Shown here: piece after piece, positions 1-33,484 of the stretch
Layout: the number at the start of each line of letters is the position of its first letter
Position numbering within the stretch: the stretch's first letter is position 1
Source: an uncultured Chitinophagaceae bacterium
GTDB taxonomy: Bacteria > Bacteroidota > Bacteroidia > Chitinophagales > Chitinophagaceae
Direction of reading: 5' to 3'
Assembly (NCBI GenBank): GCA_903904335.1
Contig: CAIVCF010000105.1
Span: 1 to 33,484 of the forward strand
Length of the DNA stretch: 33,484 nt
Position numbers and translations under genes: made by a program
Notes under the pieces: model-generated
What the model was told of the DNA's origin: nothing
Databases searched by the model: none
What the model saw: the letters and a program-made list of their open reading frames with translations, nothing else

Positions 1-461
1 ATTGTTGCTAATTGTTCTCCATCCTGAATATAATCGCCAATACGATAATTCAATTGTGTGATATATCCGCTACCGGGTGATTTGATATGGATCACACCTT
101 CAAAATGAAGGGAGCTGTCCAATGCATTGATCGTGTTGCCCAGACTTTGTGCTTCTTTTGTTTTGATCACAAATAACTCCTGTCCCTTGTTTACATATTT
201 TCCCAACTGAGCATTCACTATCTGCAAATAGCCATTAGCATTGGCTTTCACAAAACTCTTTAAAAGAAATGCAGAAACAGCATTCAGTTCAACAACATCC
301 GTCATGCTTCCTTTTTCGGGAGAAGTAATCGTTACAGGTGTTCCTGTCGATTCTGTCTTTTCTTCTTTCGGTTCTGCCTCTTTTTTTGCCGGCTCCGATT
401 TACAAGCTGCCAAAATGCAAATAAAAAAAACTGCAGTAATTATTGATTGATTGATTTTCAT
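1..461 (-). CDS. RND-type efflux periplasmic adaptor (membrane fusion protein), lipoprotein, 3' part outside window
   Basis: Translating the minus strand from the ATG at 459-461 gives an open frame of 153 codons that runs off the left edge. The N-terminus has a short hydrophobic stretch ending in a lipobox (LAAC, Cys20), so the protein should be an outer- or inner-membrane-anchored lipoprotein. A Lys/Glu-rich linker follows, then a barrel-sandwich (lipoyl-like) region with the turn motifs VNKGQELFVI and IKSPGSGYITQ, as in HlyD/AcrA/CusB-type adaptors. Such proteins bridge an inner-membrane RND or ABC pump to a TolC channel. It starts 7 nt after the TolC-like gene in the same orientation and is the fourth gene of an operon led by a two-component system. 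The pump itself is expected just left of the window. A metal-efflux (Cus/Czc) role is a guess from the layout. Confidence 0.88.
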   Translation of the reverse strand, partial: MKINQSIITAVFFICILAACKSEPAKKEAEPKEEKTESTGTPVTITSPEKGSMTDVVELNAVSAFLLKSFVKANANGYLQIVNAQLGKYVNKGQELFVIKTKEAQSLGNTINALDSSLHFEGVIHIKSPGSGYITQLNYRIGDYIQDGEQLAT

Positions 462-467
462 GATCGT

Positions 468-1706
468 TTATTTTCTGTTCCAGTAATTGATTTCGTTGAT
501 GATCTGTAATTGATTGATATTATTTTGTGTGACAATATTTTTTGCCATGAGATGATTACCGATTGCCAGGATATAATCCGGCATTCTTACATCGCCCGAT
601 TCTAATAATTTTCTGTTGGCTTCAATCAAGATTTCAGTGTACCTGATCTGATTGTTGGCATCATCAATTATTTTTTGTGTAGAATGCAGTTGCTGAAACA
701 GTTTTGCGATATTTTGTTCATATTGCTTTTTAAAGAAATCGCGGTAGCCTTGTCTGGTTTGTTCTGAGATAGCTAATTTATCCACCTGCATTTTCTTTTG
801 CTTTCCATCATAGATCGGAACCGAAATAGTTACACCGGCACTGACACCAAAATTTTTATAGGGTTGTTCGGCAAAAGAACTGAGGTATCCTCCATCTGCA
901 TATAAATTCACTTTCGGTTTATAGTTGAATTCTATCTGCGCTGCGCTGTTCTTTAGTTTCAGGCTATCTATCACAAACTGCTGATAGAATACAGAGCTTT
1001 CTGCTTCGGGCAAAGCAGCGATCTGTAATTCCGGTTTTTTTAAAAGCACAGCAGATGTGTCTTTCAATCCGCAGAGATAATTTAATGCCGCCACTTCATT
1101 TTCAAATTGGATTTGATACTGGCTGATCAATAATTGCTGTTGTTGAACAGTTACCAGAAAACTTAAATAATCTGTTTGACGATAAATGCCACTCTCGGCC
1201 ATCTTTTTTAAGATCAATTCTTCTTTTTGTAAAACATCCAACATTTCTTTGTTGAATTGATATTGTTGCCCGCTGCCGAATGCGCTGATATATTGGGCGG
1301 TAATTGATTTCTTAAGGTCTTGTTCTGTGATCTTTCCGGTGATAGTGATAGATTCATTCAATAACCTGATCGCTTCATGTTGATTAGCCAGATTTTCTTT
1401 ACTCACTAATTTTTGTGTGGCAACAATTTGTTGTGCAAAATTTACACCATTGGTTATTGCATAATCATAACCCCATCCATTGTAAGATGGTGAAAAGGAA
1501 TTAGTACTTTGCCCGCTTACCTGTGGTTTATACCCGGCAAGAATGCGCATACTATCAATGAGATTGCTGAGTTTCTGATTATTATAATCTTTAAATACAG
1601 GGCTGTTTTGCAATCCTTCATTGATATAATAATCCAATGTTTTTTCCTGTGCAAAAACAGTGAAAGAAAATAAAATTAAAAAAACGAAATTGATACTTTT
1701 TTTCAT
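468..1706 (-). CDS. TolC-family outer-membrane efflux channel
   Basis: This 412-residue protein begins with a signal peptide (hydrophobic stretch at residues 4-18 ending in FAQ). The rest is long, Gln/Leu-rich helical sequence in two repeats, typical of OEP/TolC monomers, which trimerise into an outer-membrane channel and periplasmic tunnel. A beta segment near residues 285-300 (GVSAGVTISVPIYDGKQKK) matches the conserved end-of-repeat region of the family. The length is within the normal range. The ATG lies 14 nt downstream of the kinase stop and the stop is 6 nt before the adaptor gene, so it is the third gene of the response regulator-kinase-TolC-adaptor operon. Substrate cannot be read from the sequence; with a dedicated two-component system, metal or drug export is likely. 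Confidence 0.88.
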   Translation of the reverse strand: MKKSINFVFLILFSFTVFAQEKTLDYYINEGLQNSPVFKDYNNQKLSNLIDSMRILAGYKPQVSGQSTNSFSPSYNGWGYDYAITNGVNFAQQIVATQKLVSKENLANQHEAIRLLNESITITGKITEQDLKKSITAQYISAFGSGQQYQFNKEMLDVLQKEELILKKMAESGIYRQTDYLSFLVTVQQQQLLISQYQIQFENEVAALNYLCGLKDTSAVLLKKPELQIAALPEAESSVFYQQFVIDSLKLKNSAAQIEFNYKPKVNLYADGGYLSSFAEQPYKNFGVSAGVTISVPIYDGKQKKMQVDKLAISEQTRQGYRDFFKKQYEQNIAKLFQQLHSTQKIIDDANNQIRYTEILIEANRKLLESGDVRMPDYILAIGNHLMAKNIVTQNNINQLQIINEINYWNRK

Positions 1707-1720
1707 TGTCGATAGTGCAA

Positions 1721-2980
1721 TTAATTTTTAAATTCTATCCTGAAAATATGTTGCTGATTGTTGAAAGTATATGTGATATTAAATTCTGCAAGGCGACAGA
1801 TCTCTTTGATGATAGCAAGGCCCAATCCCGTTCCTTCACCGGAATCTGATGGCTTATAAAAGCGCTGGAATACTTTTTTTATTTCGAGCGATCCGTTTAT
1901 TGCATTATTGCTAAAACAAACAAATTCGTCAGTCAGTTCAATATTTATTTTGCCCTTTTCCGGTGTATACTTAATACAGTTATTCAATAAATTATTAAAA
2001 AGAATTTCTGCAAGATGATGATGAAATGAAAGTGTGACATTTTTGCAATTCGTTTCAATTTGTAATTGTTTCGACTCGATCAACTCTTCTCTTTCCTGTA
2101 TCTTTTCTATAATTATTTTTTTAAGGTCAACAGACTCATTCAAAACAAATTGTTTGTTCTCTATCTTGGTTAATAATAACAATGATTGGTGGAGTTTTGA
2201 TAATCGCTGTGCCGCGTCTTCAATAGAAAGTATCTGTTGCAAACTCTGTTCTTTTAATTCTGTTTGCTGTAGTAACAAATCAATGCGGGACCGGATAACC
2301 GCAAGCGGTGTCTGCATTTCATGCGATGCATTTTCGGTGAATGATTTCAGTGCGGTATAATCCTCATAAATGCTTTGTGTCATTTTATTCAAACTCACAT
2401 TCAGCAAATTCAATTCATCAATCGTTTCTGAAGATAATTGCAATGGCTGCCTGTTTGAAATATGATACTCTTTAATTTCATCAATCGTTTTATAAAAAGG
2501 TTGCCATAATCTGTTGATGAGATTTCTGTTGATCAAATAATTGAACAATAGAATCAATGCGATCATCCCTATCGTCACCAAAATGATCAATTTCAAAAGG
2601 TCTTCTGTTTCTGCTTCGGATTTATTTACTGTGATCAAATAATTTTGCCCCGCTACCTGAATAGAAAAGAATAGTTGCTTTACCGATTCGTTCTCTTTTT
2701 CTCTTGGATTATAAAAATTGCTATTTTTAAAAAGCGGTCTTGCTATTATTTCTGATGATTTTTCAATTGTGATCCATTGATGTCTCGTATTTTGAATTTC
2801 GGGAAGCGCATTGTGTTGTTCAGCAAAGTGTATGATCTCAAATTGTTCAGAGCGGAGTGTCTCTTTCAATTGTCTTGACAGCACATAATCCAATACAAAA
2901 TAAAAAGCAATACTGCCCAACACAAAAGTGAAAATAGTGGCAGTTATATTAATGCGGTTATATCTTGTAAATAATTTCAT
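1721..2980 (-). CDS. Sensor histidine kinase of an efflux operon
   Basis: This is a 419-residue two-component sensor kinase. It has two membrane segments (about residues 11-33 and 130-150) enclosing a periplasmic sensor region of roughly 95 residues, then a linker, a dimerisation/phospho-acceptor helix with the H-box ENASHEMQTPL (His220), an N-box (NNLLNNCIKYTP) and a G-box (GEGTGLGLAI). It should autophosphorylate on His220 and pass the phosphate to the response regulator encoded just upstream. Its start overlaps the regulator's stop by 4 nt (ATGA at 2977-2980), which implies translational coupling. The periplasmic domain has no metal-binding cluster of Cys, His or Met that I can point to, so the signal is unknown. 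The CusS/ArlS/BasS-like architecture is what is usually found beside RND efflux genes. Confidence 0.93.
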   Translation of the reverse strand: MKLFTRYNRINITATIFTFVLGSIAFYFVLDYVLSRQLKETLRSEQFEIIHFAEQHNALPEIQNTRHQWITIEKSSEIIARPLFKNSNFYNPREKENESVKQLFFSIQVAGQNYLITVNKSEAETEDLLKLIILVTIGMIALILLFNYLINRNLINRLWQPFYKTIDEIKEYHISNRQPLQLSSETIDELNLLNVSLNKMTQSIYEDYTALKSFTENASHEMQTPLAVIRSRIDLLLQQTELKEQSLQQILSIEDAAQRLSKLHQSLLLLTKIENKQFVLNESVDLKKIIIEKIQEREELIESKQLQIETNCKNVTLSFHHHLAEILFNNLLNNCIKYTPEKGKINIELTDEFVCFSNNAINGSLEIKKVFQRFYKPSDSGEGTGLGLAIIKEICRLAEFNITYTFNNQQHIFRIEFKN

Positions 2981-3654
2981 GGTAACTGCATTTTATATCC
3001 AACGCCATAAATGCTTCTTATGCGGTCTTCGCCACCTGCGGCAATAATTTTTTTTCGTAGGTTTTTTATGTGGGCGTAAATAAAATCAAAGTTGGAAGCG
3101 ATATCCATATCATCACCCCATAAATGTTCGGCGATGGCATTCTTTGAGATCACTTTATTTTTATTGATGATCAAGAAAAGCAATAATTGAAATTCTTTTT
3201 GTGTGAGTTCAACATTCTGCTGTTGAATAGAAATTGATTTTCCCAATGTATCCACTTCAATATCTCCTGCGATTATGATAGATTGTCCCTGAAATTGTTT
3301 TCTTCTGATAATGGCGGCAACGCGAACACTCAATTCTGACAGATGGAATGGTTTGGTCAAATAATCATCGGCACCTAATTCAATGCCGTGAATCTTGTCT
3401 TCCAGTGAATCTTTTGCAGAAATAATAATTACGCCGTCTGTTTTATTATTTTGTTTCAGGTATTTTAAAATCTGCAACCCCGAACCGCCAGGCAGCATGA
3501 TGTCGAGAATGATACAATCATAATCGTACAATTCTATTTTCTCAACTGCATTTTTAAAATTAAAAACGGATTCACATAAATATCCGCTGGCAGACAAAAA
3601 TTCTACCATGCTTTGATTCAATGAAAGTTCATCTTCGATGATCAGCAGTTTCAA
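2977..3654 (-). CDS. OmpR/PhoB-family response regulator of an efflux operon
   Basis: A 225-residue regulator. The receiver domain (residues 1-115) has the acidic pair E7-D8, the phospho-acceptor D51 in ILDIMLPGGSG, the T/S switch at IIISAKD and the conserved K101 in LTKPF. The C-terminal winged helix (about 130-225) has the family signature VELTQKEFQLLLFL and ends in the usual VYGVGYKMQLP hairpin. It is the first gene of the operon and is expected to activate the downstream kinase, TolC and adaptor genes once phosphorylated by the kinase. No clear promoter box was found in the 70 bp upstream. All key residues are intact. Confidence 0.95.
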   Translation of the reverse strand: MKLLIIEDELSLNQSMVEFLSASGYLCESVFNFKNAVEKIELYDYDCIILDIMLPGGSGLQILKYLKQNNKTDGVIIISAKDSLEDKIHGIELGADDYLTKPFHLSELSVRVAAIIRRKQFQGQSIIIAGDIEVDTLGKSISIQQQNVELTQKEFQLLLFLIINKNKVISKNAIAEHLWGDDMDIASNFDFIYAHIKNLRKKIIAAGGEDRIRSIYGVGYKMQLP

Positions 3655-3726
3655 AACAAAATATTTATCTACAAATTACCGCATTAATTCTGTAGCAATT
3701 CTGAAATAATTAGGTCGTTTCTGCAA

Positions 3727-3756
3727 ACAAAAAAGCCACTGCGTAAACAGAGGCTT
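3727..3756 (-). terminator. Rho-independent terminator of the small-protein operon
   Basis: Read on the minus strand, AAGCC-t-CTG-tttacg-CAG-t-GGCTT forms an 8-bp stem with one mismatch and a 6-nt loop, followed directly by a T run (TTTTTTG). It lies 58 nt after the stop of the 81-residue gene and before the start of the response-regulator operon. It would end the small-protein transcript and insulate the efflux operon from read-through. Confidence 0.7.
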
Positions 3757-3813
3757 AAAACCAAAACAAACTGTATGAAAAATTATTTTTGATCTATATT
3801 AAAATGATGGTTG

Positions 3814-4059
3814 TTAGTTTTTAGAAAATGGCATTTCTTCACACTGATTTATTTCTTCGCTGTTCAACATCCAGTAAACAACATAATCGTCGTCTGATGG
3901 AAGATGAAAATGTTCAAGACAGATTTTGATCTTGTCCGCTTCAAATTCTTTGGTTATCCTGTTATTGTGATATTCTACCATTCTGTACACAAACCTTCCG
4001 TTTCTTTCAACATGGAAAAGTTTTATTGAAAATGGCATGTTATTATTTTTGTTTTTCAT
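3814..4059 (-). CDS. Uncharacterised 81-residue protein
   Basis: I do not recognise this protein. It has no signal peptide or membrane helix, and is rich in charged and aromatic residues, with an acidic C-terminal half. The pattern of alternating hydrophobic residues (FSIKLFHVE, RFVYRMVEY, DDYVVYWML) suggests a small beta-rich fold. A second in-frame ATG sits at residue 8, so the true start could be seven codons later. It is the last gene of a minus-strand unit that begins with two tandem 30-residue hydrophobic peptides (52-nt gap) and ends in the terminator at 3756-3727. A role linked to those peptides is inferred from position only. Confidence 0.6.
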   Translation of the reverse strand: MKNKNNNMPFSIKLFHVERNGRFVYRMVEYHNNRITKEFEADKIKICLEHFHLPSDDDYVVYWMLNSEEINQCEEMPFSKN

Positions 4060-4111
4060 GATATGGTATTAAAAAATGAACAACTATTCGCTGATAAGGC
4101 ATATAAAAAAC

Positions 4112-4204
4112 TTATGCAGTAATTGCAGAGATCAGCATGATTGTTACAAAAAAGATAGATAATGTGTTAGCGATCGTTTGGTCGATTTTGATTTGATTTT
4201 TCAT
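4112..4204 (-). CDS. Small hydrophobic peptide, 30 residues (copy A)
   Basis: Minus-strand ATG at 4202-4204, 30 codons, TAA at 4112-4114. It is polar for residues 1-12 (starting MKNQIKIDQTIANTL) and then one continuous hydrophobic stretch to the end (about residues 15-30), enough for a single membrane helix, with the N-terminus probably in the cytoplasm. Copy B, 37 nt upstream, is identical at 25 of 30 positions. The five changes are N/T, I/V, L/I, I/V and T/S, while nine other codons differ only synonymously, which is the mark of selection on a translated product. The function is unknown; small type I toxin-like or membrane-stress peptides are possible. Both copies have AAACC directly before the ATG. 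Confidence 0.72.
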   Translation of the reverse strand: MKNQIKIDQTIANTLSIFFVTIMLISAITA

Positions 4205-4241
4205 GGTTTCAGTTTTGTTTTTATGAATTGTGTTTTTGTTT

Positions 4242-4334
4242 TTACGCTGAAATAGCTGATACGATCATGATTGTAACAAAAAATACGGACAATGTGTTGG
4301 CGATTGTTTGATCGATTTTGATTTGAGTTTTCAT
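4242..4334 (-). CDS. Small hydrophobic peptide, 30 residues (copy B)
   Basis: Minus-strand ATG at 4332-4334, 30 codons, TAA at 4242-4244. It is the first gene of the minus-strand small-protein unit and the tandem paralogue of the peptide at 4112-4204: same length, same polar N-terminus with K2, K6, D8 and Q9, and the same C-terminal hydrophobic helix with a shared LS-x-FFVTIM core. Its C-terminus ends exactly on the hydrophobic stretch, so nothing would protrude on the far side of the membrane. It lies back to back with the ECF sigma factor gene (197 bp between starts), so both could share a control region. I do not recognise the family. Confidence 0.72.
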   Translation of the reverse strand: MKTQIKIDQTIANTLSVFFVTIMIVSAISA

Positions 4335-4531
4335 GGTTTTAAGTTTTTGAGTTTTGAATTGTTTGTTTGATAGGGTTGTATTCAATTCTGTGCCAAAACA
4401 TCAATTCATTGTAAATCAAATAGTTGTGTTTTTAAAGATTGTCTGTTTTGTCTAAAATCAGCAATTATTTTCCATTTTTCGGAATCAGAAGCCATTTCTC
4501 TGCTTTATGACTAGTTTAGCACCCACTATTT

Positions 4532-5095
4532 ATGAGCAATCTTTCTTCTTTCAATCCGGAGCACTGGGTTAAAAAATATGCTGATGCATTATATGCGTAT
4601 ACAGTTGTTCGTGTAAACGATTCAGGTTTGGCAGAAGACCTTGTACAGGAAACTTTTTTAAGTGCCTGGAAGGCTCGCGATTCTTATAAAGGCGAAGCCT
4701 CTGAAAAAAATTGGTTATTTACCATCTGTAAGAATAAGATCATCGATCATTACAGGAAAAAATCAAACAATATTGTACGCCCCGCTGAAATAGATAATAC
4801 AGATCATTATTTTAATAATGAAGAACATTGGACAAAAGAAAGCGGTCCTTTAGATTGGGGAATTGATTATACACAGCCCGTAGAAACCAAAGAATTCTAT
4901 TCTATTTTAGAATTATGTAAAAACAAATTGCAGGAATTGCAGCAAGCCGTTTTTGTTATGAAATTCATGGAAGGAGTTGGTTCTGACGAGATCTGTAAGG
5001 TTTTGAATATAACGCCGTCCAACTACTGGGTATTGATACATCGTGCAAAACTGCAGCTGCGCAGCTGTTTGGAGAAAAACTGGATAAACCCTTAG
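4532..5095 (+). CDS. ECF-type sigma-70 family RNA polymerase sigma factor
   Basis: This 187-residue protein has sigma region 2 at about residues 15-80 (SGLAEDLVQETFLSAWKAR and the -10 recognition part WLFTICKNKIIDHYRKK). After an acidic spacer comes region 4 at about 125-178 (LQELQQAVFVMKFMEGVGSDEICKVLNITPSNYWVLIHRAKLQLRSCLE). The size and the missing regions 1 and 3 place it in the extracytoplasmic-function group; it resembles the Bacteroidota subfamily I know as TIGR02943. It would direct RNA polymerase to a small stress regulon. A probable zinc-finger anti-sigma gene follows 6 nt later. The divergent membrane-peptide operon is a plausible target, but I found no matching promoter pair to prove it. 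Confidence 0.92.
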   Translation: MSNLSSFNPEHWVKKYADALYAYTVVRVNDSGLAEDLVQETFLSAWKARDSYKGEASEKNWLFTICKNKIIDHYRKKSNNIVRPAEIDNTDHYFNNEEHWTKESGPLDWGIDYTQPVETKEFYSILELCKNKLQELQQAVFVMKFMEGVGSDEICKVLNITPSNYWVLIHRAKLQLRSCLEKNWINP

Positions 5096-5101
5096 CCTAA
5101 T

Positions 5102-5356
5102 TTGAAAGATCTGATCAACATATCGTGTAAAAAAGCAACTTATCTTCTGTCGAAAAAAGAAGAACATGCACTTTCGTTTTTTGAAAAAATAAAATTGCAG
5201 ATCCATTTGTCTGTTTGTAGTTTCTGTCGTTTGTTTGAACAACAAAGCAAAATGATTTGTACCAACAGCAACCATGCTCATGATCATTATTCCGGCACAC
5301 TTTCTGACGCTTCAAAAGAAAAAATGATTCGGATTTTGAAAGAAAGAATTGATTGA
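5102..5356 (+). CDS. Zinc-finger (zf-HC2-like) anti-sigma factor, cytoplasmic
   Basis: An 84-residue soluble protein that starts 6 nt after the sigma-factor stop. No in-frame ATG exists before residue 51, so a TTG at 5102 is the likely start, with translational coupling to the sigma gene. The first half fits the zinc anti-sigma pattern: a Cys at position 9 followed by KKATYLLSKKEE, then H35-x3-C39-x2-C42 (HLSVCSFC). The second half has a short His-rich stretch (NHAHDHY) and a basic C-terminal helix. There is no membrane segment, so it should sequester the sigma factor in the cytoplasm and release it on oxidation or metal loss. Family assignment rests on the motif and on gene order. Confidence 0.75.
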   Translation: MKDLINISCKKATYLLSKKEEHALSFFEKIKLQIHLSVCSFCRLFEQQSKMICTNSNHAHDHYSGTLSDASKEKMIRILKERID

Positions 5357-5380
5357 ATTTTTCAATGACCTCAAATTTTA

Positions 5381-5412
5381 TTTTGCCGCAAGAATATGCA
5401 GCTCTACCTTTG
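5381..5412 (+). promoter_or_regulatory. Bacteroidota-type promoter for the mgtA transcript
   Basis: TTTTG at 5381-5385 and an exact TAnnTTTG box (TACCTTTG) at 5405-5412 are separated by 19 nt, which fits the known Bacteroidota sigma-A consensus (TTG, 17-23 nt, TAnnTTTG). Transcription would start near 5418, giving a leader of about 357 nt before the mgtA ATG at 5776. The box lies only 49 bp after the anti-sigma stop, so it serves the ATPase gene. Confidence 0.55.
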
Positions 5413-5775
5413 CAGCCGTTCTTACACAGAACCTCTATTGTAAACAAAAACAAACTGTATGGATTCGGGACCGAGTAAATTCAATTTAAACAAAACAACT
5501 TTTTGACCCGACTGTGATTTTTAAGCATTCAGTCGGCAAAAAAATTACCGAACAGCTTAAAAATGCGACCATGAATCGTTTCAATACATTCTCATTTCTT
5601 TCAACTCCTTCTTTTTTTATTGTAACAAAACGCTATCATCTTTTTTCTTCTGCCAAGATAAAGCCTCCGGTCGTCGGTCAGTTATGAAATAAATGGTAAT
5701 CAAAAATTAATCGAATAATGCGATTGTTTTTGATTGGAAAATGAATATTCACTTAAAATTTTCAGGAGGCAGAAT
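5413..5775 (+). promoter_or_regulatory. Long mgtA leader with two short ORFs and a hairpin
   Basis: This gene-free stretch of about 360 bp holds three items. At 5459-5506 is a 15-codon ORF (MDSGPSKFNLNKTTF) ending 1 nt before a perfect 7-bp inverted repeat, CCGACTG (5508-5514) and CAGTCGG (5530-5536), which is followed by an A run, not a T run. At 5571-5687 is a 38-codon ORF ending 88 nt before the ATPase start. A full Shine-Dalgarno AGGAGG at 5764-5769 precedes the ATG. Mg2+ transporter genes in other bacteria carry leaders with a leader peptide or an M-box riboswitch; I do not see the M-box consensus here. Control by the leader is inference. Confidence 0.4.
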
Positions 5776-8487
5776 ATGATCACAGGCGTAAAAGAAAAAA
5801 TAATGGCGCGTATCCCATTTAATAATGGAAATACTGTTATTTCTGTTGATGCTGTTGCTGCTGCAAAACTTAAAAATGTTGCTGCTGCCGATAAGATTTC
5901 ATTTTTTGAAATTTTAGATTCGGAAGAAACAGGCTTAAACAAAGAACAGGTTGAAGAAAGATTAGAAACATTCGGCACCAACGAAGTTGTACACGAAAAA
6001 GCACCGGCTTGGTATATCCAATTTATTCAGGCATTTATTACTCCATTTAATGCTGTATTGGTTTTAATTGCAGCTACTTCATTTATCATTGATGTTGTAT
6101 TAACATCCCCGGCCGATCGTGATTATAAAACAGTTGTGGTGGTTGGTGTGATGATCTTATTAAGCTCTGTGATCCGCTTCTGGCAAGAGTTTCGAAGCAA
6201 TGTAGCAGCAGAGAAATTAAAAAGCATGGTGAAGACCACTGCGACGGTTTTAAGAAAAGATGAAGGCAAAATTGAGATCGATATTAAAGAGATAGTTCCC
6301 GGAGATATTATCTTTCTCTCTGCAGGTGACATGATTCCAGCTGATTGCCGCATCATTCAATCAAAAGATCTGTTCTTAAACCAATCTACATTAACAGGCG
6401 AGGCAATGCCTGTTGAAAAAAAAGAGTTTGTCATTTCAGATACTCAAAATAAAAGTCCGCTTGAATTAGAAAATATTTGTTTCATGGGAACAAATGTGGA
6501 AAGCGGCCAAGCTTTAGCCATCGCAGTTACAACGGGCAACCACACTTATTTCGGCTCAATCAGTAAATCTATTTCCGGCAAACGTGCGGAAACAAGTTTT
6601 GATAAAGGCGTTAATAGTGTTAGCTGGCTGTTGATTCGTTTTATGCTTGTAATGGTGCCGTTGGTATTTGTGATTAATGGTCTAACAAAAGGAGATTGGG
6701 TAGAGGCTTTATTATTTGCGATTGCAGTTGCCGTTGGCTTAACGCCCGAAATGCTTCCAATGATCGTTACGGCAAATCTTGCCAAAGGCGCCGTAACCAT
6801 GAGTAAAAGAAAAGTGATAGTTAAAAGGTTAAGCGCCATTCAAAATATTGGTGCCATGGATATTTTATGCACCGATAAAACAGGAACATTAACCTTAGAT
6901 AAAATTGTTTTAGAGCGACACTTAAATGTTGAAGGTGTTGAAGATGATGAGGTATTAAAATGGGGTTATTTAAACAGTTATCATCAAACAGGATTAAAAA
7001 ATTTATTAGACGTTGCTATTCTTGATCACGTTGAAGTAAAGGATTATTTAAAAGTTGAAGAGCAATATAAAAAAGTTGATGAAATTCCTTTCGATTTTCA
7101 GCGAAGAAGAATGTCGGTTATTTTGGAACAGGCCAATCACAAACATCTTTTAATTTGTAAAGGTGCTGTTGAAGAAATATTGGATCTCTGTTCTTTTTCT
7201 TTCGACCCCGGAGAAGACCGTCAATTACATATTGAAGTTGATACTATTCAACCAATGGACGACACTATTCGAAAAAACATTCTCGATCTCTCCAAAAAAT
7301 TAAACAAAGAAGGGTTACGGGTTTTGTTGGTTGCTATTAAAGAGTATGAAGAACGTCCGCTGACTTATTCTGTTGCTGACGAAAGCAATATGATATTAAC
7401 AGGATTAATTGGTTTTCTCGATCCCGCAAAACCTTCTGCAAAGCCTTCTATTGAAGCATTGCATAAATTAGGTGTTACATTAAAAGTCCTGACCGGCGAT
7501 AATGATATTGTTACTAAAAAAATATGCCGTGATGTGGGTATCCCGGTCAATAATATTTTGTTAGGAAATGATTTGGAAAATATAACTGATGAAGAATTAT
7601 CTAAACGAATTGATGAGATTAGCATTTTCGCAAAACTAAGTCCGGCACAAAAAAGCCGCGTTGTAAAAGTATTGCAGGCGAAAGGCCATACAGTTGGATT
7701 TATGGGCGATGGTATTAATGATGCCGCCGCATTACGAGATGCTGATGTCGGCATTTCTGTTGATACAGCAGTGGATATCGCCAAAGAAAGTGCTGATATT
7801 ATTTTATTGGAAAAAGACTTAATGGTGTTGCGTAAAGGTGTTATTTACGGAAGAAGAACTTTCGGCAATATCATCAAGTATATTAAGATGACAGCCAGCA
7901 GCAATTTCGGAAACATGTTCAGTATGTTAGGTGCCAGTGCATTTCTTCCTTTCCTGCCGATGCTTCCGGTGCAGATATTGGTGCAGAATTTATTGTACGA
8001 TATTTCACAGATCTCCATTCCCTGGGATGAAATGGACAAAGAGTATATTGAAAAACCGCGTAAATGGGAAGCCGGTGGTATAGCACGTTTCATGATATTT
8101 ATTGGCCCCATCAGTTCTGTATTTGATTATGCAACATTTGCGGTGATGTATTTTGTTTTTAAAGCAAATTCTGCTGAACATCAAAGTCTGTTTCAATCGG
8201 GTTGGTTCATTGAGGGGTTGCTTTCTCAAACATTGATCGTTCACATGATACGTACCAAAAAAATTCCTTTCATACAAAGTTGGGCAACAGCGCCTGTGCT
8301 CGCATTAACAAGTGCGGTGATGCTGATTGGAATTTATATTCCTTTCTCACCATTTGCAACAGCGTTCAAATTACAACCGTTACCGTTACTGTATTTTCCT
8401 TGGTTGATAGGGATATTGATTTGTTATTGTTTGTTAACTCAATTCATCAAAAACTGGTTCATTAAAAAGTTTGCTTATTGGTTGTAA
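5776..8487 (+). CDS. mgtA: Magnesium-translocating P-type ATPase
   Basis: A 903-residue P-type ATPase of the IIIB (Mg2+ import) class. It has the actuator loop STLTGEAMPVEK (about residues 204-215), the phosphorylation site CTDKTGTLT (Asp367), the hinge motif GFMGDGINDAAALRDADVGIS, and a C-terminal membrane region with NFGNMFSMLGASAFLPFLPMLPVQIL, which is typical of MgtA/MgtB. It couples ATP hydrolysis to Mg2+ entry across the inner membrane. An in-frame ATG exists at 5734, but the ATG at 5776 has an AGGAGG 6 nt upstream and is preferred; the first start would add 14 residues. Length matches the family (about 900). It stands alone behind a long leader, which suggests regulation by Mg2+ supply. 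All catalytic motifs are intact. Confidence 0.93.
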   Translation: MITGVKEKIMARIPFNNGNTVISVDAVAAAKLKNVAAADKISFFEILDSEETGLNKEQVEERLETFGTNEVVHEKAPAWYIQFIQAFITPFNAVLVLIAATSFIIDVVLTSPADRDYKTVVVVGVMILLSSVIRFWQEFRSNVAAEKLKSMVKTTATVLRKDEGKIEIDIKEIVPGDIIFLSAGDMIPADCRIIQSKDLFLNQSTLTGEAMPVEKKEFVISDTQNKSPLELENICFMGTNVESGQALAIAVTTGNHTYFGSISKSISGKRAETSFDKGVNSVSWLLIRFMLVMVPLVFVINGLTKGDWVEALLFAIAVAVGLTPEMLPMIVTANLAKGAVTMSKRKVIVKRLSAIQNIGAMDILCTDKTGTLTLDKIVLERHLNVEGVEDDEVLKWGYLNSYHQTGLKNLLDVAILDHVEVKDYLKVEEQYKKVDEIPFDFQRRRMSVILEQANHKHLLICKGAVEEILDLCSFSFDPGEDRQLHIEVDTIQPMDDTIRKNILDLSKKLNKEGLRVLLVAIKEYEERPLTYSVADESNMILTGLIGFLDPAKPSAKPSIEALHKLGVTLKVLTGDNDIVTKKICRDVGIPVNNILLGNDLENITDEELSKRIDEISIFAKLSPAQKSRVVKVLQAKGHTVGFMGDGINDAAALRDADVGISVDTAVDIAKESADIILLEKDLMVLRKGVIYGRRTFGNIIKYIKMTASSNFGNMFSMLGASAFLPFLPMLPVQILVQNLLYDISQISIPWDEMDKEYIEKPRKWEAGGIARFMIFIGPISSVFDYATFAVMYFVFKANSAEHQSLFQSGWFIEGLLSQTLIVHMIRTKKIPFIQSWATAPVLALTSAVMLIGIYIPFSPFATAFKLQPLPLLYFPWLIGILICYCLLTQFIKNWFIKKFAYWL

Positions 8488-8535
8488 TTTTATATAATCG
8501 TCCTTTGCCGAACAGGGCTTTGCTGTAAAAGAGTG

Positions 8536-8558
8536 CGCTTCTTCCTGTGGAAGAAGCG
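8536..8558. other. Perfect 10-bp hairpin after mgtA
   Basis: CGCTTCTTCC and GGAAGAAGCG form a 10-bp perfect stem with a 3-nt loop (tgt). It lies 49 nt after the mgtA stop and 52 nt before the dioxygenase start. There is no T run on either side, so it is a poor intrinsic terminator; it could stabilise the mgtA mRNA 3' end or slow read-through. Confidence 0.45.
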
Positions 8559-8609
8559 AAGGCAACAAAAGCATTATTGATTTGATATCGCTCGTCAACA
8601 AAAAATATC

Positions 8610-9434
8610 ATGCAATTAAAAGAATTATATACCGCAACAAAATCGTTTGAAGAAACAGCAACAATGCCTTTGCTGTTTGTTGGTCATGGCAGTCCGATGA
8701 ACGCGATTGAAGAAACAGAATTTACAAAGGGTTGGAAAAAAGCTGCTGATGAATTGCCCAAGCCCAAAGCTATTATTTGTGTGTCGGCGCATTGGCAAAC
8801 GAAGGGAACTTTTTTAACTGCGATGGAAAAACCAAAAACGATCCATGATTTTTATGGTTTTCCAAAAGAATTATTTAATGTGCAATATCCTGCTCCCGGA
8901 AGTTTGGCATTAGCAGAGCAAGCAAAAAATATCATTCAAAAAACAGAAGCGCAGTTAGATGAAACATGGGGCTTGGATCATGGTTGCTGGAGTGTGGTAA
9001 AACAAATGTATCCTGATGCGGACGTTCCTGTTATTGAAATGAGCATGGATTACACGCAATCTCCGCAATGGCATTATGAATTGGCTAAAGACCTTGCATC
9101 ACTTCGCAAAAAGGGAGTACTGATTATCGGCAGCGGTAATCTGGTTCATAATTTAGGCATGATGAATTGGAGCAGTCCGGATAAAGGATTTGATTGGGCA
9201 GAAGAAGCCAATCAAAAAATAAAAGAACTGGTTTTGAAAGATGATCATCAACAATTAGAGAATTATAATTCCATAAGCAGAGCCATGCAATTATCAGTTC
9301 CAACACCGGAACATTTTTTACCCTTATTATATGTGTTGGGGCTGAAAGAAAAAGAAGAACAGGTTTCTTTTTTCAATGATAAAACCGTGTATGGTTCTAT
9401 TTCAATGACCTCTTTGCTGATCAATAAAGTTTAA
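8610..9434 (+). CDS. ygiD: 4,5-DOPA-extradiol-dioxygenase-family protein (YgiD-like)
   Basis: A 274-residue member of the LigB-like class III extradiol dioxygenase family. Metal-ligand and active-site motifs of YgiD are present: LFVGHGSPMN (about residues 22-31), ICVSAHWQTKG, TWGLDHGCWSVVKQMYPDADVPVIEMSMD, and GSGNLVHNLG, plus TPEHFLPLLYVLG near the C-terminus. E. coli YgiD binds zinc and opens the ring of L-DOPA in vitro; the physiological substrate is unsettled. Residues 1-19 form an N-terminal extension like that of E. coli YgiD, so the ATG at 8610 is kept, although Met19 is a possible alternative. It is a single gene, facing the receiver-domain remnant that ends one base after its stop. 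Confidence 0.9.
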   Translation: MQLKELYTATKSFEETATMPLLFVGHGSPMNAIEETEFTKGWKKAADELPKPKAIICVSAHWQTKGTFLTAMEKPKTIHDFYGFPKELFNVQYPAPGSLALAEQAKNIIQKTEAQLDETWGLDHGCWSVVKQMYPDADVPVIEMSMDYTQSPQWHYELAKDLASLRKKGVLIIGSGNLVHNLGMMNWSSPDKGFDWAEEANQKIKELVLKDDHQQLENYNSISRAMQLSVPTPEHFLPLLYVLGLKEKEEQVSFFNDKTVYGSISMTSLLINKV

Positions 9435-9680
9435 TTAAACCTTTTCCTTTTTTGCAATTGTATTTATGTAAAGTGCGGAGTACAGATCGTTTGGATTAAA
9501 TGGCTTTGTTACAAATCCATTCATGCCAACTTGTGAAGCTTTTTCCTGAATATCAATCGAGATCGAAGCGGTTAATGCAATAATTGGAGTTGTAGTATCA
9601 AATTTTCTGATCTCGGCAGTTGATGTGTAGCCATCCATTACAGGCATCTGAATGCTGACGGAATTTTTGCAAGAGGGCAA
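9435..9680 (-). pseudogene. Receiver-domain fragment (C-terminal end of a response regulator or hybrid kinase), 5' part lost
   Basis: The minus strand from about 9653 to 9435 encodes the second half of a receiver domain: IQMPVMDGY, the switch region PIIALTAS, and MNGFVTKPFNPNDLY with the conserved Lys. The C-terminus looks complete, as in the last domain of hybrid histidine kinases. Just before IQMP the homology stops: the phospho-acceptor Asp expected before IQMP is replaced by Ser, and the upstream residues do not look like a receiver domain. The frame has no ATG and only a TTG at 9680. It is therefore a remnant whose upstream portion was removed at a joint near 9653, where the AsmA-like gene begins on the other strand. 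It should not be functional. Confidence 0.75.
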
Positions 9681-9809
9681 AATCCTAAAAATATCAGGCC
9701 CGACACCATCATCAGCAGCATTCCTTCTTTCAAATTCAACTCATCTTTTACGAATGGATACTTTAAATATGCCTCCGTTTCAAAAGCTGTTAAAAACATT
9801 CGGTTTGAT

Positions 9810-11495
9810 ATGAACGCTGAATGCGCCGATCATAATTATCAGCATGCCAAATTCTCTGTTGAGAATATCAATGCAAATATTGTTGACGATTATTTGAAAG
9901 GCTTTTTAAAAATAAACGGTGGCAAAGAATTTAATGTGAATGCCGATCTGAAATCTGTATTGCATTTGGCATCCATCAATCAGATCTATCCATTGGACAG
10001 CATGGATTTAAAAGGTGATATAAATATTGATGTGGTAACCAACGGCAAATATGATGCTGCAAAAAAATTATTTCCTAAAACAACGGCTTCCATTAAAATG
10101 CAGGATGGTTCTGTTCAAACAAAATATTATCCGCATCCTGTAGAAAAAATTCTCGTAGATGCTGTTATTACAAATACAGACGGAAGTTTACAAACAACGC
10201 GTGTTACTGTAAAGCCCGTTTCGTTCTTGTTTGAAGGGCAGCCCTTTCAAATGAAATTCGATCTCAAAAATTTTGATGATCTGAAGTATGATATTACTTC
10301 TTCGGGAACAGTAAATGTTGGAAATGTATATCAGGTGTTCTCTCAAAAAGGATTGGATGTAAAAGGATTCATTAAAACCGATTTTACTTTACGTGGTCTG
10401 CAAAGCGATGCTACTAAAGGGTTGTATGATAAATTGTTTAATGCTGGAAGATTAGAAGTGAAAGACATTAAAGTCAATTCACAATATTTTCCCATGCCAT
10501 TTTATATTAAGAAAGGTGTATTCAGTTTTAAACAGGATAAAGTTTGGTTCGATGCGTTTAATGCCACTTACGGTAATTCTGATTTTACATTAAGCGGTTA
10601 TTTGTCCAATATTTTAAATTATTCATTAAAGAACGAACCGCTAAGCGGAAACTTCGATCTGCAAAGCAATCTTATTGATATAAATGAATTCATGGCATTT
10701 GCAGGAGATACAACTAAATCGTCTTCAACAGGCGTTATCATCATTCCGTCCAACTTAAATATCAGTTTTACCGCCAATGCTAAAAAAGTAAGATACAGCG
10801 GCATTAATTTAACTGATGCCAAAGGACAAATGTTATTACAAAACGGAACGCTAAGTTTAAAACAAACCGGCTTTACCATTATTGATGCTCCCGTTGTGAT
10901 GGATGCCGATTATACAAGCATCACTCCTAAAAAAGCAACGTTCGATTATCATATTGTTGCGAAAGACTTTGATATCAAACGAGCTTATAATGAAATAAAA
11001 TTGTTTCATGACCTTGCAACAGCTGCTGCCAGCGCAGAAGGTATCGTTTCATTGGATTATAATTTAAAAGGAAAGTTAGACGCCAATATGCATCCCGTAT
11101 TCCCATCATTGGAAGGCGGCGGAACATTATCGGTAAAGAAAGTAAAGATGAAGGGTTTTAAATTATTTACTGCGGTAAGTAAAGAAACAGGCAAAGACAG
11201 TTTGAATAATTCTGATATTTCAAAAGTGGATATCAAAACAAAAATCAAAAATAATATCATCACCATAGAACCGGTAAAGATGCGTGTAGCGGGCTTCAGG
11301 CCTAAGTTTCAGGGCCAGGTCTCTTTTGATGGGCAATTAAATTTAAAGATGCGTTTGGGATTACCTCCATTGGGAATCTTTGGTATTCCGATGAACATTA
11401 CCGGAACACAGGATAAACCGATTGTGAAATTTAAAAGAGGTACCAACAATCAACCATTACAAGAAACTTCGGATACTGATGATCAAAATCAATAA
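9810..11495 (+). CDS. AsmA-family protein, 5'-truncated (probable pseudogene)
   Basis: The 561 residues from the first ATG match the C-terminal two thirds of a Bacteroidota AsmA-like protein: long stretches of short beta strands, an AsmA C-terminal region (about residues 390-530) and the end motif LGIFGIPMNITGTQDKPIVKFKRG. Intact members anchor in the inner membrane by an N-terminal helix and extend into the periplasm, where they shape lipid transport. Here no signal or anchor exists. The same frame stays open upstream of the ATG back to about 9632 and still reads like AsmA sequence from at least 9720 (IPSFKFNSSFTNGYFKYA), so the ATG at 9810 is internal and coding sequence was lost upstream. 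Roughly 250 or more residues appear to be missing. Without them export is unlikely. Confidence 0.75.
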   Translation: MNAECADHNYQHAKFSVENINANIVDDYLKGFLKINGGKEFNVNADLKSVLHLASINQIYPLDSMDLKGDINIDVVTNGKYDAAKKLFPKTTASIKMQDGSVQTKYYPHPVEKILVDAVITNTDGSLQTTRVTVKPVSFLFEGQPFQMKFDLKNFDDLKYDITSSGTVNVGNVYQVFSQKGLDVKGFIKTDFTLRGLQSDATKGLYDKLFNAGRLEVKDIKVNSQYFPMPFYIKKGVFSFKQDKVWFDAFNATYGNSDFTLSGYLSNILNYSLKNEPLSGNFDLQSNLIDINEFMAFAGDTTKSSSTGVIIIPSNLNISFTANAKKVRYSGINLTDAKGQMLLQNGTLSLKQTGFTIIDAPVVMDADYTSITPKKATFDYHIVAKDFDIKRAYNEIKLFHDLATAAASAEGIVSLDYNLKGKLDANMHPVFPSLEGGGTLSVKKVKMKGFKLFTAVSKETGKDSLNNSDISKVDIKTKIKNNIITIEPVKMRVAGFRPKFQGQVSFDGQLNLKMRLGLPPLGIFGIPMNITGTQDKPIVKFKRGTNNQPLQETSDTDDQNQ

Positions 11496-11559
11496 TCATA
11501 GGTTTTATAAAAACGTGCATAACCCTATATATTATCCCCATTTTAATTTTCATTACTAA

Positions 11560-11576
11560 ATAAACTTTTAGTTTAT
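11560..11576. promoter_or_regulatory. 17-bp palindrome upstream of the SET/ATP-grasp unit
   Basis: ATAAACT-ttt-AGTTTAT is a perfect inverted repeat located 34 bp before the first ATG of the SET/ATP-grasp operon. Its position is right for an operator or promoter overlap. AT-rich palindromes arise by chance, so this is only a candidate. Confidence 0.3.
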
Positions 11577-11609
11577 AACAATTCATTTTATCTTGCTGTA
11601 ACGGCAATT

Positions 11610-12101
11610 ATGATACAACCTACTACTAACCCAACGTATACGGTTATCAGCAATCATGGCTTTGCTGAAATCGTTCAAAATTCATTCACGCAACAAAGAT
11701 CGTTGCATGCTTTTACTGCATTTAAAGCTGGGGATATTCTCTCTTCTTTTTCTGCAGGAGAGATAGTATCACAACCAACATATCTCACCGTTCAGGTGGA
11801 TGTTGAAAAGCATATCACGCTTCGGCCTGAGTTTTTGCAATACATCAATCATAGTTGTAATCCTAATGTTTTTTTCGATACAACAACATTTCAATTGATT
11901 GCGCTGAAAAAAATTGAAATAGGTGATGAGTTCTCATTTTTCTATCCATCAACGGAATGGAATATGGCGCAACCTTTCAATTGTTTTTGCAATACCGCAA
12001 ATTGTTTGCATCAGATACAGGGTGCTGTTTATTTAGACGATGCTGTTTTACAGAAATATCGTTTAACAGATTTTATACGCGAACAAATTCGTAAACGATA
12101 A
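11610..12101 (+). CDS. SET-domain protein, probable lysine methyltransferase
   Basis: A compact 163-residue SET protein. It carries the S-adenosylmethionine-binding motif YINHSCNPNVFF (residues 79-89), the GDEFSFFY segment with the probable catalytic Tyr112, and a post-SET zinc motif CFCNTANC (Cys125, 127 and 132). The N-terminal SET strand region is short but present (residues 12-50). SET enzymes methylate lysine side chains; in bacteria the targets are poorly known. It is the first gene of a three-gene unit: an ATP-grasp ligase begins 16 nt later, and the third gene fuses ATP-grasp to a second SET domain. The pairing suggests that both activities act on the same peptide or protein. The target is unknown. 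Confidence 0.85.
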   Translation: MIQPTTNPTYTVISNHGFAEIVQNSFTQQRSLHAFTAFKAGDILSSFSAGEIVSQPTYLTVQVDVEKHITLRPEFLQYINHSCNPNVFFDTTTFQLIALKKIEIGDEFSFFYPSTEWNMAQPFNCFCNTANCLHQIQGAVYLDDAVLQKYRLTDFIREQIRKR

Positions 12102-12117
12102 CAACAGCAATTTCCTG

Positions 12118-13233
12118 ATGGCACCTAATCCCCATAAAAAAAAATCATCTGCCTTAAAAGTCTGGGTATTGGCTCCGCATCTCATCACCAACGATGCGAA
12201 CCTTGATTATTATTACGATTTCACTCAAAGCATTGCCGAATACAGCAAAGTCTTTACAGAACTGGGTTTACAATGGCATTGGCAACCTGTAACAATGCAT
12301 GACTATAAAGAAGTGATCAATGAAATTGTTGCAGAAAAAAAATCAAAAAAATTCTTTCCGCTCATTTTAAATTTATGTGATGGAGATGAAATAAATGGAA
12401 CACCGGGAGTTTCTGTTTTAAAATATTTGGATGAAAAAGATTTGATCTACACGGGTGCGGATGAATATTTTTATCAGGTTACCACATCAAAGATCTCTAT
12501 GAAAGAAGCTTTTGATGATGCGAATGTTCCCACACCAAAATGGTTTGCCATTAATAAAAGAGATCAAAACGTAAAAAATATTTTTAAAAGATTGGGATCG
12601 CCAATCATTGTGAAGCCATCAATTTCGGGCGGAAGTATGGGTGTCGGGATTAAAAATGTAGTGAATGATCTGAGTGAATTGAATAAACAGGTTGAATTGA
12701 TGTTTGATGGTTATCGCGGATGGGATTTAACCGCCGATGGTTTAATTGCCGAATCATTTATTAACGGACCCGAGTTTACATCACTCATCGTTGGATCTTA
12801 CGACAAACCTGAAGAAGCCATTATTTACAATCCGGTTGAAAGAGTATTTCATCCTTCACTCCCTGAACAGGAAAAATTTTTATCCTTCGATCGTTTATGG
12901 GAAATATATGAAGAAGAAACACCCATGCCCGAAGATGAAAACTTTTATGAGTATCAATCACCCGATGCATCATTGATCGAAGAAATAAAACAATTAAGTT
13001 GGGATGCTTATTGTGCGGTAAAAGGAAGAGGTTATACAAGGATCGATATCCGCATGGATAAAGAAACTAAAAAATTATACGTCCTCGAAGTAAATGCGCA
13101 ATGCGGTATCAGCGAAGATGAAGACTTTACATCAATCGGTGCTATCTTACGTTTTTCAAATAAAACTTTCTCTCAATTGGTAACAGAGATCATTAATGAT
13201 GCTGTTGCCAGAACCCCGGTACTCGTATCATGA
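12118..13233 (+). CDS. ATP-grasp amide ligase (D-Ala-D-Ala ligase-like)
   Basis: This 371-residue protein has a D-Ala-D-Ala-ligase-like ATP-grasp fold: an N-terminal domain with NLCDGDEINGTPG (about 85-97), the ATP-binding Lys166 and Gly-rich loop KPSISGGSMGVG, the second ATP strand IAESFINGPEF, and the Mg2+ site RIDIRMD (308-314) with EVNAQCG (324-330). In true D-Ala-D-Ala ligases the last motif is EVNxxPG, so Ala-Gln-Cys here and a different C-terminus argue against cell-wall dipeptide synthesis. Expected chemistry is ATP-dependent joining of a carboxylate to an amine through an acyl phosphate. It overlaps the next gene by 4 nt (ATGA at 13230-13233) and the two proteins are probably partners. 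Substrates are unknown. Confidence 0.88.
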   Translation: MAPNPHKKKSSALKVWVLAPHLITNDANLDYYYDFTQSIAEYSKVFTELGLQWHWQPVTMHDYKEVINEIVAEKKSKKFFPLILNLCDGDEINGTPGVSVLKYLDEKDLIYTGADEYFYQVTTSKISMKEAFDDANVPTPKWFAINKRDQNVKNIFKRLGSPIIVKPSISGGSMGVGIKNVVNDLSELNKQVELMFDGYRGWDLTADGLIAESFINGPEFTSLIVGSYDKPEEAIIYNPVERVFHPSLPEQEKFLSFDRLWEIYEEETPMPEDENFYEYQSPDASLIEEIKQLSWDAYCAVKGRGYTRIDIRMDKETKKLYVLEVNAQCGISEDEDFTSIGAILRFSNKTFSQLVTEIINDAVARTPVLVS

Positions 13234-14657
13234 AGATCTGTGTGTTGCAACCCGATTACTCAACATCATCCGTGGATTATCAATATTACGATCCGCCGAG
13301 AGACTTGTCCCACCTGATTCCAGAGGCAACAGTTGATCATGTGTTGTTGAATAAATTATCTGTTTATAAACAACTCAAAGAATTAAAAAAGAAGAATTAC
13401 GATGTGTTTGTGAATTTATGCGAAGGATATTTAGATTGGAATATTCCTTCCATTGATGTGATCTATACTTTAGAATTATTGAATCTTCCGCACACCGGTC
13501 CCTCAACTTTATTATACGATCCAACAAAAGAGTTGATGAAATATGTGGCGTATTGCGAAGGCGTAAAAACACCTGCTTATTTTTTAATTGAAGAATTAAG
13601 CGATGTTGAAAAAACCTGTAAGCATTTACAATTTCCTTTGTTTGTAAAACCAGCAAAAGCAGGCGATAGTTTGGGTGTGGACGAACATTCTCTGGCACTT
13701 GATAAAAAACATTTGCAGGAAAAAGTTGCCGCTATTATTGATGAATATGACAAAGTGCTGGTAGAAGAATATATTGACGGAAGAGAATTTACCGTTTTGG
13801 TTGCGGCAAATGCTGATGGAAAAACATCAACTGCTTTTCGTCCGGTTGAATTTATTTTTCCTGAAGGAAATAAGTTCAAGACCTATGCACTAAAAACTTC
13901 CGAACTCCATCCCGATGCAAATATTCCCGTTACTGATATTGCGCTCGATAAACAATTGCGTGAAAGTGCGCAACGCATTTTTAAATCATTCAATGGTGTG
14001 GGTTATGCAAGAATGGATTTCAGGATGAATGATAAAGGCGACATTTTTTTTCTTGAAATAAACTTTACCTGTTCTGTTTTTTATAAAGACGGGTATGAAG
14101 GTTCGGCAGATTATATTTTAAAATATGATGGGTTTGGTCAATCCGGTTTTTTACATCATATCATCGCCGAAGGTATTGCCCGTCACAACAGAAAACAAAA
14201 GCTGTATGTGATGAAAGGCAATTCCATTGCGGGTTTCGGCATTTATGCGAATAAAAATATTAAGGCCGGTGAAATTATTTTTCTGGGAGAAGGAAGATCT
14301 CAAAGATTAATTACGCGTCGCTTTGTAGAAAAAACATGGAACGAAAATGATAAAGAAATTTTTCGCCGGTATGCTTATCCTGTAAGCAAAGAAATATTTT
14401 TATTATGGGATGATAATCCTGCCGAATGGGCGCCGCAAAATCATTGCTGCGATGCCAACACAGGATATGTTGGTTTAAATGTTGTTGCTTTAAAAGATAT
14501 TTCAAAAGGCGAAGAACTTACACTCGATTATACTTCTTTCCTCGATGAAAACATGGAACCCTTTAATTGCAGTTGCGGCAGCCCAAACTGCCGCGGATTG
14601 ATTGAAGGAATAAAAAATAACTCGTTGACGGAGAGAGAAAATTTGGACAGTATTTAA
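13230..14657 (+). CDS. ATP-grasp ligase fused to a C-terminal SET domain
   Basis: A 475-residue two-domain protein. Residues 1-320 are an ATP-grasp ligase paralogous to the upstream gene, with NLCEGYLDWNIPS, KPAKAGDSLGVD (Lys140), VEEYIDGREF and the Mg2+ motifs RMDFRMND and LEINFTC. Residues 325-460 are a SET domain: GFGIYANKNIKAGEIIF, NHCCDAN in place of the usual NHSCxPN (404-410), GEELTLDY with the probable catalytic Tyr434, and a post-SET zinc motif (Cys447, 449 and 454). The fusion implies one substrate handled by both activities, for example ligation of an amino acid and methylation of a lysine or amine. The Ser-to-Cys and Pro-to-Ala changes in the SAM motif may alter activity. The stop shares TTAA with the convergent DUF4238 gene. 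Confidence 0.88.
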   Translation: MKICVLQPDYSTSSVDYQYYDPPRDLSHLIPEATVDHVLLNKLSVYKQLKELKKKNYDVFVNLCEGYLDWNIPSIDVIYTLELLNLPHTGPSTLLYDPTKELMKYVAYCEGVKTPAYFLIEELSDVEKTCKHLQFPLFVKPAKAGDSLGVDEHSLALDKKHLQEKVAAIIDEYDKVLVEEYIDGREFTVLVAANADGKTSTAFRPVEFIFPEGNKFKTYALKTSELHPDANIPVTDIALDKQLRESAQRIFKSFNGVGYARMDFRMNDKGDIFFLEINFTCSVFYKDGYEGSADYILKYDGFGQSGFLHHIIAEGIARHNRKQKLYVMKGNSIAGFGIYANKNIKAGEIIFLGEGRSQRLITRRFVEKTWNENDKEIFRRYAYPVSKEIFLLWDDNPAEWAPQNHCCDANTGYVGLNVVALKDISKGEELTLDYTSFLDENMEPFNCSCGSPNCRGLIEGIKNNSLTERENLDSI

Positions 14658-15697
14658 TTTTTCTTCTGCTCTTTTTCTAAAAATTCTTTCATTTTTTTTG
14701 CATGTTGACGCATTGGTAATATCAATTTACCGTGTATTGCAAATTGTTGACTTGTTACAGGATTTATTGCCGTTAGGTTTAAGTTAATTTTCAATTCTGA
14801 AATTGTTTGCAAAAAATAACCCCCAAATTTGATTGGAATAATCTCATTAGGTAGTCGATAATTTTTTGCTTGGTTTACTAACGAGATGATATCTGATTCA
14901 TTAATATCTTGGTTGAAATACAAACAATTTGAAGAATTAAGAACTTGAAGAAGGTTTAATTGAGATATTTCTGAATCTTTTATTATATGGAGCAAATCTT
15001 TTTCATCTTCGTGTATTTCATATGCTTTTGAATCATAAAATAGCAACATCGTTGTTGGAGTTATTGGAAGAAAAATCTGTAATCCATAAGATGCAAATCC
15101 TGCTGAAACTCCTTTGCTTCTATCTGCGATCATGTTGTATTTTAAAGTAGGATTATCAGAAATAATGAACGGTGTTGATGTCTTATTCACAATTATTTTA
15201 CTTGATAAATCAAGACACATTCTCGCTATTCGGAAGCTTTGAGATAATGATAGAATTATAGATTGTGTTGTCGTTAGTTTATTATCTAAAAGAGATTTAA
15301 TTTCTGGGCTTGATTTGAATTCTTCAAAATGCTTATTGAAACCATCATCTGAATTAAGAAGCGTTTGAGATTGAACAGGATTTCTAAAGTATAAATTAAT
15401 GACGAAATGTAATATCCTAAAATAATCCTCAAGTGGTGTTTTAATAATTTCACAATCTTCGCATATTTTATTAAAAACTCTTGATGCTGGCCCCTCAATT
15501 TCCATTAATAAGTTTTCAACTTTTCCATCTTCGCCATAGTAAAATGGTTTTTGCGATTGACCTTCAATGGATGCGCTTTTAATAAACTTTTTATTGTCTT
15601 TTAAAAAGACACCAATGCTTTTCTCATCATTATTATTTGAAAATTTTTTCAAATAAAATCTTGGAACAAAATGTTGTCTTTCTTTTTCTGATTTCAT
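14654..15697 (-). CDS. DUF4238-domain protein
   Basis: A 347-residue protein beginning MKSEKERQHFVPRFYLKKF, the hallmark N-terminus of the DUF4238 family (QHxVPxFYL). A central part carries PFIISDNPT, another family feature. The function of the family is not established; it is scattered among bacteria and often strain-specific. The open frame extends ten codons further upstream, but the ATG at 15695-15697 has a full AGGAGG 6 nt before it and overlaps the stop of the zinc-ribbon gene by 4 nt, so I chose it. The two genes form a coupled pair. There is no signal peptide or membrane segment. Its stop overlaps the stop of the SET fusion gene in the palindrome TTAA. Confidence 0.85.
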   Translation of the reverse strand: MKSEKERQHFVPRFYLKKFSNNNDEKSIGVFLKDNKKFIKSASIEGQSQKPFYYGEDGKVENLLMEIEGPASRVFNKICEDCEIIKTPLEDYFRILHFVINLYFRNPVQSQTLLNSDDGFNKHFEEFKSSPEIKSLLDNKLTTTQSIILSLSQSFRIARMCLDLSSKIIVNKTSTPFIISDNPTLKYNMIADRSKGVSAGFASYGLQIFLPITPTTMLLFYDSKAYEIHEDEKDLLHIIKDSEISQLNLLQVLNSSNCLYFNQDINESDIISLVNQAKNYRLPNEIIPIKFGGYFLQTISELKINLNLTAINPVTSQQFAIHGKLILPMRQHAKKMKEFLEKEQKKN

Positions 15698-16071
15698 TCT
15701 TCTTTCCTCCTCACAATCAAATACCAATTATTTTCCAACGGCAAAAACCCATAATCGTAATTAAAGAAATAGATATTGCCTTTTTTGTTGGCGTAAGTAT
15801 GCGTGTGGTATTTAAAAACAAAACCTTTTTGTATTAATTTATCGTGTGTTGTTTTTGCAGTTTCTTCTGCATCGGGCAACAGTTCTTCGAGAATGCGGCG
15901 GTTCTTCAATAATGTGTTATTGATATTGCGAACGTAATTGCTGTAATTGCTTTTTGTTTTGAGTTCGTTGTTGTAAGCGTTACGGCAGGCATCGTCACAA
16001 AATTTTTTATCTGCTCTGCCTTTAATGGCTTTGCCGCAGCTTAAACATTTTTTGGTTTCTGTTACAGGCAT
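15694..16071 (-). CDS. Small zinc-ribbon protein (uncharacterised)
   Basis: A 125-residue protein with an N-terminal treble-clef-like zinc site, Cys9-x2-Cys12 and Cys25-x3-Cys29 (CLSCGK ... KKFCDDAC), like the DUF2116-type zinc ribbons. A basic, Asn-rich helical region follows (about 33-90), and a C-terminal beta-rich piece ends in YDYGFLPLENNWYLIVRR. The zinc site and basic helix suggest nucleic-acid binding, but this is inference. It is the first gene of the unit and overlaps the DUF4238 gene start by 4 nt, so both are probably made in fixed ratio. I know similar conserved hypothetical proteins in Bacteroidota but no function for them. Confidence 0.75.
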   Translation of the reverse strand: MPVTETKKCLSCGKAIKGRADKKFCDDACRNAYNNELKTKSNYSNYVRNINNTLLKNRRILEELLPDAEETAKTTHDKLIQKGFVFKYHTHTYANKKGNIYFFNYDYGFLPLENNWYLIVRRKEE

Positions 16072-16099
16072 AGAAAATGATTTAAAAAATCAGTCAACA

Positions 16100-16208
16100 G
16101 GTTCGTGCCAAGATCATTGCCCTGAAGTTGAAGTCACAGTAGCACAACAGCCACATCAGGGAACAAACCCGGAAATGCGTCGTTATCATTTCCGGGGGTC
16201 TTTTTTTG
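16100..16208 (+). ncRNA. Candidate small RNA ending in an intrinsic terminator
   Basis: Two nested pairings, CCCTGA (16120-16125) with TCAGGG (16156-16161) and inside it GTTG (16127-16130) with CAAC (16145-16148), are followed by a terminator-like hairpin, CCCGGAAATG (16168-16177) with CATTTCCGGG (16187-16196), and a T7 run at 16201-16207. No plus-strand protein gene ends upstream of this terminator (the neighbour is on the minus strand), so a separate short transcript is the simplest reading. I do not match it to 6S, SRP, tmRNA or RNase P RNA. No promoter was identified, so the 5' end is arbitrary. Confidence 0.35.
16168..16207 (+). terminator. Strong intrinsic terminator in intergenic region
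   Basis: CCCGGAAATG, a 9-nt loop, CATTTCCGGG, then GGTC and seven T residues. A 10-bp perfect stem with a T run directed to the plus strand is a textbook rho-independent terminator. It has no plus-strand protein gene before it, which is why a small RNA is proposed. Confidence 0.6.
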
Positions 16209-16452
16209 TTTCTTTTTTGGACAAGCAAAAAAGAATAGAAAATAATCCTTTTGCCTCACAGCCGGGGGGCTACGTTCTTGTAACGCCGCTGCTTTTTAAC
16301 CTTTGAAAAAATATTTGCATGAGGCAGATTTTTTCAATTCCGACTTCCTCGCAACCCGATAAAAAGAGGCGGCTTATGCAAGAACTGGTGAAATACGCGA
16401 AGATTGCAAGCTTTAGTTGCAATATCACAAAACAATATACAAAATATTATTT

Positions 16453-16497
16453 ATCCGTGTGCAAACGTTTATACCCGTTTATATCCGTATAGAAACG
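16453..16497. repeat. Pair of direct repeats upstream of ssb
   Basis: ATCCGTGTGCAAACG (16453-16467) and ATCCGTATAGAAACG (16483-16497) match at 12 of 15 positions and start exactly 30 bp apart. Between them CGTTTATA occurs twice. The pair lies about 115-155 bp before the ssb start. The helical phasing (near three turns) would suit binding of a protein at both sites. Confidence 0.4.
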
Positions 16498-16610
16498 CTT
16501 AAAAACCGACTACCGCTTTTTCCGAACCGCAATTTTGTATTGTCAATTACGGAAGACGTCGCCGGGATTGATTGAGATAACAAAATTGTAAATCGTAAAA
16601 ACAAAAAATC

Positions 16611-16955
16611 ATGTACGCATTAAAAAACAAAGTTCAGTTGATCGGACATTTAGGTGCCAATCCCGAAATCAAAACATTGGATGGCGGTAAAAAATTAGCC
16701 CGCTTCAGTGTAGCCACCGGCGAAACTTACCGCAACGCCAAAGGCGATAAAGTAACGGACACGCAATGGCACACGCTCGTAGCATGGGGTAAAGTTGCGG
16801 AGATCGCTGAAAAATATTTAAAGAAAGGAAGCGAGGTGGCTGTTGAAGGCAAGCTCATCAACCGAACTTACAATGACAAAGACGGTAATAAAAAATACAT
16901 TACCGAAGTGCAGGTAAATGAAGTGCTTATGCTTGGCGAAAAGGCTAAAGCTTAA
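16611..16955 (+). CDS. ssb: Single-stranded DNA-binding protein, short form without acidic tail
   Basis: A 114-residue OB-fold SSB: it begins NKVQLIGHLGANPE, continues with KKLARFSVATGETYRN and WHTLVAWGKVAEIAEKYLKKGSEVAVEGKL, and ends with YITEVQVNEVLMLG. It binds single-stranded DNA as a tetramer in replication, recombination and repair. It stops right after the OB fold; the disordered linker and the acidic C-terminal tip (usually ending DDIPF) that recruits RecQ, RecO and polymerase subunits are missing. It is probably a second SSB of the genome, and its place before a PIF1-like helicase and near recQ suggests a repair or recombination role. A hairpin with a T run ends the transcript. Confidence 0.95.
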   Translation: MYALKNKVQLIGHLGANPEIKTLDGGKKLARFSVATGETYRNAKGDKVTDTQWHTLVAWGKVAEIAEKYLKKGSEVAVEGKLINRTYNDKDGNKKYITEVQVNEVLMLGEKAKA

Positions 16956-16972
16956 TTTGTTTATCAGATTAG

Positions 16973-17021
16973 TGGTTTATTAGTTTAGAACATTTCAGCT
17001 CTTAGCTAATAAACCATTTTT
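16973..17021 (+). terminator. Terminator after ssb
   Basis: TGGTTTATTAG (16973-16983) and CTAATAAACCA (17006-17016) make an 11-bp perfect stem with a 22-nt loop, followed by five T residues. The stem is AT-rich and the loop long, so termination may be partial. It lies 18 nt after the ssb stop and 36 nt before the helicase ATG. Confidence 0.5.
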
Positions 17022-17051
17022 GTGCATATTACTTGCAATTATCTTTACAAG

Positions 17052-19571
17052 ATGGTTACCGATACTTCAAATATTAATTTTCAACTCGCATCAGATTTTA
17101 TTCAATATACAAACCGTTCTGTTTTTCTTACGGGAAAAGCGGGTACGGGCAAAACAACTTTTCTAAAATACATCAAACAACAAAGCCATAAACAAACTGC
17201 TGTTGTGGCGCCAACGGGTGTAGCGGCCATTAATGCAGGCGGTGCAACCATTCATTCATTTTTTCAATTGCCGTTTACGCCGTTCATTCCGGAAAACAAG
17301 GGCTTTGGAAAAGATGATTCACTGAATGATAAGCACAGTTTAATGAGCCGGGTTCGTTTGAATAATGAAAGAAGAAAAGTGATGCAACAGTTGGAATTAT
17401 TGATCATTGATGAAATAAGCATGGTGCGTTGCGATGTATTGGATGCGATCGATACTGTTTTGAAATCGGTTCGCCATCGCAATTACGAGCCCTTCGGCGG
17501 CGTACAGGTTTTATTGATCGGTGATATGTATCAATTGCCGCCAGTTGTCCCAGATAGTGAATGGCAAATATTATCACAACATTACAGAAGTCCATATTTT
17601 TTTGATAGCAGAGTGATGGAAACACAACCGCCTGCTTATATTGAATTAAATAAAATTTATCGGCAAAGCGATCAGCATTTTATTGATATTTTAAATCAGG
17701 TTCGCAATAATGAAATGGATGATGCGGGAATGAAAATCTTGCACAGCAGATATTTGCCCTCTTTCATTCCAAATGAAAAAGATGGTTACATCAATCTCAC
17801 CACTCATAATTATAAGGCTGATCAAACAAATGCAAATGATTTATCAAACCTGTCCGGGAAATTATTTTCTTTCAAAGCAATCATTGAAGGTGATTTTAAT
17901 GAAAAAGCATACCCTGCTGATGAAACATTGTATTTAAAAATTGGCGCACAGGTGATGTTCATTAAAAATGATCTCGATAAGTCAAAAAGATATTTTAATG
18001 GCAAGATCGGCGTAATCAATAAAATAGAAAATGATGTTGTTTTTGTACAATGTAAAAATGAAACGGAATTAATAGAAGTTAAAAAAGATATTTGGAAAAA
18101 TGTTCGTTACACCGTTAATAAGCAAACGCAACAAGTTGACGAAGATGAGATCGGTTCTTTTACTCAATTCCCTTTGCGCTTGGCTTGGGCCATCACCATT
18201 CATAAAAGCCAGGGTTTAACTTTTGAAAAAGCCGTGATCGATGCGGGGCAAGCTTTTGCACCGGGGCAAGTATATGTTGCGTTAAGTCGTTGTACCTCTT
18301 TGGAAGGAATGGTTTTATTAAGCCGAATAACTCCCGGAAGTTTACATACAGATCAAAGGATTATAAATTTTTCAAAAAATAAAGAAGCGGCACAATTACC
18401 TGAAAGCTTGCTGGCTGATAAACATCGTTATCAAACAACATTATTAAACTTATTATTTGATTTTTCTTCTTCGCAAAAAATATTCAATGATGTTCTTCGT
18501 GGTGTAGAAGAACATCTCGAATCTTTTAACAAAGAATCAAAACCATGGTTAAAACGGGCAGAAGAAAAATTAAACGCACTACAGGAAATAGGTAAAAAAT
18601 TTCAATCGCAATTACAACAATTTTTTCAGCAACAGATTTTGCCCGAACAAAATATCGATCTGCAGGAAAGAATTAAAAAAGCCGCTTTGTATTTTGTCGA
18701 TCAAACAGAATTGCTCATACAATTTTTATTTTCATCGCCTGCTGTAACCGACAGTAAACAATATGCAATGGCATATACTGAAGATCTGAAAGAATTGTTT
18801 ACGATTTTATCACAAAAAAAACATTCTATTCAATCCTGCAAACAAGGATTTAATGTAGCCGTATATCACGAACAAAAAAATAATTTTGTGTTGCCTGCTT
18901 TTACTGTAAACGCTTATGCCGGTTCCATACATAAAAAGGTTGATAGTCCACATCCCATACTGTATAAGGAATTGCGGCTCTTGAGAGATAAGATCTGTAC
19001 TGAAGCCGACATTCCTATTTTCATTGTTGCCGGTTCAACAACATTAGATGAAATGGCAAGATACCTTCCGCAAACACTGGACGAACTGGAAAAAATAAGC
19101 GGTTTCGGAAAAGCAAAAATTCAAAAGTTCGGGCAGGAGTTTTTAGATGTGATATTGAAATATTCGAAGGTTAACAATTTATCGTCACTGATCCATGAAA
19201 AAATTCCAAAAAAACAACGCAAAGAAAAATCTACAACAATTAAAACTGCAAAGACTGATACAAAATTGCTGAGTTTTAATTTATATAAAGAAGGCAAGTC
19301 AATTAAAGAAATTGCTGCGGAAAGGAATTACACCATCCAAACAATCCAAGGGCATCTGGCATATTATGTTTCTTCGGGTGAAATAAAAATTGAAGAATTG
19401 GTAAGTCGCGAAAAAATTATTTTAATAGAGCCTGTATTAAATGATTATGATGGAACAGGAATAACTCAATTAAAAAATAAATTAGAAAACAACATCTCTT
19501 TCGGAGAAATAAGATTAGTATTAGCGTGGAAAGAATTTATCAAAAACAAAACCGCAGATTTAACTGAATAA
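17052..19571 (+). CDS. PIF1-like DNA helicase with HRDC and helix-turn-helix tail
   Basis: An 839-residue helicase. The N-terminal half is a PIF1/RecD-type superfamily 1B motor: Walker A GKAGTGKTT (about residues 30-38), APTGVAA, Walker B LLIIDEISMV, GDMYQLPPV, and the C-terminal motif HKSQGLTFEKAVIDAGQAFAPGQVYVALSR. Then comes a helical linker, an HRDC domain (about 630-700, LYKELRLLRDKI ... LDELEKISGFGKAKIQKFG), and a helix-turn-helix region of the RecQ-C type (about 735-835, YKEGKSIKEIAAERNYTIQTIQGHL). It should unwind 5'-3' at forks, G-quadruplexes or R-loops. A GTG at 17022 is in frame, but the ATG at 17052 is preferred because it precedes the conserved start. The stop codon lies inside a terminator stem. 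Confidence 0.9.
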   Translation: MVTDTSNINFQLASDFIQYTNRSVFLTGKAGTGKTTFLKYIKQQSHKQTAVVAPTGVAAINAGGATIHSFFQLPFTPFIPENKGFGKDDSLNDKHSLMSRVRLNNERRKVMQQLELLIIDEISMVRCDVLDAIDTVLKSVRHRNYEPFGGVQVLLIGDMYQLPPVVPDSEWQILSQHYRSPYFFDSRVMETQPPAYIELNKIYRQSDQHFIDILNQVRNNEMDDAGMKILHSRYLPSFIPNEKDGYINLTTHNYKADQTNANDLSNLSGKLFSFKAIIEGDFNEKAYPADETLYLKIGAQVMFIKNDLDKSKRYFNGKIGVINKIENDVVFVQCKNETELIEVKKDIWKNVRYTVNKQTQQVDEDEIGSFTQFPLRLAWAITIHKSQGLTFEKAVIDAGQAFAPGQVYVALSRCTSLEGMVLLSRITPGSLHTDQRIINFSKNKEAAQLPESLLADKHRYQTTLLNLLFDFSSSQKIFNDVLRGVEEHLESFNKESKPWLKRAEEKLNALQEIGKKFQSQLQQFFQQQILPEQNIDLQERIKKAALYFVDQTELLIQFLFSSPAVTDSKQYAMAYTEDLKELFTILSQKKHSIQSCKQGFNVAVYHEQKNNFVLPAFTVNAYAGSIHKKVDSPHPILYKELRLLRDKICTEADIPIFIVAGSTTLDEMARYLPQTLDELEKISGFGKAKIQKFGQEFLDVILKYSKVNNLSSLIHEKIPKKQRKEKSTTIKTAKTDTKLLSFNLYKEGKSIKEIAAERNYTIQTIQGHLAYYVSSGEIKIEELVSREKIILIEPVLNDYDGTGITQLKNKLENNISFGEIRLVLAWKEFIKNKTADLTE

Positions 19572-19594
19572 ATCTGCGGCATTACGTGTTTTTT
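19552..19594 (+). terminator. Terminator overlapping the helicase stop codon
   Basis: CCGCAGATTTA (19552-19562) and TAAATCTGCGG (19569-19579) form a perfect 11-bp stem with a 6-nt loop; a T6 run follows at 19589-19594. The helicase stop TAA (19569-19571) is the first triplet of the right arm, so translating ribosomes would cover the stem. Confidence 0.65.
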
Positions 19595-19601
19595 ATTTCT
19601 G

Positions 19602-20684
19602 CTATAAATACTTGTCGCCTTTGCTGCGCTTCACTTCGGCAACATATTCTTTAATGGCCTGTTCTTTATCTTTTTTGCAGATCATCAACACGTCTTTTGT
19701 ATCAATGATAATAAAATCATCCAGTCCTTGCAACAATAATAATTTATCGTGCGGCGCACTAATCATACATTTTGTTGCGTCGATAACAATTACATTTTCA
19801 GAGGTAACGGCGTTGCCGAGATAATCTTTTTCCAAATTTTCGTATGCGCTGTTCCATGTTCCTAAATCGCTCCATCCAAATGAAGAGGGGATCACATACA
19901 CATTATCGGCTTTTTCCATGATCGCATAATCAATAGAAACATTAGTGCATTGAGGATAAATTTTATTGATGGCATCTTTTTCTTTTGGTGTGTTGAAGTT
20001 TTCTTTTTCACTATCAAACAACTCAAACATTTCGGGCTGATATTTTTCAAATGCATTCACAACCGTTCTTACTTTCCAAACAAAAATGCCTCCATTCCAC
20101 AAGAACTCTCCGCTGGCAACAAATGTTTTTGCCAATTCAAGATTGGGTTTTTCAGTAAAGGTTTTTACTTTATGAATATTTTCTCCGATCAGTTTTGAAT
20201 CAAATTGAATATAACCATAGCCGGTGTTGGGATAAGTTGGTTTGATACCGAGCGTAATAAATGCTTCCTGTTGATCAACAAATGCCAATGCTTCTGTGGT
20301 GATCTTTTTAAAATTTTCTCCGTCCATGATCATGTGGTCGCTTGGCGCAACGATCAAAGAAGCTTCCGGATCTTTTTGTAAAAGCTTAAAAGAAATATAA
20401 GCAACACAGGGTGCCGTGTTTTTTCTACTCGGCTCTGCTACAATGTTTTCTTTAGGAATATCGGGCAACTGTTCAGCAACGATATCGCTGTATTCTTCTG
20501 ATGTTACCACATAAATATTCTCTTTCGGAATAAATGCAGCATACCTTTCAAAGGTCCACTGGATAAGTGTTTTACCGGTATTTAAAATGTCTAAGAATTG
20601 TTTGGGATAGGTTGTTCGGCTCTTTGGCCAAAAGCGGCTTCCGATACCGCCCGCCATGATGGCAACATAGTGGTGTTTGTTCAT
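19602..20684 (-). CDS. manC: Mannose-1-phosphate guanylyltransferase
   Basis: A 360-residue nucleotidyltransferase that makes GDP-mannose from mannose 1-phosphate and GTP in the cytoplasm, for glycans of lipopolysaccharide, capsule or glycoproteins. The signature motif is at the N-terminus (IMAGGIGSRFWPKSR and PKQFLDI), with APSDHMI for metal and nucleotide binding, TFTEKPNLE, LWNGGIFVWK, and SIDYAIMEK with SFGWSDLGTW near the end. The length suits the single-domain form without the fused isomerase found in bifunctional ManC/AlgA. The next gene upstream in the same direction, kdsD, also serves envelope sugar synthesis. An exact TAnnTTTG box (TATATTTG, 20709-20702) lies 18 nt before the ATG, giving a very short leader. 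Confidence 0.95.
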   Translation of the reverse strand: MNKHHYVAIMAGGIGSRFWPKSRTTYPKQFLDILNTGKTLIQWTFERYAAFIPKENIYVVTSEEYSDIVAEQLPDIPKENIVAEPSRKNTAPCVAYISFKLLQKDPEASLIVAPSDHMIMDGENFKKITTEALAFVDQQEAFITLGIKPTYPNTGYGYIQFDSKLIGENIHKVKTFTEKPNLELAKTFVASGEFLWNGGIFVWKVRTVVNAFEKYQPEMFELFDSEKENFNTPKEKDAINKIYPQCTNVSIDYAIMEKADNVYVIPSSFGWSDLGTWNSAYENLEKDYLGNAVTSENVIVIDATKCMISAPHDKLLLLQGLDDFIIIDTKDVLMICKKDKEQAIKEYVAEVKRSKGDKYL

Positions 20685-20701
20685 AGTGAATTTTTCAAGC
20701 G

Positions 20702-20709
20702 CAAATATA
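20702..20709 (-). promoter_or_regulatory. -7 promoter box of manC
   Basis: On the minus strand this reads TATATTTG, an exact TAnnTTTG. It ends 18 nt before the manC ATG, so the transcript would start about 14 nt upstream of the start codon. I found no good upstream TTG element at the usual spacing. Confidence 0.4.
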
Positions 20710-20743
20710 ATGTGTGTTTCATGTATAAATGATGAAGAATGGA

Positions 20744-21706
20744 TTAAATAATCCCCTCTCGTATTAAATCATGTAAATGCAAAATGCCGAGATAGTTTCC
20801 TTCGGATTCAACAATGAGCTGGCTGATGTCATGCTTCCGCATTAACTCCAATGCCTGTACTGCTAAAACATCGGGTTCAATTGTTTTGGGATGAACAGAA
20901 AGGATATCTTTTGCGGTGATGTTTGATATATTATTACTTTTTTCAAGCATTCTTCTCAGGTCGCCATCGGTAATAATTCCTTCCACTTTATTATTGCTGT
21001 CAACTACAGCTGTTACGCCCAAACGCTTTTCGGTTATTTCAATAATTACTTGTTTTAAAGTTGCTGTTGATAAAACTTTGGGTTGTTGATTGTGAACATA
21101 AAGGTCTTCTACACGCAAGTATAAACGCTTGCCAAGATTTCCGCCGGGATGATATTTTGCAAAATCTTTATCAGAGAATCCGCTTAATTCCATTAATGAA
21201 ACAGCTAATACATCCCCCATTACCATTTGTGCGGTTGTACTGCTGGTTGGTGCCAAATTATTGGGACAGGCTTCTTTTGAAACTGTTGTGTTTAAAACAA
21301 TGTCTGATTGTGCAGCTAAAAAGCTATCCATTTTTCCAACAATGCCGATCAATTTATTGCCGAAATTCTTGATCAACGGAACCAATACTTTTATTTCCGG
21401 GCTTTCGCCACTTTTGCTGATGATCAATACCACATCGTCGCTTTGTATCATTCCCAAGTCACCATGTATAGCATCTGCAGCATGCATGAACAACGCGGGT
21501 GTTCCTGTTGAATTGAATGTAGCAACGATCTTTTGTGCAACAATGGCGCTTTTGCCGATCCCGCTTACCACCAATCTCCCTTTTGATTGATGAATCAATT
21601 GCACTACCTTTTCAAAAGACTCATCAATAAAGGCTTCCAGCCCTTTTATGGAAGACGCTTCAAGTTCGATGGTATGTAACGCTTTTTGTATGATGGATGA
21701 ACTCAT
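20744..21706 (-). CDS. kdsD: KpsF/GutQ-family arabinose-5-phosphate isomerase
   Basis: A 320-residue sugar isomerase. The SIS domain (about residues 30-170) has GRLVVSGIGKSAIVAQKIVATFNSTGTPALF, the Ser-rich phosphate site ISKSGESPE, and EACPNNLAPTSSTT with the family's CPxxLAPTxSTT motif. Two CBS domains follow (about 205-320), with EGIITDGDLRRML in the first. It converts ribulose 5-phosphate to arabinose 5-phosphate, the first step to Kdo of lipid A-linked core. Length and domain order are those of KdsD. A TACCTTTG box (21718-21711) stands 4 nt before the ATG, implying a leaderless or nearly leaderless mRNA. It is divergent from recQ. Confidence 0.95.
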   Translation of the reverse strand: MSSSIIQKALHTIELEASSIKGLEAFIDESFEKVVQLIHQSKGRLVVSGIGKSAIVAQKIVATFNSTGTPALFMHAADAIHGDLGMIQSDDVVLIISKSGESPEIKVLVPLIKNFGNKLIGIVGKMDSFLAAQSDIVLNTTVSKEACPNNLAPTSSTTAQMVMGDVLAVSLMELSGFSDKDFAKYHPGGNLGKRLYLRVEDLYVHNQQPKVLSTATLKQVIIEITEKRLGVTAVVDSNNKVEGIITDGDLRRMLEKSNNISNITAKDILSVHPKTIEPDVLAVQALELMRKHDISQLIVESEGNYLGILHLHDLIREGII

Positions 21707-21710
21707 ATCG

Positions 21711-21718
21711 CAAAGGTA
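21711..21718 (-). promoter_or_regulatory. -7 promoter box of kdsD, nearly leaderless
   Basis: Minus strand TACCTTTG is an exact TAnnTTTG box that ends 4 nt before the A of the kdsD start codon. If it is used, the transcript starts at or next to the ATG. The upstream TTG element is weak, so the call depends on one box. Confidence 0.4.
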
Positions 21719-21943
21719 AACTTTAACAACAATCCGTTGTATTTCCTCTGTCTGATTGTTAACTTCGCTACCCTTTTAAAAAGGAGTTCCTATTTCAAAC
21801 AGGAACAGTTAGTGAATTACAGCTCCGAAACAGCGTATCAGCATACCTGACCGTTCTAAATAATTATTGAACCTTTTCGGCAAAAAAGCATTAACTTATA
21901 GTTCGTTTATGTCCGCGGTTTGCGGAAAAGAAATTTTATATCC

Positions 21944-24247
21944 ATGGCAACAAGTACAAAGAAGTCGCAGATTAAGGTTACCACAAAAAAGGCTGCTGTA
22001 AAAAGCATAGGAAAGGCAACATCGCCTCATACACTGAAAGAAGGAAGTTCTAAAGATCATGATATACACGCCGGATTGCAAAAGCATTTCGGCTTTTCTG
22101 AATTTAAAGGAACACAGGAAAAATCGATCAACAGTTTATTGGAAGGTAGGGACACATTTGTAATCATGCCAACTGGCGGGGGTAAAAGTTTGTGTTATCA
22201 GCTCCCTGCTTTAATTCTGCCGGGTTGTGCCATCATTGTTTCGCCGCTTATTGCATTGATGAAAAATCAGGTCGATCTGGTAAGGGGTTACAGTGAAAAA
22301 GATGATGTGGCACATTTTCTCAACTCTTCCCTAAATAAGGGTCAGATCAAAGAAGTAAAAGAAGATCTGATCGCTGGCAAAACCAAATTATTATATGTTG
22401 CTCCCGAAACATTGACCAAACAGGAAAACTTAGACTTCTTTTCAGATCTTACTATTTCTTTCTTCGCGGTGGATGAAGCGCATTGTATTTCGGAATGGGG
22501 ACATGATTTTCGCCCTGAATATCGAAGGCTTCGAGAAATGATGGATATCATCAACCCCGATATTCCCGTTGTTGCATTAACTGCAACAGCAACACCAAAA
22601 GTACAAAGTGATATTGTTAAGAATCTCGGACTGCGCAATCCGAATATTTTTATTTCTTCTTTTAACCGTTCTAATTTGTTTTATGAGATCGTTCCAAAAA
22701 TTCAAAAGGAACAAACCATAAAAAGTATTGTTCGTTTCATCACAACACATAAAGGAAAGAGCGGTATCATTTATACACTCAACCGGAAAACAACAGAGGA
22801 GTTGGCTGAAATATTAATGGCCAATAAAATAAAGGCTGTTGCTTATCATGCAGGTTTGGATCAAAAATTAAGGGCCGAAAGACAGGATCAGTTTTTAAAT
22901 GAAGATGTTCAGGTAATAGTTGCCACCATCGCATTCGGAATGGGTATTGACAAGCCGGACATTCGTTTTGTGATTCATTTCAATATCCCGAAATCAATTG
23001 AAAATTATTATCAGGAAACAGGTCGTGCAGGTCGCGATGGATTGGAAGGAATCTGTGTTTTATATTATTCGCATAAAGATGTTGCAAAGCTTGAACATTT
23101 GATGCGAGATAAGCCATTAAGCGAAAGAGAGGTTGGTGCGCAACTAATCAATGAAACCGTTGCCTATGCAGAAAGTAGTGTGTGCCGCAGGAAAATTTTG
23201 CTACATTATTTTGGTGAAGACACAGATATAAAAAATTGCGGTAATTGCGATAACTGTAAACATCCAAAAGAAAAAATTGAAGCAAAGGAAGATGTGGTTA
23301 AAGTTTTAAAAGTTGTGAAAGCCCTAGAAGGCCGATTTGTAACGGAGTATGTGGTGAATATGGTGAGAGGAAAATTAACTCCTCAGATCGCCATGTTCCG
23401 TCACGAAAATTTACTGGAATTTGGAATCGGGAAAGATAAAGAGAATCATCTCTGGAACAGTTTGATAAGACAAATGCTGCTGGAAAATTTCATCAAAAAA
23501 GATATTGAAGAATATGGTTTGGTAAAGCTGACAGAAAAAGGTGAGAAGTTTTTAAAGAAGCCAACATCATTCAAAATTGTTTTGAATAATTTATTTGAAG
23601 ATGCTAACGAAGATGATGAAGAGGGAGAAAACGCATCTCAATCCGGCGCTGCATCAGATGATGTATTATTTGAAATGCTAAAAGACCTACGCCAGAAAGA
23701 AGCAAAGAAAAAAAGCTTGCCGCCTTTTGTTATTTTCTTAGAAAATTCTTTACAGGATATGGCAACATTGTATCCTACAACATTGGAAGAATTAGAAAAA
23801 TGCCAGGGGGTAAGTAAAGGAAAATCCATAAAGTACGGAAAGCCTTTTGTAGAGATGATCGCAAAATACGTTGAAGAAAATGATATTGAAAAGCCTGATG
23901 ATTTTGTGATGAGAAGTGTGGTGAACAAAAGCAGCAATAAAGTTTACATCATCCAGAATGTTGATAAAAAAATTCCGTTGGAAACCATTGCAAAACACAA
24001 AAGCCTAAAGCTGGACGAGTTGCTCGAAGAGATGGAAACCATTGCCGCAAGCGGAACGAAATTAAATCTAGATTACGCCATTGATGAATGGTTAGACGAA
24101 AACGATCAGGAAGATATTATTGATTATTTTAAAAGCTGCGAGACCTCTTCTTTGGACATTGCGCAAAAAGAATTAAGCGAGAATGATTATACGCTGGAGC
24201 AATTAAAAATAATGCGTATTAAATTTTTAAGTGTTTACGGGAATTAA
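21944..24247 (+). CDS. recQ: ATP-dependent DNA helicase RecQ
   Basis: A 767-residue RecQ helicase. The motor has [15 protein letters not shown] (Walker A), [19 protein letters not shown] (DEAH box), [33 protein letters not shown] and [10 protein letters not shown]. The zinc site of the RQC domain follows ([12 protein letters not shown] then CGNCDNC), then a winged helix, an acidic linker and an HRDC domain (about 595-665), plus a C-terminal extension. It unwinds 3'-5' for recombination repair. The N-terminal 45 residues are Lys-rich and look disordered, an addition typical of Bacteroidota. A TTG at 21920 is in frame, but the ATG at 21944 is the natural start. The stop shares TTAA (24244-24247) with the stop of the hydrogenase protease gene. 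Confidence 0.97.
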
Positions 24248-24747
24248 ACAATTGCAAGAAGCGCTTCTTTTTCTAATTCTTCTTTTTGAAGTTCGGAAAG
24301 AAGCGTTTTTATTTTTTCAATCAATTCTGGAACTACTTTTTCCACTTCTTCGGTTAGCTCAATACCCTGCTGCTGCAGGCTTTCAATGCTTACGACAAAT
24401 AAGTGAATGTTCGGCATCTTATCCATTAACTGCAATGCACTCACCATATCTTTCAACCCGATATCGTGTGTACTCATTGCCAATGGAAAATCTTTTGCAA
24501 ATCGCGGTTTTATCAATCTGATTGTTCCATTAGGATTATTATCCAATGTTGCATCAATCAGAATAATTGTTTCATATCCTTCAAAATAAGAGAGCAAATG
24601 AAAACCGCCGGTGCCGCCATCCAATACGTCAACACCGGACGGTAATATTTCATTTTGCAATCTGTTAGCAACATGTACTCCCACGCCCTCATCTCCCATT
24701 AAATAATTCCCGATTCCCAATATTAAAATTTTCTTGTTGTGTAGCAT
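24244..24747 (-). CDS. hyaD: Hydrogenase maturation protease (HyaD/HupD family)
   Basis: A 167-residue endopeptidase that removes the C-terminal extension of the [NiFe]-hydrogenase large subunit once nickel is in place. Family motifs are present: [16 protein letters not shown] (with the nickel-binding acidic residue), [20 protein letters not shown], and [10 protein letters not shown] with the metal-binding His. The matching substrate, with a 17-residue extension, is encoded two genes upstream in the same operon. It is the last gene of the hyaA-hyaB-hyaC-hyaD operon, 11 nt after hyaC, and overlaps recQ tail to tail. Confidence 0.93.
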
Positions 24748-24758
24748 GTTGCCGTTTA

Positions 24759-25484
24759 TTAATTTTCAGGATTAGGTGTTTGATGATGATTTCTTTCAAA
24801 CACTTCTTCTTCAATAAATTTCCATCCTCCGCCCATACTGCTTATTTCTCCTCTGCCTTCAACATAATCATGGTAGAAAACCAGATACACATGTATCACT
24901 GCAAATAAAATAAAGAACCACATGGACCAATGATGAATTTGTCTTGTCAGGATGTCTCCTCCCAAAAAGGCGGGTACCCATGTAAATAATTTTGGTAACC
25001 ACCATGTACTCATCGGTGCGTATAAACCAAAACCAGTAAGACATTGAATCAGGAATGCAAGAAAGGTTAAGAAATAAATAAATCCCGCCATAGCATTGTG
25101 GCCAATGCTCATGTGTTCTTTTCCTTTCAGCATCATGATGTCCATTCTGAAAACATACCACATTTCTTTAAAGAACTTTTTAGAGATCGGTAAGAATTGT
25201 TTCCAGTTGGCATATTTATTTCCAACAAAACCCCAGTACAAACGAAATAAAAAATTAAAGAAGAAAAGATATGCTGCTGCGAAGTGTATATAGCGTACCC
25301 AGCCCATTGTATATTGACCGGATGCTTCGTGTTGACTTTGTATTGCTAAAGGATTAGCAATATAAAAACCCGTTGCGATCAGTGCAATAATTACCAATGC
25401 ATTGAGCCAATGATAAAAGCGTACTGGCAGTTCCCAAACATACACCCTGCGAAGCCTGTGAATATGCAAATATTTTGTTGCCAT
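24759..25484 (-). CDS. hyaC: Ni/Fe-hydrogenase b-type cytochrome subunit
   Basis: A 241-residue membrane protein with four predicted transmembrane helices and the haem-ligand histidines of the HyaC/HupC family: VRFYHWLNALVIIALIATGF near the N-terminus, RYIHFAAAYLFF, and the last helix with IHHWSMWFFILFAVIHVYLVFYHDYVEGRGEISS, which is the family end signature. It anchors the hydrogenase dimer to the periplasmic face of the inner membrane and passes electrons from H2 to quinone through two b haems. It sits 16 nt after hyaB in the operon. Its presence marks the enzyme as a respiratory uptake hydrogenase, not a soluble one. Confidence 0.95.
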   Translation of the reverse strand: MATKYLHIHRLRRVYVWELPVRFYHWLNALVIIALIATGFYIANPLAIQSQHEASGQYTMGWVRYIHFAAAYLFFFNFLFRLYWGFVGNKYANWKQFLPISKKFFKEMWYVFRMDIMMLKGKEHMSIGHNAMAGFIYFLTFLAFLIQCLTGFGLYAPMSTWWLPKLFTWVPAFLGGDILTRQIHHWSMWFFILFAVIHVYLVFYHDYVEGRGEISSMGGGWKFIEEEVFERNHHQTPNPEN

Positions 25485-25500
25485 AAAAAAAGTTTAGAAA

Positions 25501-27225
25501 TTAATCTCCCAATATGTTTATACGGCTGATGTGTTTTCCGTCTTCGTCGTACACGTGAACACTGCAAGCCATGCATGGATCAAAACTGTGAATGGTTCTT
25601 ATAATTTCAAGCGGTTGTTTTTCATCTGCAACCGGTGTATCAATTAAAGAAGATTCATACGCAGACATTTGACCTTTGTTATCTCTTGGTGATGCGTTCC
25701 ATGTTGTTGGAACAACCAATTGATAATTAGCGATCTTTTCGTCTTCAATGTTGATCCAATGTGCCAATGCACCTCGAGGTGCTTCAGTATGTCCAACACC
25801 TTGAGCTGATTTCGGCCATGTTGATGGATCGAACTTACTCATCTCTGCCATGCGGCTGTCACCATTCTTAATATTGGCAATCAGTTTATCGAAAAAATCT
25901 AATCCCCATTGCGCAACCAATACACTTTCTAAACCACGAGCCGCAGTTCTTCCTAATGTTGAGAATAATGCCGTTACAGGAACATTCAGGTCTTTCAAAG
26001 CCTTATCAACAACAGCTTTGAAGTCTTCTCTTCCTCTTGCATAACCCACCAATACACGTGCTAATGGGCCTACTTCCATTGCATTGCCCTTCCATCTAGG
26101 TGTTTTTAAATAACTGTATTCTTTGCTTGTATCTAAATGATCGAACGGTGGTTTTGGTCCGGTGTAGTTTACCTTGCTTTCTCCTTTCCATGGATGCAAT
26201 CCCTTGTCTTTTCCTTCTTTGTATTCATACCATGAGTGTGTGATGAATTCCTGCACTTCATCATCTTTCTTCAAATCAACATCATAAACTTTACTGATGT
26301 CTTTATTTAAAATCGCACCTGCGGGGAATTTATAGGATGAAAGGTCTCTGTAACCATTGGTCGGTAGATCACCATACACTAAATAATTTCCTAAGCCGCC
26401 GCCAATGGCGCCCCAATCTTTATAGAAAGATGCGATTGCCATCAGATCAGGAATATAAACCTGTTCAACAAATTCTTTTCCGTCTTTTAATAATTGTCCT
26501 ACATAAGCCAATCTTTCTGCATTAATTCCGCTAACATCATCAATGCTGATAGAACAAGCCATACCTCCAACTAAATAATTTGGATGTGGATTTTTACCAC
26601 CGAAAATGGCATGTACTTTTACGATTTCTTTTTGCCATTCTAATGCTTCGAGATAATGTGCCAATCCGATCAAATTGACTTCAGCAGGAAGTTTATACGC
26701 AGGATGACCCCAATATCCATTGGCAAAAATTCCCAATTGTCCGCTCTCAACGAATTTTTTTACTCTGGTTTGAATATCACTGAAATATCCGGGAGAGCTT
26801 TTTGGCCATTTTGAAATGCTTTGTGCTAATTCTGATGTTTTCTTTGGGTCTGCTTTTAGTGCATTCACTACATCCACCCAATCCATTGCGTGCAAATGAT
26901 AAAAATGCACAACGTGATCGTGAATGTATTGTGTGCAGAACATGATATTTCTTACTAATTCTGCATTGGGCGGAATGGTGATATCCAAGGCGTCTTCCAC
27001 ACAACGAACAGATGTTAAGGAATGTATGGAAGTACAAACTCCGCATACCCTTCCTACAAATGCCCATGCATCTCTTGGATCTCTTCCTTTTAAAATCTCT
27101 TCCAGCAAACGAACCATCGTTCCGCTGCTGTAAGCGTCTTTAATTTTGCCGTTTTCTATATCGGCTTCTATTCGCAGATGACCTTCGATTCTCGTGATCG
27201 GATCAACAACAATTCTTTTACTCAT
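25501..27225 (-). CDS. hyaB: [NiFe]-hydrogenase large (catalytic) subunit, group 1
   Basis: A 574-residue catalytic subunit. The N-terminal nickel motif RVCGVCTSIH (Cys61, Cys64) and the C-terminal motif DPCMACSVH (Cys551, Cys554, His557) supply the four cysteines of the Ni-Fe(CN)2CO centre. RIEGHLR and GHTEAPRGALAHW are also conserved. Seventeen residues follow His557 and should be cut off by HyaD after nickel insertion. It splits H2 into protons and electrons and pairs with HyaA, which carries the Tat signal for both. Sequence features match the group 1d type (E. coli Hyd-1, Ralstonia membrane-bound). The stop of hyaA is 25 nt upstream, and hyaC follows. No key residue is missing. Confidence 0.97.
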   Translation of the reverse strand: MSKRIVVDPITRIEGHLRIEADIENGKIKDAYSSGTMVRLLEEILKGRDPRDAWAFVGRVCGVCTSIHSLTSVRCVEDALDITIPPNAELVRNIMFCTQYIHDHVVHFYHLHAMDWVDVVNALKADPKKTSELAQSISKWPKSSPGYFSDIQTRVKKFVESGQLGIFANGYWGHPAYKLPAEVNLIGLAHYLEALEWQKEIVKVHAIFGGKNPHPNYLVGGMACSISIDDVSGINAERLAYVGQLLKDGKEFVEQVYIPDLMAIASFYKDWGAIGGGLGNYLVYGDLPTNGYRDLSSYKFPAGAILNKDISKVYDVDLKKDDEVQEFITHSWYEYKEGKDKGLHPWKGESKVNYTGPKPPFDHLDTSKEYSYLKTPRWKGNAMEVGPLARVLVGYARGREDFKAVVDKALKDLNVPVTALFSTLGRTAARGLESVLVAQWGLDFFDKLIANIKNGDSRMAEMSKFDPSTWPKSAQGVGHTEAPRGALAHWINIEDEKIANYQLVVPTTWNASPRDNKGQMSAYESSLIDTPVADEKQPLEIIRTIHSFDPCMACSVHVYDEDGKHISRINILGD

Positions 27226-27250
27226 ATAGCAAGTTGAATTTTTTTATAAA

Positions 27251-28384
27251 TTATGATTTCAATTCTTGTTCGCTTTGTTTTCCCTGTTTTTCCAATTCGA
27301 AAATGAGTTTCTTCTTGCGAACATTTGTTGCAACAGCGTGTGCAGCAATGGCAACGCCGGTAACGGCTAATGCAGTTTTACCCAAAGTATCAGCGTTGGC
27401 TTCAATACCAAATCCGGCAAATGCAGAAGCTCTTTCATATAATCTGCCATTATCCCAATAATTTTCTTCGCTGCACCCTATACATCCGTGACCTGATTGA
27501 ATTGGATAACTTGTTCCATTATTCCATTTCATTACGCCGCATGCATTATAGGTAGATGGTCCTTTACAACCAACTTTATACAAGCAATATCCTTTCTTAG
27601 CATTTTCGTCATCAAATGTTTCAACAAATAAACCGGCATCATAGAATGGCCTGCGATAGCAACTATCATGAACGCGTTTACTGTAAAATGCTTTTGGTCT
27701 TCCTACTCTGTCTAATTCGGGGATCTTTCCAAATGTTACCAGATGAACGATCACGCCTGCCATTACTTCTCCGATCGGAGGACATCCCGGTACTTTAATT
27801 AAAGGCACATTACCTTTTAATAATTTATGAATAGGTGTTGCTTTTGTTGGATTTGGTTTTGCTGATTGAACACAACCATTACTAGCACAACTGCCCCAGG
27901 CAATTACTGCTTTTGCTCCGGCTGCAGCTTCTTCCAAAATCTGCATTGATGTTTTGCCACCAATCATACAATACACACCATCAGCTCCGGTTGGAACACT
28001 TCCCTCTACACAAAGAATATATTCTCCTTTGTATTTGGTCATCGTGTTCTTCATAGCTTCTTCAGCCTGAAATCCTGATGCTGCCATTAGTGTTTCTGAA
28101 TAATCGAGAGATATTTTGTCTAATAAAATATCTGCAACAATTGGGTGAGATGATCTGATAAAGCTTTCGCTGCAACAGGTACACTCCTGGAAATGTAACC
28201 ATATAACAGGTATGCGTGGCTTGGTTTCTAATGCTTTGGCAACTTGACCAATAGCAGATTTTTCTAAGCCCATAAATGCGGTCATCATTGTAACAAAGCC
28301 GATAAAATCTCGGCGAGAGTAGCCCTTTCGCTCAACTTCCTGATAGTAGGTTGGCTGAGTGTTTTGAGAAGCATCGTTAGTCAT
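27251..28384 (-). CDS. hyaA: [NiFe]-hydrogenase small subunit, Tat-exported, oxygen-tolerant type
   Basis: A 377-residue subunit that carries electrons through three Fe-S clusters. A twin-arginine signal (SRRDFIGF at residues 23-30) directs folded export. The proximal cluster motif ECTCCSES has Cys68, Cys70 and Cys71, and WGSCASNGCVQ has Cys166 and Cys171. Cys70 and Cys171 correspond to the two extra cysteines (19 and 120) of E. coli Hyd-1 that build the oxygen-tolerant 4Fe-3S cluster. Other cluster motifs are PGCPPIGE, HDSCYRR, GCKGPSTYNAC and GHGCIGCSE. A hydrophobic helix near 330-350 anchors the C-terminus. It is the first gene of the operon and faces the maturation genes across the control region at 28385-28559. 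Confidence 0.97.
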   Translation of the reverse strand: MTNDASQNTQPTYYQEVERKGYSRRDFIGFVTMMTAFMGLEKSAIGQVAKALETKPRIPVIWLHFQECTCCSESFIRSSHPIVADILLDKISLDYSETLMAASGFQAEEAMKNTMTKYKGEYILCVEGSVPTGADGVYCMIGGKTSMQILEEAAAGAKAVIAWGSCASNGCVQSAKPNPTKATPIHKLLKGNVPLIKVPGCPPIGEVMAGVIVHLVTFGKIPELDRVGRPKAFYSKRVHDSCYRRPFYDAGLFVETFDDENAKKGYCLYKVGCKGPSTYNACGVMKWNNGTSYPIQSGHGCIGCSEENYWDNGRLYERASAFAGFGIEANADTLGKTALAVTGVAIAAHAVATNVRKKKLIFELEKQGKQSEQELKS

Positions 28385-28468
28385 GCTGATTGTTTTAAAG
28401 GTTAAACGTTGTATTAAAGGTTAAGATCCAATTCTGGCGCTAATGTAATCTCTGTATATACTACGTTC

Positions 28469-28486
28469 TTATGACCTTTATCATTC
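28469..28486. promoter_or_regulatory. CRP/FNR-type operator proximal to hyaA
   Basis: TTATGA-N6-TCATTC, whose centre (28477.5) lies 37.5 nt from the last base of the TACATTAG box on the minus strand, a distance that puts an activator near -42. The right arm is imperfect compared with the second site. The N6 spacing and TGA/TCA core fit the CRP/FNR family. Confidence 0.45.
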
Positions 28487-28490
28487 GGTG

Positions 28491-28508
28491 TTATGACTTT
28501 TATCATAA
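28491..28508. promoter_or_regulatory. CRP/FNR-type operator proximal to the hyp operon
   Basis: TTATGA-N6-TCATAA is a perfect palindrome. Its centre (28499.5) is 36.5 nt from the last base of the TAATATTG box on the plus strand, again near -42, and 22 bp (two helical turns) from the centre of the first site. Which regulator binds is unknown. Confidence 0.5.
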
Positions 28509-28559
28509 ATACAATTTCTGTATCGTACTAATATTGGTTTCTTAAATAAACAGAGTCAT

Positions 28560-28763
28560 ATGAAAAAAATTATTTTGTTCGCAAGTCTTTTTATTTTGTG
28601 TATGCCTTTATTCAGTCTTGCCCATCCTGGTCATGGTACAACAGACGGATACACCATCATCCATTATTTTGTTGAGCCGATGCATGCGGTCGTAACACTG
28701 AGTGCATTATTCGGTTCCATTGTTTATATCCGCCATTTGCGCAGAAATAAACAAAACAATTAA
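28560..28763 (+). CDS. Small HupE-like membrane protein with His motif
   Basis: A 67-residue protein with a signal peptide (residues 1-20, ending SLA), then HPGHGTTDGY, a short segment HYFVEPMHAV, one membrane helix (about 43-59) and a basic tail RHLRRNK inside. Processing after Ala21 would leave the His motif HPGHG at the new N-terminus, in the periplasm. HupE/UreJ nickel permeases start with the same HPGHG and have an FxxPxxxxxH helix, but are about 190 residues with six helices; this looks like only the first part of one. It leads the maturation operon, 10 nt before hypA. A role in nickel binding or delivery is plausible but unproven. Confidence 0.6.
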   Translation: MKKIILFASLFILCMPLFSLAHPGHGTTDGYTIIHYFVEPMHAVVTLSALFGSIVYIRHLRRNKQNN

Positions 28764-28773
28764 AGAAAGAATC

Positions 28774-29115
28774 ATGCACGAACTTTCTATTGTAATGAGC
28801 ATTATTGATATTGCTCAACAACAGGCAAAGAGTGCTGATGCAGAAACTATTGATGAGATAGAAATCGATATCGGTTGTTTGAGCACCGTTCAAATGGAGG
28901 CTTTTGATTTTGCCTGGGAACAGGCTGTTAAAGAAACCATTTTGGATAATGCAATTAAAAAGATCAATCGTATCAAAGGAAAGGCACGGTGTTTGGATTG
29001 CGATGCTTCCTTTCCTTTAGAAAATATTTATGATGCGTGCCCCAAATGCGGTCAGCATTTAATAGATATTGTTGAAGGAAAAGAGTTGCGTGTAAAGTCG
29101 TTGATTGTTTCCTGA
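28774..29115 (+). CDS. hypA: Hydrogenase nickel incorporation protein HypA
   Basis: A 113-residue nickel metallochaperone. The N-terminus MHELSIVMSI provides the nickel ligands (Met1, His2), and a C-terminal zinc site is formed by CLDC and CPKC. Together with HypB it inserts Ni2+ into the large subunit after the Fe(CN)2CO group is installed. A longer in-frame start at 28702 exists, but it would put 24 residues before the invariant MHE, so the ATG at 28774 is right. It lies 10 nt after the small membrane protein and 33 nt before hypB. Confidence 0.95.
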   Translation: MHELSIVMSIIDIAQQQAKSADAETIDEIEIDIGCLSTVQMEAFDFAWEQAVKETILDNAIKKINRIKGKARCLDCDASFPLENIYDACPKCGQHLIDIVEGKELRVKSLIVS

Positions 29116-29148
29116 CAAATTAAAATTATAACACTAAATATTTACAAA

Positions 29149-29910
29149 ATGTGTGCAACCTGCGGATGTGATACCGATGGAAATGTAACCATGCACGAAC
29201 CCGGTCATCACCACGATCATAATGATCATCATTCACACGATCACCAGAAAAAAGTGGTGGCGGTTGAAAAAGATGTTTTGAATGAAAATAATTTATTGGC
29301 CGAAAGAAACCGCGGTTATTTTGAAGCGAAAAATATTCTTGCTTTAAATTTAGTTAGTTCTCCCGGCTCCGGTAAAACGTCTTTATTAGAAAGAACGTTA
29401 AAAGACATGAAAGGCGAATTGGAGTTTGCTGTTATTGAAGGCGATCAGCAAACAACCAATGATGCGGATCGCATTCATGCAACAGGAACAAAAGTGGTAC
29501 AGATCAATACCGGCAAAGGTTGTCACTTGGATGCACACATGGTTCTACATGCTGTTCAAGGAATGAAACCAAAAAATGATTCGGTTCTGTTTATTGAAAA
29601 TGTTGGTAATTTAGTTTGTCCTGCCATGTTTGATTTGGGTGAAAAAGAACGCGTGGTAATTATAAGCGTTACAGAAGGTGATGATAAGCCTTTGAAATAT
29701 CCCGACATGTTTTATTCTTCAACGCTCTGCATCATCAATAAAACCGATCTCCTTCCTTATGTTCCTTTTGATATTGAAAAAGTAAAAGCGAATGCTAAGA
29801 AAGTAAATCATAAATTAGAGATCATAGAGTTAAGTTGTACGAATGGCGAGGGTTTGCAAATTTGGTATGATTGGTTAAAATCAAAAGTTTTGGCTCCGGA
29901 AACCGTATAA
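29149..29910 (+). CDS. hypB: Hydrogenase nickel incorporation GTPase HypB
   Basis: A 253-residue GTPase needed for nickel delivery. The N-terminus MCATCGC is the high-affinity nickel motif (CxxCGC), and is followed by a His-rich stretch (HEPGHHHDHNDHHSHDH, residues 16-32) that can store nickel. The G domain has P-loop SSPGSGKTSLL, GDQQTTNDADRI, the metal site at the dimer interface GKGCHLDAHMV, NVGNLVCPAMFDLGE and NKTDLLPY. It works with HypA, encoded just upstream. Having both the N-terminal motif and the His stretch indicates both nickel delivery and storage roles. Confidence 0.97.
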   Translation: MCATCGCDTDGNVTMHEPGHHHDHNDHHSHDHQKKVVAVEKDVLNENNLLAERNRGYFEAKNILALNLVSSPGSGKTSLLERTLKDMKGELEFAVIEGDQQTTNDADRIHATGTKVVQINTGKGCHLDAHMVLHAVQGMKPKNDSVLFIENVGNLVCPAMFDLGEKERVVIISVTEGDDKPLKYPDMFYSSTLCIINKTDLLPYVPFDIEKVKANAKKVNHKLEIIELSCTNGEGLQIWYDWLKSKVLAPETV

Positions 29911-29946
29911 TGAATTCTTGTAGTTATAATAAAGAGTATTTTGTTT

Positions 29947-32283
29947 ATGAACACATATCATATCCATATCAATGGTTTGGTACAGGGGGTCGGTTTCCGT
30001 CCTTTTGTCTGCCGCTTAGCCAAAGAATTTGATATATGTGGTTCTGTAAGTAATACCAATAACGGCGTGCATATTGAAATTAATGCCTCAAAAGAAGTGG
30101 CGGAAGATTTTTATCTGAAGATCATTCTTCATCCTCCCCAAAATGCAATAATCACTCATCATCATTTTGAAAAAATAAAATCAAAATCGTTTTCTTCTTT
30201 TTCGATCCTGCAAAATACCGATGAAAATAAGCCTGACCTTTTATTGACTCCTGATGTTGCAATGTGCAACACTTGCAGGCAAGATGTTCTGTCAGAAAAT
30301 AATATTCGCTTTCATTATCCCTTCACCACCTGTTTGCATTGTGGACCGAGGTATTCAATCATCAAGGATCTTCCGTACGATAGAGATAGAACTACCATGA
30401 GTCATCTTCAGATGTGCGATCGTTGTTTTTCGGAATACAACGATATTGAAAACAGAAGGCATTTCAGTCAAACGAATTCTTGTAAAGAATGTGCTGTTCC
30501 GATGCATTTTTTCAGTTCATCAAAAAATTGTTTGAGTAATCATGAAGATGATATTCTGAAACTTGTTGATTGTGAATTAAAACGCGGAAGTATTCTTGCA
30601 GTTAAAGGAATCGGCGGTTATTTATTATTATGTGATGCAACAAATGAAACATCCATCAATGTTTTAAGAAGCCGCAAACAAAGACCTGCAAAGCCTTTTG
30701 CAATGCTGTACGCAGATATTGAAATGGCAAGCGCCGATGTGAAGCTGCGCTCTTTTGAGATCAATGCATTAAAAGAAAAATCTGCGCCGATTGTTTTGTG
30801 TGAGTTAAAACCAACCGTTGCAAGCGGCATTTCTAAACAAGCCGTTGCGCCAGATCTCGATAAGATCGGATTAATGTTGCCATACACTCCTTTGCTTTTA
30901 TTGATTAGTGAAAATTTTGGTAAGCCCTTAATTGCAACCAGCGGAAATATCAGCGGCTCTCCGATTATTTATAAAGACGCTGATGCTTTGGAGAATTTAT
31001 TTGATGTTGCGGATTTTGTATTGACTTATGACCGCGAAATTGTTGCGCCGCAGGATGACAGCGTCATTCAGTTTACAGAAAGGGGGCAAAAAATTATTTT
31101 GCGCCGTAGTCGTGGATTAGCGCCTAATTATTTTCCAAATCCGTTCACAACGATTAATGATTCTGTTTTGGCAATGGGTGGTGAATTAAAAAGCGCATTT
31201 GCTTTACTCGATCAAAAAAATTTATACATCAGCCAGTATCTTGGTGATCAAAGTACACTTGAATCTCAAACTTGTTTTAAAGAAACACTTCATCATATAA
31301 GTACTTTAGTAAAGGCAAAACCCGAACATATCATCATTGATAAACATTCGGGTTATTTTGTTTCTCAGCAGGGCAAAGAGATTGCTGCAGCACAAAATAT
31401 TTCACTTACTTCCATTCAACATCATACTGCACATTTTGGGGCAGTGCTTGCAGAAAATAATTTATTGGATATTAAAGAGCCTGTGCTGGGATTTATCTGG
31501 GATGGAACAGGATTTGGTGACGATGGACAGATCTGGGGCAGCGAAGTTTTTATTTATCAGCACAAAAAAATGGAACGCGTTACACATCTTGATTATTTTC
31601 CTCAATTGCTCGGTGATAAAATGAGTAAAGAACCCAGATTATCGGCTTTGAGTTTATTAAAGAGTTTCCCCAATAAACAATTCATTATTCAAAAATATTT
31701 TTCAAAGCAAGAGTGGCAATATTATCAGCAAGTTTTGAATCAACCCTCTTCATTGATGACAAGCAGCATGGGCAGGTTCTTAGATGGTATTGCGGCGTTG
31801 CTCGGTATTCGTTTATACAATACTTATGAAGGCGAGGCGGCGATGCAATTAGAAACTTTGGCAAGAACTTGTTCATACAAACCCTACGATTATTATTCTA
31901 TTCCGCTTGTAAATGATCGTTTGGACTGGAATACTTTTTTAAATGAATTATTAGAAGATTGGCAACAAAAAGAAGACAATGCGATCATTGCATGGAAGGT
32001 CTTTTTTTCTCTTGCAAAAATGATCTCGCAGGTAAGCAATCATTATTATGTTGATAAGATAGCTTTCAGTGGCGGTGTTTTTCAAAATGCACTACTGAAT
32101 GATCTGCTGATTGAACGCCTTTCATACAAAAGAAAATTGTATTTCCATCAACAGCTCAGTCCGAATGATGAATGTATCGGTTTTGGATTACTGGCCTGTT
32201 ACAGCATTCATCAGAAAACACAAAAAGAAATGATCAATATAAAAGACAAAACAGCATTAGAACAATTTCAATTTCCCAATTAA
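29947..32283 (+). CDS. hypF: Carbamoyltransferase HypF
   Basis: A 778-residue protein that makes the cyanide ligands of the Ni-Fe site: it transfers carbamoyl from carbamoyl phosphate to the C-terminal Cys of HypE. Order of domains: acylphosphatase (about 1-90, VQGVGFRPFVCRLAKEF), two zinc fingers (about 105-185, CNTCRQDV, CLHCGPRYSI, CDRCFSEY, CKECA), YrdC-like (about 200-385) and Kae1-like carbamoyl transfer domain (about 395-765, HHTAHFGAVLAE, WDGTGFGDDG, AFSGGVFQNALLND). A TTG at 29941 lies upstream in frame; the ATG at 29947 is preferred. Length is normal for HypF. hypE, its partner, is not in the window but may follow hypD. Confidence 0.97.
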   Translation: MNTYHIHINGLVQGVGFRPFVCRLAKEFDICGSVSNTNNGVHIEINASKEVAEDFYLKIILHPPQNAIITHHHFEKIKSKSFSSFSILQNTDENKPDLLLTPDVAMCNTCRQDVLSENNIRFHYPFTTCLHCGPRYSIIKDLPYDRDRTTMSHLQMCDRCFSEYNDIENRRHFSQTNSCKECAVPMHFFSSSKNCLSNHEDDILKLVDCELKRGSILAVKGIGGYLLLCDATNETSINVLRSRKQRPAKPFAMLYADIEMASADVKLRSFEINALKEKSAPIVLCELKPTVASGISKQAVAPDLDKIGLMLPYTPLLLLISENFGKPLIATSGNISGSPIIYKDADALENLFDVADFVLTYDREIVAPQDDSVIQFTERGQKIILRRSRGLAPNYFPNPFTTINDSVLAMGGELKSAFALLDQKNLYISQYLGDQSTLESQTCFKETLHHISTLVKAKPEHIIIDKHSGYFVSQQGKEIAAAQNISLTSIQHHTAHFGAVLAENNLLDIKEPVLGFIWDGTGFGDDGQIWGSEVFIYQHKKMERVTHLDYFPQLLGDKMSKEPRLSALSLLKSFPNKQFIIQKYFSKQEWQYYQQVLNQPSSLMTSSMGRFLDGIAALLGIRLYNTYEGEAAMQLETLARTCSYKPYDYYSIPLVNDRLDWNTFLNELLEDWQQKEDNAIIAWKVFFSLAKMISQVSNHYYVDKIAFSGGVFQNALLNDLLIERLSYKRKLYFHQQLSPNDECIGFGLLACYSIHQKTQKEMINIKDKTALEQFQFPN

Positions 32284-32293
32284 AATAAAAAAT

Positions 32294-32551
32294 ATGTGCT
32301 TAGCAATTCCCGGTAAACTACTTTCCATCACCAATCAATTGGATGAAACATTCCGTTTTGGAAATGTTTCATTCGGCGGCATTACCAAAGAGGTTAATTT
32401 ATGCATGGTGCCCGAAGCAAAAGTGGATGATTATGTTTTGGTGCACGTTGGTGTTGCCATCAGTATTGTTGATGAAGAAGAAGCAAAAAAAGTTTTCAGT
32501 TACCTGAAAGACATGGGCGAAGTTGAAGAACTTGAGGAACATCATTTATAA
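32294..32551 (+). CDS. hypC: Hydrogenase assembly chaperone HypC
   Basis: An 85-residue chaperone with the invariant N-terminal MCLAIPGK, whose Cys2 holds the iron or the large-subunit Cys during assembly. The remainder is a small OB-like barrel (FGNVSFGGITKEVNL, DDYVLVHVGVAISIVDEEEA) and an acidic C-terminal helix, as in the HypC/HupF family. It forms a complex with HypD to build the Fe(CN)2CO unit. It begins 10 nt after hypF and ends 18 nt before hypD. Confidence 0.96.
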   Translation: MCLAIPGKLLSITNQLDETFRFGNVSFGGITKEVNLCMVPEAKVDDYVLVHVGVAISIVDEEEAKKVFSYLKDMGEVEELEEHHL

Positions 32552-32569
32552 TTTTTAATTTTCTTTTTA

Positions 32570-33484
32570 ATGAAATATTTATCTGAATACAGAGATCCCG
32601 AATTGGCTGAAGAATTTATCAAAGAAATTCATCGCATCACCACAAAACCATGGACGTTGATGGAAATTTGCGGCGGACAAACACATAGTTTGGTGAAGAA
32701 CGGTATCCTTGAAATGTTGCCCGAAAAAATTACAATGGTTCACGGACCCGGTTGCCCCGTCTGCGTTACAAGCGTTAGTGTTATTGATGAGGCGGTCTAT
32801 CTGGCTCAACAACCCAATGTTATTTTGTGTTCTTTCGGTGATATGCTTCGCGTTCCCGGAAGTCATAAAAATTTATTGGAGGTAAAGGCCGAAGGTGCAG
32901 ATGTTCGTATTTTATATTCTCCTCTGGAAGCCGTTGTTATTGCAAAAGAAAATCCAACAAAAGAAGTGGTGTTCTTTGCGGTAGGTTTTGAAACAACCGC
33001 TCCTGCAAATGCATTGAGTGTTGTTCATGCAGATAAAATGGGCGTTACCAATTACAGTATTTTGGCATCGCATGTTTTAGTTCCTCCAGCAATGGAAGCG
33101 ATCTTGGGTGATGATGAAAATAAGATCGATGCTTTTTTGGCGGCGGGTCATGTTTGCACCATCATGGGTATGGAAGAATATTATCCTGTTGCTGAGAAAT
33201 ATAAAACCCCAATTGTTGTAACCGGCTTTGAGCCTGTTGATTTGTTGCAGGGAATTTTAATGGCTGTTCGTCAATTAGAAAAGGGCGAATACAAAGTAGA
33301 AAATCAATATGCACGATATGTTCAGCGTGAAGGAAATAAAATGGCAATGGAAACGATCAATAAAGTGTTTGATGTAAGCGATAGAATTTGGCGCGGCATT
33401 GGTTCTATTCCGCAAAGCGGTTATGAAGTAAATGATCGTTATAAAAATTTTAATGCAAGATTAAAATTCAAATTGGATCTTCCC
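32570..33484 (+). CDS. hypD: Hydrogenase expression/formation protein HypD, 3' part outside window
   Basis: The open frame from the ATG at 32570 (MKYLSEYRDPELAEEFI) runs to the end of the window, 305 codons of an expected 360-380. Conserved motifs are MEICGGQTHS, MVHGPGCPVCVTS, FAVGFETTAP, ASHVLVPPAM and GFEPVDLLQGI. HypD is an Fe-S scaffold that, with HypC, carries the iron while cyanide and CO ligands are added. The C-terminal [4Fe-4S] cysteines should be just past the right edge. No shift or stop is seen, so the gene is cut only by the window. Confidence 0.96.
   Translation, partial: MKYLSEYRDPELAEEFIKEIHRITTKPWTLMEICGGQTHSLVKNGILEMLPEKITMVHGPGCPVCVTSVSVIDEAVYLAQQPNVILCSFGDMLRVPGSHKNLLEVKAEGADVRILYSPLEAVVIAKENPTKEVVFFAVGFETTAPANALSVVHADKMGVTNYSILASHVLVPPAMEAILGDDENKIDAFLAAGHVCTIMGMEEYYPVAEKYKTPIVVTGFEPVDLLQGILMAVRQLEKGEYKVENQYARYVQREGNKMAMETINKVFDVSDRIWRGIGSIPQSGYEVNDRYKNFNARLKFKLDLP

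Follow-up and report, generated by a model that had tools for sequence, protein, structure and literature searches.

A Recurrent Bacterial Cassette of SET-Domain Methyltransferases and Ddl-like ATP-Grasp Ligases with a Possible Role in Small-Molecule Biosynthesis

Three adjacent genes in the window (the whole 33,484-nucleotide stretch of Chitinophagaceae DNA analyzed here) encode a stand-alone SET-domain methyltransferase (SET1), a stand-alone ATP-grasp ligase (AG1), and a fusion of the two domain types (AGSET, with its methyltransferase half termed SET2). The occurrence of the set together in many relatives, often with a transporter-like gene, suggests that it makes an exported, methylated small molecule, and we put the probability that these genes are devoted to the biosynthesis of such a product, with an amide linkage, at about 0.5. 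The cassette is small, with three or four genes, and its distribution is widespread but patchy. The habitual reading of a SET domain is that of a protein-lysine methyltransferase, and discussion of the bacterial enzymes often centers on what they do to host chromatin. The joining of such a domain to an amide-forming ligase, next to a BurB-type SET and a partner of the exporter type, suggests that one branch of the bacterial SET enzymes works in the synthesis of small molecules.

Gene Organization

The features of the cassette are as follows (window positions; + denotes the forward strand).

11610–12101, +: SET1, stand-alone BurB-type SET-domain methyltransferase, 163 aa; ATG start; Pfam SET 2.5e-7 (residues 65–112)
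11787–11813, +: [ST]xQx5H motif of SET1, TVQVDVEKH, residues 60–68; aligns with the BurB segment around Thr73–His81
12118–13233, +: AG1, stand-alone Ddl-like ATP-grasp ligase, 371 aa; ATG start; Pfam Dala_Dala_lig_C 8.6e-16
13087–13107, +: predicted Mg2+-binding motif EVNAQCG of AG1; DdlB Glu270 and Asn272 positions kept in 34/34
13230–14657, +: AGSET, ATP-grasp–SET fusion, 475 aa; ATG start; ligase residues 1 to ~325, SET ~326–475
14052–14072, +: predicted Mg2+-binding motif LEINFTC of AGSET; DdlB Glu270 and Asn272 positions kept in 38/38
14232–14531, +: SET2 with GxG, NHxC, and catalytic Tyr; PF00856 3.2e-10
14568–14591, +: post-SET CxCxxxxC of AGSET; C447, C449, and C454 invariant in 38/38 rows

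The initial annotation had described a tight operon with two SET and two Ddl-like ATP-grasp domains, one gene being fused, and this description holds. The open reading frame coordinates match exactly the reported 16-nt gap between SET1 and AG1 (12102–12117) and the 4-nt overlap between AG1 and AGSET (13230–13233), the Pfam matches of all three proteins exceed gathering scores, and both reported ligase motifs, EVNAQCG and LEINFTC, are found in the sequence. AGSET matches Dala_Dala_lig_C (8.7e-23, residues 126–278) as well as SET (1.3e-9, residues 335–434), and its AlphaFold (AF2) model has a pLDDT of 88.8 and a pTM of 0.86. Among the best 80 of 81 loci, AGSET relatives display 61–93% identity, and AG1 lies directly upstream of AGSET in 78/80, including one locus with AG1 split in two pieces (L084); the exceptions are a contig that begins within AGSET (L026) and a locus without an AG1 match (L052). 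Named Sediminibacterium and Terrimonas strains are among the bacteria with such loci. Given this recurrence across loci, with AG1 upstream in nearly all, the fusion is more than a chance event. A promoter scan of the cassette returned 6 promoter-like sites versus 16.0 in shuffles. The corresponding terminator scan gave 6 terminator-like sites versus 2.8 in shuffles (sd 2.0) and was not used, since all six fall within SET1 or AGSET.

Two Different SET Domains

Judged by sequence, SET1 belongs to a group of BurB-type SET proteins, a grouping made in the present analysis. BurB from Burkholderia thailandensis (PDB 9l4t, 9l4v) is a SET-domain methionine S-methyltransferase that methylates free methionine (PMC12542666). 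It is the best solved relative of SET1 in profile searches (1.7e-17) and the closest fold match to its AF2 model (pLDDT 92.4; Z 15.2 versus 11.8 for the best non-BurB entry), and both are stand-alone SET proteins of ~165 aa. The two share the [ST]xQx5H segment (27/27 SET1 rows), a Yx[ST]TE segment (21/27), and the post-SET cysteines, but their identity is 28%. Of the BurB SAM contacts compared (PMC12542666), H93 is kept in SET1 whereas H72, R133, and H138 are not, and the R42 position is occupied by Gln in the SET1 of the window. Besides the 27 rows, the [ST]xQx5H motif is present in 2/2 SET1 proteins from the related genus g105 and in 7/7 other SET1-like proteins, which were chosen because they match SET1. 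It is found in 0/24 SET2, 0/3 mini-SET proteins, 0/2 other SETs of the window's genome, and 0/2 SETs of a further genome (G257), against a background of 3.4% of shuffled sequences.

Plasmid-borne relatives of SET1 were found in ten records, of which six, from outside the phylum, were read. Small-molecule genes adjoin four of the six: one sits beside a PKS cluster that contains a BurB orthologue, and the neighbors of the other three are a PLP decarboxylase, an AdoMet decarboxylase, and a racemase/PLP-enzyme cassette. The remaining two have no obvious small-molecule pathway alongside, and the Sphingomonas one also adjoins signaling-type genes. In view of the BurB-type grouping and these four neighborhoods, methylation of protein lysines is not the activity we would first assign to SET1. 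By analogy to BurB, its most likely role is the SAM-dependent methylation of some small substrate, such as a free amino acid; naming methionine, or a different amino acid, would be a guess drawn from the substrate of BurB.

The motifs of SET2 are intact, comprising the N-terminal GxG, an NHxC-type SAM motif, the catalytic Tyr, and the post-SET cysteines, with G335, G337, N404, H405, C407, and Y434 invariant in 38/38 rows. In SET1, N80, H81, C83, Y112, C125, C127, and C132 are invariant across 27 rows, which have no conserved N-terminal GxG SAM motif. For the SAM pocket of the SET domains, whose absence would have spoken against the initial annotation, the comparison was one of motifs: SET2 retains all of them, and SET1 lacks the usual GxG.

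Characterized SET enzymes mostly act on protein lysine, and the main rival to the small-molecule reading is a protein-modifying system. In that reading the ligases would attach amino acids to the C-terminus or a side chain of a protein whose lysines the SETs methylate, much as tubulin or ribosomal proteins are modified. SET2 fits histone methyltransferases (4.7e-13) about as well as BurB, whose match (4e-14, in the C-terminal part only) is hardly better, and in one relative (L152) the genes downstream of AGSET encode an N-formylglutamate amidohydrolase, a MATCAP-type protein (tubulin carboxypeptidase family), and a glutathione-synthetase-type ATP-grasp enzyme. Eukaryotic TTLL12 likewise combines SET-like and ATP-grasp-type domains, but it is reported to be inactive in vitro and has the opposite domain order (PMC3520985). 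Protein modification seems unlikely, given that the ligase half of AGSET resembles Ddl (best Z 28.3 against Ddl structures), a joiner of small amino acids, that SET1 is BurB-type, and that the cassette is associated with an exporter-type gene.

Distribution and Linkage

In a sample of 195 genomes of the same family, AGSET is present in 59, AG1 in 60, and SET1 in 59; AGSET co-occurs with AG1 in 59 genomes and with SET1 in 57. The set thus recurs in many genomes and is not limited to the strain of the window, a prospect that the initial annotation had entertained. SET1 is unlinked, on another contig or >1 Mb distant, in five genomes (G025, G463, G501, G526, and G573). Co-occurrence is near-perfect even with these included, so the three genes can be taken as one functional unit, as initially proposed. 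A leucyl-tRNA synthetase gene identified by Pfam is the direct neighbor of the unlinked SET1 in G501, G573, and G025, and a similar open reading frame, recognized by eye, lies one gene off in G526; none is nearby in G463. We read this as an inherited position rather than a functional link.

The cassette reaches other classes of the same phylum. In a phylum-wide sample, the full fusion was found in 17/395 genomes, and strong SET1 matches in 15, all among those 17. In genus g105, whose members carry bacteriochlorophyll genes, the order SET1–AGSET–full ABC exporter–mini-SET is found on one strand in 3/4 loci read (G259, G223, and G171), the cassette being interrupted by a contig end in the fourth. 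AGSET occurs without nearby SET1, AG1, or ABC membrane gene in 4/4 loci read from the class of G390. Other phyla were sampled through plasmid records alone, and absence of the cassette outside the phylum is accordingly not claimed; in the AGSET search of plasmids (465 records), none reached 80% coverage of AGSET.

Some of these patterns would also fit two linked yet separate activities, with the ligases making a small peptide and the SETs acting elsewhere, whether in regulation, say, or by modifying the ligase. SET1 is unlinked in the genomes named above, and G265 and G390 carry AGSET with no SET1 found genome-wide at the threshold used. We nonetheless consider such a division decidedly unlikely: SET1 and AGSET are both present in 57 of the 61 family genomes having either, and the aligned full-length AGSET members carry SET2 joined to their ligase, a single ligase-only relative (G667) having been seen.

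An Exporter-Type Partner and the Search for a Precursor Peptide

The three genes named by the initial annotation stand, but an exporter-type fourth partner had been overlooked. A gene for an ABC-exporter membrane domain is present in 25 family genomes, together with AG1 in 25/25, AGSET in 24/25, and SET1 in 24/25. It was not found in the window's own genome or in 35 of the 60 AG1-bearing family genomes. Because the Chitinophagaceae membrane protein lacks an ATPase domain, export is uncertain in that family.

Loci of graspetides commonly hold methyltransferases and ABC exporters along with their ATP-grasp enzymes (PMC8939145), which could suggest RiPP tailoring enzymes with an overlooked precursor peptide, and precursor genes can sit elsewhere in the genome. 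The initial annotation had seen no precursor gene next to the cassette, and the wider search agrees, with no convincing candidate among ATG-started ORFs of 15–91 aa lying up to 1 kb from the cassette at 80 loci. Thirty-three short-ORF groups recur in at least 5 of the 80 loci, 30 of which overlie larger called ORFs; of the other three, two run on into ORFs of 79–98 aa, one of these acylphosphatase-like, and the third is a 16-aa ORF at ten loci in a single group of close relatives. Given this outcome within 1 kb and the Ddl-like ligases of AG1 and AGSET, a RiPP origin appears highly improbable.

Ligases Related to, but Distinct from, Ddl

AG1 and the ligase half of AGSET share with Ddl the fold and the core ATP-grasp catalytic residues. 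The equivalents of DdlB K97, K144, E187, R255, D257, E270, and N272, which we take to be the ATP/Mg and catalytic residues, are kept in 38/38 AGSET and 34/34 AG1 sequences, the K97 equivalent being R in four distant AGSETs. In contrast, most of the presumed D-Ala subsite residues (DdlB E15, S150, Y216, S281, and L282) are replaced. The S150 equivalent is D in 38/38 AGSET and G in 34/34 AG1 (S in 2/4 distant AGSETs), that of Y216 is T or W, and that of L282 is S throughout; E15 is kept in 0/38 AGSET and 3/34 AG1, and S281 in 1/38 and 0/34, respectively. Against the NCBIfam Ddl models, AG1 scores at best 86.2 bits (cut-off 243) and AGSET 90.1 (cut-off 245.65), whereas a separate Ddl in the window's genome passes with 373.3 bits (cut-off 310). 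Phylogenetically, AG1 forms a sister clade to the AGSET ligase domain, apart from Ddl (support 100/99, with a program warning of long branches), and AGSET further differs from Ddl in bearing the fused SET domain.

AG1 and the AGSET ligase are therefore unlikely to be ordinary D-Ala-D-Ala ligases, in keeping with the doubt first expressed about a cell-wall role. Alternative cell-wall ligases of the D-Ala-D-X type with accessory methylation of the wall peptide would suit the fold and Pfam family, both those of D-Ala-D-Ala ligase, but this is the least probable reading considered, being rejected on the residues, cut-offs, and tree. A phage or defense role was likewise rejected, as the SET1 and AGSET profiles found no relative in the viral contigs searched and PADLOC returned no match for the three proteins.

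Proposed Pathway

For the favored small-molecule cassette, we infer small substrates, an order of steps, export, and, like the initial annotation, that methylation and ligation fall on one and the same molecule. SET1 would use SAM to methylate a small substrate such as a free amino acid. AG1 and the AGSET ligase half would each spend ATP to convert a carboxylate into an acyl phosphate and then condense it with an amine, using substrates other than D-Ala, and SET2 would methylate either what the ligase half of AGSET takes in or what it makes. The ABC-exporter membrane protein, or the full ABC exporter, would move the product out in many relatives. A more specific and unlikely version holds that AGSET is a bifunctional ligase-methyltransferase fed an amino acid methylated by SET1, perhaps the sulfonium S-methylmethionine, and that its products, in Chitinophagaceae as in the bacteriochlorophyll-gene-bearing genus, are methylated di- or tripeptides of a new class that are exported. 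If AGSET does build such peptides, SET domains would be a recurrent tool of bacterial small-molecule chemistry.

Comparison with Known Systems

Operons of this kind may already be mentioned in the 2009 amidoligase survey by Iyer and colleagues. In the open-access literature searched, TTLL12 was the only ATP-grasp/SET fusion, and no combination of Ddl with a SET domain was found. BurB serves sulfonium/DMSP synthesis, and the excerpt of PMC12542666 describes no accompanying ATP-grasp ligase. Operons for non-ribosomal peptides with one or two ATP-grasp peptide ligases, or an amino-acid methylase, are described in the excerpt of PMC2922099; these resemble the cassette in uniting peptide ligases and amino-acid modification within small operons, but are built around oxygenase-cupin proteins, with no SET enzyme mentioned in that excerpt. 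TTLL12 (PMC3520985) resembles AGSET in carrying a SET-type and an ATP-grasp-type domain in one protein, but places the SET domain first and a TTL-type ligase second, whereas AGSET begins with a Ddl-type ligase. Critical residues are reported missing in TTLL12 (PMC3520985), while AGSET keeps both motif sets.

A Compact Unit of Two SET Domains and Two ATP-Grasp Domains

Three adjacent genes in the window encode a stand-alone SET protein (SET1), a stand-alone D-Ala-D-Ala ligase (Ddl)-like ATP-grasp ligase (AG1), and an ATP-grasp–SET fusion (AGSET), the SET domain of which is termed SET2.

11610–12101, + strand: SET1, 163 aa; Pfam SET
12118–13233, + strand: AG1, 371 aa; Pfam Dala_Dala_lig_C
13230–14657, + strand: AGSET, 475 aa; Pfam Dala_Dala_lig_C and SET

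Reading of the ORFs returned exactly the coordinates of the initial annotation, with its 16-nt gap between SET1 and AG1 and 4-nt overlap between AG1 and AGSET, and Pfam agrees on two SET and two Ddl-like ATP-grasp domains with one gene fused, all matches of the three proteins exceeding gathering scores. The structural comparison with Ddl that it had proposed was made with a model of AGSET (pLDDT 88.8, pTM 0.86), residues 1–324 of which superpose on a Ddl structure (Z 28.3, rmsd 2.5, 295 residues). Because the match list for the whole model consists entirely of ligase structures, assessment of the SET half relied on sequence. A DUF4238 gene (14654–15727, − strand; Pfam 3e-36) is convergent with AGSET, the 3′ end of which it overlaps by 4 nt. 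Further along (24759–32283) lie NiFe hydrogenase genes (large subunit, small subunit, cytochrome b) and maturation genes (CobW/HypB-type protein, HypF).

Conservation and Co-occurrence

A genome scan found 81 AGSET relatives, and 80 loci were kept (identity 61–93%); where a title names a lineage, it is Chitinophagaceae or a broader Bacteroidota name. AG1 lies immediately 5′ of AGSET in 78/80 loci, and SET1 immediately 5′ of AG1 in 40/80 (tblastn); in 33 of the 40 loci lacking an adjacent SET1, more than 2 kb of sequence is present upstream of AG1, so SET1 is truly nonadjacent there. Among 195 genomes sampled from the window's family, AGSET occurs in 59 (36/101 genera), AG1 in 60, and SET1 in 59, with AGSET and AG1 sharing 59 genomes and AGSET and SET1 sharing 57. 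AGSET occurs without SET1 in G546 and G562, and SET1 without AGSET in G540 and G542, in both of which the SET1 or AG1 match falls less than 1 kb from a contig end. Fisher values for the three gene pairs (≤3e-44) show only that the link is not loose, since the genomes are related and hence not independent. The neighborhood search suggested in the initial annotation thus recovers a recurring, conserved unit. The ligases and SET domains might still represent separate activities, and SET1 is present away from AG1-AGSET in five genomes (G025, G463, G501, G526, G573), while G266 carries the SET1-AG1 pair and AGSET on different contigs; co-occurrence of the three genes nevertheless persists even where they are unlinked.

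Ligase Domains Compared with Ddl

Aligning 38 AGSET and 34 AG1 sequences to DdlB of E. coli and to the Ddl of the window's genome bears on whether these proteins are wall ligases. Both families share with Ddl the positions that we take to serve ATP/Mg binding and catalysis: DdlB K144, E187, R255, D257, E270, and N272 are unchanged in 38/38 AGSET and 34/34 AG1, and K97 is Lys, with Arg in four distant AGSETs. In contrast, the presumed D-Ala-serving positions (E15, S150, Y216, S281, L282) are mostly replaced, although gaps near residue 216 may shift the alignment there by 1–2 residues. In place of S150, Asp is found in 38/38 AGSET and Gly in 34/34 AG1, with Ser in two of the four distant AGSETs. 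Neither AG1 nor AGSET approaches the Ddl cut-offs, missed by a wide margin, which the genome's own Ddl passes. In a 32-row tree (8/38 AGSET, 7/34 AG1, the four distant AGSETs, and 13 others), the ligase domains of AG1 and AGSET are placed as sister clades, separate from both Ddl and the remaining ATP-grasp proteins (support 100/99, with a program warning of long branches). The earlier view that they differ from true D-Ala-D-Ala ligases is borne out, and the wall-ligase reading fares accordingly poorly.

SET Domains Compared with BurB

SET2 retains GxG, NHxC, the catalytic Tyr, and the post-SET cysteines in 38/38 sequences; SET1 retains NHxC, Tyr, and the post-SET cysteines in 27/27, with no conserved GxG in the 27-row alignment. 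The closest solved relative of SET1 is BurB, a SET-domain methionine S-methyltransferase from Burkholderia thailandensis, by profile (1.7e-17 versus 3.3e-8 for the next) and by fold (Z 15.2, rmsd 3.6, 129 residues, 28% identity; best other entry 11.8). SET1, a BurB orthologue, and other SET1-like proteins also share the motif [ST]xQx5H, which is absent from SET2, from the genome's other SETs, and from mini-SET, a small SET gene of g105 (a related genus with bacteriochlorophyll genes), and arises in 3.4% of shuffled sequences. A tree built from 37 of the 67 SET sequences splits 18 motif-bearing rows from 12 SET2 rows (support 96/82); placement of the other seven, including mini-SET and four long-branch rows, is not settled, and the tree therefore does not establish a single motif-bearing clade. 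Free methionine is the substrate that BurB methylates (PMC12542666). The likeness to BurB leans toward a small substrate for SET1, but most BurB SAM contacts are not kept, which counts against simple transfer of BurB function.

ABC-Type Partners and Relatives Elsewhere in the Phylum

In 23/80 loci, the gene that comes next, 44–218 nt 3′ of AGSET on the same strand, encodes a ∼300-aa product. Two tested members match ABC_membrane_3 (2.4e-45 and 1.7e-37), with no ATPase domain found in either. A profile of this partner matches 25/195 family genomes (E ≤ 1e-30), which carry AG1 in 25/25, AGSET in 24/25, and SET1 in 24/25; the profile search did not find it in the window's own genome. One locus (L158) reads AG1-AGSET-ABC-SET1.

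Across a phylum sample of 395 genomes, AGSET matches at 1e-25 occur in 85, of which 17 hold the full fusion (E ≤ 2e-132) and 68 match in the ligase part. Strong SET1 (E ≤ 3.1e-29) occurs in 15 genomes, all inside the 17; the fusion stands without it in G265 and G390, whereas in G312 the fusion is missing and a SET1-like protein matches less strongly (5e-27). Weak SET1-profile matches in G257 and G265 (2–3e-13) are other SET domains. The class of G259 has the fusion in 9/98 genomes, all g105, with mini-SET, a second and weaker SET1-profile match near the fusion, in 8/9. Three g105 loci (G259, G223, G171) read SET1-AGSET-ABC transporter-mini-SET on one strand, with AG1 absent and a transporter having membrane and ATPase domains; the contig of a fourth (G199) ends inside AGSET. 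The G171 cassette directly adjoins genes whose products pass the NCBIfam cut-offs for BchD and BchI, consistent with green sulfur bacteria. Here (L156:1–3618, −), these magnesium chelatase genes and one for a DUF3479 protein come after the cassette on its own strand; neighbors in G223 and G259 are unlike those in G171. The class of G390 has the full fusion in 4/195 genomes, a fifth (G667) having the ligase part only, and SET1, AG1, and ABC-membrane profiles matched nothing besides AGSET itself within 12.8–14 kb around the four fusions. In G265 (L152:2041–5872, −), AGSET lies upstream, on the same strand, of N-formylglutamate amidohydrolase, MATCAP-type protein, and glutathione-synthetase-type ATP-grasp genes.

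Proposed Working and Known Systems

The analysis establishes the gene unit, its intact motifs, and its changed D-Ala site. The likeliest working is a pathway, inferred to be small-molecule in nature, in which SET1 would methylate a small substrate resembling an amino acid, amide bonds would be formed via acyl phosphates by AG1 and by AGSET's ligase half, and SET2 would supply a methyl group within that pathway. Some carriers may export the product through an ABC protein; the order of the steps, like export, is conjectural. Competing readings are a protein-modifying system, separate activities, a RiPP pathway with a hidden precursor, and a wall ligase. As one ligase suffices in g105, AGSET would be the core. 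Within the open-access literature searched, ATP-grasp and SET domains appeared together only in the paper on TTLL12 and in one on drug side effects; an earlier mention elsewhere is possible. TTLL12 differs in being eukaryotic, with domain order the reverse of AGSET and no detected activity (PMC3520985). Operons pairing peptide ligases with amino-acid-modifying enzymes are already known (PMC2922099).

Plasmid-Borne and Other Neighborhoods

Ten plasmid records carry SET1 relatives, of which six were read; three of the other four are near-copies of the Streptomyces one. The Eleftheria relative, in a PKS cluster, is a clear BurB orthologue (249 bits). Others adjoin a PLP decarboxylase, with signaling-type genes on the opposite side (Sphingomonas), adjoin an AdoMet decarboxylase (Rhizobium), or sit in a GHMP-kinase/PLP-enzyme/racemase cassette (Tabrizicola); those of Streptomyces and Deinococcus have no clear pathway alongside. 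On a Thioflavicoccus plasmid (L104:3485–7831, +), a Ddl-like ATP-grasp gene is lined up with genes for diaminobutyrate transaminase, SbnA, and ornithine cyclodeaminase; this is probably a further ligase system for a small molecule. At L197, SET is combined with AdoMet decarboxylase and spermidine synthase in one 617-aa protein (5465–7318, −), and the gene after it encodes a 483-aa protein that also bears SET (3989–5440, −); both lack the BurB-type motif, and the pair possibly links SET domains to polyamine metabolism.
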